From NCBI RefSeq assembly GCF_003194085.1, contig NZ_CP023994.1:496001-560000 (forward strand): a stretch of DNA of 64,000 nt, written 5' to 3'. The translations under genes and the position numbers were made by a program. Positions 1 through 64,000 of this stretch are shown here, in pieces (positions within the stretch are counted from its first letter, which is position 1; every line of letters starts with the position of its first letter). This stretch comes from Aurantimicrobium photophilum (GTDB taxonomy: Bacteria > Actinomycetota > Actinomycetes > Actinomycetales > Microbacteriaceae). The notes beneath the pieces were generated by a model that saw only the letters and a list, made by a program, of their open reading frames with translations, searched no databases and was not told the origin of the DNA.

Positions 1-19
1 GTGCTGCGGCGGAAAGTAA
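1..19 (+). CDS. C-terminal tail of an upstream gene, possibly a SEC-C motif protein
   Basis: Frame 2 reads Cys-Cys-Gly-Gly-Lys and then TAA at 17-19, followed at once by a strong hairpin terminator. A C-terminal CCG-type tail is how SEC-C zinc-binding motifs, found at the end of SecA and several small proteins, usually finish. Only five codons are visible, so both the reading frame and the family are tentative. Confidence 0.3.
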
Positions 20-34
20 GCGTAAACACAGCGC

Positions 35-70
35 ACAAGGGTTCGACCACTTCGGTGGTCGGGCCCTTGT
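35..70. terminator. Composite bidirectional hairpin terminator
   Basis: An outer stem ACAAGGG (35-41) pairs with CCCTTGT (64-70) and encloses a perfect 7-bp inner stem CGACCAC/GTGGTCG (44-50/55-61) with a TTCG tetraloop. It lies between the end of an upstream plus-strand gene and the 3' end of the minus-strand nuclease gene, so it can serve both. Confidence 0.8.
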
Positions 71-81
71 TCTGTTAAGCC

Positions 82-1074
82 CTATTCGCAGACAACGCCA
101 TCTTTGTCACGGTCCCGATACCAGGCATATTCCGGATCAACACCTTTGTAGTAGGGGCCAGCGCCGTTAGCTTGTGCAACAGAACACGTTCCATAGTTGG
201 GATCGAGGACCCCGTCACTGACCGGAGCCACCGCTTCGGCTACTGCCCCTGCAGTGACCGCGGCCTTTTCAGGAACGGTAATGTTCACGTTTGAACAGCC
301 GTTGAGAACGGACTGCAGCGTGAGACGCTCGAGCGAATCCACGGTCAATGACCAGCGCCACTTCACCGCCACCCAGGTAGCGGCATAATCACAAAAGTAG
401 CCGTGACTAGCAGGCATCCACTGAGCAGGGTCTTTATCGCTCTTGGAGCGGTTCGAGCTCGCTGTCACAGCAAGTAAGGAGGCGTCATAGCCCAGGTCAT
501 TGCCAAAACTCACTCGTGTGGCACTGTCCCAGCCATACGCTCCCGAGCCCCAGGCTTCGTTCAAGGGAACAAAGTGGTCAATATCTAGTCCGCCGGCATC
601 GGTGAGGGTGACGCCGTCATAGGCCGAGGTCCATTGACCTGTGCTTACGGTGCAGGAGCCACGAGTAGTGACGGCAGCCTGTGATTCCATCATGAGAACT
701 TCAGCTCGGGTATTGCATCCGTCACCATCCGCATCGATCCAGGCGTTGAAATAGTCACGGTTGTAGCCGGTGTGTGAAGCAGGAGCATCGTCGGTAGGCA
801 GCTGTTCCAGCATGCTTAAGAACGTGGAGACGCTACTTGAACCAAGTTGAGCACTCTGGGTTGCGGGTGCAGTAGTACTTGGTTCAGGTGTTTCCGTGGG
901 GAGAGCAATATCGACGGGAGTCTCAGTTCCACCAAGCGCTTTCTCGAGGGATTCGACTGTCCCGGCCGTTTGCATGGACTGAACTGCGTTGAAGGCAGAG
1001 CCGATAGAAACCACCGGCAGGAGAATGAGCACGGCAATCGTGCCACCAAGCCACAGACGTTTCTTCGTCGGCAT
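82..1074 (-). CDS. Secreted HNH-type nuclease (DUF1524/GmrSD C-terminal-like) with Excalibur domain
   Basis: The 330-aa protein begins with a basic N-terminus and one hydrophobic segment (about residues 8-28), a signal peptide or anchor, then a Ser/Thr/Pro-rich linker to about 80. The nuclease part carries DIDHFVPLNEAW (Asp166-His167) and later SNRSKSDKDPAQW, the pattern of DUF1524/HNH nucleases. The last 35 residues hold DRDKDGVVCE, the calcium-loop-like Excalibur motif. Four cysteines outside the motif may form disulfides. Two ATGs are adjacent (1077 and 1074). GGAGG lies only 2 nt before the first and 5 nt before the second, so 1074 is preferred. A role in extracellular DNA degradation is inferred from the family; no substrate is visible. 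Confidence 0.82.
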   Translation of the reverse strand: MPTKKRLWLGGTIAVLILLPVVSIGSAFNAVQSMQTAGTVESLEKALGGTETPVDIALPTETPEPSTTAPATQSAQLGSSSVSTFLSMLEQLPTDDAPASHTGYNRDYFNAWIDADGDGCNTRAEVLMMESQAAVTTRGSCTVSTGQWTSAYDGVTLTDAGGLDIDHFVPLNEAWGSGAYGWDSATRVSFGNDLGYDASLLAVTASSNRSKSDKDPAQWMPASHGYFCDYAATWVAVKWRWSLTVDSLERLTLQSVLNGCSNVNITVPEKAAVTAGAVAEAVAPVSDGVLDPNYGTCSVAQANGAGPYYKGVDPEYAWYRDRDKDGVVCE

Positions 1075-1114
1075 CATTCCCTCCCTGCTATAGAAGCTAC
1101 CAAGCTTCCAGGCG

Positions 1115-1120
1115 TAGAGT
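1115..1120 (+). promoter_or_regulatory. -10 box TAGAGT of a leaderless promoter
   Basis: TAGAGT ends 6 nt before the ATG at 1127, which places the expected transcription start at or next to the start codon. There is no Shine-Dalgarno sequence. No good -35 is evident. Confidence 0.5.
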
Positions 1121-1126
1121 CAGGTC

Positions 1127-2617
1127 ATGTCGAATCGCAGAGCCCTCGTCACAGGTGCAACTGGCTATATCGGTGGTCGACTAGTTCCACGCTTGCTCGA
1201 TGCTGGATTCACTGTCCGAGTACTGGTTCGCAATGCCGACAAGCTCAAAGATGTGCCCTGGCGTTCTAAGGTGGACATCGTCGAAGGCGATCTGCTGGAT
1301 GCCGACATCGTGAACACTGCCTGCGCAGATATCGATGTGCTGTACTACCTCGTCCATGCGATGGGACAAAAGGGTGACTTCGAAACCAAAGAGCTCATTG
1401 GTGCCCGAAACGTCGCAGTCGCTGCCAAGGCCAACAAGCTTTCCCGCATCGTCTATCTGGGTGGTCTCCACCCCGCCACAGGGGAGCTTTCCAAGCACCT
1501 GCGATCCAGAGCCGAGGTGGGCGAAATCCTCCTGGAATCGGGCGTTCCCACTGTTGCCCTGCAAGCAGGAGTGATCATCGGTTCAGGTTCCACCAGTTTT
1601 GAGATGATTCGCCACCTCACGGATGTCCTTCCGGTGATGACCGCCCCCAAGTGGGTCGGAAACCTTATCCAGCCCATTGCTGTGCGAGACGTCATGTATT
1701 ACCTGATCAAAGCGGCAGATCTCCCAGCGAGTGTGAACCGAACACTCGACATCGGTGGGCCAGAGGTTCTCAAGTACTCGGAAATGATGAATGGCTATGC
1801 CGTTGAAGCGGGCATGAAAGAACGGGCCATTCTTCGATTGCCCGTTCTAACTCCCTATCTGGCAAGCCAGTGGGTAAATCTCGTCACCCCGATTCCTCGT
1901 GCGCTCGCCGTGCCCATCATTGCCTCTCTGCAACACGACTGTGTGATGAATGAACATGACGTGGACGAGATCATTCCTCCACCTGCCGAAGGACTGTTGC
2001 CTTATCGCACGGCAGTGCATCTTGCCCTCGGCAAGATGCAAGAAGGAGATCTAGAAACCAGCTGGCAAAACTCCAGCGTGGACGGTGCTCCCAGTGATCC
2101 ACTCCCCAGCGACCCTGAATGGGCTGGTCACCGGGTCTATCTCGATCTCAAGGAACGTGACTGTGATGCCCCTGCTGAGGACCTTTGGGCCATCATCGAG
2201 GGCATTGGTGGTGACAATGGCTGGTATTCACTTCCCATTGCGTGGGCTGCCCGAGGATTCGCGGACAAGCTCGTTGGCGGCGTGGGTCTTCGACGCGGTC
2301 GCAGCAATCCAGAAAAGCTCCGTGTGGGTGAAGCAGTGGACTGGTGGCGCGTGGAGCGCATTGACCATGGCAACTTCCTCCGGCTTCGTGCCGAGATGAA
2401 GGTTCCGGGCTTGGCCTGGTTAGAACTGACCGCGGATGCCCTGCCTGATGGCACCTCTCACTACACTCAGCGGGCCATCTTCTTCCCTCGAGGATTGGGT
2501 GGGCGCCTGTACTGGCTGTCGATTCTTCCCGCCCACGGCATCATCTTTAATGGCATGGCTAAGCGCATCACTGAGGCAGCCCACGAGCGTTATCTGAAGC
2601 GAACTCAGAGTGTTTAA
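1127..2617 (+). CDS. SDR-family NAD(P)-binding protein with C-terminal DUF2867 domain
   Basis: This 496-aa two-part protein starts with an atypical-SDR Rossmann domain (TGATGYIGG at residues 9-17, then a NAD(P)-binding fold to about 290). It ends in a DUF2867 region (about 330-490) that resembles a START/polyketide-cyclase-like fold. Proteins of this architecture are annotated as NAD-dependent epimerases or nucleoside-diphosphate-sugar epimerase-like, but their substrate is unknown. The SDR tyrosine motif is not clearly visible, so catalysis is uncertain. The gene diverges from the nuclease gene and is followed by an unrelated promoter region. Confidence 0.8.
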   Translation: MSNRRALVTGATGYIGGRLVPRLLDAGFTVRVLVRNADKLKDVPWRSKVDIVEGDLLDADIVNTACADIDVLYYLVHAMGQKGDFETKELIGARNVAVAAKANKLSRIVYLGGLHPATGELSKHLRSRAEVGEILLESGVPTVALQAGVIIGSGSTSFEMIRHLTDVLPVMTAPKWVGNLIQPIAVRDVMYYLIKAADLPASVNRTLDIGGPEVLKYSEMMNGYAVEAGMKERAILRLPVLTPYLASQWVNLVTPIPRALAVPIIASLQHDCVMNEHDVDEIIPPPAEGLLPYRTAVHLALGKMQEGDLETSWQNSSVDGAPSDPLPSDPEWAGHRVYLDLKERDCDAPAEDLWAIIEGIGGDNGWYSLPIAWAARGFADKLVGGVGLRRGRSNPEKLRVGEAVDWWRVERIDHGNFLRLRAEMKVPGLAWLELTADALPDGTSHYTQRAIFFPRGLGGRLYWLSILPAHGIIFNGMAKRITEAAHERYLKRTQSV

Positions 2618-2642
2618 AACTCTGGGCTGGTGCATAACTCGT

Positions 2643-2659
2643 TCATAGTGTCCTCATAG
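2643..2659 (+). promoter_or_regulatory. 11-nt-period direct repeat, candidate response-regulator site
   Basis: TCATAG occurs at 2643-2648 and again at 2654-2659, exactly 11 nt apart and preceded by GT to give GTTCATAG. One-turn direct repeats are the usual binding geometry of OmpR/PhoB-family regulators, and GTTCA resembles the first half of actinobacterial PHO boxes. A similar pair stands before the HtrA-like gene. The regulator is inferred and does not lie in this window. Confidence 0.45.
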
Positions 2660-2728
2660 CTTCGTTCTGCATTGTGTAATTACCGGCCACAAGGTCAGAG
2701 CTCATAACGAACGTAAGGAGGCATGCAG

Positions 2729-3232
2729 ATGCCAAAGAACGACAACAACGACAACCTCGACAACGCAGAGGCAACTCAGACTCCTGCTGAGTACACCCCC
2801 GAAGCTGCAGCAGAGGAAACTGAAGAAACAGTTACCCCCATCACCGATGCTCGATCCAAGCGTCGCCTCGGTACCGGAGCCATCATCGGCATCTCGGCAG
2901 CCAGCGTTGCCCTGCTTGCCGGTGTATTCGGCGGCGGCATGGCAGTCGCGAACGTCATCGGTCACGGTGGAGCTCCTGCACTCGGCCTTGCTGGACAGGG
3001 TCCTGCTCAAGGTCACATGGGTGATGGTGATGGCGATGGCGATGGTCCTCACGGCAAGCCAGGTCACGGCCCTAAGGGTGGCATGGCTGGCGCGCCACAG
3101 GGTGGACTCGAGGCTGATGGTTCTATGCCGGGCAACGTTCCTCACAAGCACGATGCCAACGGTAACGACATCATTCCTGAGGGTTACCCCACCACTACAC
3201 CTAGTACCACCCCCAGCACCACTACGAACTAA
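2729..3232 (+). CDS. Membrane-anchored His/Gly/Asp-rich protein of unknown function
   Basis: I do not recognise this 167-aa protein. It has an acidic, Pro/Thr/Glu-rich N-terminus (about 1-45), a short basic SKRR, one transmembrane helix (about 50-75), then a low-complexity outer part. That part is rich in Gly, His and Asp, with a GDGDGDGDG tract and several H-G/H-x-K motifs, and ends in a Thr/Ser/Pro tail. The predicted topology is N-in, C-out. ATGs lie at 2723 and 2729. AAGGAGG (2715-2721) is 7 nt from the second and overlaps too closely with the first, so 2729 is chosen. The neighbouring copA suggests, but does not prove, metal binding by the His-rich tail. The upstream repeats suggest envelope-stress or phosphate-type regulation shared with the HtrA-like gene. 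Confidence 0.75.
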   Translation: MPKNDNNDNLDNAEATQTPAEYTPEAAAEETEETVTPITDARSKRRLGTGAIIGISAASVALLAGVFGGGMAVANVIGHGGAPALGLAGQGPAQGHMGDGDGDGDGPHGKPGHGPKGGMAGAPQGGLEADGSMPGNVPHKHDANGNDIIPEGYPTTTPSTTPSTTTN

Positions 3233-3252
3233 GTAGTTCTTTATCCATCAGT

Positions 3253-3272
3253 GTCGTCCCAACCGGGGCGGC
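3253..3272 (+). terminator. Hairpin terminator candidate before copA
   Basis: GTCGTCCC and GGGGCGGC form an 8-bp stem with two G-U pairs and an AACC loop, 20 nt after the stop of the His-rich protein. No U-run follows, so it may be a weak or I-type terminator. Confidence 0.5.
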
Positions 3273-3340
3273 ATTGATGCGTTAAGCGGGAATACACTGG
3301 AGTGAAACAACGTTTAAGTCGAGTGAGGAATGAGGTTGCT

Positions 3341-5572
3341 ATGGTAAACCAGACCACATCGACAATTGTCTTGGGTGTTGAGGGGATGACCTGCTCAAGC
3401 TGCGTTGCCCGGGTTGAGAAAAGCTTGAATGAACTCCCCGGTGTGACAGCTGCCGTGAACCTCGCGATGCACAGCGCAAAGGTTGAATACCCCTCGACGG
3501 TTAGTGAAGAACAGTTGGTGCAACAGGTCGAGAAGATCGGTTACACCGCCACACTTCCTCACCACGAAGTAGTTGAAGACGAGGTTCTTCTCGACGGCCG
3601 TGCCGGAAAAGTCACTCTGCTCGAGCGTTTGGTGATTGCCATTGTGCTTTCGGTTCCCGTCATTGTTTTGGGCATGGTTCCTGCCTGGCAATTCACCTAC
3701 TGGCAGTGGATTTCTTTGCTGTTGACCACTCCTGTGGTGTTCTGGTGCGGTTTGCCTTTCCACCGAGCGACTTTTTTGAATCTTCGCCACGGCACCCTCA
3801 CCATGGACACGCTCATCACCATGGGCACGTTCGCTGCCTATGGCTGGTCGGTCTATGCCCTGTTCTTTGGTGCTGCCGGTGATCCCCACATGCACCACAC
3901 CATGGAGTTTTTTGCGTGGCAGGCAGACCCCACCCTCAATATTTATTTCGAAGCTGCTGCCGGTGTGACCACATTCCTCCTGCTCGGACGCTATCTCGAA
4001 GAGAAGTCTCAACGCAGTGCAGGTGCTGCACTGCGCGCACTGGGTGAGCTCAAGGCAACCGAGGCAACGCGGATTGTCGACGGCGTGGAAGAGAGAATTC
4101 CTGCTTCTGAACTTCGTGTGGGGGAGCTTTTTGTAGTTCGCCCCGGTGAAATCATTGCCACCGATGGTGTGGTGGTGGAAGGTCAAGCTGCCGTTAATGA
4201 GAGCGCATTGACGGGGGAAAGCTTGCCGGTTGAAGTGGTCGCAGAATCACGCGTCACTGGTTCCACGATTGTCCTGGATGGCCGACTTGTTGTTCGTGCA
4301 ACCCAGGTGGGGCAGAACACTCGCATTGCCCAACTTGCTGCACTCGTGGAGGATGCCCAACTTCACAAGGCAGCGGTACAAAAGCTTGCAGATCGAATCT
4401 CTGCTGTGTTTGTGCCCATTGTGATCGGCATTGCGGTCGTCACGATTATGGGGTGGGCAATAGCTGGAGCGCCTCTTGCCGTGGGTTTCACGGCAGCAAT
4501 CGCTGTTTTGGTTATTGCATGCCCGTGTGCTTTGGGGTTGGCAACGCCTGTAGCTCTCATGGTGGGAACCGGCCGTGCCGCACAGATGGGCATCATTATT
4601 TCTGGTCCCGATGCCATTGAGAGCTCTTCACACATTCGCACGGTTGTTCTCGACAAGACCGGAACAGTGACCACGGGCCACATGAGTGTGAGCGAAGTGT
4701 TCATTACTGGCGCTGAGGAAGATGCGGCACTGCTGCGCATTGCCGCACTGGAAGCTGGTTCAGAGCACCCCATAGCCCGAGCAATCCTCTCCTATGTCAC
4801 AGACCATGCGGGGGCTTCGCTTCCTGTAGTTACTGACTTTCGCTCAGTTGCCGGGCAGGGCGTGCAGGGAGTTATTGAGGGAGTGAGAATTGCTGTGGGC
4901 ACGACAGCGTGGATGGACTCTCACGGTTTCTCGCTCTCGGAAGAAAATGAAACTCAACTAGTTGCCGCTCGAGCCGGGGGAGCCACTGCAATTCTCGCGG
5001 GTTGGGATTCTCAGGTTCGCGCGATCATTGCGGTGGCAGACACCATCAAGGAAGACTCTGCTGAAGCAATAATCAGACTCGTTGAGCTCGGTCTTGAACC
5101 CATTTTGCTCACCGGTGATCATGAAGAAGCTGCTCACGCGATTGCCCAGAAAGTCGGCATCTCTCGCGTGATTGCCGGAGCAAGTCCCGAAAGCAAGGTA
5201 GAGGTCGTCAAGGCTCTGCAGGCTGATGGGAAGCAGGTTGCAATGGTGGGAGATGGCGTCAACGACGCCGCTGCCTTGGCTCAGGCAAACCTTGGTATTG
5301 CGATGGGAACCGGAACCGATGTGGCCATTGCAGCAAGTGACCTCACCTTGGTTCGTGGCACCCTCTCCGCGGCAGTAGATGCCCTGGAGCTTTCGCGCAA
5401 AACACTGCGCATTATTCACGGCAACCTGTTCTGGGCTTTTGCCTATAACGTCGCCGCAATACCCCTTGCTGCACTAGGTTTCTTGAACCCCATGTTGGCG
5501 GGAGCTGCCATGGCATTCTCGAGTTTGTTCGTTGTGCTCAATTCACTGCGTCTTCGCAGATTCGCACGCTAG
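3341..5572 (+). CDS. copA: Copper-exporting P1B-type ATPase
   Basis: The 743-aa pump exports Cu(I) from the cytoplasm using ATP. It has one N-terminal heavy-metal-associated domain with GMTCSSC (Cys18 and Cys21) and about eight membrane helices. The copper-selective CPC motif lies at about 394-396, the phosphorylation motif DKTGT at about 438, SEHPIARA in the nucleotide-binding domain and GDGVNDAAAL at about 637, all complete. Two starts are possible: GTG 3302 (TACACT lies 3 nt before it) and ATG 3341. The ATG is preferred because GAGG precedes it by 5 nt and the HMA domain begins there as in relatives; the longer form would add 13 residues. No copper chaperone or CsoR/CopY-type regulator gene is adjacent. 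Confidence 0.95.
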   Translation: MVNQTTSTIVLGVEGMTCSSCVARVEKSLNELPGVTAAVNLAMHSAKVEYPSTVSEEQLVQQVEKIGYTATLPHHEVVEDEVLLDGRAGKVTLLERLVIAIVLSVPVIVLGMVPAWQFTYWQWISLLLTTPVVFWCGLPFHRATFLNLRHGTLTMDTLITMGTFAAYGWSVYALFFGAAGDPHMHHTMEFFAWQADPTLNIYFEAAAGVTTFLLLGRYLEEKSQRSAGAALRALGELKATEATRIVDGVEERIPASELRVGELFVVRPGEIIATDGVVVEGQAAVNESALTGESLPVEVVAESRVTGSTIVLDGRLVVRATQVGQNTRIAQLAALVEDAQLHKAAVQKLADRISAVFVPIVIGIAVVTIMGWAIAGAPLAVGFTAAIAVLVIACPCALGLATPVALMVGTGRAAQMGIIISGPDAIESSSHIRTVVLDKTGTVTTGHMSVSEVFITGAEEDAALLRIAALEAGSEHPIARAILSYVTDHAGASLPVVTDFRSVAGQGVQGVIEGVRIAVGTTAWMDSHGFSLSEENETQLVAARAGGATAILAGWDSQVRAIIAVADTIKEDSAEAIIRLVELGLEPILLTGDHEEAAHAIAQKVGISRVIAGASPESKVEVVKALQADGKQVAMVGDGVNDAAALAQANLGIAMGTGTDVAIAASDLTLVRGTLSAAVDALELSRKTLRIIHGNLFWAFAYNVAAIPLAALGFLNPMLAGAAMAFSSLFVVLNSLRLRRFAR

Positions 5573-5643
5573 ATTGAATTAAGCGCAATAAGCACTACCT
5601 CGCCGGCTGTGAAGTCGACCTGACTTATCCAGAATTGGCGACA

Positions 5644-6738
5644 ATGACACTCAGCTCTACCCTTGGTCCTCTCCGCTCAACAGAGCCGAAAGATCCCAAC
5701 CGTAAGCCTCTGACCAGCTCATATGCAGCGCTCATGAAAGCTGTGACCCAAGCTGGCTTGATGCGCAAGCGTCCCGCGTTCTACATCACCTTGTTTGTAG
5801 GGCTTTCTCTCGCTCTGGGTGGTTTGATTACCGGGTTTGTGCTGATCGGTGACTCCTGGTTCCAGCTGTTGATTGCTGCTGGTTTGGGTATTTTGCTGAC
5901 TCAGTTTGCTTTCATTACCCACGAAGCCTCCCACCGTCAGGTGTTTGCCTCGGGAAAGCTCAATGACTGGAGCGGTCGCATTCTGGCTACCGCCGTGGTC
6001 GGTATTTCTTATGCCTGGTGGATGAATAAGCACACCAAGCACCACATCAACCCCAACACCGTGGGCAAAGACCCTGATATCGAGTGGGACACCGTCTCGT
6101 TTCAGGAAGTGGATGCGGTCAAGCAGAAGGGTTTCCTGCGTTGGATTACCCAGCGTCAGGGGTATCTCTTCTTCCCACTGCTCACCCTCGAGGGAATCAA
6201 CCTGCACTTCCGTTCGATCCTGACTCTGTTCCAGAAGGAGCGTCTTGAGGGTCGTGCCGTCGAACTGACTCTCATTGCTCTGCGATTGAGTGCCTACGTT
6301 GCCGTGATCTTCCTCTTCTTGCCTCTCGGTATGGCCTTTGCTTTCTTAGGTGTTCAACTCGCTGTCTTTGGTGTCTACATGGGAGCATCATTTGCCCCTA
6401 ACCACAAGGGCATGCCGATGATTCCTAAAGAGAACCGCGTGGACTTCATGACCAAGCAGGTGCTGACCTCTCGCAACATCAAGGGTGCAGGCGCTACCGC
6501 GTTTATGGGTGGGTTGAACTACCAGATCGAGCACCACTTGTTCCCCAGCATGGCTCGCCCACACCTGCGCAAGGCACGTCTCATTGTGAAGCAGCACTGT
6601 GCAACCGAGGGTGTTCCTTACACAGAGACCACGCTGATGCGCTCCTACGGCATCGTCATCGCCTACCTGAACAAAGTCGGCTTGGCAGCGCGCGATCCGT
6701 TCGATTGTCCTGAAGCCGACCGTATGCGTCGTCGCTAG
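5644..6738 (+). CDS. Membrane fatty-acid desaturase
   Basis: This 364-aa integral membrane di-iron desaturase introduces a double bond into fatty acyl chains. The three histidine boxes are intact: HEASH (about 93-97), HTKHH (about 130-134) and QIEHH (about 293-297). The last box, with Gln in first position, is typical of the front-end/linoleoyl-CoA-like desaturase class, although no cytochrome b5 domain is fused. About four to five hydrophobic helices surround the boxes. A TTG at 5635 would add three residues; the ATG at 5644 is chosen. No convincing Shine-Dalgarno is seen for either. Adjustment of membrane fluidity is the family role; the substrate is not determinable here. Confidence 0.88.
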   Translation: MTLSSTLGPLRSTEPKDPNRKPLTSSYAALMKAVTQAGLMRKRPAFYITLFVGLSLALGGLITGFVLIGDSWFQLLIAAGLGILLTQFAFITHEASHRQVFASGKLNDWSGRILATAVVGISYAWWMNKHTKHHINPNTVGKDPDIEWDTVSFQEVDAVKQKGFLRWITQRQGYLFFPLLTLEGINLHFRSILTLFQKERLEGRAVELTLIALRLSAYVAVIFLFLPLGMAFAFLGVQLAVFGVYMGASFAPNHKGMPMIPKENRVDFMTKQVLTSRNIKGAGATAFMGGLNYQIEHHLFPSMARPHLRKARLIVKQHCATEGVPYTETTLMRSYGIVIAYLNKVGLAARDPFDCPEADRMRRR

Positions 6739-6741
6739 ACT
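6736..6741 (+). promoter_or_regulatory. -10 box TAGACT fused to the desaturase stop codon
   Basis: The TAG stop of the desaturase gene (6736-6738) is the first half of TAGACT, and the next ATG follows after exactly 6 nt (6748). This gives a leaderless promoter with no intergenic DNA of its own. Confidence 0.5.
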
Positions 6742-6747
6742 TTTTAC

Positions 6748-7104
6748 ATGGCAAAAAAGCAAGCAGAACCTGAGCTCATTCGTCCCGGCATCGTGCCTGG
6801 ACTTGCAGGTGTCGCAGCGATGTTTATTGGTATGGGTGTCTACGGTTCCGACTGGTACATCACCATCTTGTTCGTGGTGAGCATCTTGGCCGCCATCCTT
6901 TCGGTGTTCTCGTGGCAGTGGGCTGATCCTAAGAAGTGGGTCTTCCTTCCACTGTTCTTGTTGATCGCTATTTTTTGGAATCCCATCGTTCGACTGACAG
7001 ACGGCATCACTCCGGGAATTCAGTGGTGGATGCTTCTCCAGACCGGAGCGGCTGCCGTATTCTTCCTCGGAGGATTCCTGATTAAGACCCCTGCTCCGAA
7101 GTAG
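6748..7104 (+). CDS. Small four-helix membrane protein (DUF6804-like)
   Basis: This 118-aa protein is almost wholly hydrophobic, with about four transmembrane helices (about 15-33, 36-54, 62-80, 90-112) and short charged ends. The pattern, including an F-W-N-P-I/V turn after the third helix, recalls small DUF6804-type proteins of Microbacteriaceae; this is from memory and unverified. No catalytic motif is visible. It starts 9 nt after the desaturase stop, with its -10 box formed from that stop codon. Confidence 0.75.
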   Translation: MAKKQAEPELIRPGIVPGLAGVAAMFIGMGVYGSDWYITILFVVSILAAILSVFSWQWADPKKWVFLPLFLLIAIFWNPIVRLTDGITPGIQWWMLLQTGAAAVFFLGGFLIKTPAPK

Positions 7105-7203
7105 TAGACTAAATCCGCACCACAACCTTCGTTTCTACTGTCGCCGGCGCTAACGCGTGATGCGCGAGGTACCTTCTGGGGGAGGTGCAGTTTGGGGCAT
7201 GAC

Positions 7204-7218
7204 ACAAGCACTGCTTGT
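7204..7218. repeat. 15-nt perfect palindrome upstream of the SNF2-type gene
   Basis: ACAAGCA-C-TGCTTGT is a perfect inverted repeat with a one-base centre, 37 nt before the helicase start in a 150-nt gap. It has operator-like size and symmetry; it could also be a small hairpin. No function can be assigned. Confidence 0.35.
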
Positions 7219-7254
7219 TTGTGATGTCATCGTTTCTTTAGTCATGGAGACCAA

Positions 7255-9372
7255 GTGGCCCGTACCGGCACTCGTCGTAACACCCTCGATAACTCGGGGC
7301 TCATTCCTATCCTCGCCCGCAAGGTGCGCGAGGTGGAGGCAAAAGCTCAGACCGGCAAGAAGGTTGGTCCTACCAACCGCACCAAGTTCCAGGTCATCGC
7401 ATTCCTCGTGCGTGAAGAGCGTGCACGCGTCAAAGGTGACGCGTCACTGACAGATGCTTCACGTGCTGAACAGCTCAAGCGTCTTGATGGTGTTGCCACC
7501 ATCCTGGCCAAGACGGCAGCTCGTGACACTTCACTGATTCAGCTTCTTGAAGTTGACCACGCAACCAGTCCTGTGGCGCAAAAAATGCGCCGTGACTGGC
7601 TGGTTGAATCCGGTGCTGAGATCAACCCTGAAGACCTCATCATCACTACCGAACAGGCAAAGCCTGTTCAGGAGTTCGCTCCCGAACTTGCTGAGAAGCA
7701 GGTTCTGCCTCTTTCAGTCAAGGCACGTCTGAAGTCGACTCCCTTCTTAGAACCAGACTTCAGCAAGCCAGCGACCGGTTCTATCCCCGTGATGCGCCTG
7801 TCGAACTGGGAGCTGTTGGGTCCTTTGTTCAAGTCCTTTGAAACCGGTGCTGGTGGTGGCTCGGCATGCATGAACATGCCCGCTGTTCCCAAGTTTGACC
7901 GCTACTCACCTCAGGGTCGCGAGCTCATGCCACACCAGATTCGCTTCATTGAGAGCGTGCGCGAAGGTCACCGCACCTTCCTGCTGGCAGATGAGCCTGG
8001 TCTGGGTAAGACTGCACAGTCTCTCATTGCAGCATCCGTTGCCAACGCGTTCCCTCTTCTGGCCATCGTTCCCAACGTGGTGAAGATGAACTGGGCTCGT
8101 GAAGTTGAGCGCTGGATTCCTGGCCGCAAGGCAACCGTCATTCACGGTGACGGTACGGACGTGGACGCCTTCGCCGACGTGTTCATCGTCAATTACGAAG
8201 TTCTGGACCGCCACCTGTCCTGGATTGGCCAGATGGGCTTCAAGGGCATGGTTGTTGATGAAGCGCACTTCATCAAGAACCTCACCTCGCAGCGCTCCAA
8301 GCACGTACTGGCATTGGCAGACCGCATCGTCGCGCGCACGCCTGGTCACAACCCACTTCGTATTGCCCTGACAGGTACACCGCTGATCAACGACATTGAT
8401 GACTTCCGCGCTATCTGGAAGTTCCTGGGGTGGATTGACGGCGAGAAGCCTTCGGCTGAACTCACCGCCAAGCTGGAGGCTATTGGTCTCACCCCTGCAG
8501 ATCAAGGCTTCTATGCCTCTGCCCGCGACACCGTGGTGTCGATGGGTATTGTTCGTCGCCGCAAGATTGACGTGGCCAAGGATCTTCCTGCCAAGCGCGT
8601 GGTGGATCTTCCCGTTGAGCTCGACGACGAACTGGGTAACTCCATCAAGGCTGCCGAAGCAGAGCTGGCTAAGCGCCTGCTCGAGCGTTACAACCGCTTC
8701 ACCGTATCCGGTAATTTCCGTGGTTCCACCACGGAACTTATCCGCATGGTTGCGCAGCAGGAACTCGATGAGTCCAAGGGCCAGAAGACCGGAGAGAACG
8801 TCTTCACCATGGTTCGCAAGATTGGTCAGGCAAAAGCGGGACTTGCTTCCGACTACGCAGCACAGCTTGCTCGTTCGGTGGGCAAGGTTGTCTTCTTCGC
8901 TAAGCACATTGACGTCATGGACGCCGCAGAGCGCGCCTTTGCCGCCCAGGGCATCAAGTCCGTCTCCATCCGTGGTGACCAGAGCACCTCTGCTCGCCAG
9001 GATGCCATTGACGCCTTCAATAAGGACGAGTCAGTTCAGGTTGCGGTTTGTTCGCTCACCGCAGCTGGTGTTGGTTTGAACCTGCAAGCATCTTCCAACG
9101 TGGTGTTGGCGGAACTGTCCTGGACCTCTGCCGAGCAGACCCAGGCCATTGACCGTGTTCACCGTATTGGTCAGGAAATGCCAGTTACGGCATGGCGCAT
9201 TATTGCCGCCCAGACCATTGACGCGAAGATCGCTGAGCTCATAGACAGCAAGCGTGGTCTTGCAGCCCGTGCACTCGAGGGTGAAGAGATTGAAGCAGGC
9301 TCGCAGGATTCCATCCAGCTCGATGCTCTGGTTCACATTCTTACTCGTGCAATCTCTACGCAGTACGCATAG
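7255..9372 (+). CDS. SNF2-family DEAH helicase/translocase
   Basis: The 705-aa protein is a superfamily-2 dsDNA translocase. After a basic N-terminal region of about 220 residues that I cannot assign, the motor begins with MPHQIRFIESV. Walker A is DEPGLGKT (246-253), Walker B is DEAH (335-338), then LTGTPLIN, and in the second RecA lobe QAIDRVHRIGQ (Arg finger region, about 630-640). The compact layout without a long insertion resembles the SMARCAL1/HepA-like branch. The GTG start at 7255 has GGAGA 4 nt upstream, which is short but acceptable. It is not adjacent to restriction-modification or defence genes, so a general repair or remodelling role is more likely than defence. Confidence 0.88.
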   Translation: MARTGTRRNTLDNSGLIPILARKVREVEAKAQTGKKVGPTNRTKFQVIAFLVREERARVKGDASLTDASRAEQLKRLDGVATILAKTAARDTSLIQLLEVDHATSPVAQKMRRDWLVESGAEINPEDLIITTEQAKPVQEFAPELAEKQVLPLSVKARLKSTPFLEPDFSKPATGSIPVMRLSNWELLGPLFKSFETGAGGGSACMNMPAVPKFDRYSPQGRELMPHQIRFIESVREGHRTFLLADEPGLGKTAQSLIAASVANAFPLLAIVPNVVKMNWAREVERWIPGRKATVIHGDGTDVDAFADVFIVNYEVLDRHLSWIGQMGFKGMVVDEAHFIKNLTSQRSKHVLALADRIVARTPGHNPLRIALTGTPLINDIDDFRAIWKFLGWIDGEKPSAELTAKLEAIGLTPADQGFYASARDTVVSMGIVRRRKIDVAKDLPAKRVVDLPVELDDELGNSIKAAEAELAKRLLERYNRFTVSGNFRGSTTELIRMVAQQELDESKGQKTGENVFTMVRKIGQAKAGLASDYAAQLARSVGKVVFFAKHIDVMDAAERAFAAQGIKSVSIRGDQSTSARQDAIDAFNKDESVQVAVCSLTAAGVGLNLQASSNVVLAELSWTSAEQTQAIDRVHRIGQEMPVTAWRIIAAQTIDAKIAELIDSKRGLAARALEGEEIEAGSQDSIQLDALVHILTRAISTQYA

Positions 9373-9375
9373 CCT
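9370..9375 (+). promoter_or_regulatory. -10 box TAGCCT fused to the helicase stop codon
   Basis: The helicase TAG stop (9370-9372) opens TAGCCT, and the next ATG begins exactly 6 nt later at 9382 without a ribosome-binding site. Confidence 0.5.
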
Positions 9376-9381
9376 GTAACC

Positions 9382-10113
9382 ATGAACGAGTGGCTCACCG
9401 CTGCAGGCGCAGGCCTGCTTGCCGGTGGTGCTCTGTTTGTGGGCGCACTCATCGCATGGTTCGTTAACGTTCCTGCACGTGTCGTGGCCAGCATCATGGC
9501 TTTTGGCGCCGGTGTGCTGATTTCGGCACTGGCCTTTGACCTGGTTGGCGAAGCCATGGCGGAATCGGGATTAGTACCCACCGTGTCAGGCTTTGCCGTG
9601 GGCGCCATTGTCTATGTGGGCGTCAACATTTTGCTCGATGCCCGGGATGCCCGTAATCGCCGAGGATCTGCCGAAGGCCCAGGAACAGGAACCGGTATTG
9701 CTGTGGGTGCACTCCTCGACGGTGTGCCTGAATCCATGGTGTTGGGTTTGTCCATGCTCGGCGGGCAGGGAGTGAGTATCCCTATTCTCACCGCTGTCAT
9801 CATCTCGAACTTGCCGGAGGGCCTCTCCAGCACAGCAGAGCTCAAGGCGGCGGGACGCAAGCCCCGCTTTGTCTTCTTGCTGTGGGGCGGCATTGCCCTT
9901 GCAGCGGCTATCTCCAGCCTCTTGGGTTTCACCATCTTGGCGGATGCTCCCGTGGAGCTCACCGGGTTCATCACGTCACTCGCGGCGGGCGCCATGCTGG
10001 CCATGATTTGCGACACCATGATTCCCGATGCCTTCCGCAAAGCACACAACTACACGGGGTTGCTAGCAACCTTGGGTTTCTTGGTGAGCTTTGTTATTCA
10101 CCAGCTGGCCTAG
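9382..10113 (+). CDS. ZIP-family metal transporter
   Basis: The 243-aa protein has about eight transmembrane helices and the ZIP core motifs DGVPESMVLG (about 113-122) and SNLPEGLSSTAE (about 138-149). These correspond to the metal-site helices IV and V, where well-studied ZIPs carry His residues (H-N-x-P-E-G). Here that His is Ser and no His replaces it, while the Pro-Glu pairs are kept. The family imports zinc, iron or manganese. The altered ligands leave the substrate, or even transport of a metal, open. It ends three bases from the convergent hydrolase gene. Confidence 0.85.
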   Translation: MNEWLTAAGAGLLAGGALFVGALIAWFVNVPARVVASIMAFGAGVLISALAFDLVGEAMAESGLVPTVSGFAVGAIVYVGVNILLDARDARNRRGSAEGPGTGTGIAVGALLDGVPESMVLGLSMLGGQGVSIPILTAVIISNLPEGLSSTAELKAAGRKPRFVFLLWGGIALAAAISSLLGFTILADAPVELTGFITSLAAGAMLAMICDTMIPDAFRKAHNYTGLLATLGFLVSFVIHQLA

Positions 10114-10116
10114 GAG

Positions 10117-11010
10117 TTAGTGCTCGTCCCAGAATGTGGCGAGCAGTTGTGCTGAGGCATGAGTGCGATCTGCATGTGCTGAGTGACCCGCGTTGGCGAT
10201 CACCCAATAGTCGGCACCGAGCTGCTCTGCCATGACGCGCTGCATCTCGATAGGCCAGGCATCATCATTGGCACCATGAGAGACAAGAACAGGTATGCCT
10301 GTGCGGGAAAGCTCGAGGGTGCGGTCAACTTGATCAATCAAAATGTTGATACCAGCTTCTAGCTGGGCAGGGTTCGTGCTCATCAGGCGGTCGTAGTAGT
10401 ACTGCTCAATGACGTTGAGCTCACCCTTGAGATCTGCTTCGGGATCGTTTCCGGTTGCCAACTGGTTTCCGACAAAGTAGGCACGGGGCCCGTGCTCTAT
10501 AAGACCAGCGCGTTGCTCCAGGAGGTCTCGACCCATGTTGCGCGGACCGCTGTTCCACATGGTCAAGCTGGCAAAGGGGGAGTGGTCTTGAAGAACTGCC
10601 TCGATGGACACAACACCACCGAAGCTGTGGCCCAAGAGATGTACGTGAGTGCCTAGACCGAGTTTCTGGATGACTTCGTGAATGTCCTGGCCTAAACGTG
10701 GAAGTTCGTAGCCAGCTGTGTCGTCAGGCCCTTCCGACAGGCACTGACCGCGCTGAGAGAAAGTGACGACCTTATAGCCACGCTCAGAGAGGGGCTGTAG
10801 TAAACCATTGAAGGTGTCTGCTGAGCTGGTGTAGCCAGGAATAAGCAGAGCGGTTCCCACGTGTTCACCCACGGGTTCAATCGAGATGGTCGCGAGTTTA
10901 TAGCCATCAATCTCAACGTGGCCTCGCACAGCTCGTTCAGGGATTTGTAAATCGAGAGAAATTCCATTGGCTTCAAGTTCTGTGCCGTTTGGTGGTAGCT
11001 GTGCGCTCAT
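10117..11010 (-). CDS. Alpha/beta-hydrolase, serine type
   Basis: The 297-aa protein has the alpha/beta-hydrolase pattern: an oxyanion-region strand LLIPGYTSSAD (about 54-64), the nucleophile elbow GHSFGG (about 125-130), the acid in SHGANDDAWP (about 245-254) and the catalytic His in NAGHSAHAD (near 280). It has no signal peptide, so it is cytoplasmic. It resembles lysophospholipase/monoacylglycerol-lipase-like hydrolases, but the substrate cannot be read from sequence. The start at 11010 has a TAACAT -10 box 6 nt upstream and looks leaderless. Confidence 0.85.
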   Translation of the reverse strand: MSAQLPPNGTELEANGISLDLQIPERAVRGHVEIDGYKLATISIEPVGEHVGTALLIPGYTSSADTFNGLLQPLSERGYKVVTFSQRGQCLSEGPDDTAGYELPRLGQDIHEVIQKLGLGTHVHLLGHSFGGVVSIEAVLQDHSPFASLTMWNSGPRNMGRDLLEQRAGLIEHGPRAYFVGNQLATGNDPEADLKGELNVIEQYYYDRLMSTNPAQLEAGINILIDQVDRTLELSRTGIPVLVSHGANDDAWPIEMQRVMAEQLGADYWVIANAGHSAHADRTHASAQLLATFWDEH

Positions 11011-11016
11011 ACCTTC

Positions 11017-11022
11017 ATGTTA
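11017..11022 (-). promoter_or_regulatory. -10 box TAACAT of the hydrolase gene
   Basis: On the minus strand TAACAT is followed by 6 nt and the ATG at 11010. GAAGG inside the spacer is too close to act as a normal Shine-Dalgarno. Confidence 0.4.
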
Positions 11023-11222
11023 CGACGGGAGTCCATGCACCGCTGTGGTTCAATGCACAGAGTAGAAGAGTTCGAAGGTTCAACGAGTTATCGAGGGTTC
11101 TCGACTGTGTAGTAGACATTTATGTTTATTTCTCTTACGTGGATACAGTTGCCCAATCTGCTCGCTTTCAGTGAGCATAAGGAAAGACGACATTTTTCTC
11201 ATTTCATCCAGAAAAGGTTCAT

Positions 11223-12476
11223 GTGGATCCTCTATTCGTCGTCGTGCTCGTTGTAGCACTCGCGCTTTTCTTTGACTTCACCAACGGTTTCCATGACACC
11301 GCAAACGCAATGGCAACCCCTATTGCAACTGGTGCGCTCAAGCCTCGTACCGCTGTTCTCATTGCAGCGGTGTTGAACCTTGTAGGTGCATTCCTTTCCA
11401 CTGCGGTGGCAAAGACCATCTCAGTTGATCTCATTAATGAAGACGTCACCATCAAGGTGGAAATGATTTTTGCCGGTTTGTGTGGTGCGATCTTGTGGAA
11501 CCTCACCACGTGGATCTTGGGATTGCCCTCCTCTTCGTCACACGCACTCTTTGGTGGACTGATTGGTGCGGCTATCGCTAGTGCTGGTTTCGATGCGGTC
11601 AACTTCATCAAGGTTGTGGAGAAGGTCATCCTTCCTTCCCTCTTCGCCCCTGTGATTGCTGGTGTGGCTGCCTACCTGGCTACCAAGCTTGCCTACATCA
11701 TTACTGCGCGTTCGCAGGCAGAGCGTGCTCGTACTGGAATCGGTACAGGACGTTCACGCTTCCGCACCGGACAGATCTTCTCGTCCACGCTGGTTGCGCT
11801 TTCGCACGGTACTAACGATGCTCAGAAGACCATGGGTGTGATCACGTTGGTTCTTATCACCGCTGGTGTGCTCGGGAAAGACAGTGGCGTTCCGCTATGG
11901 GTCATGATTGCAGCAGCTCTTGCTATTGCACTCGGCACCTACATGGGTGGATGGCGCATCATCAAGACCATGGGAACTGGGCTTTCTGAAATTAAGCCAG
12001 CCCAAGGTCTTGCCGCCGAAACCGCAACCGGTGTCACCATCTTGGCCTCGACCAACCTTGGTTTTGCTCTCTCGACAACTCAGGTTGCGTCAGGATCTGT
12101 TATTGGTGCAGGCCTGGGCCGTAAGGGTGGAACTGTCCGCTGGAACAAGGCAAGCCACGTCGTTGGCGCATGGTTCCTCACCCTCCCTGCTGCTGCCATC
12201 GTTGGAGCGTTCGCGGCATGGATTGCAGGAACGGGTCCCTTCGGAATCTTGGTTGACGCAGTTCTCGTTACCGGTGTCATCATCGCGTTGTTCCAGATAA
12301 GCAAGCGCAATGCCGTTACCCACACCAACGTCCTCTCTGAGGTCGAGGGTGCGAGCGAAATCGTGGAAACTCCTGCACAGCGTCGCCGTGCAGAGAAGGC
12401 CGCCAAGCTCGCTGCAAAGAAGGCTGCCGAAAAGGCCGCCAAGCAAGCTAAGAAGAACAAGAAGGGCAAGAACTAA
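11223..12476 (+). CDS. Inorganic phosphate transporter, PiT family
   Basis: The 417-aa membrane protein is a cation-coupled phosphate importer. It shows the two inverted PiT signatures, FDFTNGFHDTANAMA near the N-terminus (about 18-32) and SHGTNDAQKTMGVI (about 198-211), among about ten helices. The C-terminus is a cytosolic Ala/Lys-rich helix of about 35 residues, probably a coiled or membrane-surface helix. The GTG at 11223 has GAAAAGG 5 nt upstream; the ATG at 11221 is in another frame. The 212-nt upstream gap shows no clear operator that I can name. The stop overlaps the start of the next small gene by one base, implying coupled translation. Confidence 0.93.
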   Translation: MDPLFVVVLVVALALFFDFTNGFHDTANAMATPIATGALKPRTAVLIAAVLNLVGAFLSTAVAKTISVDLINEDVTIKVEMIFAGLCGAILWNLTTWILGLPSSSSHALFGGLIGAAIASAGFDAVNFIKVVEKVILPSLFAPVIAGVAAYLATKLAYIITARSQAERARTGIGTGRSRFRTGQIFSSTLVALSHGTNDAQKTMGVITLVLITAGVLGKDSGVPLWVMIAAALAIALGTYMGGWRIIKTMGTGLSEIKPAQGLAAETATGVTILASTNLGFALSTTQVASGSVIGAGLGRKGGTVRWNKASHVVGAWFLTLPAAAIVGAFAAWIAGTGPFGILVDAVLVTGVIIALFQISKRNAVTHTNVLSEVEGASEIVETPAQRRRAEKAAKLAAKKAAEKAAKQAKKNKKGKN

Positions 12477-12733
12477 TGACTATCGCTTGGGATGCATTCT
12501 TATCCGTTGTTCTCACCTCGATTGGTGGCGCAGCCGTCATCGTGTCGCTGTATTCACTCGGCGTTCGTTTCGTCACTGATGCAGAGCTGCTTGCCCCCAA
12601 GGCAGCACAGGGTGATGGTTCTGCTGTGCGCAAGGAATCTTTCTTCCGCAGTGTTGCCTACATCTGCTTCACGCTCTGCGCTATTGCGGTTCTGTATGAG
12701 GTCTACTTGATCATTCCGTTCTTCCACAAGTAG
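12476..12733 (+). CDS. Small two-helix membrane protein coupled to the phosphate transporter
   Basis: This 85-aa protein has two transmembrane helices (about 10-30 and 58-80) with a polar loop between them. I cannot name a function. Its ATG shares one base with the TAA of the phosphate transporter gene (TAATG), and a strong terminator follows, so the two form a closed operon. That makes an accessory or regulatory subunit of the transporter a reasonable inference. Confidence 0.78.
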   Translation: MTIAWDAFLSVVLTSIGGAAVIVSLYSLGVRFVTDAELLAPKAAQGDGSAVRKESFFRSVAYICFTLCAIAVLYEVYLIIPFFHK

Positions 12734-12747
12734 GACGAACCCCCAGC

Positions 12748-12775
12748 AGAACCCCTCACGAAAGTGAGGGGTTCT
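12748..12775 (+). terminator. Intrinsic terminator of the phosphate-transporter operon
   Basis: AGAACCCCTCAC pairs perfectly with GTGAGGGGTTCT (12 bp) around a GAAA tetraloop, 15 nt after the stop codon. Confidence 0.9.
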
Positions 12776-12925
12776 GTCGCTTAACCCCATATGTGGTGGT
12801 GTAATAGCAGAAAATTCACTTCAAGTAGTGGTTAAGACTTTCCGACGAAAAACTCTAGGCAAACTCTCAGGCGCGGTAGTCTCAACAACGTAGTTCCCTT
12901 ACCCCTACTCAAAAAGGAGATCGGT

Positions 12926-14422
12926 TTGTCGTCGTCGACCACCGAGAAGCCCAAGTCTGGCTTCGCAGCAACACTCGATCGCTACTTCGAAATTACCAAG
13001 CGTGGTTCCACCATTGGTACGGAGTTCCGTGGCGGTCTCGTCATCTTCATGACGATGGTTTACATCATCATCTTGAACCCCATCATCTTGGCTTTCAGCC
13101 CCGACGTAAACGGCAACGTTATCGGCGGCGGTGCAGCTGACGCATTCGAATTTGCACCACAGGCAATTGCTTCGGCAACTGCACTTGCTGCAGGTCTGAT
13201 GACCATCGCATTCGGTTTCGTTGCACGTCTGCCATTCGCAATTGCAGCTGGTCTGGGTATCAACTCATTCCTCGCCGTAACACTGGTCAAGGACGTCACC
13301 TGGCAGGAGGCCATGGGCCTCGTCGTCATCGACGGAATCATCATCCTCATCCTCGCGGTCACTGGTCTTCGCACCATGATCTTCACCGCAGTTCCTGCTG
13401 CGCTGAAGACCGCGATCACCGTGGGTATTGGTCTCTTCATTGCATTCATCGGTCTTGTTGACGGTGGCCTTGTTCGTCGCACTGACGTTGGTCCTGTTCC
13501 TGTTGGACTCGGTGTTGGCACCGACCACGGAATTGGTCTCCCCACCACCATCTTCATCATTGGTGTTCTCACCATCGGTGTTCTGATGGCGCTGCGCATT
13601 CGTGCAGCAATCTTGATCGGTCTGGTCTCGACCACCGTTATCGCCATCATTGCGGAAGCACTCTTCCCCGTAGGCGGCAAGTTCGTCAACGGTGAGTTCG
13701 TGACCCCCTTCGGTTGGGACACCACCATTCCTGGTCTGCCTACCAGCATCTTTGCTGTGCCTGACTTCTCCACCATCGGTGAAGTAAGCCTCTTCGGTTC
13801 CTTCGAGCGCATCGGTGCTCTCGCAGCAATCATGCTCGTGTTCACCCTCGTGTTCTCGAACTTCTTCGACGCAATGGGCACCATGACCGGTCTGTCCAAG
13901 CAGGCTGGCCTTGCTGATAAGGACGGTAACTTCCCACGTCTGAAGTCCGCACTGGTTGTTGAAGGTGCTGGTGCTGTTGTTGGTGGTTTCACCTCGACCT
14001 CATCCAACACCGTCTACATCGAGTCTGCTTCCGGTATCGCCGGTGGTGCACGTACCGGTCTGGCCAACATCGTTACCGGTGTTCTGTTCCTGGTTGCAAT
14101 GTTCTTCGCACCTTTGACCTCTGTAGTCCCCATCGAGGTTGGTGCTTCGGCACTGGTCATCGTGGGTGCACTCATGATGTCTCAGGTTGTTGACATCGAC
14201 TGGAAGGACTGGAGCATCTCGTTCCCTGCCTTCCTGACCATCATCATGATGCCTTTCACCTACTCGATCGCAAACGGTATCGGTATCGGCTTCATCACCT
14301 GGGTAGTCATCCGCGCATTCGCAGGTAAGGGTAAGGAAATTCACCCCATCCTCTGGATTGTTGCAGCTGGATTCGTGCTCTACTTCGTATCAGCACCTCT
14401 TACTGCTGCTCTCGGCGGCTAG
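12926..14422 (+). CDS. NCS2-family purine permease (AzgA type)
   Basis: The 498-aa protein has 12-14 hydrophobic segments. Typical AzgA-like features are GTEFRGGLVIFMTMVYII near the N-terminus, AIAAGLGINSFLA and the NFFDAMGTMTGL segment. The group imports adenine, guanine or hypoxanthine with protons. The start is a TTG (12926) supported by AAAGGAGA 6 nt upstream. The 192-nt upstream gap contains the previous terminator and, at 12877-12882, a TAGTCT that could be the -10; I see no purine riboswitch. The gene stands alone, closed by a terminator. Confidence 0.92.
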   Translation: MSSSTTEKPKSGFAATLDRYFEITKRGSTIGTEFRGGLVIFMTMVYIIILNPIILAFSPDVNGNVIGGGAADAFEFAPQAIASATALAAGLMTIAFGFVARLPFAIAAGLGINSFLAVTLVKDVTWQEAMGLVVIDGIIILILAVTGLRTMIFTAVPAALKTAITVGIGLFIAFIGLVDGGLVRRTDVGPVPVGLGVGTDHGIGLPTTIFIIGVLTIGVLMALRIRAAILIGLVSTTVIAIIAEALFPVGGKFVNGEFVTPFGWDTTIPGLPTSIFAVPDFSTIGEVSLFGSFERIGALAAIMLVFTLVFSNFFDAMGTMTGLSKQAGLADKDGNFPRLKSALVVEGAGAVVGGFTSTSSNTVYIESASGIAGGARTGLANIVTGVLFLVAMFFAPLTSVVPIEVGASALVIVGALMMSQVVDIDWKDWSISFPAFLTIIMMPFTYSIANGIGIGFITWVVIRAFAGKGKEIHPILWIVAAGFVLYFVSAPLTAALGG

Positions 14423-14437
14423 TAAAGAACCACTCGC

Positions 14438-14471
14438 ACAAGCGGGAGTGCCTTCGGGCTCTCCCGCTTGT
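14438..14471 (+). terminator. Intrinsic terminator of the purine permease gene
   Basis: ACAAGCGGGAG pairs with CTCCCGCTTGT (11 bp), and the loop itself contains GCC-TTCG-GGC, giving a long stacked hairpin followed by a T-rich stretch. Confidence 0.88.
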
Positions 14472-14519
14472 CGTTTAAGTGGATGTGGATAACTCAGGAA
14501 CCACTCCACGCATATTGAG

Positions 14520-14525
14520 TAGGTT
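14520..14525 (+). promoter_or_regulatory. -10 box TAGGTT of the lipoprotein gene
   Basis: TAGGTT is followed by 7 nt and the ATG at 14533, where the signal peptide starts. This spacing supports the shorter start and a leaderless transcript. Confidence 0.45.
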
Positions 14526-14532
14526 TCCTCAC

Positions 14533-15063
14533 ATGCGTGCGAAACCTCTCATTGCCATCCCGCTGATAGCCGTTGCTCTGGCGGGCTGTTCGGCTCAAAC
14601 ACCTACTCCCCAAGAAACGACAGCTGCACCTGAGCAGAAGCCCCTCTTTGCCACGGATGCAGAGGCCTTAGCTGCAGCAGAAGCCGCCTATGCAAACTAT
14701 CTCGAGGTCTCAGACCAGATAGCGAGAGACGGTGGAGCTAATCCAGAGAGATTGAAGGGGTTGTTGAGTAGTGATCAATATCAAACTGAAGTTTCTTCAT
14801 TTCAAAATTATGTAACCAAAGACATACATTCCTCCGGCCAGATGTCTTTTGATTCTTTACATATAGCCAGTTCTGATTCCGAGAATGTTTCCGCCTATCT
14901 TTGCCTGGATAGTTCACAAAGTCGGGTACTTGATTCCTCAGGAATTGACGTGACTCCTTCATCGAGGGAAGACCGGTGGCCATTATTTGTAACCTTTGAA
15001 TCAAAAAATGGCACTCTAGTTATTTCCGGAAGTGAAACGTGGACCGGAACAAACTTCTGCTGA
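14533..15063 (+). CDS. Lipoprotein of unknown function
   Basis: This 176-aa protein has a lipoprotein signal peptide: Arg/Lys N-terminus, hydrophobic core and lipobox LAGC with Cys at about residue 19. It should be lipid-anchored on the outer face of the membrane. The mature part starts with a Thr/Pro/Glu linker and continues into a small domain with two cysteines; I do not recognise it. A GTG at 14479 in frame would add 18 residues before the signal peptide and is unlikely. From about 14740 the codon use becomes visibly more A/T-rich than in the neighbours. Its end overlaps the next gene by 25 nt, so the two are probably cotranscribed. Confidence 0.75.
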   Translation: MRAKPLIAIPLIAVALAGCSAQTPTPQETTAAPEQKPLFATDAEALAAAEAAYANYLEVSDQIARDGGANPERLKGLLSSDQYQTEVSSFQNYVTKDIHSSGQMSFDSLHIASSDSENVSAYLCLDSSQSRVLDSSGIDVTPSSREDRWPLFVTFESKNGTLVISGSETWTGTNFC

Positions 15064-15893
15064 GTATTTTGGGCACGTCTTTCGTAGCACTTTCAATTGT
15101 GTTTTCATTTCCCAATCAAGCAATTGCTGCAACCTCATGTAGTTCAGCTGATCAGCGAATTGGCCTGTGCACTGGTGCCCAAACTTCCAATAACTCCGTA
15201 GATGTCTGGGCTCGATCAACTACTCCTGGTGGTTCGTCTTCTGTAGTCGTGCCTGCAGGTCGAAGTGGTGGTGGAACTCGCTCAACTAAACCCACGCCTT
15301 ATTACGCAACAGGGACGATTGCATTCAATTGTTTGGCTCGGCAATCAACGATTGCTAGTTGCCGCAGAACGCCCGCTCCGCCAGCCCCAGCACCAGTGAA
15401 CTACGCCCCGGTTACTTTGACGGATCTGGCCAATTTCGTTCCTCGGTCGGCATCTCTCACCTCACAGCCTCGGGGCTGGACCGTGGTGAATTTGAACACG
15501 AACTTTATTGCCGGAGCATCAACCCATGTGGTGGGCGGTTCGTTGTTTGGCCAATCTGCAGAGGTTCGCTTTACCCCGCATGCATATGACTGGAACTACG
15601 GTGATGGAGGTACTCAATCAACTGCTGTTTCTGGAGCACGGTGGGATGCTCTTGGATTACGCGAGTTCTCTGCCACTCCAACAAGTCACATCTATGCCAG
15701 TGAAGGAAGTTTCACCACTTCTGTTTCTGTTCGCTATGGCGTGGAATACCGCGTGGGCGGGGGAGCGTGGATCCCAGTTTCAGGAGAAGTCTCGAGTTCT
15801 GCGACCACGACGGTGGTGATTGTGGAAGGTGCTGACACTGTGTTGGCGGCTAGGGACTGTAATAAATCTCGAAGTAGTCAGAGCTGCAACTAA
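15039..15893 (+). CDS. Secreted protein with PKD-like domain
   Basis: The 284-aa protein has a signal peptide (about 1-30, ending in AIAA), a Ser/Gly/Pro-rich middle, and a C-terminal beta-rich region. The latter contains DWNYGDGG and HIYASEGSFTTSVSV, the pattern of PKD-type domains (D-G followed by H-x-Y-x-x-x-G). Cysteines occur in pairs near both ends. No enzyme motif is visible, so a role in the cell surface is only inferred. The GTG at 15039 lies inside the preceding lipoprotein gene, with GGAAG upstream. The pair may act together. Confidence 0.75.
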   Translation: MDRNKLLLSILGTSFVALSIVFSFPNQAIAATSCSSADQRIGLCTGAQTSNNSVDVWARSTTPGGSSSVVVPAGRSGGGTRSTKPTPYYATGTIAFNCLARQSTIASCRRTPAPPAPAPVNYAPVTLTDLANFVPRSASLTSQPRGWTVVNLNTNFIAGASTHVVGGSLFGQSAEVRFTPHAYDWNYGDGGTQSTAVSGARWDALGLREFSATPTSHIYASEGSFTTSVSVRYGVEYRVGGGAWIPVSGEVSSSATTTVVIVEGADTVLAARDCNKSRSSQSCN

Positions 15894-15904
15894 GTCACTT
15901 CGGC

Positions 15905-15910
15905 TAGCGT
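15905..15910 (+). promoter_or_regulatory. -10 box TAGCGT of the AlkD-like gene
   Basis: TAGCGT is followed by 6 nt and the GTG at 15917. The intervening GGGAGG touches the start codon and so cannot work as a normal ribosome-binding site, which favours leaderless expression. Confidence 0.4.
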
Positions 15911-15916
15911 GGGAGG

Positions 15917-16663
15917 GTGACTAATCAGACCACCTCTCCTCGCGTTGTTGAGGTGATGAACACATTGAATGCGCTGGGCAATCCAGTGATTGCTGCGCAT
16001 TCTCAGCGTTACTTCAAAACAGGTCCTGGAGAGTACGGCGAGGGCGATGTCTTTATCGGTATACGTGTTCCTGTCACGAGAACCGTTGTTCGCCAATTCA
16101 AAGACTTGAGTACTCCCGAGATTGTGGAGTTGGCTCAATCAACTGTTCATGAACACCGTTTGAGTGCGTTGCTGATTCTCACGAGTCAGTTCACACGCGC
16201 CAAGACAGTTCAGCAGCGGGCAGAGCTGTTCGAGATCTTGTTGATGCTGGTCTCCAGTGGTCACGTCAATAACTGGGACCTCGTAGATTCTTCTGCTCCC
16301 TATATCGGCGCTTATCTCCTGGAGATGCCTGACTACAGTGATCTCCTTCTTGCTCTTGCTCAGTCGGAAGATCTGTGGGAACGCCGGACAGCTGTGATGC
16401 TCACAGCGGCGTTGATTCGTGCAGGTATTTATCAACCCACACTTGAGCTATGTGAGCTACTCATGACAGACACACATGACCTCATTCACAAGGCCACTGG
16501 CTGGATGCTCCGCGTGGTGGGGGATCAAGACATCGCTGTACTACGAGGGTTCTTAGATACGTATTCGGCAACAATGCCCCGCACTATGTTGCGATACGCG
16601 ATTGAACATTTAGACAAGCCTGAACGGGACCACTATCTGAAGCAGAAGTCGCTGTTAGCCTGA
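15917..16663 (+). CDS. AlkD-like DNA alkylation repair protein
   Basis: The 248-aa protein is all-helical and fits the HEAT-repeat AlkC/AlkD glycosylases, which remove N3- and N7-alkylated purines. Diagnostic segments are YFKTGPGEYGEGDVFIGIRVP (read in part) near the N-terminus, NNWDLVDSSAPYI in the middle, where Trp-Asp lie in the DNA-binding groove, and LIHKATGWMLRVVG near the end. GTG 15917 fits a leaderless promoter. An in-frame ATG at 15956 preceded by GAGG is the alternative and would remove 13 residues outside the conserved part. Confidence 0.87.
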   Translation: MTNQTTSPRVVEVMNTLNALGNPVIAAHSQRYFKTGPGEYGEGDVFIGIRVPVTRTVVRQFKDLSTPEIVELAQSTVHEHRLSALLILTSQFTRAKTVQQRAELFEILLMLVSSGHVNNWDLVDSSAPYIGAYLLEMPDYSDLLLALAQSEDLWERRTAVMLTAALIRAGIYQPTLELCELLMTDTHDLIHKATGWMLRVVGDQDIAVLRGFLDTYSATMPRTMLRYAIEHLDKPERDHYLKQKSLLA

Positions 16664-16681
16664 ACAGGCACTCTTTTAGCC

Positions 16682-16732
16682 CTATGAGAAAACACTCAGA
16701 TAACGTTCAGCCTTCTCATAGCATTCACATAG
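16682..16732 (+). promoter_or_regulatory. Operator-like repeats upstream of the HtrA-like gene
   Basis: Two signals overlap here. CTATGAGAA (16682-16690) and TTCTCATAG (16713-16721) form a perfect 9-bp inverted repeat. TCATAG (16716-16721) and ACATAG (16727-16732) form a direct repeat with an 11-nt period, matching the arrangement at 2643-2659. An OmpR/PhoB-type regulator is the simplest reading. The inverted repeat could also be a weak terminator for the AlkD-like gene, but no T-run follows. Confidence 0.45.
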
Positions 16733-16774
16733 ATTCATTTGGAAAGCTAAAGGTGCTTGAAAGGAGCTTCTCGA

Positions 16775-18103
16775 ATGGTTGAGAACAACGACAAAGGAAT
16801 TCCCGAGTACTACTTCCCACCCGTGGGTGAGTCCACTCCACCACCTGCAACACCTCCCGTTGCAGAGCAGGAAGTTCCCGAAACCTTCGTTGGTCCCGCT
16901 GCTGTTCAGGAGCGCAAGCAGAACAAGGTTGCCCCACTGGTTGCCGTGGCTGTTGCTGCCGCACTGGTTGGCGGTATCGCAGGTGCTGGTGTTGCCACCG
17001 TCATGGGTGGACAGAACGCAAACAACTCTGCTTCCAGCAATGTTCAGGGCATCACCATCAACAACACCGAAGAAGTCTCAACCGTAACTGCGGTTGCGGC
17101 GAAAGCTTCGCCCAGCGTCGTCACCATTTCTGTGACAGGTGCTGCCGGAGGTGGCTCAGGTTCAGGTGTGATCTTGAACAAAGAAGGCTATGTCCTCACC
17201 AATAACCACGTCGTAACTCTGGATGGTGCAGATAGCAACGCCACGATCACTGTCCAGGACAATGACGGGAACATTTACCCCGCATCCATCGTGGGAACAG
17301 ACCCAACAGTAGATATGGCTGTGCTCAAGATTGAGGGAGAGGGAGTCTTCACGCCCATCGAATGGGCTGACTCCAGCAAACTCAACGTGGGAGACCTCAC
17401 CATCGCGATGGGTGCACCGCTCGGACTTGCCGGAACGGTCACCACCGGTATCGTTTCAGCACTCAATCGATCCATTCAGGTTGCAAGCTCTGCTGTGCCA
17501 GACTCATCGGGCTCTGACTCAGACTCTGGCAGTGGAGATAGCTCCAACCCGTTCAACTTCGACTTTGGTCAAGGTCAAACACAGACTCAATCTCAGAGCG
17601 CCTCGATTTCTATCCCTGTCATCCAGACAGACGCCGCTATCAACCCTGGTAACTCTGGTGGAGCGCTCCTGGACTCGAAGGGTCGCTTGATCGGTATCAA
17701 CGTGGCGATTGCCAGTGCTGGATCCTCCGACGGACAGTCCGGAAGCATTGGTGTGGGCTTTGCCCTCCCTTCCAACCTGGCCAAGCGTGTCTCGGCTGAG
17801 CTGATCGAAAACCAGAAGGCTTCACATGGTCTCTTGGGTGCCCAGGTATCTGATGCGGCATCAAAGGATGGCAGCACTGCAGTTGGTGCCTACATCGAGA
17901 AGGCTGTTGAGGGTGGCGCTGCCGCTCAAGCTGGTATCAAGGATGGCGACATCGTGGTTCGGTTCAATGGTGTTCGCATCACAGATGCCAATGACCTCAC
18001 CGCTCAGGTTCGCACCGCAGCTGGTGGTTCTGAAGCAACAGTTGTGGTCAATCGCGACGGTAAGCAGCAGACAATCAAGGTTCAGCTCGGCACCCTCAAG
18101 TAA
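16775..18103 (+). CDS. Membrane-anchored HtrA/DegP-like serine protease
   Basis: The 442-aa protease has a Pro-rich cytosolic N-terminus, one transmembrane helix (about 53-78) and an outer trypsin-like domain. The catalytic triad is visible as His145 (TNNHVV), Asp180 (DPTVDMAV) and Ser294 (PGNSGGALL). A PDZ domain follows (about 350-442). Before the catalytic Ser lies a Ser/Asp/Gly/Gln-rich insertion (about 240-278), probably a flexible loop. The family degrades or refolds damaged envelope proteins. ATG 16775 is chosen because AAGGAG (16761-16766) is 8 nt upstream; a TTG at 16757 lies before that site. The 11-nt-period repeats suggest control by a two-component system. Confidence 0.93.
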   Translation: MVENNDKGIPEYYFPPVGESTPPPATPPVAEQEVPETFVGPAAVQERKQNKVAPLVAVAVAAALVGGIAGAGVATVMGGQNANNSASSNVQGITINNTEEVSTVTAVAAKASPSVVTISVTGAAGGGSGSGVILNKEGYVLTNNHVVTLDGADSNATITVQDNDGNIYPASIVGTDPTVDMAVLKIEGEGVFTPIEWADSSKLNVGDLTIAMGAPLGLAGTVTTGIVSALNRSIQVASSAVPDSSGSDSDSGSGDSSNPFNFDFGQGQTQTQSQSASISIPVIQTDAAINPGNSGGALLDSKGRLIGINVAIASAGSSDGQSGSIGVGFALPSNLAKRVSAELIENQKASHGLLGAQVSDAASKDGSTAVGAYIEKAVEGGAAAQAGIKDGDIVVRFNGVRITDANDLTAQVRTAAGGSEATVVVNRDGKQQTIKVQLGTLK

Positions 18104-18160
18104 CGGGGGAAAGGGCCTGTTCTTGGTAACCTAGAACTCGGCCTTCTACTCAAGGACCCC

Positions 18161-19180
18161 ATGTCTGCTCTCGGCTCTGCGCCAATTCCAGCAACGCCCT
18201 TACCCGGCGTCTCTTATGTGATGCCTGTCCTCAACGAGGTCACTCACATTCGTGCTGCGGTGGCGAGCTTGCTGGAGCAGGACTATGCCGGCCCCATGGA
18301 AGTCACTCTGGCACTGGGGCCGAGTACGGACGGCACAAATGATTTAGTTGCACAGATGTGTGCCGAGGATCCTCGGATTCACTCCGTCGACAACCCTGCT
18401 GCGGCAACGCCGGTGGGAATGAACTTAGCCATCATGGCATCGAGCTTTCCCATTGTCATCCGCGTGGATGCCCACTCTGTGCTGCCCAAGGACTACGCCA
18501 GTATTGCTGTGGAGACGCTTCTACGCACCCAAGCAGACAACGTGGGTGGCATCATGGATGCCCAAGGAACCACACCTTTTGAGCGCGCCGTTGCTCGGGC
18601 ATATGACACCAAGGTGGGCTTGGGTGGAACTCCCTTCCACGTGGGAGGCAAGGAAGGCCCTGTGGACACTGTCTATCTCGGTGTCTTCAACCGTGAGAGC
18701 CTTCTCAAGGTCGGCATGTTCAACGAAGAGATTCGTCGCGGACAGGACTGGGAACTCAACCGACGCATTCGTGACGCTGGCGGACTGGTCTGGTTCACTC
18801 CCAAGCTCAAGGTTGTTTACCGTCCACGCACCTCAGTGAAAGCACTTGTGAAGCAGATGTATTCCACTGGTCTTTGGCGAGGAGAACTCTCTCGTCGCTT
18901 TGGTAGTGGTCTGCGTTACTTCGTGCCGCCCATGATGGTGGTGGCGACCGCACTCGGAATTCTTGCCGGTGTGCTGGGATTCACTCTCGGGTGGGTTGTT
19001 CCTGCTGTGTATGTGGCATTCGTTCTGGTGTCGACCGTGGTTTATGGTCGCGGCATGGGCGCCAAGGGACTCGGGTGGTTTCCTCTCGTCCTTCCCTGTA
19101 TTCACTTCGCATGGGGTGTAGGTTTCATCATGAGTTACACCAGACTCACCTCAAACATTGCTGGCAAGAGCGGAAGGTAA
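18161..19180 (+). CDS. GT2-family glycosyltransferase with membrane helices
   Basis: The 339-aa protein has a GT-A catalytic domain (about 10-240): SYVMPVLNE, the nucleotide-sugar Asp in RVDAHS, and GQDWELNRRIRDAGG, the acceptor-side ED/QDW motif. Two or three membrane helices follow (about 250-330). It resembles ExoA-type glycosyltransferases that work on lipid-linked saccharides at the inner membrane face. AAGGA lies 4-5 nt before the ATG. It is the first gene of a run with a CDP-alcohol transferase, a second GT2 and a TagF-like protein, so it probably builds an envelope glycopolymer. Sugar donor and acceptor are unknown. Confidence 0.87.
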   Translation: MSALGSAPIPATPLPGVSYVMPVLNEVTHIRAAVASLLEQDYAGPMEVTLALGPSTDGTNDLVAQMCAEDPRIHSVDNPAAATPVGMNLAIMASSFPIVIRVDAHSVLPKDYASIAVETLLRTQADNVGGIMDAQGTTPFERAVARAYDTKVGLGGTPFHVGGKEGPVDTVYLGVFNRESLLKVGMFNEEIRRGQDWELNRRIRDAGGLVWFTPKLKVVYRPRTSVKALVKQMYSTGLWRGELSRRFGSGLRYFVPPMMVVATALGILAGVLGFTLGWVVPAVYVAFVLVSTVVYGRGMGAKGLGWFPLVLPCIHFAWGVGFIMSYTRLTSNIAGKSGR

Positions 19181-19183
19181 GAC

Positions 19184-19981
19184 GTGGAGAAACCCACCTC
19201 TCTCGCTCAACTGCGTGAAGTAACCCAGCCACCTGAGGTGCGCACCCGCGCCAACGCAGAACACTGGGTAGCTCACCTCTACCTGCGTGATCTTTCTCCC
19301 TATGTCACCTGGGTATTGCTCAAAACCCCTATCTCGGCCAATGGTGTGACCGGGATCATGATTCTCACCGGCTGGGCAACTGCAGCTGCCTTGCTCATCC
19401 CCGGCATCTGGGGCCCTGTTCTTGCTCTGATTTTGGGGCAGCTGCAAATGCTCATCGACTGCTGCGATGGAGAAGTTGCCCGCTGGCGCAAAACGAAGAG
19501 CCCTGCCGGGCACTTCCTCGATGCCGTAGGTCACTACACAACCGAAGCATTAATTCCTCTTGCTCTGGGTCTGCGTGCTGCCGGTTTTGCCGACAATTCA
19601 CGACCCATTGACTGGATGTGGGTTGCCCTCGGTGCATTCCTGGCCATCGTGATCATTTTGAACAAGGTTCTCAACGATCTTGTTCGTGTCGCACGTGCCA
19701 TGTCTGATTTGCCCAAGTTGGCAGATGCCAAGGGAGCGAACGCGCCACGCCCCGGCATGGTTGCCAAACTGCGTCGCTTGGCTCGCTTCGTTCCCTTCCA
19801 CCGTATTTATCACTCGGTGGAGCTGACCATCATCGCTTTTGTCGCGGCAGTCATTGGTCTGGCAGTAGGAGAACTTCAGATCAGCCAGGTCCTTGTTGCC
19901 GTGTTGCTGCCGTTGTCCGTCCTAGCCATCATTGGTCACTTTGTTGCGATCATGACGAGCTCACGTGTCCGGGCTGCTTAG
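19184..19981 (+). CDS. CDP-alcohol phosphatidyltransferase-family protein
   Basis: The 265-aa membrane protein has about six helices and the CDP-alcohol transferase motif DCCDGEVARW...G-x3-D-x3-(D), which normally ends in the catalytic Asp. Here the last position reads HFLDAVGHY, with His in place of the final Asp. The first three Asp residues, which bind metal and CDP, are kept. The protein may therefore use another base or a different acceptor. The GTG start at 19184 has GGAAGG 6 nt upstream, with only 3 nt to the preceding stop. The next gene overlaps it by 17 nt, so translation is coupled. A phosphodiester-forming step in glycopolymer or phospholipid synthesis is inferred. Confidence 0.82.
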   Translation: MEKPTSLAQLREVTQPPEVRTRANAEHWVAHLYLRDLSPYVTWVLLKTPISANGVTGIMILTGWATAAALLIPGIWGPVLALILGQLQMLIDCCDGEVARWRKTKSPAGHFLDAVGHYTTEALIPLALGLRAAGFADNSRPIDWMWVALGAFLAIVIILNKVLNDLVRVARAMSDLPKLADAKGANAPRPGMVAKLRRLARFVPFHRIYHSVELTIIAFVAAVIGLAVGELQISQVLVAVLLPLSVLAIIGHFVAIMTSSRVRAA

Positions 19982-20867
19982 TTCCACTGAATTCGGCGTT
20001 CGACCTCGAGTGGGCGTCGTCGTGCTCACCATGGGACAGCGACCTGAAGAACTGACTCGTGCGATCAGGAGTGTGCTGGCGCAGCAGCTTGTCATTCTCG
20101 ACATTGTTGTCGTGGGGAATGGCTGGCGTCCCGAGTTTTTACCTGCCGGGGTTCGCGGTCTTCACCTGGAAGAGAATCTTGGCATCCCCGCCGGCCGCAA
20201 TGCTGGTGCTGCCAGGGTCTCAGGGGAATACATATTCTTCCTCGATGACGATGCAGAGCTAGCAGATCCGCTCTTTCTCGCAGAGGGAATCAAGAAGCTC
20301 GAAGCTGATTCTTCACTTGGTCTGATACAGCCCCGCATTACCGATCCCAGCGGGAAAGAAACCCCACGTCGCTGGATTCCCCGCCTGCGCAAGGGTGAGG
20401 CAACTGTTTCGAGCTATGTCTTCTCCGTGCTAGAAGCCGCTGTTTTGATGCCTACCCGCGTTTTTGAAGACATCGGTGGCTGGGGAGATCCCTACTTCTA
20501 TGCTCATGAAGGCATTGAGCTGGCTTGGCGCGTCTGGAATGCAGGCAAAACCGTCTGGTATGCAGGGGACATGGTGGTTCACCACCCTGTTACGACGCCC
20601 ACACGTCATGCGACGTATTACCGTCTCAATGCACGCAATCGTGTCTGGTTGGCCAAGCGAAACCTGCCACTGATCTTGATTCCGTTTTATGTGCTCTCGT
20701 GGACAGGAGTTCAACTTGTGCGCTCCGTCCGCAATAGAGGTGCAGGACTTGGCTCCTGGTTCTCCGGTTGGTTAGAGGGTTGGCGAGAAAACCCTGGCGG
20801 TCGCGTGGCCATGAGATGGCTCACGGTTTATCGCATGACCAAGGCTGGTCGTTTCCCGATTCTGTAG
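19965..20867 (+). CDS. GT2-family glycosyltransferase
   Basis: The 300-aa protein carries GT-A signatures: VGVVVLTMGQRP at the N-terminus, the DxD in FFLDDDAEL (about 88-96) and the catalytic-side segment AHEGIELAWRVWNAG (about 180-195). One hydrophobic segment near 230-250 may dip into the membrane. It is of the rhamnosyl/galactosyl-transferase type that acts in polysaccharide synthesis; the sugar is unknown. The GTG start lies within the preceding gene (17-nt overlap), placing it in the same operon. Confidence 0.85.
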   Translation: MSGLLSSTEFGVRPRVGVVVLTMGQRPEELTRAIRSVLAQQLVILDIVVVGNGWRPEFLPAGVRGLHLEENLGIPAGRNAGAARVSGEYIFFLDDDAELADPLFLAEGIKKLEADSSLGLIQPRITDPSGKETPRRWIPRLRKGEATVSSYVFSVLEAAVLMPTRVFEDIGGWGDPYFYAHEGIELAWRVWNAGKTVWYAGDMVVHHPVTTPTRHATYYRLNARNRVWLAKRNLPLILIPFYVLSWTGVQLVRSVRNRGAGLGSWFSGWLEGWRENPGGRVAMRWLTVYRMTKAGRFPIL

Positions 20868-20893
20868 TCGTCTTCGACTCATTCTTCGCAAGT

Positions 20894-20899
20894 TAGGCT
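20894..20899 (+). promoter_or_regulatory. -10 box TAGGCT of the TagF-like gene
   Basis: TAGGCT is followed by 6 nt and the ATG at 20906. It gives the last gene of the glycopolymer run its own leaderless promoter. Confidence 0.5.
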
Positions 20900-20905
20900 A
20901 ATTTC

Positions 20906-22135
20906 ATGGGTTTGATTCAAGATGCACGTTCGGCAACCAGCCTTCTCTCGAAGGCCTTGCAGGGTCGTCTGCGCCGCAAAGAACTTGCCCGCAAATTAGC
21001 TGAGCACCCTCTTCCAGGGCACAACTTCAAAGTAGGCGTCTACTTTGCTGATGGTGAAGTCAACCTCTACCAAGTGCGCCAGTGGTACAAACCACTCGAA
21101 GAGCTTTCGAAGACCTGGCCTGTTGTCATCCTGAGCCGCAACACGTTGGGTGCTCTCAAACTGCTCGATGAATCCCCCGTTCCCGTGGCGTATGTGCGCA
21201 CGGTGGTGGATTTGGAAGAGTTCATCGCTGATCAAGATCTTCACGTCATTCTGTATGTCAACCAGAATGCTCGAAACTTCCAAATGTTTAGATACGGCCA
21301 GCGTTGGCACGTGTTTATCAACCACGGTGAATCCGACAAGATGTACATGACCACTAACCAGTTCAAGGCGTATGACTACAGCCTGATTGCCGGAGACGCG
21401 GCTCGTGAACGCCTAGGCCGAGTGCTCTGGGATTACGACTTTGAGAAGCGGGCAATTCCTATCGGTCGCCCCCAGGCGGACCACTACACCGGAACAGTTC
21501 CCTTTGAACCAGATGACCGGGAAGTGGTCCTGTATGCCCCCACCTGGGAGGGAGACCGACCAGCAGCGGCCTATGGCTCGGTGGAGACCCACGGACTCAC
21601 ACTCGTTGAAGCACTCATTGCAACCGGGCGTCACCGCGTGATTTATCGCCCGCACCCTCGAAGTGGTGCAGTTGACTTCGATTATGGTCAGGCCAATGAC
21701 CAAATCAAAGCGTTGTTACGCCGAGCAAATGCGCACGATCCTTCGGCCAAGCACATCGTGGATGAGGGTGCAGAGTTGGGCTGGCAGCTCTCGGTGGCAG
21801 ATATGGCGATCGTGGATATCTCGGCCATGGTTTATGACCGTCTCGCTGCAGGGAAGCCCCTGATCATTACTCGCCCGGTCAATCCTGAGGCAGAGATCGA
21901 CGAGTGTGGCTATCTCAGTGACTGTGAATGGCTCTATGCAGACAAGGCTGGCGAAATCGTGGCTCAAATAGACGCAATCGAACACGATCCTGAAGCACAG
22001 GCACGCCTATCAAGATGGTGCAAGCACTACTTCGGAGATATCACCCCTGGTGTTCCCACCCAGCGCTTCCATGCTGCCATCCAGCACTTGATGGATGAGT
22101 GGGACAAGAACGCCGCACTTCACGCTGCTGACTGA
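20906..22135 (+). CDS. CDP-glycerol glycerophosphotransferase (TagF/TarF-like)
   Basis: The 409-aa protein belongs to the TagF family, which transfers glycerol-phosphate or a similar polyol-phosphate from CDP-linked donors onto teichoic-acid-like chains. Recognisable segments are FINHGESDK (about 132-140, the catalytic His region), VVLYAPTWEGD (about 206-216), IYRPHPRSG (about 246-254) and VDISAMVYD (about 304-312), which form the nucleotide-binding core. It is shorter than full TagF polymerases because the N-terminal membrane-targeting part is small. Together with the two GT2 genes and the CDP-alcohol transferase it suggests a poly(polyol-phosphate) or phosphoglycan. Which polyol is used cannot be read. 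Confidence 0.87.
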   Translation: MGLIQDARSATSLLSKALQGRLRRKELARKLAEHPLPGHNFKVGVYFADGEVNLYQVRQWYKPLEELSKTWPVVILSRNTLGALKLLDESPVPVAYVRTVVDLEEFIADQDLHVILYVNQNARNFQMFRYGQRWHVFINHGESDKMYMTTNQFKAYDYSLIAGDAARERLGRVLWDYDFEKRAIPIGRPQADHYTGTVPFEPDDREVVLYAPTWEGDRPAAAYGSVETHGLTLVEALIATGRHRVIYRPHPRSGAVDFDYGQANDQIKALLRRANAHDPSAKHIVDEGAELGWQLSVADMAIVDISAMVYDRLAAGKPLIITRPVNPEAEIDECGYLSDCEWLYADKAGEIVAQIDAIEHDPEAQARLSRWCKHYFGDITPGVPTQRFHAAIQHLMDEWDKNAALHAAD

Positions 22136-22189
22136 TCCTCAATCGCGCTACTTCGGCTTGTTTACGCCGGGAGTGTCCGTGGTTCCCAG

Positions 22190-22195
22190 TAGCTT
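22190..22195 (+). promoter_or_regulatory. -10 box TAGCTT of the adnAB operon
   Basis: TAGCTT is followed by 6 nt and the GTG at 22202. No Shine-Dalgarno is present; leaderless expression is inferred. Confidence 0.45.
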
Positions 22196-22201
22196 AGGGA
22201 T

Positions 22202-25200
22202 GTGGCTCAAACGGGGTTTGTTCAGCGTGAAATCGCACCCGTGCGCCCATTTGTTCCCGATGCATCTCAGGCTCAGGTTCTCGCTCTCCCAGTCGGTGAT
22301 TCAGCTGTCGTACTGGGGGCTCCGGGCACTGGTAAGACAGCTCTGCTCACCCAATTTGTTGCTGCGCGCGTAGCTGGAGGGAGCAACCCCGACAACATCG
22401 TTGTGCTCAGCCCCAACCGTGTTGCTGCTAGCCGCCTGAGGAACTCTCTTGGCTTGAGGTTAGGCATTGCAACAAATGGTGCTCTCGCTCGAACCCCGGG
22501 ATCTCTTGCCTTTGCTCTTGCCCAAGAGCACGCCCTGGCCACAGGACAAGCACCACCTCGAATGCTGACCGGTAGTGAACAGGACAGCATTTTTGCTGAA
22601 TTGCTCCTTGGGCATATTGAAGATGGCACTGGTCCCGCGTGGCCAGACCCACTTGTAGCTGAGGTTCGACAGCGCCGTGCATTCCGCAGTGAATTACGTG
22701 ATCTATTTGCTCGCAGCACGGAGAGGGGCTGGACTCCTGTCGACCTGCGTTCTCAGGGGGAGACGCGCGAACATCCTGAATGGGTCGCCGCTTCTCAGTT
22801 CTGGAGTGAATACCGCGAAGTTATTGCGGGATTTAGAACAGAATCCTTTGATTCTTCTGAAATCTTGGCCATTGGAGCCAACGCGCTCGCCAATTCAGCT
22901 GTGATGCCGAATGTGGAGCTCGTTCTCGTCGACGATGCGCAGGAGCTCACCTACGGTGCTGTGCGCATGCTGCAGGCTTTTGCCCGCCGTGGTGTTCCTG
23001 TCGTCGTTTTTGGTGATCCTGACATCACCTCAACCACGTTCCGTGGTGCAGTGCCCAACTTCTTGGGACGATTCGCCGTTGAACTCGGTATCTCAACAGA
23101 TCTTGTGAAGTCTTTTGTTCTGGACAGTGTCTACCGTCACGGTCCTCAGATTCGTTCTGCCGTGAGCAAGATGACCGAGATGGGCTCTGCTGAGGCCGGT
23201 GCACAGCGTAAAGCACTCTCTGTCGTTGAAGATGCTGTTTCCTCTCCGGTGCAAGTCCTTGAACGAAGCTCACGAGTAGCTGAAACCACTGCTATTGCTC
23301 GCCAATTGCGTGAACACCACATCTTGGGTTCTATAGCGTGGTCCCAGATGGCAGTTGTCGTGCGTACCAGCTCACTCGTGCCCCAGGTCGCCAGGGCGTT
23401 AGCTGTTGCTGAAGTTCCCACCAGGACCTTGTTGTCTGAGCGTTCGTTAAAGGAACACCCTGCGGCACTTGATTTGATTGCAGCAATTGCAGTGGCGATG
23501 GGGCGAATGGAACTCACCTCCAATGTCGCCACTGATTTGCTCACTTCGCCCATGGTGGGCCTCACGGTGTTGGATCTCAGAAGACTTCGTTTGGCCTTGC
23601 GTCACGACGAGCTGGCTGCCGGAGGAGTGCGCACCGGTGAAGAACTCCTCATCGCAGCTCTTGAACAACCTGCAGATCTGGTTACTCTCGACTTCGCCCC
23701 CGCTCGCCGTGCTGCACGCTTTGCAGAGACTCTGCAGATGCTTCGGACTGAGATTTCTGAAGGAAACTCCATTGAAGAGTTGCTGTGGACCACGTGGGAA
23801 CGCAGTGGTCTGGCCAAAACCTGGGGCACTGAAGCACTCAGTGCCGGACTCATCGCCGACGATGCCAATCGCAATCTCGACGGCGTGATGGCGTTATTCA
23901 CCTCAGCAAAACGCTACGTCGAACGATATCCCGACCGCCCCGCTGCTGAATATATTGCTGAACTTCTCGAAGCTGATGTTCCTGAAGACACCCTGGCGCC
24001 GCAGGCTCAGGCTGATGCTGTTTTGGTGTGTACGCCGTCGGCATTGATCGGTACCGAGTTTGATGTGGTGGCTATTGCCGCTGTTCAAGAGAACCTATGG
24101 CCTAACCTTCGCCCACGAGGTTCTTTGCTCCATGCCCAAGATCTCCTAGGGGACTCTGTGGGAGTAGAGATTGACTTTGCAGCGTCCCGCAAAGAAGTGC
24201 TCGATGATGAACTACGCATGTTTGCGCTGGCTCTCTCCAGGGCGAAACAATCTGTCATTCTGACCGCAACGGCAAACGATGACACCCTTCCCTCGCCATT
24301 CCTGCGCAGAGTTGAATCGGTTCTGGGTGTTGATCCTGAGGAAGCTCAGAACTCTGAGCGCAATGGACTCAGTGAATATCCATTAACTCTTCGTGGACTG
24401 GTCGGTTCCCTGCGTCGCGCACTGACGCTCTCTTTACGCCGGGGTGAGTCATCTGACCGCAGTGCTCAGTTGGCTACAGCCCTGGCCAAGCTTTCGGCGG
24501 AAGAAATTCCTGGAGCAGCACCCACAGATTGGTATGGTTTGCGAGAGCCTTCCACCAGTGCGCCACTTGTTGATTTGAGCGTGGAGGGAAACTCGGTATC
24601 TGTTTCCCCCTCCAAGCTCGATACGTGGGAAAAGAACCAACTGGCATGGTTTATTGAATCCGTCGTAGGAAGAACCTCGAGTTCCGCCCAGGGTATTGGC
24701 ACCATCGTGCACAAGGTGATGGAAGATGCCAGCGCTGAGGGCCAACCCATCGATGCCGATTCTCTCTGGGCGGCCGTGGATGAACGTTGGCATGAACTTT
24801 CCTTTGATGCCGAATGGCTCAGCACAGGCGAGAAGCGACGTGTCCGCAAGATGGTGGCAGCCGTGTCCGAATACTTGCAGAACTTCAAAAATGACGGCAA
24901 GACCCTCCTCGCTACCGAAGGTGGGTTCACCCTGGAACTCGGTAACGCCACTCTGCGCGGGTATATCGACCGCATTGAACAAGATGCTGTGGGTCAGGTC
25001 GTCATTGTGGACCTGAAGACTGGCAAATACGAACCTCGTGTGAAAGACCTGCCCGAGCATGCCCAGCTCGCCTGTTATCAGCTCGCGTTGACGGAGGGTG
25101 CTCTCAAGGAGGTCCCTGAAGGTGCACGTAATGGCGGAGCCAAGCTGATTTATGTCACCAACGGCACCAAGGGCAAGCTCTATAAGGCCATGGAACAAAA

Positions 25201-25372
25201 ACCCTACGACGACACTGAACTGCACACCATCCGTGAGCGAATTGAGAACGCTGCCGAAGGCATGGCGGGGAATGAATTCACTGCCCCCATCGTGATTGAA
25301 GAAGAACGCGGCAAGCCCCACACCAGATACGAATTCCGTATTCACACCTCACCGGCGGTGTCGGCATCATGA
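22202..25372 (+). CDS. adnA: AdnA-like subunit of the AdnAB helicase-nuclease
   Basis: The 1056-aa protein is one half of the actinobacterial AdnAB complex, which resects DNA double-strand ends. It has a UvrD/SF1 motor (Walker A GAPGTGKT at about 39-46; Walker B LVDDAQE at about 242-248) and a C-terminal RecB-like PD-(D/E)XK nuclease with RIEQDA, VDLKTGKYEP and AQLACYQLAL. Walker B reads Asp-Asp-Ala-Gln where active UvrD motors have Asp-Glu-x-Gln, so this motor may be weak. The nuclease triad looks complete. It overlaps adnB by 4 nt (ATGA). Length and pairing match mycobacterial AdnA. Confidence 0.9.
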   Translation: MAQTGFVQREIAPVRPFVPDASQAQVLALPVGDSAVVLGAPGTGKTALLTQFVAARVAGGSNPDNIVVLSPNRVAASRLRNSLGLRLGIATNGALARTPGSLAFALAQEHALATGQAPPRMLTGSEQDSIFAELLLGHIEDGTGPAWPDPLVAEVRQRRAFRSELRDLFARSTERGWTPVDLRSQGETREHPEWVAASQFWSEYREVIAGFRTESFDSSEILAIGANALANSAVMPNVELVLVDDAQELTYGAVRMLQAFARRGVPVVVFGDPDITSTTFRGAVPNFLGRFAVELGISTDLVKSFVLDSVYRHGPQIRSAVSKMTEMGSAEAGAQRKALSVVEDAVSSPVQVLERSSRVAETTAIARQLREHHILGSIAWSQMAVVVRTSSLVPQVARALAVAEVPTRTLLSERSLKEHPAALDLIAAIAVAMGRMELTSNVATDLLTSPMVGLTVLDLRRLRLALRHDELAAGGVRTGEELLIAALEQPADLVTLDFAPARRAARFAETLQMLRTEISEGNSIEELLWTTWERSGLAKTWGTEALSAGLIADDANRNLDGVMALFTSAKRYVERYPDRPAAEYIAELLEADVPEDTLAPQAQADAVLVCTPSALIGTEFDVVAIAAVQENLWPNLRPRGSLLHAQDLLGDSVGVEIDFAASRKEVLDDELRMFALALSRAKQSVILTATANDDTLPSPFLRRVESVLGVDPEEAQNSERNGLSEYPLTLRGLVGSLRRALTLSLRRGESSDRSAQLATALAKLSAEEIPGAAPTDWYGLREPSTSAPLVDLSVEGNSVSVSPSKLDTWEKNQLAWFIESVVGRTSSSAQGIGTIVHKVMEDASAEGQPIDADSLWAAVDERWHELSFDAEWLSTGEKRRVRKMVAAVSEYLQNFKNDGKTLLATEGGFTLELGNATLRGYIDRIEQDAVGQVVIVDLKTGKYEPRVKDLPEHAQLACYQLALTEGALKEVPEGARNGGAKLIYVTNGTKGKLYKAMEQKPYDDTELHTIRERIENAAEGMAGNEFTAPIVIEEERGKPHTRYEFRIHTSPAVSAS

Positions 25373-28300
25373 GTGAATTCCAGATCAGTGCTCTCGAGCT
25401 GGCCGAGCGTTTAGGGCAGCTCCCTCCTACTGAAGAACAGCAGGCCATCATCGAGGCGCCACTCGAGCCAGCCCTAGTTATTGCTGGTGCTGGTAGTGGC
25501 AAGACCGAAACCATGGCGAATCGTGTGGTGTGGCTCATCGCCAATGGCAAGGTCAACATCAACGAGATCCTCGGCATGACCTTCACCCGCAAGGCAGCTG
25601 GTGAACTTGGAGAACGTATCCGCAAGCGTGTGGCCAAGCTGGTCGCTGAGAAGATCGTTCCCCTCGACATGGACGAGCTTGATCAAGCGACCGTGACGAC
25701 CTACAACTCCTTCGCCAACCGGATCTACTCGCAGTATGCGGTGCTCATTGGCCGCGACCCTGATGCCACTGTTCTTGGGGAGGCAGCTGCGTGGCAGTTG
25801 GCGCGTTCGATTGCCCGGGAAGGAACCGGGGAGGTCCTTTCCGATCTCGACAAGAGCCTGGATGTGCTCACCGAAGCCATCCTGCGGTTATCTCGCGCCA
25901 TCGCTGACAATGTGGCTGATCCGGCAGAGATTGTGTCTTTTGCTCGATCTCTCGATGAGCACACCGTCAACATGCCTCTGGATGTCCCCGGTAGCCGCAA
26001 GAGTGCGGCTGTTGATGCCTGGGTCAAGGCGCGCGAAGTGGGAACAACCCTTCCCGTTCTGGTCGACCTAGCGATTCAATTTTCAGAGGCCAAACGCCGC
26101 CAAGGCCTGATCGAATACAGTGACCAGGTCGCATTGGCGTTGGAAATCTGTCACCGCTTTGACAGCGTTGTCGCAGATTTCCGCAGCCAATTCAAAGTTG
26201 TCCTTCTTGATGAATATCAAGACACCTCTGTTGTTCAGACCAAGCTGCTGAGCATGCTGTTTGCGCAGACTCCCGTGATGGCGGTGGGCGACCCGCACCA
26301 GTCCATTTATGGTTGGCGTGGAGCCTCGGCAGACAACATCGAACAGTTTGGTGCCGCCTTTGGTGCAGATGTTGAGAACACCAGAACCTATTCACTGTCG
26401 ACAAGTTGGCGAAACCCTGTGGGCGTCCTTGCAGCTGCAAACGTGTTGGTCACCCCGCTGACCGCCAAGACGCAGGTACCGGTTGAACAGTTGCGGGCGA
26501 AACCTGATGCAACGCAGGGTGAGGTTGAACTGAGCGTCACCGAGACCATCTACGACGAAGCTGATGCTGTTGCCCAGTGGCTGAAGGCACGTATCAATGA
26601 GGAGACCACCTCTGCGATGCTTTGTCGCTCCCTCAAAGGCATCGAGCCATTCAAACGGGCACTGGATGAGTACGGGGTTCCGTATCACGTGGTCGGGCTT
26701 GGGGGATTACTCGATGAACCTGTCATCGTTGACCTTGTCTGCACGCTTCGCGTGCTTCACGATGCCACCGCAGATTCCGAGCTGGTTCGTTTGCTCACCG
26801 GTGCACGCTGGGCAATAGCACCTAAAGACATCGTGGGGTTGAGTGAGATCTCGAAGTGGATGAGTGAGCGCGATCACCGTCAACAGCGCCTCACTGACGA
26901 AGTTCGCACTGCACTTCGTAATTCTGTTGTTTCCGAAGATGGCGCTTCTCTAGTTGACGCCCTGGACTTTGTCGTCAGTGCGCCAGAGTCACACTCCGTA
27001 CTCGAGAAACTTTCTGCGACCGGCCGAACCCGCCTCAAGCACGCCGGGGAGCAGATTGCTCGGTTGCGTCGCCGCGTAGGTGTCGACTTGCGTGAGCTGG
27101 TCACCATTGTGCAACAAGAATTACTCCTCGATATCGAAGCAGTAGCGAACGAGTCTGCGGCAACTGCCCTTTCTAGCCTCGAAGCATTTATGGAACCGCT
27201 GAGTGCCTATGTCGACGGTGAAGACAGGGCCACACTCGGTGGATTCCTCAGCTGGCTCAAAGAAGCAGAACGTCGTGAACGCCTCAGTCCGCAATCAGCT
27301 CCTGCTGAGCCGGGAACAGTCCAGATCATGACTATTCACGGCGCAAAAGGCCTGGAGTGGGACGTGGTGGCCATTCCACGCATGGTCAAGGACGAACTTC
27401 CTGGCAATCGCACTCGTGCCGAGAACTGGGTTGGTTTTGGTCGGTTGCCTTTCCCTTTCCGTGGTGATGCGATGCACCTTCCGGTATTCAACTGGCGCTC
27501 TGCAACGACCCAGGTTGAGCTGGGAGAGAGCTATGACGCTTTCGTCGAAGAGGTTCGAGTTCGTTATGACGATGAACAGCGCAGATTGGCCTATGTTGCG
27601 CTGACCAGAGCCAAGCACTCGTTACTACTTTCGGCTTCTTTCTGGGCCACACAAGTCACCCCACGACCTCCTGGCATCTTCGTGCAGGAGCTGGCTGCTG
27701 CCGGAATCTTTGGTCACGAGCTTCCTGAAGCTCCTGAAAATGAAGCAAATCCTCTGGGGGACGATGAGGAGACGGTCACCTGGCCATTGGATCCTCTGGG
27801 TTCCCGCCGTGATGTTGTGACTCGCGCTGCCGAGGCGGTTTATGTGGCGAACCCTGCCACCCCCACACCCTGGGATTCGGAGATTGAACTTCTGCTCACC
27901 GAGCGTGACAAGAGGAATATTGCAGATGCTGATATTCCGCTGCCAGAGCGTATTCCTGCATCGAGATTCAAAGACTTCATCGACGATCCTCAAGCTGTAG
28001 CGAAATCATTGCGCAGACCTCTGCCTGAGCGCCCTTTCCGTGCCACAGCACTAGGAACCCTCTTCCACTCCTGGGTGGAAGAACGCTCGACTGTTTCCAG
28101 TCACATTGACCTTGTTGATGCTCATCCGGATGAACTCGATGGTGTCGAAGCGGACTCACTTGTCTCCGCTGATGAACAGACCCTCCGCAGTTTGAAAGAA
28201 ACCTTCGAGCGAAGCCAGTGGGCAACACGCAAACCTGTTGCCGTCGAATTAGAGGTGAACGTTCCGTTCGGAAACTCCATCATCATCTGCAAGATCGATG

Positions 28301-28578
28301 CCATCTATGAAGTAGAGGGTTCCGACGGGCAGAGATTTGAAATCGTGGACTGGAAGACAGGCAAAGCGCCCAAGGATGCTGCTGACCTGGAACTCAAGCA
28401 GTTCCAGCTCGCTCTCTATCGACTGGCCTATGCCCGCTGGTCAGGAGTTCCTGCAGAGAACATTGACGCCGCCTTCTACTTCGTTGCCGAAGACAAGGTG
28501 ATCAGGCCAGAGCGAATTTACTCAGAGAGTGAGTTGGAAGAACGCTGGTCGTCCGTAACAGGCTCCATGCCGCGGTAA
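25369..28578 (+). CDS. adnB: AdnB-like subunit of the AdnAB helicase-nuclease
   Basis: The 1069-aa protein has an intact SF1A motor: Walker A AGAGSGKT (about 39-46), LLDEYQDTS (Walker B with DExx), DPHQSIYGWRGA and IHGAKGLEWDVV in the second lobe. Its C-terminal nuclease has the residues Asp in KIDAIYE, VDWKTGKAP and QFQLALYRLAYA. It partners the preceding AdnA-like protein; translation is coupled through ATGA. The order adnA-adnB-(kinase-like)-nudC-uvrD2 agrees with mycobacterial gene order. The last 61 nt overlap the convergent kinase-like gene on the other strand. Confidence 0.93.
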   Translation: MSEFQISALELAERLGQLPPTEEQQAIIEAPLEPALVIAGAGSGKTETMANRVVWLIANGKVNINEILGMTFTRKAAGELGERIRKRVAKLVAEKIVPLDMDELDQATVTTYNSFANRIYSQYAVLIGRDPDATVLGEAAAWQLARSIAREGTGEVLSDLDKSLDVLTEAILRLSRAIADNVADPAEIVSFARSLDEHTVNMPLDVPGSRKSAAVDAWVKAREVGTTLPVLVDLAIQFSEAKRRQGLIEYSDQVALALEICHRFDSVVADFRSQFKVVLLDEYQDTSVVQTKLLSMLFAQTPVMAVGDPHQSIYGWRGASADNIEQFGAAFGADVENTRTYSLSTSWRNPVGVLAAANVLVTPLTAKTQVPVEQLRAKPDATQGEVELSVTETIYDEADAVAQWLKARINEETTSAMLCRSLKGIEPFKRALDEYGVPYHVVGLGGLLDEPVIVDLVCTLRVLHDATADSELVRLLTGARWAIAPKDIVGLSEISKWMSERDHRQQRLTDEVRTALRNSVVSEDGASLVDALDFVVSAPESHSVLEKLSATGRTRLKHAGEQIARLRRRVGVDLRELVTIVQQELLLDIEAVANESAATALSSLEAFMEPLSAYVDGEDRATLGGFLSWLKEAERRERLSPQSAPAEPGTVQIMTIHGAKGLEWDVVAIPRMVKDELPGNRTRAENWVGFGRLPFPFRGDAMHLPVFNWRSATTQVELGESYDAFVEEVRVRYDDEQRRLAYVALTRAKHSLLLSASFWATQVTPRPPGIFVQELAAAGIFGHELPEAPENEANPLGDDEETVTWPLDPLGSRRDVVTRAAEAVYVANPATPTPWDSEIELLLTERDKRNIADADIPLPERIPASRFKDFIDDPQAVAKSLRRPLPERPFRATALGTLFHSWVEERSTVSSHIDLVDAHPDELDGVEADSLVSADEQTLRSLKETFERSQWATRKPVAVELEVNVPFGNSIIICKIDAIYEVEGSDGQRFEIVDWKTGKAPKDAADLELKQFQLALYRLAYARWSGVPAENIDAAFYFVAEDKVIRPERIYSESELEERWSSVTGSMPR

Positions 28579-29585
28579 CGACCGCCTGCTGCATCACCAG
28601 GAGTTTCATCCAGGAGCTCAACAACTTCCGTCACAGTCAACACGGGTGCAGTGTCAGTGCCAATGGCGTTGGTGTTTTCCTGGTGAACACTGTCGACCAG
28701 GCGATCAAGCATGTCGATAGCGTCATCAACAATCTCAGGACTCTTCTGGTCCACACCGTGAAGAAGCCAACGAGCCACTTCTAGCTCGGAATACAGAGTT
28801 GCACGTTGACGCAGCTTGGGATCAACCAGTGAGTGGCGAGAGTCACCATAGGCAGCAAATGCTGCATCTTGAGAGTCAAGCGGTGCATTGATAATCCAGT
28901 GCATATCTGCAGCAGGGTCTCCCACACGCAGTGCTGCCCAGCCCAGAACACCAGAAACAGAATCGGTTCCGGCAATGAATGAGTCAGCTCCGAGAGATCC
29001 GTGAATAACGGTGGGGTCAAACAGCCACAACGAGTTGTCATCGACGGCTTCTTGCCAGCGAGCTGAGAGCGCAGCGGGAAGCAGAGCTGTCCCCTTAGCT
29101 TTGGCTACTAGTTCGCGAGTTTGGCGCTGAATGTCCTGGGCGCTGAAGAAGGGGAGACCAGCGTCAGAGACGAAGTGAGTGGGAAGCGAGTGGATGGAAG
29201 CAATCGAAGTTCCGATCGAGGTTGCCAGTCCAGACTCAACGGTGAAATCTGCAAGAGAAAGCTGGTGACCGTGCAGGAACTCAAAGACAAGTCCAAAGGT
29301 TTTACCAATGGGTGCGCGGCCGACCAAAGTGGGAACGTCAAAGCTGAGGCGTGAACGAATACCTGCGGTCATCGTCTCGAGTGCATACTTCTCAGCACCG
29401 AGCTGTGCTTCTGCCTCTGCAGAGTTCGGAACGCGAACAATGAGCTCGCGGCCAGTAGCGTCGGTGACGATGGCAGCAAAGAAGTCACCGTGCATTCCGG
29501 TGGAGAAAGCCTGGGCTTGAACGGGGTCAAAACCGGGCACTGCCGCTGTAGCCAACGCCGCTAGAGTGATATGAGATCTGGCCAT
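28518..29585 (-). CDS. Aminoglycoside-phosphotransferase-fold protein, probable pseudokinase
   Basis: The 355-aa protein has the APH/choline-kinase fold: ELIVRVPNS in the N-lobe, FEFLHGHQLS at the hinge, IHGSLGADSF at the catalytic loop and GVLGWAALRVGDPAAD at the metal-binding site. Active enzymes have H-G-D-x-x-x-x-N and I-D-W at the last two sites. Here the catalytic Asp is Ser, the Asn is Ser, and the metal-binding Asp is Gly, while the structural G-D-P-A-x-D stays. Phosphotransfer is therefore doubtful, and a binding or scaffold role is possible. It lies opposite the adnAB operon, overlapping adnB by 61 nt, and diverges from nudC. Its ATG has TAGCCT 7 nt upstream. Confidence 0.8.
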   Translation of the reverse strand: MARSHITLAALATAAVPGFDPVQAQAFSTGMHGDFFAAIVTDATGRELIVRVPNSAEAEAQLGAEKYALETMTAGIRSRLSFDVPTLVGRAPIGKTFGLVFEFLHGHQLSLADFTVESGLATSIGTSIASIHSLPTHFVSDAGLPFFSAQDIQRQTRELVAKAKGTALLPAALSARWQEAVDDNSLWLFDPTVIHGSLGADSFIAGTDSVSGVLGWAALRVGDPAADMHWIINAPLDSQDAAFAAYGDSRHSLVDPKLRQRATLYSELEVARWLLHGVDQKSPEIVDDAIDMLDRLVDSVHQENTNAIGTDTAPVLTVTEVVELLDETPGDAAGGRYRGMEPVTDDQRSSNSLSE

Positions 29586-29592
29586 GAAATAC

Positions 29593-29598
29593 AGGCTA
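29593..29598 (-). promoter_or_regulatory. -10 box TAGCCT of the kinase-like gene
   Basis: On the minus strand TAGCCT is followed by 7 nt and the ATG at 29585, in the 83-nt divergent gap to nudC. Confidence 0.45.
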
Positions 29599-29668
29599 AT
29601 TCGCGGATGCGCTTGTGGCTCTCAACGCCACGCATCCAATGCCCTACTGATACCCCAGAACGAGTGCA

Positions 29669-30646
29669 ATGACTGACGAATTCACACAACGGCTCACGTT
29701 GTCGCGTCATGCCACCGATCGACGAGCAGATCTGCGCACGCGTCCAGGATTACTGGACGAACTCGCTGCAGATGCCCGCACTCGCGTCATTGTCTTGCAC
29801 CAGGGCAAAGCTCTGATTGATAACCGCTCTCTTGTGACGCTCACCTGGGAACAACTCAACGCAGTATGCACTCCCGAATCACAAGAAATCGTTTTCCTGG
29901 GCATCAGCACCTCTGATGCCCCCAGCGAAGCAGTAGGAACTCCGTTCCTCGCCGTGACAGTGAATGCTGACGTTGCAGCTGTGCTGGGACCAGACGGTTC
30001 ACACTGGGGTGACCTTCGAGTCCTCGGACACGAACTCTCCGACCGTGATGCGGGTTTGTTCACCCAAGCTCTTGCCTTAGCCAACTGGCACCGTTCCCAC
30101 ACGCACTCTCCCGTTTCCGGTGAGAAGACTGTTGCCGGGCAAGCCGGATGGGTTCGTCATCTGGAAGATGACGACACTGCGCAGATGTTCCCCCGAACTG
30201 ACCCTGCTGTGATTGTGCTCGTCACTGACGATCAGGATCGATTGCTTCTGGGCAACAATGCGATGTGGGAAAGCAATCGTTTCTCACTCTTGGCTGGATA
30301 TGTGGAGCCAGGTGAATCACTCGAAGCCGCGGTCATTCGTGAAGTCTTCGAAGAATCAGGTGTTGTCGTGGTGAACCCGGTTTATCTGGGATCACAGCCC
30401 TGGCCATTCCCGCAGTCCCTCATGCTCGGATTCAGGGCAACGGTTGCTGCTGGGTTTGATCCCGAGAACCATGTTGCCGATGGGGAAGAGATCCTCACAC
30501 TGCGGTGGTTCACGCGTGATGAGCTCAAGGCCAGCTTGAATGACATTGTTCTGCCCGGGAAGGTCTCCATTGCTCGCGCTCTCATCGAAGAGTGGCTGGG
30601 GGAGAGCCTGGATCAAGATGACGCGTGGAATGGGCGAATCGCGTGA
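29669..30646 (+). CDS. nudC: NAD(+)/NADH diphosphatase, NudC type
   Basis: The 325-aa Nudix hydrolase splits NAD(H) into NMN(H) and AMP and, in studied homologues, can remove NAD caps from RNA. The Nudix box GESLEAAVIREVFEESGV (about 214-231) has the full G-x5-E-x7-R-E-x-x-E-E-x-G pattern, and GSQPWPFPQS (about 242-251) is the NADH-pyrophosphatase signature. YPRTDP is present as FPRTDP. The zinc ribbon that normally precedes it, four Cys between the N-terminal and Nudix parts, is absent: the segment contains no cysteine. The upstream gap shows no clear Shine-Dalgarno. Its TGA overlaps the helicase start. Confidence 0.92.
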   Translation: MTDEFTQRLTLSRHATDRRADLRTRPGLLDELAADARTRVIVLHQGKALIDNRSLVTLTWEQLNAVCTPESQEIVFLGISTSDAPSEAVGTPFLAVTVNADVAAVLGPDGSHWGDLRVLGHELSDRDAGLFTQALALANWHRSHTHSPVSGEKTVAGQAGWVRHLEDDDTAQMFPRTDPAVIVLVTDDQDRLLLGNNAMWESNRFSLLAGYVEPGESLEAAVIREVFEESGVVVVNPVYLGSQPWPFPQSLMLGFRATVAAGFDPENHVADGEEILTLRWFTRDELKASLNDIVLPGKVSIARALIEEWLGESLDQDDAWNGRIA

Positions 30647-32358
30647 GCGAGATCATCTCCGCAACACCGGAAGAACTGCTCGCTGGGCTCGATGACGATC
30701 AGCGCACCGTTGCCGAGGAGCTGCGTGGCCCCATTTGTGTTCTAGCTGGCGCTGGAACGGGTAAGACGCGTGCCATTACCCACCGCATTGCCTATGGCAT
30801 TGCCACGGGAACATATTCACCGGACCGAGTTCTTGCGCTGACCTTCACTAATCGTGCTGCCGGAGAGATGCGCACGCGTCTGCGTCACCTTGGTGCAGGT
30901 CCTGTGCAGGCACAGACTTTCCACGCTGCAGCACTTCGCCAATTAGGTCACTTTTGGCCGATGTTTGTCGGCGGAGAGACGCCCAAGATTTTCGAATCCA
31001 AGTCCAGGCCTCTCGCTGAAGTAGCCACGCAAATGGGTTTGAAGCTGGACACGGCCACGCTGCGCGATCTCGCCTCTGAGGTGGAATGGCGCAAGACCAG
31101 CAATTTGAGCCTGTCGAGCTATGAAAAGCGCGCCTATGCCCGGGCCATGCCTGGAAACCTTGCCGTTGCGGATGTGTTGGCTGTGATGAATGGCTACGAG
31201 GACCTCAAAGATGCTCGTGGACAGATCGACATGGAAGATGTTCTTCTGCTCACAGCTGGTCTGCTGGAATCAGAAGCCGCTGCAGCGATGGAAGTGCGTG
31301 AGCGTTACCGCTTCTTCGTTGTTGACGAATATCAGGACGTTTCGCCGCTACAACACCACCTGCTTGACCTCTGGTTAGGAGACCACCGAGATCTCTGTGT
31401 GGTGGGAGATGCGAGTCAGACTATTTACTCCTTCACCGGCGCAACCAGTGATTACCTACTCTCATTTGGGTCGACCTTTCCCGATGCTCATGTGGTGAAG
31501 TTGGAGACGAACTATCGTTCGACGGCACCGATTGTTTCTGCCGCGAACGCGCTAATGCGGGGCCGTCCAGGTGCGCTAACCCTGACGGCGGCAACGCCAG
31601 AAGGTCCAGCACCCCAGGTCACGGCCTATCCCAATGACGGCGCTGAGGCTCGTGCAGTGGCAACCAAGATCGCGGCTGAAATTGCTTCCGGCACCTTGCC
31701 CGAGAACATTGCCGTGCTTTATCGCATCAATGTGCAGGCGGTTGCTCTTGAACAGGCGCTCTCTGATGTGGGCGTGAGTACCACGATTTATGGGGCAAAG
31801 CGCTTCTATGACCTGCCCGAGGTTAAGCAAGCCATCATGGCACTGCGCGGTGCTTCTGTTTCCGTATCCGGTGAACCCCTGTTCAAGTCCGTGAGTGATG
31901 TGCTGCGCTCGGTGGGGTGGAGCCAGGAAGCTCCCCAGACCACCGGAGCAGCACGCTCAAAGTGGGAAGCATTAAATGCCCTCATGGTGATGGCAGATGA
32001 AGCTCCCGAAGGAACAAGTTTCCGTGCCTTCACCGATGAACTGTTGGCTCGTCAGGCGGCACGCCACGAGCCAACCATGCATGCCGTGACCTTGGCATCA
32101 GTTCACTCTGCTAAAGGTTTGGAGTGGGATTCGGTGCACGTCATTGGCCTGAGTGAAGGCTTGTTCCCGATTAGCTATGCCCAGAATCTGGAAGCAATAG
32201 CTGAAGAGCGCAGGCTGCTTTATGTCGCCATTACGCGTGCGAGGAAGCAACTCTCCTTGTCGTGGGCGCAGCAAGGTACTGGCCGTGCGACGAACCGAGA
32301 ACGCTCACGTTTCGTGGCAGAGCTTGGCATGCACAATCAGGATGCAGGGCGAAAGTAA
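30643..32358 (+). CDS. uvrD2: UvrD2-like SF1A DNA helicase without HRDC domain
   Basis: The 571-aa helicase has LAGAGTGKTRAITHRIA (Walker A), TFTNRAAGEMRTRL, VVDEYQDVSPLQ (Walker B) and HSAKGLEWDSVHVIG. Its position after nudC matches mycobacterial uvrD2. That enzyme is about 700 aa because of a C-terminal tetracysteine/HRDC extension, whereas this protein stops soon after the last helicase motif (LLYVAITRARKQLSL). The start is the GTG at 30643, which shares GTGA with the nudC stop; the upstream GTG at 30625 would lie inside nudC without a ribosome site. Its 3' end overlaps the convergent gene by 128 nt. Confidence 0.88.
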   Translation: MSEIISATPEELLAGLDDDQRTVAEELRGPICVLAGAGTGKTRAITHRIAYGIATGTYSPDRVLALTFTNRAAGEMRTRLRHLGAGPVQAQTFHAAALRQLGHFWPMFVGGETPKIFESKSRPLAEVATQMGLKLDTATLRDLASEVEWRKTSNLSLSSYEKRAYARAMPGNLAVADVLAVMNGYEDLKDARGQIDMEDVLLLTAGLLESEAAAAMEVRERYRFFVVDEYQDVSPLQHHLLDLWLGDHRDLCVVGDASQTIYSFTGATSDYLLSFGSTFPDAHVVKLETNYRSTAPIVSAANALMRGRPGALTLTAATPEGPAPQVTAYPNDGAEARAVATKIAAEIASGTLPENIAVLYRINVQAVALEQALSDVGVSTTIYGAKRFYDLPEVKQAIMALRGASVSVSGEPLFKSVSDVLRSVGWSQEAPQTTGAARSKWEALNALMVMADEAPEGTSFRAFTDELLARQAARHEPTMHAVTLASVHSAKGLEWDSVHVIGLSEGLFPISYAQNLEAIAEERRLLYVAITRARKQLSLSWAQQGTGRATNRERSRFVAELGMHNQDAGRK

Positions 32359-33109
32359 CCTCTTCTTTCCCACCACTGAGAGCATCAATTCTGACTGCTG
32401 TGTTGTGGGTAATCGGGTGTGAAGCTGGTGATTGAATCCAGCGAGCAATCAGTGCCGAGATTTCTGCATTGACCAGTGGTGTTTGGCTCAGTGCCGGAGT
32501 GCTCACAAGTTGACTCATCATGGCAACCCAGCACTCGTCTTGATCTCGATGCGTCAGCTCGATGCACTGCTCGCAGGGGTAGTGCTCAAGGTCGGAATCA
32601 TTGCTTACTCGACTTCCCAGAAGAGGTCCGATGCGCACAGATTCATCACTGAACACAACGGGGAGATGGGGAATGTCTCGGGAAAGCCAGCCACCTGGGC
32701 GGTGAGGTTCGAGGGCAAAGTCACCGACGATGATGGCAAGGTCTGTTTTGCCTGCCACTGCTGAACTTGCTCGGATCACTCGATGACCCGCAGCGATAAG
32801 TAATAGGCCGAGTGTGTCCACAAGTGGACCCGTGCCATCAAGGGCAATCCGCCAACTCTGCGAAGGTGGTTGTGTCATGAAGGCTGGGGCAAGTGCGGAC
32901 ATGAATGCTGACGTTTCGGCCGGGGTGAGACCACATTCCTCTGCCACGGCAGCCAACGACGCGTCAGAAATCCCCGCACGTAGTGCAGAAAGCAATCTTT
33001 CCTCACCGGGAAAGATTTTCGGGATCACCACCCGAGGATGATCTATCCCAATTTGCAGTGAGGTGGGTGTGCGCCAAACAAGGGGAAGGTCAGAACTGAT
33101 TTTGTACAT
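32231..33109 (-). CDS. Cyclodehydratase/ThiF-like protein of the TOMM leader-binding type
   Basis: The 292-aa protein has an N-terminal winged-helix-like part (about 1-85), an alpha/beta part without an ATP-binding ThiF loop, and paired cysteines YPCEQC and HPDCAC, which can bind one zinc. This layout recalls the Ocin-ThiF/cyclodehydratase proteins that bind precursor peptides of thiazole/oxazole natural products. No precursor peptide, YcaO or dehydrogenase gene lies nearby, so it is an orphan and may do another job. It starts 24 nt after the DUF2342 stop and is probably in the same transcription unit. Its last 128 nt are antisense to the helicase gene. Confidence 0.65.
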   Translation of the reverse strand: MYKISSDLPLVWRTPTSLQIGIDHPRVVIPKIFPGEERLLSALRAGISDASLAAVAEECGLTPAETSAFMSALAPAFMTQPPSQSWRIALDGTGPLVDTLGLLLIAAGHRVIRASSAVAGKTDLAIIVGDFALEPHRPGGWLSRDIPHLPVVFSDESVRIGPLLGSRVSNDSDLEHYPCEQCIELTHRDQDECWVAMMSQLVSTPALSQTPLVNAEISALIARWIQSPASHPITHNTAVRIDALSGGKEEVTFALHPDCACQALPRNVSVLGSSHGQYLAAPTTRRVASSHA

Positions 33110-33133
33110 GCAGCGAAGAATGCTGCATAAACG

Positions 33134-34492
33134 CTAATCCTGTTCAGATTCATCCACAGGTGGGATGTTTCCATCCAACAAATCAGCCAAAGCACGGTCC
33201 ATATCGTCCTGCTCAGCAACTTCACCGCGAGCAGTTGCTTCCAGCTTGGCAATGAGTGCAGCAGGGTTATCCAAGTCTTCTGCCGTGGGCATCATGTCAG
33301 GGTGTGACCAGAGGTCATCGCGAGCATCGGCACCGACAGCATCCGTAACTTGCTGCCACAGGCTGGTGGCTTCACGCAGTCGACGTGGGCGCAGTTCCAG
33401 GCCAACCAGGGTGGCAAAGGCAGACTCTGCCGGACCGCCCGAAGCGCGGCGTCGACGCACGGTCTCCGCCAACGCGCTGGCTCGGGGGAGTCTGGTTGTG
33501 GCGGCACCAGTAACGACATCCACCCAGCCCTCGATGAGGGCTAGTTGAGTCTCGAGACGGCCCAGAGCTGCAAGCTGTTCTTCCGACTTGGGCGGAATCA
33601 GTGCACCGCTGGAGAGTGCTTCCTTGAGTTCATCGGGGTTCTGAGGATCAAAGTTTCCGGCAATATCTTCCACGCGAGACAGATCGATGCTGATACCGCG
33701 AGCAAAGTCCTGAATTGCAGAAATAAGATTCAAGCGAAGCCAGCGTGCGTGGCGGAACAGGCGTGCATGGGCGAGCTCGCGGACAGCCAGGTAGAGGTGA
33801 ACTTGGTCCATGGGGATATCCAGTCCTGCACCGAATTCATCCATGTTCTGGGGGAGCAGTGCAGCATGGCCTTCATCGAGGAGGGGAATACCCACATCAC
33901 CACCAGAGACAACCTCGGTGGAGAGTTGACCCACGACCTGGCCCAGCTGCATGGCAAAGAGGGTTCCACCAATTTGCTTCATCAGCTGAGAAGCCCCGGC
34001 AATCATGCCCTTCATTTCTTCGGGGGCTTGATCGGTGAGCACGCTCGTCAGAGCTGCAGAAATGCTGTTGGCTACAGGTTCTGCTAATTGAGTCCACAGC
34101 GGCATGGTCTGCTCAATCCACTCCAAGCGTGAAATCAGGGCAGGGGTGCTGGACAGTTCAGAGATAGAGGTTGCTTCAGCAAGCCACAGATTGGCCACGT
34201 GGAATGCCTGGTCAATTTCGGCACGTTGAATCGCAGTGACCGGCTTCACGGTGGACAGAGCCAACGACTTGGCCTGTTCCATCGACATATTCCAGTTGAT
34301 TCCCTCACCAGAAGTACTGGCATTCATGGCTGCCTGGAACTGGCGCATGATGTTGGCCAAGCTCGCAGGATCGTTAGGTAGCCCTGCGGCTGCAGCAAGC
34401 TGACTGGCGTCCACGCCCTCTTTACCGGAGAGAATGTCGCGAATCATGTCGCGGAATTCATCCTCGGGAGTGCGATCGTTCTCGTCCGCCAT
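33134..34492 (-). CDS. DUF2342 protein (zincin-like metallopeptidase fold)
   Basis: The 452-aa cytosolic protein matches the actinobacterial DUF2342 family, annotated as zinc-dependent metalloprotease or F420-biosynthesis associated. The putative active-site helix reads VRELAHARLFRHARWLR, followed further on by IEGWVDVVTGAA. The first His of a classic HExxH is Arg (RELAH), so zinc binding or proteolysis is not assured. ATG 34492 is preferred: AAAGGA lies 6 nt upstream, whereas the longer frame from 34519 adds nine residues without support. Family function is unknown; the link to neighbouring PDZ-Lon and UPF0182 genes is conserved in mycobacteria. Confidence 0.85.
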   Translation of the reverse strand: MADENDRTPEDEFRDMIRDILSGKEGVDASQLAAAAGLPNDPASLANIMRQFQAAMNASTSGEGINWNMSMEQAKSLALSTVKPVTAIQRAEIDQAFHVANLWLAEATSISELSSTPALISRLEWIEQTMPLWTQLAEPVANSISAALTSVLTDQAPEEMKGMIAGASQLMKQIGGTLFAMQLGQVVGQLSTEVVSGGDVGIPLLDEGHAALLPQNMDEFGAGLDIPMDQVHLYLAVRELAHARLFRHARWLRLNLISAIQDFARGISIDLSRVEDIAGNFDPQNPDELKEALSSGALIPPKSEEQLAALGRLETQLALIEGWVDVVTGAATTRLPRASALAETVRRRRASGGPAESAFATLVGLELRPRRLREATSLWQQVTDAVGADARDDLWSHPDMMPTAEDLDNPAALIAKLEATARGEVAEQDDMDRALADLLDGNIPPVDESEQD

Positions 34493-34642
34493 GTGCTTTC
34501 CTTTGTGTCGGTACATCAACGCTAAACCCTGGGGTTATGTATTTCCTCTGAATACCGGTGAAAAACACGTGCGCTGGGCGCGAACATGCGGGAAATACCC
34601 AGCAACACCTGACACTCTTATCTAGACGTAAGACTCGAGCAC

Positions 34643-35833
34643 GTGAGAAAGGTGAGCACTGACGTGACACTGTTCCGTGCAGATGAGCAAGGACTGCCCG
34701 AGGGGCACCGGAAGGCCCCTCAAACCAAGGCACAACGCAAGCGCACACTTGGTGTGACACTCTTAGTTGGTTCACTTGTTCTGGCAGTCGGGTTGGCTGC
34801 TGTTCCTTCTGCCTACGTCATTGAGCAGCCAGGTCCCTGGTTCGACACCTTGGGCACAGTTTCGGTTCCAGACCCCGAGGATGACACCAAAAAAGACAAG
34901 ATTCCGCTGATCACTATCGAGGGGACGGAATCTTTCCCCACGACAGGTGAATTGGATCTGCTCACTGTTTCTGTGCTGGGTAATCCCGAGCAGACTCCAT
35001 CCTGGTTGGAAGTTGCAACTGCCTGGTTCGATCCCTCTAAAGCCGTCGTGCCTCTTGAGGCGATTTTCCCCAAGCAAGAATCAACAGAAGAGCGTGAAGC
35101 GGCCAACACAGCTCAGATGGTTGATTCCCAGCAGGACGCTATTGCAGCCGCTCTCACAAATTTGGGCTATGACGTAGTTGTAGGCGTGGAAGTACTGGGA
35201 TTCACTGATGATTCACCTGCCAAGTCAGTGCTTTCGCTCGGCGACGTCATTACAGCTTTCAATGGCACTGCTGTGGAGAGTGTTCCTCAATTGCGTGAAC
35301 TGCTCAAAGCCAATGGAACGTCCACCCCAGGAATTGTGAGCTTCACCCGCAAGGGTGTGGCACAAGAAGCCCAAGTCACACCAATGGATGTGAATGGCAA
35401 CATCGTGCTCGGTATCGGCGCGAAGTCGAAGTATGACTTCCCCTTCGACGTCTCTATCCGTCTCGATGATGTGGGCGGTCCCAGTGCAGGAATGATGTTT
35501 GCTCTTGGCATCATTGACAAGCTCACTCCGCAGGACATCACCGACGGCAATCACTTCGCTGGCACGGGAACGATTGATGCACAGGGCAACGTCGGCCCCA
35601 TTGGTGGTATTCAACAGAAGCTTTATGGTGCCAAAAAGGCAGGAGCTACCTACTTCCTTGCCCCCGCAGGTAACTGTGATGAAGTCGTGGGACATGTGCC
35701 CGCAGGGCTGCAGGTGTATTCCGTGGAAACCCTCAACGATGCACTTAATGTGTTGTCTTTTGTGGAAATGCACGGCGAAAAATCAGAGGCGATGAATGCC
35801 AAAATGGGCATGCTCGCAACGTGTCAGAATTAG
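34643..35833 (+). CDS. Membrane-anchored PDZ-Lon-like protease (YlbL type)
   Basis: The 396-aa protein has a basic N-terminus, one transmembrane helix (about 36-56), a PDZ domain (about 185-255) and a Lon-type proteolytic domain (about 265-375). The catalytic Ser is in GGPSAGMMFALG and the Lys in GGIQQKLYGAKKAG, so the Ser-Lys dyad appears intact. YlbL-type proteins act outside the membrane in quality control or in removing division inhibitors. GTG starts at 34643, 34652 and 34664 are in frame; the last has AAAGG 11 nt upstream, so the first seven residues are uncertain. It diverges from the DUF2342 gene and is followed by the UPF0182 gene. Confidence 0.9.
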   Translation: MRKVSTDVTLFRADEQGLPEGHRKAPQTKAQRKRTLGVTLLVGSLVLAVGLAAVPSAYVIEQPGPWFDTLGTVSVPDPEDDTKKDKIPLITIEGTESFPTTGELDLLTVSVLGNPEQTPSWLEVATAWFDPSKAVVPLEAIFPKQESTEEREAANTAQMVDSQQDAIAAALTNLGYDVVVGVEVLGFTDDSPAKSVLSLGDVITAFNGTAVESVPQLRELLKANGTSTPGIVSFTRKGVAQEAQVTPMDVNGNIVLGIGAKSKYDFPFDVSIRLDDVGGPSAGMMFALGIIDKLTPQDITDGNHFAGTGTIDAQGNVGPIGGIQQKLYGAKKAGATYFLAPAGNCDEVVGHVPAGLQVYSVETLNDALNVLSFVEMHGEKSEAMNAKMGMLATCQN

Positions 35834-35866
35834 TCCCGAACCAACCGTCATTGATAGAGGTCAATT

Positions 35867-38749
35867 GTGAGTAATGCAACACCTACCCCTGGTCGCCTGG
35901 GAACTAGAAGACCGCTCGCCATCACCATTGGTGTGTTGGTTGTTCTTCTCATCGCATTCTTTGCCTTCGCGAGTGTCTATGCGGATGTGCTCTGGTACAA
36001 GCAGCTGGGCTACCTCAACGTGCTCACTACCCAGTGGTATGCCGCAGCAGGCTTCTTTGTGGCCGGCTTCATTGCCATGGCGGTTCCAGTTTGGCTCTCT
36101 ATCCAGATCGCGTATCGTCGCCGTCCGGTATATGCGCGCCTGAACTCACAGCTTGATCGCTACCAGGACGTAATTGAGCCGCTTCGGAAACTTCTCACCT
36201 GGGGTGTACCCGCACTGCTCGGTGTCTTTGCAGGTTTGTCAACGGCGACCCGTTGGCAGTTGGCCATGCTCTCTTTCAACAGTGTGTCCAGTGGTCAAAC
36301 CGATCCACAGTTCAACATGGACATTTCGTTCTATCTGTTCAACTTGCCCTTCTATCAGGCCGCTGTTGCATTGTTCTCAGCCATTGTGTTGCTCTCGGGT
36401 CTTGCCGCACTGATCACCAACTATGTCTATGGCTCCATTGCCGTAGCTAAGCGTGAGCTTCGTGTGGCGAAGGCCGCACGAATTCAGCTGGCTGTGATCG
36501 CAGCTATCTACATTGCCCTTCAGGCAGTCAGCATCTGGCTTGATCAATTTGCCACGATGACGAGCGACAAAGGTTTGATCACGGGCGCCGGTTATACCGA
36601 TGTCAACGCAACCATCCCCGGTCTCCAGATTCTCTCTGTCATTGCGATCTTGGTTGCTCTGCTGTTTATCGTCACCGCCTTCACTGGCCGTTGGCGCCTT
36701 CCTCTGGTGGGTACCGCAATGCTCGTTGTGGCAGGTCTCATCCTGACCATGGGATACCCCTGGGTTATGCAGCGTTTCATTGTTGACCCTTCTGAGCGCA
36801 GCTTGGAAGAGCCTTACATTGCCCGCAATATTGACCTCACTCGTGAGGCTTATGGCATCTCTGATGTGGAAGAAATTCCTTACAACGCCACCACAGATGC
36901 CACTGCAGGTGCTCTTCGTGCAGATGCTGAGACCACTGCCAGCATCCGCATCATTGACCCTGCTCTCGTGAGCGCATCTTTTGCTCAGCTTGAGCAGTTC
37001 AAGCAGTACTACTCTTTCCCAGAGGAACTCGATGTGGATCGATACAACATCGACGGTAAGAGCCAAGATTCGGTCGTTGCGGTACGTGAACTCAATCAGG
37101 CAGGTATTGGTTCTTCGCAGAGTTGGTACAACAACACACTGGTGTACACCCACGGTTACGGCATGGTCTCTGCCTATGGAACTGAGCGTTCAGCCGATGG
37201 TCAGCCTGTCTTCCTCGAAGCAGGAATTCCTTCCTCGGGCCAACTCGGTAAATTTGAACCCCGAATTTACTTTGGTGAGAAATCACCCGTGTATTCCATC
37301 GTCGGTGGAACTACCAAAACCAAGCCTGTTGAGTTGGACTACCCCGCCTCGGGTGAGCAAAACGAGCAGGTCTACACGACCTTCGCAGGTAATGGTGGAC
37401 CCAAGCTGGACAACATCTTCAACCGTCTCGTCTACGCACTGAAGTTCCAAAGTGAAGAGATTCTTCTTTCGGACGCGGTCACCAATGATTCTCAGATCAT
37501 CTACAGCCGCAACCCACTTGAGCGCGTCAAGAAGGTAGCTCCCTACCTGACCCTCGACTCGGACCCATACCCCACCGTGGTGGATGGCAAGGTTCTGTGG
37601 GTCATTGATGCCTACACAACCAGTGAGAACTACCCCTACTCAAAGGTGGAGTCACTCTCCTCGGTGATCAGCGACCAGCCTGAAGCATCGAATGCGTTCA
37701 CACTGGATAACGTCAACTACATCCGTAACTCGGTCAAGGCAACAGTGGATGCCTATGACGGTTCTGTCACCCTCTACACCTGGGATGAAAACGACGCCGT
37801 CTTGAAGACCTGGCAGAAGATTTACCCATCCAACATCAAGCCCATGAGCGAGATGTCGGCAGAGTTGATGAGCCACGTTCGTTACCCCACCGATTTGTTC
37901 AAGGCACAGCGCTCGATCCTGGGCCAGTACCACGTGACCGATGCTGGTTCGTTCTACTCCAGCGATGACGCGTGGGTTACTCCCAACGATCCCACCGCTG
38001 CGACAGACACCACCAAGTATCAGTCGCCCTATTACCTGACGATGAAGGTGCCCGGAGCAGAGACGCCTGCCTACTCCATCTACTCCACCTTCATTCCGAA
38101 GGCTTCGGGAACCTCCAGCCGTAACGTGCTCACCGGTTACCTCGTAGCCGATGCGGATGCAGGTGCTGAGAAGGGCAAGCGCTCTGCCGATTATGGCAAG
38201 CTACGTTTGTTGACCCTGCCGAAGGATGTCACCGTTCCAGGTCCAGGACAGGTTCAGAACAACTTCAACGCTGACCCTGCCGTTTCCAAGGAACTCAACC
38301 TTCTGTCGCAAGGCTCAACCAACGTGCTGAAGGGTAACTTGCTTACTCTGCCCGTCGGTGGCGGTCTGCTCTACGTCCAGCCGGTGTATGTGCAATCCAC
38401 CGGTAATACCAGTTACCCACTGCTGAAGAAGATCCTGGTTGCCTTCGGTGACAAGATTGCCTTCGAAGACACCCTGCCATTGGCGCTGGATGCACTCTTT
38501 GGCGGTAACGCTGGCGTGGATGACCCCACAAACGGGGGAGCAGAAGCTCCAGAGCCTGACCCAGCTGCTGACAATGGCGGAAACACTCCGTCGACCAACA
38601 GCACGCTAAACCAGGCGCTCCAAGCAGCTAAGGCAGCGCTCGCCGACCGTGAAGCAGCTCGCATAGCTGGTGACTGGGCTGCCTACGGCGTGGCGGATGC
38701 AGCATTGACGGAAGCTCTGACCAAAGCCCTCGCCGCCTCAAACCAGTAA
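35867..38749 (+). CDS. UPF0182-family large membrane protein
   Basis: The 960-aa protein matches the UPF0182 family: seven transmembrane helices in the first third (about 1-300), then a large outer domain (about 310-870) and an acidic, Ala/Asn-rich tail with a final helix (about 900-960). No catalytic motif is known to me for this family and its function is unresolved. The start is the GTG at 35867; upstream AGAGG could be a ribosome site, although TAGAGG also stands 6 nt before the start like the -10 boxes elsewhere. It is the third member of the conserved DUF2342/PDZ-Lon/UPF0182 set. A weak A/T hairpin follows its stop. Confidence 0.88.
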   Translation: MSNATPTPGRLGTRRPLAITIGVLVVLLIAFFAFASVYADVLWYKQLGYLNVLTTQWYAAAGFFVAGFIAMAVPVWLSIQIAYRRRPVYARLNSQLDRYQDVIEPLRKLLTWGVPALLGVFAGLSTATRWQLAMLSFNSVSSGQTDPQFNMDISFYLFNLPFYQAAVALFSAIVLLSGLAALITNYVYGSIAVAKRELRVAKAARIQLAVIAAIYIALQAVSIWLDQFATMTSDKGLITGAGYTDVNATIPGLQILSVIAILVALLFIVTAFTGRWRLPLVGTAMLVVAGLILTMGYPWVMQRFIVDPSERSLEEPYIARNIDLTREAYGISDVEEIPYNATTDATAGALRADAETTASIRIIDPALVSASFAQLEQFKQYYSFPEELDVDRYNIDGKSQDSVVAVRELNQAGIGSSQSWYNNTLVYTHGYGMVSAYGTERSADGQPVFLEAGIPSSGQLGKFEPRIYFGEKSPVYSIVGGTTKTKPVELDYPASGEQNEQVYTTFAGNGGPKLDNIFNRLVYALKFQSEEILLSDAVTNDSQIIYSRNPLERVKKVAPYLTLDSDPYPTVVDGKVLWVIDAYTTSENYPYSKVESLSSVISDQPEASNAFTLDNVNYIRNSVKATVDAYDGSVTLYTWDENDAVLKTWQKIYPSNIKPMSEMSAELMSHVRYPTDLFKAQRSILGQYHVTDAGSFYSSDDAWVTPNDPTAATDTTKYQSPYYLTMKVPGAETPAYSIYSTFIPKASGTSSRNVLTGYLVADADAGAEKGKRSADYGKLRLLTLPKDVTVPGPGQVQNNFNADPAVSKELNLLSQGSTNVLKGNLLTLPVGGGLLYVQPVYVQSTGNTSYPLLKKILVAFGDKIAFEDTLPLALDALFGGNAGVDDPTNGGAEAPEPDPAADNGGNTPSTNSTLNQALQAAKAALADREAARIAGDWAAYGVADAALTEALTKALAASNQ

Positions 38750-38784
38750 ATCCCTTTATTTATAAGGATTTAGGTATCACGAGT

Positions 38785-38803
38785 TTAGGTAAGGCTAGCC
38801 TTA
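38785..38803 (+). promoter_or_regulatory. DtxR/IdeR-type iron box upstream of cydABDC
   Basis: TTAGGTAAGGCTAGCCTTA matches the DtxR/IdeR consensus TTAGGTTAGSCTAACCTWA at 16 of 19 positions and lies in a longer palindrome reaching 38808. A second TTTAGGTA stands 16 nt upstream. Iron-dependent repression of the haem-containing oxidase operon is inferred; the promoter itself is not clear. Confidence 0.65.
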
Positions 38804-38829
38804 TCTGAGAGTTTCCTGAGAGCAAATAC

Positions 38830-38939
38830 CGCTCAATGGAATAAAAATACCAAAATTGCTCCATTTGAGGCGTAGCGTCAAAGTATGGGTTCTAAACCCA
38901 CAAAGGCGTAGAACTCATCATCGCGACAGCTTCGCGGTG
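38830..38939 (+). other. Three successive inverted repeats before cydA
   Basis: Imperfect arms near 38830-38840 and 38860-38872 (about 11 bp, two one-base bulges), a perfect 6-bp hairpin TGGGTT-CTA-AACCCA (38886-38900) and an 8-bp hairpin CATCGCGA-CAGCT-TCGCGGTG (38919-38939) lie within 110 nt. The last ends 35 nt before the cydA start. If transcription starts near the iron box, this is a structured 5' leader; otherwise the repeats are operators. Confidence 0.45.
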
Positions 38940-38973
38940 CGGTAATTGTAAATGAGACGCCTTGGAGGCAGCC

Positions 38974-40383
38974 ATGGAATGGCTTGACCCGTTAGCTTTG
39001 GCACGTTGGCAGTTTGGTTTGACTACGGTCTACCACTTCTTGTTCGTGCCCATCACGATTGGTATGGCGCTCTCAGTAGCTCTGTTCCAAACCGCGTGGT
39101 ATCGCACCAACAAAGTGCACTACCTGCAGTTGACCCGTTTTTTTGGAAACTTATTCCTCATCAACTTCGCTATGGGCGTCGTAACGGGAATCGTTCAAGA
39201 ATTCCAGTTCGGTATGAATTGGTCTGATTACTCACGATTTGTTGGCGACATTTTTGGTGCACCACTTGCGTTTGAAGGATTGATGGCCTTCTTCTTCGAA
39301 GCTACCTTCATCGGATTGTGGATTTTTGGTTGGGACAAACTTCCACGAGGTCTCCATCTCGCAACGATTTGGCTCACCTGGGTGGGTACGGTTCTATCTG
39401 CGTACTTCATCTTGGCCGCTAATGCTTTCATGCAGAACCCAGTTGGCTTTGAAATGAATGCAGAAAAAGGGCGCGCAGAACTCGTCGACATTGTTGCAGT
39501 CTTGGCTAACCCCATCGCAACAAACCAATTCCCGCACACCATTCTGGGATCGATCATGGTTGCTGCAGCAATCATTGTCTCTACCTCTGCTTGGCACCTT
39601 TCACGAAACCAGAACATCGACACCATGCGTCCTGCATTGAAATTTGGACTCTGGGCATTATTGGGTTCAGGCATCATGATGTTCATCTCTGGTGACTCGC
39701 TCGGCCTTGCCATGGTCGAAGCACAACCAATGAAGATGGCAGCTGCAGAAGCTCTCTACACAACCTCTGCAAATGCGTCCTTCTCGGTGTTCTCAATCGG
39801 AACTCCAGACGGTTCATCTGAAATCTGGTCGGTACGCGTTCCCGGACTCTTGTCATTCTTGTCCACCCACACCTTCACCGGTGAGGTTGAAGGCATCAAC
39901 GACCTCCAGGCTGCATACACAGCTGCCTACGGCCCTGGTGACTATGCACCACTGATCTGGGTGGCCTACTGGTCCTTCCGTTGGATGATTGGCCTCGGAG
40001 CACTTGCTGCTTTTGTCGCTGTTGTTGGCCTCTGGATGACTCGCGGAAACCGCAACCCTGGCAAGTGGGCTTGGAAGGCAGCCACGTGGAGCTGGCCACT
40101 GCCACTTCTCGCAATGACTGTCGGGTGGATTTTCACCGAGATGGGTCGTCAACCTTGGATTGTCTTTGGACTTCTCAAGACCGAAGACGGCGTTTCACCT
40201 GGAGTCACAGGACTTGAAGTACTGATCTCTCTCGTGGCCTTTACGGCTATCTATGGAGTGCTGGCTGTTGTTGAAGCCAAACTCTTCCTCAAGGCAGCCC
40301 AAAAGGGTCCTGCTCCCGTTGAGATGACGAAGGTGGATGGCTCTGATGAAGAGCAGCCCGTCCTCGTCGGAACTGTCTACTAG
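38974..40383 (+). CDS. cydA: Cytochrome bd quinol oxidase subunit I
   Basis: The 469-aa protein is the haem-bearing subunit of cytochrome bd, which oxidises quinol and reduces oxygen to water with high affinity. Recognisable parts are ARWQFGLTTVYHFLFVPITIG at the N-terminus (read in part; the His is the b595 ligand region), the Gln-loop region near 240-300, and GRQPWIVFGLLKTEDGVSP near 395. Nine helices are predicted and the Q-loop is of the short type. ATG 38974 has GGAGG 5 nt upstream; a TTG at 38962 lies before that site and is rejected. It heads cydA-cydB-cydD-cydC. Confidence 0.95.
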   Translation: MEWLDPLALARWQFGLTTVYHFLFVPITIGMALSVALFQTAWYRTNKVHYLQLTRFFGNLFLINFAMGVVTGIVQEFQFGMNWSDYSRFVGDIFGAPLAFEGLMAFFFEATFIGLWIFGWDKLPRGLHLATIWLTWVGTVLSAYFILAANAFMQNPVGFEMNAEKGRAELVDIVAVLANPIATNQFPHTILGSIMVAAAIIVSTSAWHLSRNQNIDTMRPALKFGLWALLGSGIMMFISGDSLGLAMVEAQPMKMAAAEALYTTSANASFSVFSIGTPDGSSEIWSVRVPGLLSFLSTHTFTGEVEGINDLQAAYTAAYGPGDYAPLIWVAYWSFRWMIGLGALAAFVAVVGLWMTRGNRNPGKWAWKAATWSWPLPLLAMTVGWIFTEMGRQPWIVFGLLKTEDGVSPGVTGLEVLISLVAFTAIYGVLAVVEAKLFLKAAQKGPAPVEMTKVDGSDEEQPVLVGTVY

Positions 40384-40392
40384 GAGGACACG

Positions 40393-41397
40393 ATGGATCT
40401 CGCATACCTTTGGTTCTTTATCGTTGGATTCCTCTTCATTGGGTATTTCGTACTAGATGGCTTCGACTTTGGCGTAGGAATGTCTCTGCCCTTCTTAGGG
40501 AAGGATGACACGGATCGTCGTGTCCTCATCAACACCATTGGTCCCGTATGGGACCTCAACGAGACCTGGGTCATCGTTGCAGGTGCCAGCTTGTTTGCTG
40601 CTTTTCCTGAGTGGTACGCAACACTCTTCAGTGGCTTCTACCTCGCACTGTTGCTGATTCTCCTTGCGCTCATCGTTCGTGGTGTTTCATTCGAATACCG
40701 CCATAAGAACCCTGAGTCCAAGTGGAAGAAGTGGTTCGACGGAATGATCATCGTCGGATCAGCGTTGCCCGCACTGCTGTGGGGTGTTGCTTTTGCCAAC
40801 ATCGTTCAAGGTGTGGCACTGAGTGAAAACCACATTTACACCGGTGGTCTCTTGCCACTGCTCAACCCCTATGCCCTCCTGGGCGGAATCACTACTCTCG
40901 TCTTGTTCTTTACCCACGGAGTTGTGTTCATCACGTTGAAGACAGAGGGTGAGCTCAAAGAGCGAGCACGCAAGCTGGCCATCAAGTCAGGCCTCGTCAC
41001 GATTGTGGTTGCTGCCACCTTCTTGGTGTGGACCACGATTGCCTTTGGATCGGTACTTTCAGGCGCTGTCGCTGTTATTGCGGCTCTGGCACTGATTACT
41101 GCCTACTTGCTTAACCTGCGTGGACGTGAAGGCTGGTCCTTCGCATTCATGTCAGTCACGGTTGCAACTGCGGTGTTGAGCTTGTTCCTTGCACTGTTCC
41201 CTGACGTGATGCCTGCATCAAATAACCCTGCCTACAGCCTCACCATTGAGAATGCGTCGTCTTCGGATTACACGCTCACGGTGATGACGTGGACCGCCTT
41301 AATCTTCATGCCCGTCGTGTTGGTTTACCAAGGCTGGACCTACTGGGTTTTCCGCAAGCGCGTGACACGTCAGAGTGTTCTGGCGGCAGCTCACTAG
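40393..41397 (+). CDS. cydB: Cytochrome bd quinol oxidase subunit II
   Basis: The 334-aa membrane protein has eight or so helices and the CydB signatures GYFVLDGFDFGVGM near the N-terminus and GPVWDLNETWVIV (about 54-66). It pairs with CydA in the oxidase and shares its haems. AGGAGG directly after the cydA stop gives a strong ribosome site 5 nt before the ATG. Its TAG stop forms part of a -10 box for cydD, so cydDC could be expressed separately as well as by read-through. Confidence 0.95.
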   Translation: MDLAYLWFFIVGFLFIGYFVLDGFDFGVGMSLPFLGKDDTDRRVLINTIGPVWDLNETWVIVAGASLFAAFPEWYATLFSGFYLALLLILLALIVRGVSFEYRHKNPESKWKKWFDGMIIVGSALPALLWGVAFANIVQGVALSENHIYTGGLLPLLNPYALLGGITTLVLFFTHGVVFITLKTEGELKERARKLAIKSGLVTIVVAATFLVWTTIAFGSVLSGAVAVIAALALITAYLLNLRGREGWSFAFMSVTVATAVLSLFLALFPDVMPASNNPAYSLTIENASSSDYTLTVMTWTALIFMPVVLVYQGWTYWVFRKRVTRQSVLAAAH

Positions 41398-41400
41398 GCT
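41395..41400 (+). promoter_or_regulatory. -10 box TAGGCT fused to the cydB stop codon
   Basis: The cydB TAG (41395-41397) opens TAGGCT, and the cydD ATG follows after 7 nt (41408). No Shine-Dalgarno is present before cydD. Confidence 0.5.
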
Positions 41401-41407
41401 TTCGCCT

Positions 41408-43171
41408 ATGGCTACTGGACCGGTAGATCCCCGGTTATTGAGATACGCGTCGGCGGCGAGGTTCTTCCTCGTCGCCGGCGCCTTTCTCGCGCTCGCGCAG
41501 GTGGCCACCACAATTGGATTTGCGTGGGGCGTCGCACAGGGAATTAGCGGTGCTGTCTCTGGAAAGTCCCTTCACGAGTTGATTCCCTCTTTTCAACTCA
41601 TCTTGGCGTCTGTGGCTGTCCGTGCTGTGGTGTTGTGGTTGATGGATCTTGCCGCCACCCGCGGAGCGGCGAAGGCCAAATCTCAGCTGCGTTTGCGTGT
41701 GGTGGCTGCAATAGCCAAACTTGGGCCTCAGTGGATGGCAACACACAACTCTGCCCAGCTCACGACCATCATCGGTCGCGGCCTCGAGGCAATGGACCCT
41801 TATTTTTCTAGGTATTTGCCCCAGCTGATACTGACGGGGTTAGCAACACCGGTTCTGTTGGTCGTTCTGTTCAGCTCTGATTTTGGTACGGGGCTGACTG
41901 TACTCATCACGTTGCCACTTATCCCGCTTTTCATGATTCTGATTGGCTGGGCAACCAGGAGTGTTCAGGCCCAACAATGGCGCCAATTGACCACTCTGTC
42001 TTCAGGATTCCTCGATGTTGTCGAGGGACTCTCAACCCTCAAGATCTTTGGTCGTGCCCAGCGACAGTCTGAACACATTGAGTCGCTGACAGAGGACTAC
42101 CGTAAGCGCACGATGAAAGTGCTGAGGATTTCCTTCCTCTCTGGGTTCACCCTGGAATTAATTGCTTCGTTATCGGTCGCACTTGTTGCCGTCTCTATCG
42201 GCATTCGATTGATTGATGGAAGTCTTGCCCTCTCCGTGGGTTTATTTGCGCTCTTGCTCACTCCTGAGGCGTATCTGCCCATTCGAAACGTTGGTGCTCA
42301 ATTCCATGCAGCAGCGGAAGGTGTCGCGGCGGCTGATGATGTCTTCGACATCCTGGACTCGGCAGATCAAAAATCTGTGCACACTCCTCGAGCTCAGGGC
42401 TCTTTAGATTCGGCCATTGTTGATAATGGAATCCGCCGTGATGATCGCGAACTCAGTGCAAACGGTCGAGAGTTCATGGTTACTCTTTCGGGACCCACAA
42501 CCGCGACCCAACTCAACCAAGGTCCTGCCTTTACGGTGAGGGGACTCAGTGTTCGCCTGGGAGACCGACAAATTTTGGACAACCTGACTTCAGAGTTCTT
42601 ACCTGGCGCCATCACCGCAGTGGTGGGGCCGAGTGGGGTAGGCAAGAGCACGTTGGTGAATGCCCTCATGGGGTTTGTACCTGTTCGAGGAGATATCGGG
42701 TGGGGCGACACATTCTTCACTGGTAGTGGTGTTGCCCGGGCAGAAATTGCCTGGGCCCCCCAATCCGCCAGTCTTGTCGCTGGGTCTATCTTCGAGAACA
42801 TCACCTTGGGATCCAAGGGGAAAATCGACTCAAACCTGGTGCAACAAGCTTGTGAACTTGCAGCAGTCGAAGACTTAGACCGTGAACTTGTGCTGGGGGT
42901 GGCAGGGACTGGGCTTTCTGGAGGTCAAGCTCAACGAGTGTCTTTAGCACGTGCGTATTTCCGAGCATTGACTCACAACACGCCCATTCTTGTATTAGAT
43001 GAGCCCACCTCGGCTTTGGATTCAGCAACAGAAAAGCGTGTTGTTGAAGGAATGCGCACCTTTGCCGGGAGCGGTCACACCGTAATTGTGGTCAGTCACC
43101 GGCCTGCAGTCATTGCTGCCGCAGACGCGATTTGTCAGCTCAATCCTGTATCTGAGGAGGTGAGCTCATGA
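41408..43171 (+). CDS. cydD: Cysteine/glutathione exporter ABC protein CydD
   Basis: The 587-aa half-transporter has six helices (about 15-320) fused to an ATPase domain with VVGPSGVGKST (Walker A, about 407-417), LSGGQAQRVSLARA (signature) and LVLDEPTSALD (Walker B). With CydC it exports thiols to the outer side of the membrane, needed for assembly of cytochrome bd. ATG 41408 is chosen because it lies 7 nt after a -10 box. A start at 41375 would overlap cydB by 23 nt and add eleven unrelated residues. Confidence 0.93.
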   Translation: MATGPVDPRLLRYASAARFFLVAGAFLALAQVATTIGFAWGVAQGISGAVSGKSLHELIPSFQLILASVAVRAVVLWLMDLAATRGAAKAKSQLRLRVVAAIAKLGPQWMATHNSAQLTTIIGRGLEAMDPYFSRYLPQLILTGLATPVLLVVLFSSDFGTGLTVLITLPLIPLFMILIGWATRSVQAQQWRQLTTLSSGFLDVVEGLSTLKIFGRAQRQSEHIESLTEDYRKRTMKVLRISFLSGFTLELIASLSVALVAVSIGIRLIDGSLALSVGLFALLLTPEAYLPIRNVGAQFHAAAEGVAAADDVFDILDSADQKSVHTPRAQGSLDSAIVDNGIRRDDRELSANGREFMVTLSGPTTATQLNQGPAFTVRGLSVRLGDRQILDNLTSEFLPGAITAVVGPSGVGKSTLVNALMGFVPVRGDIGWGDTFFTGSGVARAEIAWAPQSASLVAGSIFENITLGSKGKIDSNLVQQACELAAVEDLDRELVLGVAGTGLSGGQAQRVSLARAYFRALTHNTPILVLDEPTSALDSATEKRVVEGMRTFAGSGHTVIVVSHRPAVIAAADAICQLNPVSEEVSS

Positions 43172-44853
43172 GTGGGGTGAAGGAAGTTCTCCGTTTAGCT
43201 CAACCTCCGTTGAGTAAATTTGCGCCAGGAGTTATTTTTGGCATTTTCTCTGCAGGAGCAGCTGTCTCTTTGCTAGCCGTCTCCTCTTGGTTGATCACTC
43301 GTGCCGGCGATATGCCCCCGATTATGTATTTGAATATGGCCATTGTGGGGGTTCGATTCTTTGCGCTCGCTCGAGCCTCATTCAGATATGTAGAACGGCT
43401 ATCAAGCCACGATGCTGCATTCCGCTCACTCTCAACATTGCGAGTGGCGATGTATCGCCGATTAGTTCCGTTAGCGCCCGACGGGTTAGCGAGAACTCGT
43501 CGTGGAGATCTTCTTTCACGTCTCGTGGCAGATGTTGATCAACTCCAAGATCTCCCGCTTCGAGTTATTCAGCCTGTTGTGATCGCACTAGTGGTGAGCC
43601 TAGGAAGCGTGATTGCGGTCTGGATGATTTTGCCACCAGCTGGGTTCGCACTGCTCATCGCTCTCGTCTTCGCCGGTCTTGTGGGGACTGTGCTTCAATC
43701 GATGCTCGCCTCAGGATCAGACCGGGCATTAGCCGGTGTGAGAGCTCAGCTGGATGACACCGTGATGGATGTCGTGTCACGACTTGATGTGCTTTCAGCA
43801 TTTGGGGCTTTGGATGGTCGCATGAAAGATGTTGCTCGAGCAGATCGTGAGCTCAGAGATGTTCAACTTCGTCGAGCGGTCTCATCGGGGGCTGTCGCGG
43901 CTTTACTTTCGCTGATTGCGGGTCTGGCAACACTCATTGCTCTGTGGATCAGCGTTCCACATCTTGTATTTCCCGCAGATGCCAATGAAACACCGGGTCT
44001 GGGCTGGGGTGTCTTCAGCGGCCCCTATTTAGCCATCGTTGTGCTAGTTCCGATGGCCGTCTTCGAGGTTTTCCAAACTTTGCCTCAAGCTTTGGGCGTC
44101 TGGCGAGCTGTGAAAACCAGTGCAACACGAGTTGCTGAGGTGACTCCAGAAACAATTCCTTCAGAAATCCCACGCGAACACATGTCACTGCCGATGGCAA
44201 ACCTGGGAAGCTTTGACTCGCTCGAGTTATCTGGTGTGTCGGCGTCCTGGCCAGGGGCAGGCTCTCCGGCCCTTCATCCCCTCTCTTTCACTCTTCGCGC
44301 TGGAGAATGCTTGCTGGTGGAAGGCCACAGCGGTTCGGGAAAGACGACGCTTGCCCACGTGCTGGTTCGATTCCTTGATCATTCTGGCCAGTATGCGATC
44401 AACGGTGTTGATGTTCGCTCACTCTCAGTAGAACAAGTGCGGCAATACGTGGGATTGGTTGAACAATCACCTCACATGTTCTCTCAGTCCATCCGTCAAA
44501 ATTTGCTCTTTGCACACCCCACTGCGAATGACCAAGAACTCATGAGCGCCTTGAACCGTGTGGGCTTATCAGAGTGGGTTACCCAGCGTGGGGGATTAGA
44601 CGCACAGGTTGGTGAAAAGGGAGCTTTGGTATCTGGTGGCCAAGCGCAGCGTCTAGGTTTAGCGCGCGCACTGCTGCATGATTTCCCGGTTCTCATTTTG
44701 GACGAGCCCACAGCCAATGTTGATCCTGGTCAAGCCGATGCACTCATGCGGGACGTGCTAGAGGCAAGTAAATCAGCTCACCGCGCAGTCATTGTGATTT
44801 CTCACGTTCCTGTCCCCGACACATTAGTGACATCAAAACTGACTCTGAATTAG
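43168..44853 (+). CDS. cydC: Cysteine/glutathione exporter ABC protein CydC
   Basis: The 561-aa partner of CydD has six helices (about 15-320) and an ATPase domain with VEGHSGSGKTT (Walker A), VSGGQAQRLGLARA (signature; Val replaces the usual first Leu) and LILDEPTANVD (Walker B). Its ATG overlaps the cydD stop by 4 nt (ATGA). The stop TAG abuts the stop of the convergent MFS gene, forming TAGCTA, with no room for a separate terminator. Confidence 0.93.
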   Translation: MSGVKEVLRLAQPPLSKFAPGVIFGIFSAGAAVSLLAVSSWLITRAGDMPPIMYLNMAIVGVRFFALARASFRYVERLSSHDAAFRSLSTLRVAMYRRLVPLAPDGLARTRRGDLLSRLVADVDQLQDLPLRVIQPVVIALVVSLGSVIAVWMILPPAGFALLIALVFAGLVGTVLQSMLASGSDRALAGVRAQLDDTVMDVVSRLDVLSAFGALDGRMKDVARADRELRDVQLRRAVSSGAVAALLSLIAGLATLIALWISVPHLVFPADANETPGLGWGVFSGPYLAIVVLVPMAVFEVFQTLPQALGVWRAVKTSATRVAEVTPETIPSEIPREHMSLPMANLGSFDSLELSGVSASWPGAGSPALHPLSFTLRAGECLLVEGHSGSGKTTLAHVLVRFLDHSGQYAINGVDVRSLSVEQVRQYVGLVEQSPHMFSQSIRQNLLFAHPTANDQELMSALNRVGLSEWVTQRGGLDAQVGEKGALVSGGQAQRLGLARALLHDFPVLILDEPTANVDPGQADALMRDVLEASKSAHRAVIVISHVPVPDTLVTSKLTLN

Positions 44854-46110
44854 CTACTTGTTTCGAGGCAAGAAGCGTGGCACGTAGATCAACATCATGA
44901 TGACTCCCACGAGGCCAGCAACTCCAGTAATCGCAGATGCAAGAGCCAGAGAGAGCGCAGCAGTGATGGCTGCAATTCCCATCGGGGCAAGTGCAGCACC
45001 GGAGTCGGTGATAAATCTCCATGCTCCAAGGAAAGGTGCAGGGTTTCGTTTATCGGCGAGGTCTGACGCCAAGGTGAGCAAGATTCCTGAGCCGATGCCA
45101 TTTCCCACGGCAAACAAGAACGCTGTAGCCACGAACCAGAACACATTCGTGCTCACATCATGCGAGACGGACAGAACGAAAAGAGCAGAGGACATCACCA
45201 TCATGGACGGCACAATCGAGGCCAAACGCCCCCATTTATCCATAATTTGACCGCTTGAGAAGAAGAGCAAGAAGTCAATGGCGGTGGCCAAGCCAATAAT
45301 CAGTGCCGTGTCAGAATCTTTGATTCCGATACTCACAGCCCACAGAGGAAAGATCACTGTTCGGCCAGAGCGCAGCGCCATCACCAGCGCAGATGCACCG
45401 CCCAAACGGGCAAGAACGCGCCAATTCTTCTTGATGGTGGAGAAGAGACCGATGGTCTCTTGCTCAACTTCCAGCTCACCTGAGGTGACCTGGTGACCTG
45501 TGGAGTCACGCATGCGTTCAGCTCGACCAAAGGTTTTCTCAGGGTCTGGCATAAACAACAAGACAGCACCAGTGCCCAGCGTGAAGATAACCATGATCCA
45601 GAACGCAGCCAGGGGAGTGTGAGTCACAGCAAGCACTGCGGCACTGAGGAAAGGCCCCATCACGGCGCCGGCTCTAAACATGCCACCGAGCGTGGACAGG
45701 GCCCGAGCTCGGTACTCAAAGGGCACAAACGTGGTCAAAAAGGCATGCCGCGCTAGGGCAAACGCACTCGTGGCCAGGCCGATGAAGAAAATACCGAGGC
45801 CCAAGATGAACGGATTTGTCGCGGCTAGAGCCAGCCCGCCACCGATGAGAGCAATGAGGGTTGACCACAGCATGGCCATCCGCTCGCCGATGCGAGCGAT
45901 GATCCACCCGCTGGGAATATCTCCAATGACGATGCCGAGGGTGAGCATTCCTGCTACCAAACCTGCTGTGGCGAGGTTGGCTCCCACATTCTGGGCAATG
46001 ACCGGAACGATTGGAATGAAGGCTGCTTCGCCAGCCGTAAAGAGCAGCGTTGGCAGGTAGACCGGAAGCGCCGCTTGTCGCAGTTGAAAGGGGGCGCTGG
46101 AGTTGCTCAT
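44854..46110 (-). CDS. MFS-family transporter
   Basis: The 418-aa protein has twelve hydrophobic helices in two six-helix halves with a charged central loop (about 190-215). The MFS loop motif between helices 2 and 3 is visible as GDIPSGWIIARIGERMAM. It is drug/sugar-efflux-like, but the substrate cannot be told. ATG 46110 starts just before the first helix; the longer frame to 46305 runs into the divergent prfB gene and is rejected. A minus-strand TAGGCT lies 10 nt upstream. Confidence 0.87.
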   Translation of the reverse strand: MSNSSAPFQLRQAALPVYLPTLLFTAGEAAFIPIVPVIAQNVGANLATAGLVAGMLTLGIVIGDIPSGWIIARIGERMAMLWSTLIALIGGGLALAATNPFILGLGIFFIGLATSAFALARHAFLTTFVPFEYRARALSTLGGMFRAGAVMGPFLSAAVLAVTHTPLAAFWIMVIFTLGTGAVLLFMPDPEKTFGRAERMRDSTGHQVTSGELEVEQETIGLFSTIKKNWRVLARLGGASALVMALRSGRTVIFPLWAVSIGIKDSDTALIIGLATAIDFLLFFSSGQIMDKWGRLASIVPSMMVMSSALFVLSVSHDVSTNVFWFVATAFLFAVGNGIGSGILLTLASDLADKRNPAPFLGAWRFITDSGAALAPMGIAAITAALSLALASAITGVAGLVGVIMMLIYVPRFLPRNK

Positions 46111-46120
46111 GTCGTGTACG

Positions 46121-46126
46121 AGCCTA
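46121..46126 (-). promoter_or_regulatory. -10 box TAGGCT of the MFS gene
   Basis: On the minus strand TAGGCT is 10 nt from the ATG at 46110, implying a 5' leader of only a few bases. It mirrors the TAGGCT of prfB in the same 49-nt gap. Confidence 0.4.
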
Positions 46127-46144
46127 CGCCCCAGCTCCCGCCGG

Positions 46145-46150
46145 TAGGCT
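46145..46150 (+). promoter_or_regulatory. -10 box TAGGCT of prfB
   Basis: TAGGCT is 9 nt from the prfB ATG at 46160, with no Shine-Dalgarno between them. Confidence 0.45.
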
Positions 46151-46159
46151 GGACTCACA

Positions 46160-47269
46160 ATGCTTGACCTTGATCTCTCCGAGCAGATTCGTGCTCTGCG
46201 CTCCACGTTTGCGGACATTCGTGCTGTCGTCGACGTTGATCGCCTCACCGCTGAGATTTCCCGCCTGAGTGAATTAGCGGAAGCCCCTGATCTCTGGGAT
46301 GACACCGCGAATGCTCAGAAAGTGACGAGTGAACTGAGCCACCGCCAGGCAGAACTCACCACAATCAACAGCATTGAAGCCCGTCTCGACGACCTCGAAG
46401 TGCTCATTGAGCTAGCCAATGAAGCTGGCGATGAAGACTCTGCCAAAGAAGCCGAAGCAGAATTGCTCAGCATCACCGCCATCTTGGGCGAGCTCGAAGT
46501 GCAGACTCTGCTCAACGGTGAATATGACTCCTATCCCGCCGTGATCACCATCCGTTCCGGTGCTGGTGGCGTGGACGCAGCTGACTTCGCTGAGATGCTG
46601 CTGCGCATGTATCTGCGCTGGGCAGAAAAGCACAACTACAAGGTCAACGTCCTTGACACGAGCTATGCCGAAGAAGCAGGAATCAAGTCTGCAACCTTCG
46701 AAGTGGATGCTCCCTACGCTTTTGGAACGCTTTCGGTTGAGGCAGGAACTCACCGTCTGGTGCGCATGAGCCCCTTCAACTCTGCGGGGAAGCGTCAGAC
46801 CTCGTTTGCTGCGGTCGAAGTAGTGCCACTCATGCCCGAGTCAGCAGCCATTGAGATCCCAGAAAACGACATCCGTGTGGATGTGTTCCGATCCAGTGGT
46901 CCTGGTGGCCAGTCGGTGAACACCACCGACTCTGCTGTCCGCATCACTCACATTCCCACCGGTTTGGTGGTTAGCTGCCAGAACGAGAAGAGCCAGATTC
47001 AAAACCGCGCAGCGGCAATGCGTGTGCTCACTTCGCGTTTGCTGTTGTTGCAACGCGAAGAAGAGAACGCAAAGAAGAAAGAACTCGCCGGAAACATCAC
47101 AGCCAGCTGGGGAGACCAGATGCGCAGCTACGTTCTAGCGCCCTACCAAATGGTCAAGGATCTGCGTTCGGAATACGAAGTGAATAACCCCTCGAACGTG
47201 TTCGACGGTGACCTCGACGGCTTTATTGCTGCGGGTATTCGCTGGAGAAAGTCAGCAGAAACTAGCTAG
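46160..47269 (+). CDS. prfB: Peptide chain release factor 2
   Basis: The 369-aa factor terminates translation at UGA and UAA. The stop-codon recognition tripeptide Ser-Pro-Phe is in [10 protein letters not shown] (about 203-206) and the catalytic GGQ is in [13 protein letters not shown] (about 246-248). The frame is continuous from ATG to stop: there is no CTTTGA programmed frameshift near codon 25, so this gene lacks the classical RF2 autoregulation. The stop overlaps the convergent isomerase gene by 8 nt in the palindrome CTAGCTAG. Confidence 0.96.
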
Positions 47270-48071
47270 AAACTGGCGCGTTTTGCCCCAAGTGAAGTCG
47301 GGCAAACTCCAACGTTTCCACCAGCAGAGCTAAGCGCTCTTCTTCGGTCTTTGCCTTGCGTGTATTGACCTCGGCAACGACGTGACCATCCCAGTCCTTG
47401 GCAGCTAAGTGCTGAAGAACTTCTGCAACAGGCTGTTTGCCATAGCCGGGGAGCAGGTGCTCATCGAAGATGCGGTTGTCGTCGGCAGCTGCTGAGCCAT
47501 CGGTGAGGTGCACGTGACGCAGGCGGTCACCATATTCGAGCGCGAGCTCAAGGCTGTCATGACCGGACAATGCTGCGTGAGAGAAATCCAGGGTAATGGC
47601 ATCGCAGTCGAGCTCACGAGGATCAGGGCCTGGCGCATAGGCCTGCATCTGTGAGTTGCGCACCTTCCAGGGGAACATGTTCTCCACGGCGATGGTGATG
47701 CCCGTGTTTTCGCTGGTTTGGCGCACGATGTCGAGGAATTTCTCGGCATAGGTGGATTGCCAGCGGAAGGGTGGGTGAACCACAACGGTGCTCGCACCGA
47801 CGTTGGCTGCTAATTCGGCAGACTTTTCAAGTTTGATCTGAGGATCCCGCCCCCACACAAAGTGAGTCAGCAAGAGCACAGGTGCATGGATAGAGAGCAC
47901 GGGCATCTCGTAGGTGTCGATGAGCTTTTTGATGCCGTCCACACTCTGCGTGACGGGCTCACGAGTGACCATCACCTCGACACCGTCGAAGCCGGCAAGG
48001 TTCGCGAAACGGAAGCCATCTTCACAGGCCAGGGGATATACGCAGGATGCGCTCATACCAACTTGAATCAT
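47262..48071 (-). CDS. Sugar-phosphate isomerase/epimerase-like TIM-barrel protein
   Basis: The 269-aa protein fits the xylose-isomerase-like TIM-barrel (AP endonuclease family 2 fold). Metal-site segments are visible: [18 protein letters not shown] (Glu), [12 protein letters not shown] (Asp/His), HVHLTDGS and VAEVNTRK (Glu). Members isomerise or epimerise sugars or, less often, cut DNA at abasic sites; the reaction here is not determinable. ATG 48071 is preferred because TAGGCT lies 7 nt upstream and homologues begin near here; a longer frame to 48362 would cross the ilvD start. Confidence 0.85.
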
Positions 48072-48078
48072 TTGTTCC

Positions 48079-48084
48079 AGCCTA
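48079..48084 (-). promoter_or_regulatory. -10 box TAGGCT of the TIM-barrel gene
   Basis: On the minus strand TAGGCT is followed by 7 nt and the ATG at 48071, in the 97-nt divergent gap to ilvD. Confidence 0.45.
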
Positions 48085-48155
48085 GTTGGGTCGCTGAGTG
48101 AGAAATGGGCGTTTATCCCCAGCGCGCTGGGAGTTAACCGAGAGTTTGAACGTCG

Positions 48156-48161
48156 TAGACT
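48156..48161 (+). promoter_or_regulatory. -10 box TAGACT of ilvD
   Basis: TAGACT is followed by 7 nt and the ilvD ATG at 48169. There is no room for a leader peptide or attenuator before ilvD. Confidence 0.5.
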
Positions 48162-48168
48162 TATCCCT

Positions 48169-49863
48169 ATGCCAGAAAACGACATGAAGCCCCGTAGTCG
48201 CGACGTAACAGACGGTATCGAGAAAGCTGCCTCGCGCGGCATGCTCCGTGCTGTCGGCATGGGAGATGAAGACTGGAGTAAGCCCCAGATTGGTGTGGCG
48301 AGTTCCTGGAACGAGATCACTCCCTGCAACCTCAGTCTTGACCGCCTGGCACAGGCATCCAAGGAAGGTGTCCACTCTGGTGGTGGCTACCCTCTCCAGT
48401 TTGGAACCGTGTCCGTTTCTGACGGTATTTCCATGGGTCACGAGGGTATGCACTTCTCCCTGGTTTCCCGTGAAGTAATTGCTGACTCTGTTGAAACCGT
48501 CATGCAGGCAGAGCGCCTCGATGGTTCAGTTCTCCTGGCCGGTTGCGACAAATCGCTTCCTGGCATGTTGATGGCTGCAGCTCGTCTCGACTTGGCCTCC
48601 GTATTCCTCTATGCCGGATCTATTGCTCCCGGTTGGGTTCGTCTCTCCGACGGCACCGAAAAGAACGTCACCATCATTGATGCTTTCGAAGCTGTGGGCG
48701 CCTGCAAGGCAGGCACCATGAGCGAGGAAGACCTCGACCGCATTGAGCGCGCCATCTGCCCAGGTGAAGGTGCGTGTGGCGGTATGTACACCGCGAACAC
48801 CATGGCTTCGGTTGCAGAAGCACTCGGAATGAGCCTTCCCGGCTCGGCAGCGCCACCAAGTGCCGACCGCCGTCGTGACTACTTCGCACACCGTTCCGGT
48901 GAAGCAGTTGTCAACCTGATTCGCCAGGGCATCACCGCTCGCGACATCATGACCAAGAAGGCGTTCGAGAACGCTATCGCTGTGGTCATGGCCTTCGGTG
49001 GATCCACCAACGCTGTTCTGCACCTGCTTGCCATTGCTCGCGAAGCAGAGGTTGACCTCACCCTCGAAGACTTCAATCGCATTGCCGACAAGGTTCCTCA
49101 CATCGGTGACCTCAAGCCTTTCGGTCAGTACGTCATGAACGACGTTGACCGCGTGGGTGGTGTTCCTGTTGTGATGAAGGCCCTGCTTGACGCAGGCCTG
49201 CTTCACGGTGATGCTCTGACCGTGACCGGTAAGACTCTGGCTGAGAACCTCGCTGAGATGAACCTGCTTCCTCTCGATGGTGAAGTTATTCGCACCCTCG
49301 ACAACCCCATTCACGCAACCGGTGGTATCTCGATCCTTCACGGTTCACTTGCTCCTGAGGGCGCAGTGGTGAAGACCGCAGGCTTTGACCTCGAAGTATT
49401 TGAAGGTCCAGCTCGCGTGTTTGAGCGCGAACGTTCAGCAATGGATGCCCTCACCGAAGGCAACATCAAGAAGGGCGACATCGTCCTCATTCGCTACGAA
49501 GGCCCCAAGGGTGGACCCGGTATGCGTGAGATGTTGGCCATCACCGCAGCTATCAAGGGTGCGGGACTGGGTAAAGATGTTCTACTATTGACAGACGGAC
49601 GATTCTCAGGCGGCACAACCGGACTGTGTATCGGACATATAGCTCCCGAGGCTGTTGACGGTGGACCCGTCGCCCTCGTGCGCGATGGTGATCTCATACG
49701 GGTCGATATCGCAGCTCGGACGCTCGACCTACTCGTCGACGAATCAGAGCTCGAAGCCCGCCGAATCGGCTGGGCTCCGCTCCCTCCGCGTTACACCCGC
49801 GGTGTACTGGCAAAGTACGCCAAGCTGGTGCACTCCGCATCTGAGGGTGCGATTACTGGGTAA
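48169..49863 (+). CDS. ilvD: Dihydroxy-acid dehydratase
   Basis: The 564-aa iron-sulfur enzyme dehydrates dihydroxy-acids to the 2-oxo acid precursors of valine, leucine and isoleucine. Cluster-binding and active-site motifs are [10 protein letters not shown] (about 45-54), [10 protein letters not shown] (about 123-132), [14 protein letters not shown] (about 199-212) and [12 protein letters not shown] near 475. The protein is full length. Codon use changes in about 49580-49790, where CTA, ATA, CGG, CGA and ACA codons cluster, unlike the rest of the gene. It begins the ilvD-ilvB-ilvN-ilvC run. Confidence 0.96.
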
Positions 49864-49907
49864 CGACGCCCCAATCACTTTTCGCCTTCCTACTTAAGGG
49901 ATTCACG

Positions 49908-51704
49908 ATGTCTACGGAATCACTCCCCACCACGACGCCTGCCAAGGCGTCCAATGCACCTGTCATGACCGGCGCAGAAGCAGTCGTGCGCACCTTGGAA
50001 CTCTTGGGTGTTACCGATGTGTTCGGTTTACCTGGCGGTGCCATCCTCCCGGTCTATGACCCACTGATGGACTCTAAGAAGTTGCGTCACATCTTGGTTC
50101 GCCACGAGCAGGGTGCTGGCCACGCTGCTCAGGGGTATGCCTCGGCAACTGGAAAGACCGGTGTCTGCATTGCGACCTCCGGTCCTGGTGCAACCAACCT
50201 TGTTACCGCCATTGCTGACGCCTACATGGACTCAGTTCCTCTGCTGGCTATCACGGGTCAGGTGTTCTCGCACCTGATGGGTACCGATGCGTTCCAGGAA
50301 GCTGACATCGTCGGAATCACAATGCCGATTACCAAGCACTCGTTCTTGGTCACCAAGGCTGAAGACATTCCCGCAACGATTGCTGCGGCGTATCACATTG
50401 CCTCGACAGGCCGTCCAGGTCCCGTTCTCGTCGACATCACCAAGGATGCTCAGCAAGCAGAAGCACCATTTATCTGGCCTGCCATGCTGGATCTTCCCGG
50501 TTACCGCCCGGTAACAAAGGCCCACGGCAAGCAGATTCAGGCCGCAGCGGATCTCATCGTGGAAGCCAAGAAGCCTGTCTTCTATGTCGGCGGTGGAATT
50601 ATTCGTTCTGGCGCGTCCAAGGAGCTCTTGGAGCTCGTTGACCTCGTTGGTGCACCCGTTGTGACCACGTTGATGGCTCGTGGAGCATTCCCCGATAGCC
50701 ACGAAAACAACCTCGGTATGCCCGGAATGCACGGAACTGTTCCTGCCGTGTTGGCACTGCAGGAATCTGATCTGCTCATTACCTTGGGTGCTCGTTTCGA
50801 TGACCGTGTGACCGGAAAGGCGTCGTTGTTCGCACCGAACGCCAAGGTGATTCACGTTGACATTGACCCAGCTGAAATTGGCAAGATTCGTGCCGCTGAA
50901 GTTCCTATCGTGGGTGACCTCAAGGATGTCATTGCTGATCTCGTAGAGACCTACAAGGCAACCCCAGCGGCAAAGCACGCTGACTTCTCCGAATGGTGGA
51001 GCACCCTCAACTCGCTGCGCAAGGAATACCCCTTGGGTTACAGCGCACCAACCGACGGCTTGCTTGCCCCTCAGCACATCATCACCCGCATCGGTGAGAT
51101 GTCCGGTCCAGAGGCCATCTTTGCTTCTGGCGTGGGCCAGCACCAGATGTGGGCTGCACAGTTCATCAAGTACAACCGCCCCAACTCCTGGCTGAACTCA
51201 GGTGGTGCAGGAACCATGGGTTACTCCGTGCCTGCAGCAATGGGTGCCAAGGTGGGCGAGCCTGACCGTGTGGTCTGGGCTATTGATGGCGATGGCTGCT
51301 TCCAGATGACCAACCAAGAGTTGGCTACCTGCACCATCAACAACATCCCCATCAAGGTGGCGATTATCAATAACTCGTCCCTGGGTATGGTTCGCCAGTG
51401 GCAGACCCTGTTCTATGACGGTCGCTACTCCAACACGGACTTGAACACTGGTCACGACACCATTCGTGTTCCTGACTTCGTCAAGCTTGCTGACGCCTAT
51501 GGTGCTCTCGGCATCCGCGTCACCAAGGAAGAAGAAATTGATGCCGCTATCAAGCTGGCTCTTGAAACGAACGATCGCCCCGTGGTGATTGACTTCGTGG
51601 TGAGTGCTGACTCAATGGTGTGGCCCATGGTTCCGCAGGGAGTGAGCAACAGCTACGTTCAGTACGCCAGAGATCACGCGCCCACCTGGGACACGGACGA
51701 GTAG
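49908..51704 (+). CDS. ilvB: Acetolactate synthase, catalytic subunit
   Basis: The 598-aa thiamine-diphosphate enzyme joins two pyruvates, or pyruvate with 2-oxobutyrate, as the committed step of branched-chain synthesis. The ThDP-activating Glu lies in [14 protein letters not shown] (about 65-78) and the ThDP-Mg motif in [14 protein letters not shown] ending in NN (about 460-490). AAGGGA lies 7 nt before the ATG. It is followed 13 nt later by its regulatory subunit. Confidence 0.97.
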
Positions 51705-51717
51705 GGGAGTAGCCATC

Positions 51718-53296
<1,579 letters not shown>

Positions 53297-53335
53297 TCAT
53301 TAGCTAAACGAGAGGATGCGCCACGCGCGTCACGT

Positions 53336-53788
53336 ATGAGTACTCCAGAAGAAGATGCCCTCAGTTGGGCAGGCGACGATGATCGCCTGACAACGGGCTC
53401 TCCACAGAGTGCGAAACGGGACGCGAGTGGCGCTTCTTCCGTTAAGAAGCCACGAACCAAGGCCCCACAGGAAGCAGCGGAGACCGCTGAGCTTCCTGCG
53501 GGCCTCAGCTCAGCTGCCCTGATTGGCTTTGGAATCTTTGCCGGGATCTACTTGCTGTACTCCGTAGCGTGGTTGATTACCGCTTTGCGGAACCCCACCC
53601 AGATTGCTGATGCGCTCGGCAATGCCATGTTCCAGTTCGGGCTGTGGCTGTCTGTTGCTGCCCCTGCAATCTGGTTTGGTGCCGTTCTTTACCTCGGCAA
53701 AGAAAAGAAAGTTTCCACCCGGTTGCTGTACTTGCTCTTAGGTGTCGCCATTCTCATTCCCTGGCCTTACGTCTCTTGGGCAGGTTAG
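53336..53788 (+). CDS. Two- to three-helix membrane protein of unknown function
   Basis: This 150-aa protein has a polar, charged N-terminal half (about 1-55) and three hydrophobic helices (about 60-82, 100-120, 128-146). It resembles small Microbacteriaceae membrane proteins found between ilvC and serA; no function is known to me. It ends two bases before the next small membrane gene, so the pair is translated together. Confidence 0.72.
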   Translation: MSTPEEDALSWAGDDDRLTTGSPQSAKRDASGASSVKKPRTKAPQEAAETAELPAGLSSAALIGFGIFAGIYLLYSVAWLITALRNPTQIADALGNAMFQFGLWLSVAAPAIWFGAVLYLGKEKKVSTRLLYLLLGVAILIPWPYVSWAG

Positions 53789-53790
53789 AT

Positions 53791-54129
53791 ATGAACGAGA
53801 AATTGAAGCGTTCGGTGGGGGCATGGATACTTGCCGCCGTGTTTGCCCTGCTTTTTGCTTATGACGTCTGGGAAGGCATTGGCAACTTCATTGGAGTAAT
53901 GTCCCAAAGCCTGTCCCTCGGTATCGGTCTGAGTGCTTTTGGCTGGTTTGCGGTCATCTTCGGAATCGTGGCACCGGTAGTTCTCTTTTTTGGTGCGCTG
54001 TGGTTTACCAGAAAGAAATCATTTGCTCCTGCACTGGTGATCTATATCGTCGCGTTGTCCCTCTCCGCCGTGGTGGGTGTGGACCTCGCACTTGGCACCA
54101 ACGCATTCCTCATTTTCAGCGTGAATTAG
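53791..54129 (+). CDS. Four-helix membrane protein of unknown function
   Basis: The 112-aa protein is nearly all hydrophobic with four helices. ATG 53791 is chosen because it begins the protein two bases after the preceding stop; the open frame further upstream lies inside that gene in another frame. The last residues are polar. The family is unrecognised. It may form a complex with the preceding protein, judged only from spacing. Confidence 0.7.
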   Translation: MNEKLKRSVGAWILAAVFALLFAYDVWEGIGNFIGVMSQSLSLGIGLSAFGWFAVIFGIVAPVVLFFGALWFTRKKSFAPALVIYIVALSLSAVVGVDLALGTNAFLIFSVN

Positions 54130-54155
54130 CGCAAAACAGCCCCAAACCGCTCGGG

Positions 54156-54161
54156 TAGACT
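54156..54161 (+). promoter_or_regulatory. Candidate -10 box TAGACT of serA
   Basis: TAGACT lies 42 nt before the serA GTG, leaving a short leader that holds AAGGA (54188-54192). This promoter has a conventional leader, unlike most in the window. Confidence 0.4.
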
Positions 54162-54203
54162 TGAACCTCTCCTGAGCTCCACAACCCAAGGAAATACATA
54201 CTC

Positions 54204-55796
54204 GTGACTAAGCCCGTCGTACTCATCGCTGAAGAGCTTTCTCCTGCCACTATCGAGGCTCTGGGCCCCGATTTCGACGTGCGCGTCGTTGACGGCACTG
54301 ACCGTCCCGCTCTTCTGGAAGCAGTGCACTCTGCCAGCGCAATCTTGGTTCGCTCCGCAACCCAGGTTGATGCTGAAGTACTTGCTGCAGCACCTAACCT
54401 CAAGGTCATTGCGCGTGCTGGTGTGGGCCTGGATAACGTCGACATCAAGGCAGCTACCACTGCCGGTGTCATGGTGGTCAACGCACCCACCTCCAACATT
54501 ATTTCTGCCGCTGAGCTCACCTGTGGTCACATCTTGAGCCTGGCTCGTCACATTCCTGCAGCTCACGCAGCACTTGCCGAAGGCAAGTGGAAGCGCAGTG
54601 CTTACACCGGTACTGAACTGTTTGAAAAGACCATTGGCATCATCGGTCTGGGTCGCATTGGTGCGCTCATTGCTGAGCGTATGAAGGCGTTTGGTACCAA
54701 GGTTGTGGCATACGACCCCTACGTCACCTCAGCCCGTGCCCAGCAGCTGGGTGTTCAGCTCCTCTCGCTCAATGAGCTCATTGAAACCTCTGACTTCATC
54801 ACCATCCACATGCCCAAAACTCCTGAGACCACCGGCATGATCGGCACTGCTCAGCTCAAGGCGATGAAGCCCACTGCATACGTCATCAACGTCGCACGCG
54901 GTGGCCTCATTGACGAAGATGCTCTGTATGAAGCTCTGACCAACAACGTCATTGCCGGTGCTGGTTTGGACGTATTCGTTTCCGAGCCTCCCACTGGTTC
55001 GCCCTTGCTGGGTCTGCCCAACGTCATCACCACCCCTCACCTGGGTGCTTCTACTGATGAAGCTCAGGAAAAGGCTGGTATCTCGGTTGCCAAGTCGGTT
55101 CGCCTTGCTCTCAGTGGTGAGCTCGTTCCTGACGCAGTGAACGTTGCCGGTGGTGTGATTGATCCTTACGTCCGCCCCGCTATTCCTCTAGTGGAGAAGC
55201 TCGGACAGGTCTTCTCAGGTCTGGCACACACCAGCCCATTGACCTCAGTCGATGTTGAGGTCCGTGGTGAGATCACACAGTTCGACACTTCTGTGCTCAA
55301 GCTGGCAGCTCTCAAGGGAATCTTCACCAACGTGGTCAGTGAGAGCGTCTCCTATGTCAACGCTCCCTTGCTGGCTGAGCAGCGTGGCATTGAAGTGCGC
55401 ACACTGAGCGAAGAAGAATCTCCTGAATACCGCACCGTGCTCACCATTCGTGGTGCGCTGAGCGACGGTACACAGATCTCCGTTTCGGGAACTCTGGCTG
55501 GTATCAAGCAGGTTGAGAAGATTGTCGAAATCAACGGCTACGAAGTAGACGTCCCCATCGATGACCACCTCATCGTGATGCAGTACATCGATCGTCCCGG
55601 AATCGTTGCCGTATATGGCAAGGAATTCGGTGACGCCAAGATCAACATCGCCGGTATGCAGATTGCTCGCCAGAACCTTGGTGGCAAGGCACTGTCTGTG
55701 CTGACCGTGGACTCACCCGTTCCCGCATCACTGCTCGAAAAGGTTCGTAAGGCCATCGATGCAGATGTCATGCTCGAAGTAGACATCACCGAATAA
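54204..55796 (+). CDS. serA: D-3-phosphoglycerate dehydrogenase, long type
   Basis: The 530-aa enzyme oxidises 3-phosphoglycerate in serine synthesis. It has the substrate domain, the NAD domain with [17 protein letters not shown] (about 149-165), catalytic Arg in NVARGGLID (about 231-239) and His in TPHLGAS (about 278-284), the intervening allosteric domain (about 320-450) and a C-terminal ACT domain (about 455-530) for serine feedback. This is the three-domain form known from mycobacteria. It has its own promoter and ribosome site and is followed by leuB after 25 nt. Confidence 0.95.
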
Positions 55797-55821
55797 GTTC
55801 AGAACAACGCAAGGAAAACCC

Positions 55822-56874
55822 ATGTCGCGCACACTCAAGCTCGCAGTCATCCCTGGTGACGGTATTGGCCCCGAGGTCATTGCTGAAGCAGTGAAGGTGC
55901 TGGACGTGGTCGCTCCCTCTGCAGATCTGGTTATCGAGAAGACACAGTTCTCGCTCGGCGCTGACCGCTACCTCGCCACCGGCGACGTGCTTAGCGAAGA
56001 AGATCTCACAGCTATTGCCTCTCACGAAGCAATCCTGTTAGGTGCTGTCGGTGGAAAGCCTGGCGATCCTCGTATTCCTGCTGGCATCATCGAGCGTGGT
56101 CTTCTGCTGAAGCTGCGCTTCAGCTTGGACCACTACGTTAACCTGCGTCCAACCACGATCTTCCCCGGTGTTGTCAGCCCATTGGCTAACCCCGGTGACG
56201 TGGACTTTGTGGTTGTGCGTGAAGGAACCGAAGGACCTTATGTGGGCAACGGTGGCGCACTTCGCCAGGGAACTCCCTACGAAATCGCCAACGAACTTTC
56301 CGTCAACACCGCACACGGTGTTGAGCGTGTCGTTCGCTACGCGTTCGAGCTTGCCGCCAAGCGTGATCGCAAGAAGCTGACTCTTGTTCACAAAACCAAC
56401 GTCTTGGTCAACGCTGGTTCTCTGTGGAGCCGCATCGTGGATGCTGTTGCTGCTGAATACCCTCAGGTTTCGGTGGACTACCTTCACATTGACGCAGCCA
56501 CCATTTTCTTCGTCACTGACCCTGCACGCTTCGACGTCATCGTCACCGACAACTTGTTCGGCGACATCCTCACCGACCTTGCTGCTGCGATCAGCGGCGG
56601 AATTGGTCTCGCTGCGAGTGGAAACATCAACCCCACCAACGCATTCCCCAGCATGTTTGAACCAGTACACGGTTCTGCTCCTGACATTGCTGGTCAACAG
56701 AAAGCTGACCCCACCGCAGCAATCCTCTCCGTGGGACTGCTGCTGGAACACTTTGGCTACGCTGAGGCCGCAGCGCGCATCAATGATGCTGTCGCTACTG
56801 ACCTCTCTGAGCGTGGTTCTGCCCCCCGTCGTACGAGTGAGATTGGCGACGCCATTGTCGCCCGTCTGTCCTAA
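55822..56874 (+). CDS. leuB: 3-Isopropylmalate dehydrogenase
   Basis: The 350-aa enzyme oxidises and decarboxylates 3-isopropylmalate in leucine synthesis. Visible motifs are [10 protein letters not shown] (about 9-18), [17 protein letters not shown] (Arg substrate contacts) and [15 protein letters not shown] (about 237-251, metal-binding Asp residues). AAGGA precedes the ATG. It continues into ilvE after 16 nt. Confidence 0.96.
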
Positions 56875-56890
56875 GAAGTAAAGGAAGATC

Positions 56891-58003
56891 ATGAGCAACG
56901 AAACATCGACGTTTCCGCTGAACTTCGCCCTCACCCCGTCAACCTCTGCACGCGCAGAGGCAGCTCGTGAGGAAATCCTCGCTGACCCCGGGTTTGGTAA
57001 GCACTTCACCGACCACATGGTCTCCATTGACTGGACCATCGAGGAAGGGTGGCACGGTGCACACGTTCAGCCCTATGGGCCATTGACTCTGGACCCTGCT
57101 GCTTCCGTGCTGCACTACGGCCAAGAGATCTTTGAAGGCCTCAAGGCCTACCGTCATGCTGATGGTTCCATCTGGACCTTCCGCCCCGAGGCAAACGCTT
57201 TGCGTTTGCAGCGCTCTGCACGCCGCATGGCACTGCCTGAGCTCTCTGTTCCTGACTTCATTGAGTCGATCAAGCAGCTCATCGCGGTCGATGGCAAGTG
57301 GGTTCCTTCTGCTCCCGAGACTAGCCTCTACCTGCGTCCCTTCATGATTGCGAACGAGACCTTCCTGGGTGTTCGTGCCGCGCACAAGGTGGGTTACTAC
57401 CTCATTGCGTCGCCAGCTGGTGCGTACTTTGCGCAGGGCGTGGCACCGGTCAAGATTTGGCTCACCACCGAGTACTCACGTGCGGGTAAGGGCGGAACCG
57501 GTTCTGCCAAGTGTGGTGGTAACTACGCTTCCTCGCTCACTGCCCAGGTTGAGGCTTATGAGAACGGCTGTGCCCAGGTTCTTTTCCTTGACTCCGAAAC
57601 CCACACCAATGTGGAAGAACTCGGTGGTATGAATGTCTTCTTCGTCCGCAAAGACGGCAAGATTGTCACTCCCAAGCTCACCGGAACCATTCTGGAAGGT
57701 ATTACTCGCGAAAGCATCATCACCTTGGCCAAGGATCGTGGGCTTGAGGTTGAAGAGCGCACCGTGCCCATCTCTGAATGGAAGGAAGGCGTTGCCTCTG
57801 GCCAGATCACGGAAGTTTTCGCTTGTGGCACTGCTGCTGTGATTACTCCGATTGGTCAGCTCATCGGGGCAAACGGTCTTGCTGTTGGAAACCCAGATGC
57901 ACCTGCCGGTGAACTCACCATGAGCCTGCGCAAGGAACTCACAGATATTCAATACGGTCGCCTTCCTGACCGTCACGGCTGGATGGTCAAACTCGACGCA
58001 TGA
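56891..58003 (+). CDS. ilvE: Branched-chain amino-acid aminotransferase
   Basis: The 370-aa PLP enzyme makes the last step to valine, leucine and isoleucine using glutamate. It is of the longer class (about 360 aa) found in actinobacteria. Signature regions are [14 protein letters not shown] (about 76-89), the PLP-Lys in [11 protein letters not shown] (about 203-213) and [11 protein letters not shown] (about 242-252). AAAGGAAG lies just before the ATG. Its TGA overlaps gltX (ATGA), tying BCAA synthesis to glutamyl-tRNA synthesis in one transcript. Confidence 0.95.
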
Positions 58004-59505
58004 CAACTAACTACCCCTTCTCCACCGCGACGGGGAGCGACGTTCGCGTGCGCTTCTGCCCTTCACCAACCGGTACACCTCACGTAGGACTGGTGCGCAC
58101 CGCCCTGTTCAACTGGGCATATGCCCGTCACACCGGCGGTAAGTTCATCTTCCGCATCGAAGACACTGATGCAGCTCGCGACTCTGAAGAGAGCTACGAG
58201 CAGATCATTGACGCCCTGTCCTGGTTGAACCTGGATTGGGACGAAGGCATCAACGTGGGCGGCCCTCACGGGCCATACCGCCAGTCTCAGCGCTCCGACA
58301 TCTACAAAGAGGTCATTGAGAAGCTCAAGGCAACTGGTCGTGTCTATGAGAGCTTCTCTACACCTGAAGAAATCGAAGCTCGCAACCTTGCCGCAGGCAA
58401 GGACCCCAAGGTTGGTTATGACAACTTTGACCGCAACCTGACAGAAGAGCAGAAGGCAGCTTTCCGTGCCGAGGGACGTCTCCCCGCTCTTCGCGTTCGC
58501 GTACCTGATGAGGACATCACCTTCGATGACTTGGTTCGTGGTGAAATCACGTTCCCTGCTGGTTCGTTCCCTGACTTCGTTGTGGTTCGACCCAATGGTG
58601 ACCCTCTCTACACGCTGGTTAACCCTGTTGATGACGCGATCATGCAGGTCACTCACGTGCTCCGTGGTGAAGATCTACTTTCGTCAACTCCTCGCCAGAT
58701 TGCGCTGTATCACGCACTCATTGACGCAGGTTTCACCACCCACATCCCACGTTTTGGCCACCTGCCCTATGTCATGGGTGAAGGAAACAAGAAGCTTTCT
58801 AAGCGTGACCCTGAGGCAAACCTGTTCCACCACCGTGATCGCGGATTCATTCCTGAGGGTCTCATCAACTACCTCGCCCTGTTGGGGTGGTCGTTGAGCC
58901 ATGATCGTGATGTCTTCTCCATTCAGGAGATGGTCAAGGCTTTCGACGTGGTCAATGTGAACCCTAACCCTGCGCGCTTTGATCAGAAGAAGGCGGACGC
59001 CATCAACGGCGACCAGATTCGTTTGCTCACTCTGGAAGACTTCACCGCTCGCATGATTCCGTATCTTCAGGCAGGCAACGTTCTCTCGAACGACCCCACT
59101 GATGTTCAACTCGAGATTCTTGCTGCAGCAGCACCTCTGGTGCAGACCCGCATGAACGTGCTCAGCGAAGCTCCAGAGCTTCTGGAGTTCCTGTTCACCC
59201 CTGCATCTCAGATCACCTACGCAGAGGATGCACTCAAGGGATTGCCCGAGAACTCGGGTGAAATTGTTGCCGCTTCTGTTGGAACACTGGAGCTCATTCC
59301 CGAAGCAGAATTCACTCACGATCGCATTCAGGCCGCCTTGAATGAGACCCTCATTGAGGGCTTGGAGCTCAAGCCTCGTAATGCGTTTGGGCCTTTGCGC
59401 ACAGCCATTTCTGGTCGTCGAATTTCTCCTCCCTTGTTCGAATCTATGGAGATTTTGGGAAAGCAAGACACCATTGATCGTCTCGTTCGTTTCAACGAAC
59501 GCTAG
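58000..59505 (+). CDS. gltX: Glutamyl-tRNA synthetase
   Basis: The 501-aa class I synthetase charges glutamate to tRNA. The HIGH motif appears as HVGL in [14 protein letters not shown] (about 20-33) and KMSKS as KLSKR in [10 protein letters not shown] (about 264-273). No glutaminyl-tRNA synthetase is in the window. In most actinobacteria this enzyme is non-discriminating and also charges tRNA-Gln, followed by amidation by GatCAB. A tRNA-Gln and a tRNA-Glu gene follow within 1.2 kb. Confidence 0.96.
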
Positions 59506-59516
59506 GGGCAATGAGT

Positions 59517-59546
59517 TTGTTTAGTCTGCCCCTCGTGGGTTAGGCT
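59517..59546 (+). promoter_or_regulatory. Promoter of the tRNA-Gln gene
   Basis: TTGTTT (59517-59522) and TAGGCT (59541-59546) are separated by 18 nt and lie 33 nt upstream of the tRNA. The -35 is poor, the -10 matches the box used throughout the window. Confidence 0.45.
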
Positions 59547-59579
59547 AGGGAGTCGGTTCAGGGCTTAGCTCAGACCCGG

Positions 59580-59651
59580 TGGGGTATGGTGTAATTGGCA
59601 ACACGGAGGTTTCTGGTACCTTTGTTCTTGGTTCGAGTCCAGGTACCCCAG
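59580..59651 (+). tRNA. tRNA-Gln (anticodon CUG)
   Basis: The acceptor arms TGGGGTA and TACCCCA pair over 7 bp. The D arm is GTGT/ACAC, the anticodon stem GAGGT/ACCTT encloses TTCTGGT with CTG at 59613-59615, and the T arm CTTGG-TTCGAGT-CCAGG is normal. The discriminator is G; the full CCA end is not encoded. Confidence 0.95.
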
Positions 59652-59656
59652 CAAGT

Positions 59657-59682
59657 AAAACCCTCGCAATAGCGAGGGTTTT
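59657..59682 (+). terminator. Terminator of the tRNA-Gln gene
   Basis: AAAACCCTCGC pairs with GCGAGGGTTTT (11 bp) around an AATA loop, followed by more T residues. Confidence 0.9.
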
Positions 59683-59695
59683 CTCGTTTAACCGG

Positions 59696-59701
59696 CATAA
59701 T
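59696..59701 (+). promoter_or_regulatory. -10 box CATAAT of the lipid-kinase gene
   Basis: CATAAT is followed by 6 nt and the GTG at 59708, matching the leaderless spacing elsewhere. Confidence 0.45.
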
Positions 59702-59707
59702 CAACTG

Positions 59708-60616
59708 GTGAGTTCAACACCCCGCCACATTGTTGTGGCCATCAATCCCAGCGCCGCTTTTGGTAAGAATCCTGCGGCAGGGGAGCAGACGGTGTCAGCT
59801 CTTGAAGCGGCCGGTTATCGAGTCACTGCCTTGCGTGCAGAGAACTATGACTTGCTTCGTGGGCAGCTCAATCGCGCACTCACACTCACTCCAGATGCCC
59901 TAGTTGTCGTTGGTGGCGATGGCATGGTTTCGTTGGCGGTCAATATGGTCGCTCAAACTTCTGTTCCGTTCGCTGTTGTTCCAGCAGGAACGGGCAATGA
60001 CCTTGCTCGGGGGATTGGTTTGCCCGTGGGTGATCTTTCTTCCTGTATTTCGAAGATGGTGGACTCCCTGTCGCGCGAACCCGAGCGACTTGATCTGGGT
60101 CGCATCACCAGTGTTGATGGTTCAGAGGTTCGCTGGTTTGCGAGCATTCTCTCTGCCGGATTCGACGCCATTGTGAATGAGCGGGCTAATGCCATGCACT
60201 GGCCCAAGGGGAAGTCTCGTTACACCCTGGCCTTGCTCTTGGAGCTCTTTGCGCTCAAACCTGTGCGGTATTCGCTGACGGTAGATGGTGTTCATCGTGA
60301 GGAATCAGCCATGCTCATCTCCGTGGCCAACAATTCCACCATGGGCGGGGGAATGAAGGTCACGCCGGAGGCAAGTATGCGTGATGGCTTGTTAGATGTC
60401 TTTGTTTTGAGGCCGTTGTCGAGACTGCGATTTCTTCGACTATTTCCACGAGTCTTTGCAGGTACACACGTCACCGAGCCTGAAGTGAGGATTGAACGCG
60501 GCAAAACCGTTGTTCTTGATGCGCCTGGAATCGTCGCTTATGCGGATGGGGAGCGGGTCTGGGAATTGCCGGCACATGTCGATGTTGTTCCTGCAGCTGT
60601 GCGGGTGTTCGTCTAA
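59708..60616 (+). CDS. Diacylglycerol-kinase-family lipid kinase
   Basis: The 302-aa protein has the DAGK catalytic domain: INPSAAFGKN near the N-terminus, VVVGGDGMVSLAVN (about 60-73) and VPAGTGNDLARGIG (about 84-97), then the beta-sandwich half with MGGGMKVTPEASMRDGLLDV. It phosphorylates a lipid such as diacylglycerol or an isoprenoid/sphingoid alcohol; which is unclear. GTG 59708 is chosen because it follows a -10 box by 6 nt. The open frame further upstream runs through the tRNA and its terminator and is not coding. Confidence 0.9.
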   Translation: MSSTPRHIVVAINPSAAFGKNPAAGEQTVSALEAAGYRVTALRAENYDLLRGQLNRALTLTPDALVVVGGDGMVSLAVNMVAQTSVPFAVVPAGTGNDLARGIGLPVGDLSSCISKMVDSLSREPERLDLGRITSVDGSEVRWFASILSAGFDAIVNERANAMHWPKGKSRYTLALLLELFALKPVRYSLTVDGVHREESAMLISVANNSTMGGGMKVTPEASMRDGLLDVFVLRPLSRLRFLRLFPRVFAGTHVTEPEVRIERGKTVVLDAPGIVAYADGERVWELPAHVDVVPAAVRVFV

Positions 60617-60630
60617 CACTTCTGCCTCGA

Positions 60631-60660
60631 TTGGCGAGCACTAAGTTCTTGTGGCATTAT
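60631..60660 (+). promoter_or_regulatory. Promoter of the tRNA-Glu gene
   Basis: TTGGCG (60631-60636) and CATTAT (60655-60660) are separated by 18 nt, 15 nt before the tRNA. Confidence 0.55.
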
Positions 60661-60675
60661 TGACACGTCGCAAAC

Positions 60676-60751
60676 GGCCCCATCGTATAGCGGCCTAGTA
60701 CGCCGCCCTCTCACGGCGGTAACGCGGGTTCGAATCCCGCTGGGGTCACCA
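60676..60751 (+). tRNA. tRNA-Glu (anticodon CUC)
   Basis: Acceptor GGCCCCA pairs with TGGGGTC (one G-U), the anticodon stem CCGCC/GGCGG encloses CTCTCAC with CTC at 60710-60712, and the T arm GCGGG-TTCGAAT-CCCGC is perfect. The discriminator is A and CCA is encoded (60749-60751). Confidence 0.96.
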
Positions 60752-60756
60752 TTGTC

Positions 60757-60786
60757 AAAAACCCTCGCCATCCGGCGGGGGTTTTT
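60757..60786 (+). terminator. Terminator of the tRNA-Glu gene
   Basis: AAAAACCCTCGCC pairs with GGCGGGGGTTTTT (one T-G pair) around an ATCC loop, ending in a T-run. Confidence 0.9.
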
Positions 60787-60824
60787 GCATTCTTCTCTAA
60801 GCAGATTCACAGCATTCTTACCGG

Positions 60825-60830
60825 TAGCCT
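60825..60830 (+). promoter_or_regulatory. -10 box TAGCCT of the TerC gene
   Basis: TAGCCT is 9 nt from the ATG at 60840 and no Shine-Dalgarno lies between, implying a 5' leader of at most a few bases. Confidence 0.45.
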
Positions 60831-60839
60831 TGAACCACT

Positions 60840-61832
60840 ATGGATGGTGCTCTCCCCGCGTGGTTTGAAATTGGTTCTCTCGTTGTTTTGACGGCAATTC
60901 TTGTTGCTGATCTCTTGATTATTTTCAAGCGCCCACACATCCCTTCGATGAAAGAAGCAGCACTCTGGGTGGGCTTCTACGCCCTCCTAGCCATCGCTTT
61001 TGGTGGCGCGATCCTTGCTCTGGGCGATATCGAGCACGCAGGTCAGTTCTATGCCGGTTGGCTCACCGAATACAGCTTGAGTATCGATAACCTCTTCGTC
61101 TTCGTCATCATCATGAGCCGCTTTGCGGTGCCGAGGAAGTACCAGCAAGAAGTTCTCATGGTGGGCATCATCATGGCTTTGATTCTGCGCGGAATCTTTA
61201 TCATTTTGGGTGCTGCACTCATCGAGAACTTCTCATGGATTTTCTACATCTTCGGAGCATTCCTGCTCTACACCGCATACCACCAAGCTTTCCGTTCGCA
61301 CGAGGACGAAGAAGAGACTGAAGGCAAGCTCATTAGCTTCCTGCGCAAGCGCATAACGATGTCACCCGACTTTGATGGCGCCAAGATCCGCACCGTTCAC
61401 AACGGCAAGAAGATGTTCACCCCGATGATTGTGGTGTTTATCACCATCGCTGTGACCGACGTCATCTTTGCTTTTGACTCCATTCCCGCCATTTTCGGTA
61501 TTACAACCAGCCCGTTCTTGGTCTTCGCGGCAAACATTTTTGCCCTGATGGGTCTGCGTCAGCTGTACTTCCTGCTGGGTGGTCTGCTCGACAAGCTCGA
61601 ATACCTCAAGTATGGAATCGCGTTTATCTTGGGCTTCATTGGCGTGAAGCTGGTGCTGCACGCGATGCACGAGAACGAGTTACCCTTCATCAACGGCGGT
61701 CAGCACATTGACTGGGCGCCGGAAATCAGTACCGTGACCTCTCTCTTGGTCATTGTGGCCTCGATGGCAGTTGCGACCATTGCCAGTGTGATCAAGATGC
61801 GCTCTGCAGAACCTACTTCGCACACGAAGTAG
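60840..61832 (+). CDS. TerC-family membrane protein
   Basis: The 330-aa protein has about nine helices and the TerC signatures EYSLSIDNLFVFVIIMSRF (read in part, about 77-95) and AVTDVIFAFDSIPAIFGI (about 204-221), each with membrane-embedded acidic residues. Family members are linked to tellurite resistance or to manganese export and metal loading of secreted proteins; the exact role here is open. Its TAG stop is fused to the -10 box of leuC. Confidence 0.9.
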   Translation: MDGALPAWFEIGSLVVLTAILVADLLIIFKRPHIPSMKEAALWVGFYALLAIAFGGAILALGDIEHAGQFYAGWLTEYSLSIDNLFVFVIIMSRFAVPRKYQQEVLMVGIIMALILRGIFIILGAALIENFSWIFYIFGAFLLYTAYHQAFRSHEDEEETEGKLISFLRKRITMSPDFDGAKIRTVHNGKKMFTPMIVVFITIAVTDVIFAFDSIPAIFGITTSPFLVFAANIFALMGLRQLYFLLGGLLDKLEYLKYGIAFILGFIGVKLVLHAMHENELPFINGGQHIDWAPEISTVTSLLVIVASMAVATIASVIKMRSAEPTSHTK

Positions 61833-61835
61833 AAT
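61830..61835 (+). promoter_or_regulatory. -10 box TAGAAT fused to the terC stop codon
   Basis: The terC TAG (61830-61832) opens TAGAAT, and the leuC GTG follows after exactly 6 nt (61842). Confidence 0.55.
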
Positions 61836-61841
61836 TACAAG

Positions 61842-63254
61842 GTGAACAAACCAAGAACTCTTGCGGAAAAAGTGTGGGACGACCACTTGGTCGTTAAGGG
61901 CGAAGACGGTACCCCCGATCTCATCTACATCGACCTCCACCTTGTTCACGAAGTAACCAGTCCTCAGGCTTTTGATGGTCTGCGCCAGGCCGGACGTCCC
62001 GTCCGCCGCCTGGACCTCACCATTGCCACCGAAGACCACAACACTCCCACGTTGGCCATTGATAAGCCCATCGCTGATGAGACCAGCCGTATCCAGATTC
62101 AAACGCTGCGTAACAACGCTGAAGAGTTTGGTGTGCGCCTGCACTCTCTCGGTGATCTCGAGCAGGGCATTGTTCACGTGGTGGGTCCGCAGCTGGGCCT
62201 GACCATGCCAGGTATCACCGTAGTCTGTGGCGACTCTCACACTTCAACCCACGGTGCTTTTGGTGCCATGGCATTCGGTATTGGTACCAGTGAGGTTGAG
62301 CATGTTCTCGCCACTCAGACGCTGCCGTTGAAGCCGTTCAAAACAATGGCTATCAATGTTGAAGGAACCCTCAAGCCAGGCGTTTCCGCCAAGGACATTA
62401 TCCTGGCGGTCATCGCCAAGATCGGTGCTAACGGGGGTCAAGGCTACGTTCTTGAATTCCGTGGCTCTGCTATTCGTGCCCTGTCGATGGAAGGTCGCAT
62501 GACCATCTGCAACATGGCTATTGAAGCAGGTGCTCGTGCCGGTATGGTCGCTCCGGACCAGACCACCTTTGACTACCTTGAAGGTCGCCCACACGCACCC
62601 GTTGGGGCCGACTGGGACGAGGCCGTCGCCTACTGGAAGACGCTGCCCACCGACGAGGGTGCAACCTTTGATGCCGAGGTTAACCTCGACGCTAACGAAC
62701 TCGAGCCTTTCGTCACCTGGGGAACAAACCCAGGCCAAGGTGTTTCGCTCAGCGATGTCGTTCCCTCACCTGAGGACTTCGCAGACCCCAACGAGCGTGC
62801 TGCAGCTGAACGTGCTCTCGAATACATGGATCTGAAGCCTGGCACCAAGCTCAAGGACGTTCCTGTAGACGCAGTGTTCATGGGTTCGTGCACCAACAGC
62901 CGCATCGAAGACCTTCGCGTCTTTGCGTCACTGGTTGAGGGAAAGAAGAAGGCTGATGGCGTTCGCGTCATGGTTGTTCCGGGCTCTGCCCGTGTTCGCC
63001 TCGAGGCAGAAGCTGAAGGCCTCGACAAGATCATCGAAGACTTTGGTGCTGAATGGCGCTTTGCTGGCTGTTCGATGTGTTTGGGTATGAACCCAGACCA
63101 GCTCGCACCGGGGGAGCGTTGTGCTTCCACCTCGAACCGTAACTTTGAAGGCCGTCAGGGTAAGGGTGGGCGTACTCACCTGGTTTCCCCACAGGTCGCT
63201 GCAGCCACCGCTATTCGCGGCACGCTCTCGAGCCCCTCAGATTTGGAAGGCTAG
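61842..63254 (+). CDS. leuC: 3-Isopropylmalate dehydratase, large subunit
   Basis: The 470-aa aconitase-type subunit carries the [4Fe-4S] cluster and, with LeuD, isomerises 2- to 3-isopropylmalate. Visible motifs are [14 protein letters not shown] (about 128-141), [12 protein letters not shown] (first cluster Cys, about 347-358) and [10 protein letters not shown] (the other two cluster Cys, about 408-417). The GTG start fits the leaderless promoter. The gene ends 2 nt before leuD. Confidence 0.96.
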
Positions 63255-63256
63255 TC

Positions 63257-63859
63257 ATGGAGAAATTCACATCCGTCACCGGTGTTGGTGTTCCTCTGCG
63301 ACGCAGTGGCGTGGACACCGACCAGATCATTCCTGCCGTCTATCTCAAGCGCGTGACCAAGACCGGCTTCGATGATGCCCTCTTCGCCAACTGGCGTCAG
63401 GACCCCGAATTCATTTTGAACCAGTCTGAATATGCTGGTGCTCGAGTGCTTGTTGCCGGACCTGACTTTGGAACGGGTTCCTCACGTGAGCACGCTGTCT
63501 GGGCACTGCGTGACTACGGTTTCGATGCAGTTCTGGCACCGAAGTTCGCAGATATTTTCCGCGGAAACTCAGGTAAGCAAGGTTTGCTTACCGGCGTTAT
63601 TTCTGAGGCAGACTGCGAGAAACTCTGGGCTGCACTGGAAGCTCAGCCTGGTGTTGAACTGACCGTTGACCTTGTTGAAAAGAAGGCAACACTCGGTGAC
63701 CTTGTTGTTCCCTTCGAAGTCGATGACTACATTCGCTGGCGTTTGCTCGAAGGACTCGATGACATCGCGCTAACCTTGCGTAACGAGCAGGCCATCACTG
63801 ACTTCGAAGCGAAGCGTGAAGGCTGGCGCCCCAAGACCCTTCCTGTGAGGCATGCATGA
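63257..63859 (+). CDS. leuD: 3-Isopropylmalate dehydratase, small subunit
   Basis: The 200-aa subunit forms the swivelling domain of isopropylmalate isomerase. [13 protein letters not shown] (about 18-30) and [14 protein letters not shown] (about 72-85) are the substrate-binding signatures. It starts 2 nt after leuC and overlaps murA by 4 nt (ATGA). Confidence 0.95.
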
Positions 63860-64000
63860 ACACTGTTGCAAACGACGCACGCGCCGCTGGCGCACGCGTA
63901 GGCCTCTCCGGAGACACCATCACCATCAATGGTGGCCACCCACTTTCTGGTCGCATTGAGGTCAAGGGTGCAAAGAACCTGGTCACCAAGGCGATGGTTG
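63856..64000 (+). CDS. murA: UDP-N-acetylglucosamine 1-carboxyvinyltransferase, 5' part
   Basis: Only the first 48 codons are present; the window ends inside the gene. [20 protein letters not shown] followed by LVTKAMV is the MurA N-terminus, including the substrate-binding Lys-Asn pair. MurA transfers enolpyruvate to UDP-GlcNAc in the first step of peptidoglycan synthesis. Its ATG overlaps the leuD stop, so it is expressed from the leucine transcript. The catalytic Cys (or Asp) loop is beyond the window. Confidence 0.9.

Follow-up and report, generated by a model that had tools for sequence, protein, structure and literature searches.

As described in the accessible part of PMC4832192, PhoP of M. 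tuberculosis forms a tandem dimer on TCACAGC-N4-TCACAGC, trimer and tetramer binding was tested on longer arrays, and in the crystal structure with DNA Asn212 hydrogen-bonds the central C7 of TCACAGC. CutR of Streptomyces binds the word TAWATAAA (PMC12802291, accessible part) and TrcRS has the target Rv1057 in common with the envelope-stress-linked MprAB (PMC11895460, accessible part). Our literature search, beyond whose reach most subscription papers lay, found no TCATAG direct repeat of a response regulator, no work that brings together TrcR, MprA and PhoP homologues with two-component systems of Streptomyces, and none joining MprA and pepD here.

An initial annotation of the window, by which we mean the whole stretch of 64,000 nucleotides that was analysed, had proposed that two envelope genes share a TCATAG-type direct repeat with an 11-nt period and that an MtrA- or PhoP-like regulator might own it. 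We consider it probable that these repeats are tandem-dimer operators of PhoP-like response regulators of the OmpR family at promoters without a recognisable -35, and that the array upstream of htrA is compound. The box arrays, their register, their conservation, their autoregulatory placement and the homology of the regulators are observed directly.

Repeats in the window and in the genome

Site 1 is TCATAG-tgtcc-TCATAG (2643-2659) and site 2 is TCATAG-cattc-ACATAG (16716-16732), both on the + strand. The repeats are thus present where they had been placed and on the same strand, and the counts in the window and in the genome back them. In the 64-kb window two exact copies of CATAG-N6-CATAG were counted, whereas the mean in shuffled sequences was 0.03 and none of 100 shuffles gave two copies. 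This word was picked after the sites had been seen and, therefore, the genome-wide tests are a fairer measure. The 1.748-Mb single-contig genome has six exact copies, two of which are the window sites. One of the other four (L003) lies in a helicase-like frame on the opposite strand, and the remaining three lie upstream of a ferric-reductase-like gene (L004), the gene of a response regulator which we call RR1 (L005), and the gene of a small protein (L006). A near-box is found one 11-nt step further in three of the arrays, namely, site 1, L004, and L005. When up to one mismatch was allowed in TCATAG-N5-TCATAG, the eight genomes of the genus, including this one, gave 80 matches compared to 5 for the reversed pattern. 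In this genome there were 10 such matches at eight places, one within a coding frame (L412), one abutting a start codon (L413), and six upstream of genes in the correct orientation, so that the repeat did not prove to be common outside promoters, which had been named as the outcome that would speak against it. The matches L003 and L035 are within coding frames and were set aside. A scan of the genome with three mismatches was too loose, giving at least 253 matches against 177 controls as listed up to about 1.30 Mb.

The features at site 1 are as follows.
2632..2637, + strand: weak third box GCATAA of the site 1 array, 11 nt ahead of the next box
2643..2659, + strand: site 1, two RR1-type boxes TCATAG-N5-TCATAG, TCATAGnGTCCTCATAG in 8/8 genomes of the genus
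2670..2675, + strand: putative -10 hexamer CATTGT, 10 nt past the last box, CA[TG]TGT in 8/8 orthologues
2729..3232, + strand: 167-aa protein with a polar N-terminus, a single hydrophobic segment and a His/Gly/Asp-rich outer part (from the translation)
3302..5572, + strand: neighbouring copper-type P1B ATPase with an HMA domain (from domain models)

The earlier description of the sites as pairs of boxes holds as far as the pairs go, but site 1 has a weak third box and site 2 is an array of four boxes. The gene downstream of site 1 may also start at 2723. Its 167-aa product matched none of the Pfam or NCBIfam models at E 0.001, and its orthologues could be translated downstream of site 1 in seven of the eight genus genomes, the eighth (L070) showing the start only. 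Both target proteins had been said to have the same topology, a polar N-terminus, one helix and an outer part, and this agrees with what we read by eye from their sequences. The P1B ATPase gene that follows the site 1 gene is perhaps a separate transcript. Between these two genes a GC-rich hairpin-like sequence was seen by eye in several orthologues; in the window itself searches at 3233-3301 turned up no inverted repeat and no terminator-like site.

The regulators RR1 and RR2 and the kinase HK1

The RR1 gene (G000:C1:1526642-1527379, minus strand) is about 1.03 Mb from the window sites and is directly followed by the gene of a kinase, HK1, with HisKA, HATPase_c and HAMP domains. RR1 has a receiver domain (PF00072, 101.7 bits) and a winged-helix Trans_reg_C domain (PF00486, 93.2 bits), both above their cut-offs. 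Its own promoter carries TCTTAG-N5-TCATAG-N5-TCATAG in all eight genomes of the genus. A TCATAG array thus stands upstream of an OmpR-family regulator–kinase operon and, therefore, RR1 is the natural candidate for its owner. This supports the earlier view of the repeat as an OmpR/PhoB-type tandem operator. TrcRS is reportedly autoregulated, to go by the title of a cited study.

Among solved relatives RR1 is closest to M. tuberculosis PhoP (273.8 bits), followed by PrrA (209.7 bits) and MtrA (174.5 bits), and its alignment with PhoP is free of gaps over the recognition helix. Of the two owners first suggested, the PhoP-like one is supported by this score and by the regulator's own array, and MtrA is not, RR1 scoring 202.7 bits with the MtrA model of NCBIfam, which has a cut-off of 300. 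None of the best 25 NCBIfam models listed for RR1 reaches its cut-off. That MtrA controls both genes has in its favour the same regulator family and the same spacing rule, besides its having been named at the outset, but the regulator whose promoter bears the array is PhoP-like and not MtrA-like, and we regard this reading as very improbable. FastTree grouped 197 rows in an RR1 clade with a support of 99, apart from the mycobacterial PhoP-type rows; the clade leaves out L239, L245, and L248, which bear the helix GDVNVVESYVSYLR of PhoP itself. Because the clade is separate from the mycobacterial PhoP-type rows, we call RR1 PhoP-like and not a PhoP orthologue. The two closest named relatives of RR1 are from Microbacteriaceae, in a list that may omit this genome and those near it, and on this ground the family is taken to be Microbacteriaceae.

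A paralogue of RR1, RR2 (G000:C1:1407078-1407755), is 52% identical to it, and its best-scoring solved relative is again PhoP (256.7 bits). The promoter of RR2 carries TCTCAG-N5-[AG]TTCAG at the 11-nt step in all eight genus genomes. A scan of these genomes for the RR2 word TCAGNNNACNYTCAG with one mismatch was loose, giving 487 matches against 230 controls.

The outer stretch of HK1 is rich in His and Asp (RPGH, then DGD.DHDDRPN) and is conserved in 8/8 genomes. Since both HK1 and the site 1 protein have His/Asp-rich tracts and the targets are copper-linked and redox genes, we conjecture that the signal of HK1 is a metal or redox cue, as these features suggest.

Promoter anatomy

When the promoters were aligned, most shared a common register in which the last box is followed, after 10 nt, by a hexamer of the form NANNNT. 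In the RR1 promoter this is TCATAG-N10-CATACT and in the RR2 promoter ATTCAG-N10-GATACT. The hexamer is CATTGT at site 1, where TGTAAT (2675-2680) is an alternative -10, CACAAT before the multicopper oxidase operon described below, and AAAGCT before htrA. Upstream of the ferric-reductase gene it is CAGTTT, provided that a fourth box, CCTCAG, is counted as the last one. The promoter of a DUF2202 gene, with TCATAA as its second box, has no clean -10. In the RR2 promoters of the family a CAGATA[ACT]T anchor was present in 24/29, and in 23 of these 24 AG ends a box 10 nt before the anchor. All these -10 hexamers were assigned by register and are putative. No sigma-70 consensus pair was found in 2500-3400 or in 16500-17000, and the absence of such a pair at both window promoters fits an activator that would replace the -35.

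On the gene strand, NCANAG pairs with the 11-nt period were present in 147 of 236 regulator promoters compared to at most 8 at periods of 7-10 and 12-16, and the shuffled mean was 1.0. On the opposite strand 28 of the 236 loci had 11-nt pairs, with at most 3 at other periods. This bears on the possibility that the repeats are chance words or core-promoter elements with CATAG lying within the -10. The near-match at L413, which abuts a start codon and is -10-like, and that at L412, which is in a coding frame, are what such words would look like, but the enrichment, the conservation, the sharp 11-nt period and the placement before a regulator refute this as a general account and we give it next to no weight. 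At L413 (G000:C1:151076-151092) TCAAAG-N5-TCATAG abuts the start codon of a gene for a secreted-protein-like product, and CATAGT there may be the -10 of a leaderless transcript. The -10 of RR1, CATACT, sits 6 nt ahead of the GTG start (L031, 4880, minus strand), which suggests that the RR1 mRNA is leaderless, and the same is suggested for the ferric-reductase gene.

A mechanism consistent with this anatomy is that RR1 would bind TCATAG boxes head to tail, one helical turn apart, and that its proximal subunit, 10 nt upstream of the -10, would recruit RNA polymerase. Binding, activation, the signal and a dual input at htrA are what we infer from sequence. RR1 would activate its own operon, the site 1 gene, an operon for ferric-reductase, FMN-binding and ApbE proteins, and an operon for a DUF305 protein and a multicopper oxidase; the DUF2202 gene is perhaps another target. 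At htrA both regulators would have an input, RR2 through the upstream boxes of its type and RR1 through a box of its own type further downstream.

The array upstream of htrA

The features at site 2 are as follows.
16694..16710, + strand: distal half of site 2, two RR2-type boxes ACTCAG-N5-GTTCAG, with ACTCAG-N5-NYTCAG in 8/8 genomes of the genus
16716..16732, + strand: proximal half of site 2, RR1-type TCATAG and ACATAG, assigned with box matrices and the genus alignment
16743..16748, + strand: putative -10 hexamer AAAGCT, 10 nt past the last box, AA[AT]GCT in 8/8
16775..18103, + strand: HtrA-like protease (trypsin-like domain and PDZ) with one N-terminal hydrophobic segment, Pfam models above cut-off

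The protease scored 265 bits with the NCBIfam model degP_htrA_DO, under its cut-off of 416.2, and an orthologue is present in all eight genus genomes. Site 2 has four boxes at the 11-nt step from 16694, ACTCAG, GTTCAG, TCATAG, and ACATAG. Over the eight genomes the array reads ACTCAG, NYTCAG, NCATAG, and then C[AC]CAG or ACATAG, the last box being ACATAG in this genome only and CACAG or CCCAG in the other seven, and conservation is higher in the RR2-type half than in the RR1-type one. With box matrices built from 148 Ser-type RR1 boxes outside the genus and 48 RR2 boxes of the family, the four htrA boxes of this genome gave RR1/RR2 scores of -2.4/7.0, -10.0/7.1, 10.6/0.9, and 8.3/-1.3, and across the eight genomes the RR1 score of the third box ranged from 8.3 to 11.9 and its RR2 score from -2.6 to 1.5. 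The two boxes of site 1 scored 7.5/-0.8 and 10.6/0.9, and by these scores site 1 is an array of the RR1 type.

Because the distal boxes match RR2 and the third box matches RR1, two inputs at htrA are proposed, and we read site 2 as a compound, or hybrid, array at which one regulator acting alone is possible. Sites 1 and 2 probably differ in kind. That both sites belong to one shared regulon, as had first been supposed, is therefore doubtful, the distal boxes of site 2 matching the operator of the PhoP-like paralogue RR2. A real contender, which we nevertheless think has the poorer chance of being right, is that there are two regulons, with site 1 belonging to RR1 and htrA to RR2 alone, the CATAG boxes there being degenerate RR2 boxes. 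The scores of the distal boxes, whose type is kept in 8/8 genomes, and the conserved RR2 promoter with its TCTCAG-N5-[AG]TTCAG agree with this, but the third box keeps its RR1 score and not an RR2 score throughout the genus. RR1 driving both genes alone, with the distal htrA boxes idle, would amount to the single regulon first supposed and is unlikely. It would suit the proximal pair of this genome, which scores well with RR1 and stands in the -10 register, but the ACATAG half is replaced in the other seven genomes and the distal boxes, which would be superfluous, keep their ACTCAG-N5-NYTCAG in all eight. Secretion-stress control of the CutR kind has a precedent in Streptomyces htrA3, which CutR activates in S. 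venezuelae (PMC12802291, accessible part), but the single copy of the CutR word in the window, at 38755-38762, is far from both genes, and we think such control extremely improbable here. CutR was rejected as owner of the site, TAWATAAA not being in the htrA promoter. To return to the compound array, an exact TCATAG pair was absent from all 27 htrA loci read in other genera (L147-L173); six of them had a pair that agrees at 10 or more of 12 positions, and many of these promoters, when read by eye, had 11-nt arrays mixing CACAG, AATAG, and TTCAG boxes.

Other targets in the genus and the family

In all eight genomes of the genus arrays precede the RR1-HK1 operon, the site 1 gene, and, as TCATAAGTAATTCATAG, the ferric-reductase gene. 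At the last of these the start of the gene was read in 4/8 genomes and the whole operon in this genome (G000) only, where it encodes Ferric_reduct, FMN_bind and ApbE domains. The second operon encodes a DUF305 protein and a multicopper oxidase; for its array the surrounding sequence was read in G000, G002, and G003, similar words were seen in G004 and G007, and none were listed for G001, G005, and G006. In the literature within our reach we found nothing joining DUF305, multicopper oxidase and a two-component system. In this genome the DUF2202 gene has TCATAG-N5-TCATAA upstream. Membrane and exported proteins among the targets support the small envelope set that had been foreseen.

In 120 genomes of the family the TCATAG pair was matched exactly 43 times, compared to 6 for the reversed control; these 43 matches are spread over 27 genomes, and 93 genomes had none. 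Twenty-five of the 43 matches, at 24 promoters, precede RR1-type genes, 22 of them before RR1, by the coordinates of the regulator genes, and 3 before RR1-like genes. The 22 fall at 21 promoters because at one of these two matches overlap. Two matches precede ferric-reductase-like genes in other genera, and the start of one of these genes scored 26.1 bits with Ferric_reduct, for which the cut-off is 28. Of the remaining 16, G000 accounts for three (out of its four) and G001 for one. Eight of the other 12 loci were read by eye; they precede three genes for membrane proteins, two for similar exported proteins, and one each for a helix-turn-helix protein, a secreted protein, and a glycosyltransferase. 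The arrays before the two similar exported proteins (…PDETAGPYPGDGSNG…) are exact and are from two other genera (L481, L496); the 150-aa start of the L481 protein gave no Pfam hit. A palindrome like ATACCCCCGGGGGTAT was seen near the TCATAG array of the DUF2202 gene (L030, about 1535-1552) and near the arrays of three relatives (L066, L068, L079). We take this palindrome to resemble CsoR/CstR operators, which hints at a second, repressor input near the DUF2202 array.

Residue 212 and the central base of the box

Compared with the recognition helix of PhoP, that of RR1 has Asn212 replaced by Ser and Ser216 by Ile. The promoters of 291 regulator loci, 247 with RR1-type helices and 44 with GD/GE-type helices, were scanned for NCAXAG-N5-NCAXAG with X left free; they came from a first set of 243 loci less 4 unparsed, 2 duplicates and 1 with a short upstream region, and a second set of 60 loci less 4 unparsed and 1 duplicate. 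For RR1-type helices the proximal X was as follows.
Asn: C 80, T 9, A 3, G 1 (93 paired of 135 loci)
Ser: T 75, C 4, A 2, G 1 (82 paired of 102)
His: G 5, C 1 (6 paired of 7)
Thr: T 2 (2 paired of 3)

Among the 44 GD/GE-type loci a pair was found in 3 of 15 with Asn, all with C, and an NCANAG pair in none of those with Ser (5), Gly (18), Arg (3) or Ala (3). Over all 291 loci the exceptions were Asn without C in 13/96, Ser without T in 7/82, and His with C in 1/6. When all boxes were counted the trend was weaker, with C for Asn in 205/228, T for Ser in 146/185, G for His in 12/16, and T for Thr in 4/6. A gene-strand NCANAG pair was absent from 54/150 Asn, 25/107 Ser, 1/3 Thr, 1/7 His, and 24/24 Gly/Arg/Ala loci. 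At 28 of 236 loci (for example, L207, L215, and L399) an opposite-strand pair also lies upstream of the regulator gene, perhaps as part of a divergent promoter or an inverted array. The boxes of opposite-strand pairs obey the same rule, Asn having C in 44/47, Ser T in 19/23, and His G in 6/6.

In the tree of 247 rows one clade holds the 105 Ser/Thr rows and a second one the 7 His rows, which means two evolutionary switches, both matching the rule. A test on independent pairs has one pair per switch and is too small to reach significance. The Ser to T rule fails in the GD-type background because, with relaxed boxes, 4/5 such Ser loci show a central C. The RR2-type boxes, from regulators with Gly, have a central C and a variable third base. 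Residue 212 may not act alone, since position 216 and other residues of the helix change too. Our tentative reading is that within the RR1 clade residue 212 would set one base of the box, Asn going with TCACAG, Ser or Thr with TCATAG, and His with TCAGAG. A change from Asn to Ser at the base of the family would have gone along with a recasting of the operators that split them from those of sister lineages with the spacing fixed, the RR1 helix background would be needed, and htrA would integrate two PhoP-like paralogues with diverged box words. We had put this residue code at somewhat short of even and lowered it slightly further because four GD-type Ser loci carry C. A search for literature on recognition-helix coevolution yielded structural papers.

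Comparison with known systems

What emerges is a motif, a regulator and a list of targets for a two-component system that is widespread in the family, a match to RR1 at E ≤ 1e-85 being present in 180 of 199 genomes, and flavin-based electron transfer, multicopper oxidase and possibly HtrA are thereby linked to PhoP-like control. The trend at residue 212 offers a testable specificity code with a structural basis in the contact of PhoP Asn212 with C7. As in TrcRS of M. tuberculosis, to judge from the accessible account of it, RR1 and HK1 are a regulator–kinase pair. Like CutRS and htrA3 in the accessible description of Streptomyces, there is two-component control of an HtrA-type protease gene, proposed here from sequence, but the array is an 11-nt TCATAG array and not the TAWATAAA of CutR. 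The ferric-reductase operon of this genome has the same gene set as actinobacterial MsrQ-like/FMN-binding/ApbE electron-transfer clusters (PMC8238504), for which the accessible part of that source names no regulator that we saw. The closest likeness is to M. tuberculosis PhoP (PDB 3r0j, 5ed4; PMC4832192, accessible part), with which RR1 shares the OmpR/PhoB fold, head-to-tail 11-nt repeats (a 7-bp motif and a 4-bp spacer in PhoP), the TCA.AG skeleton and arrays of more than two boxes. Unlike the PhoP operators, however, the RR1 boxes of the genus are TCATAG with a central T for C, and unlike PhoP, RR1 has Ser and Ile for Asn212 and Ser216 in its helix, belongs to a separate clade, and has, among the targets read here and with no PhoP regulon set beside them, other genes.
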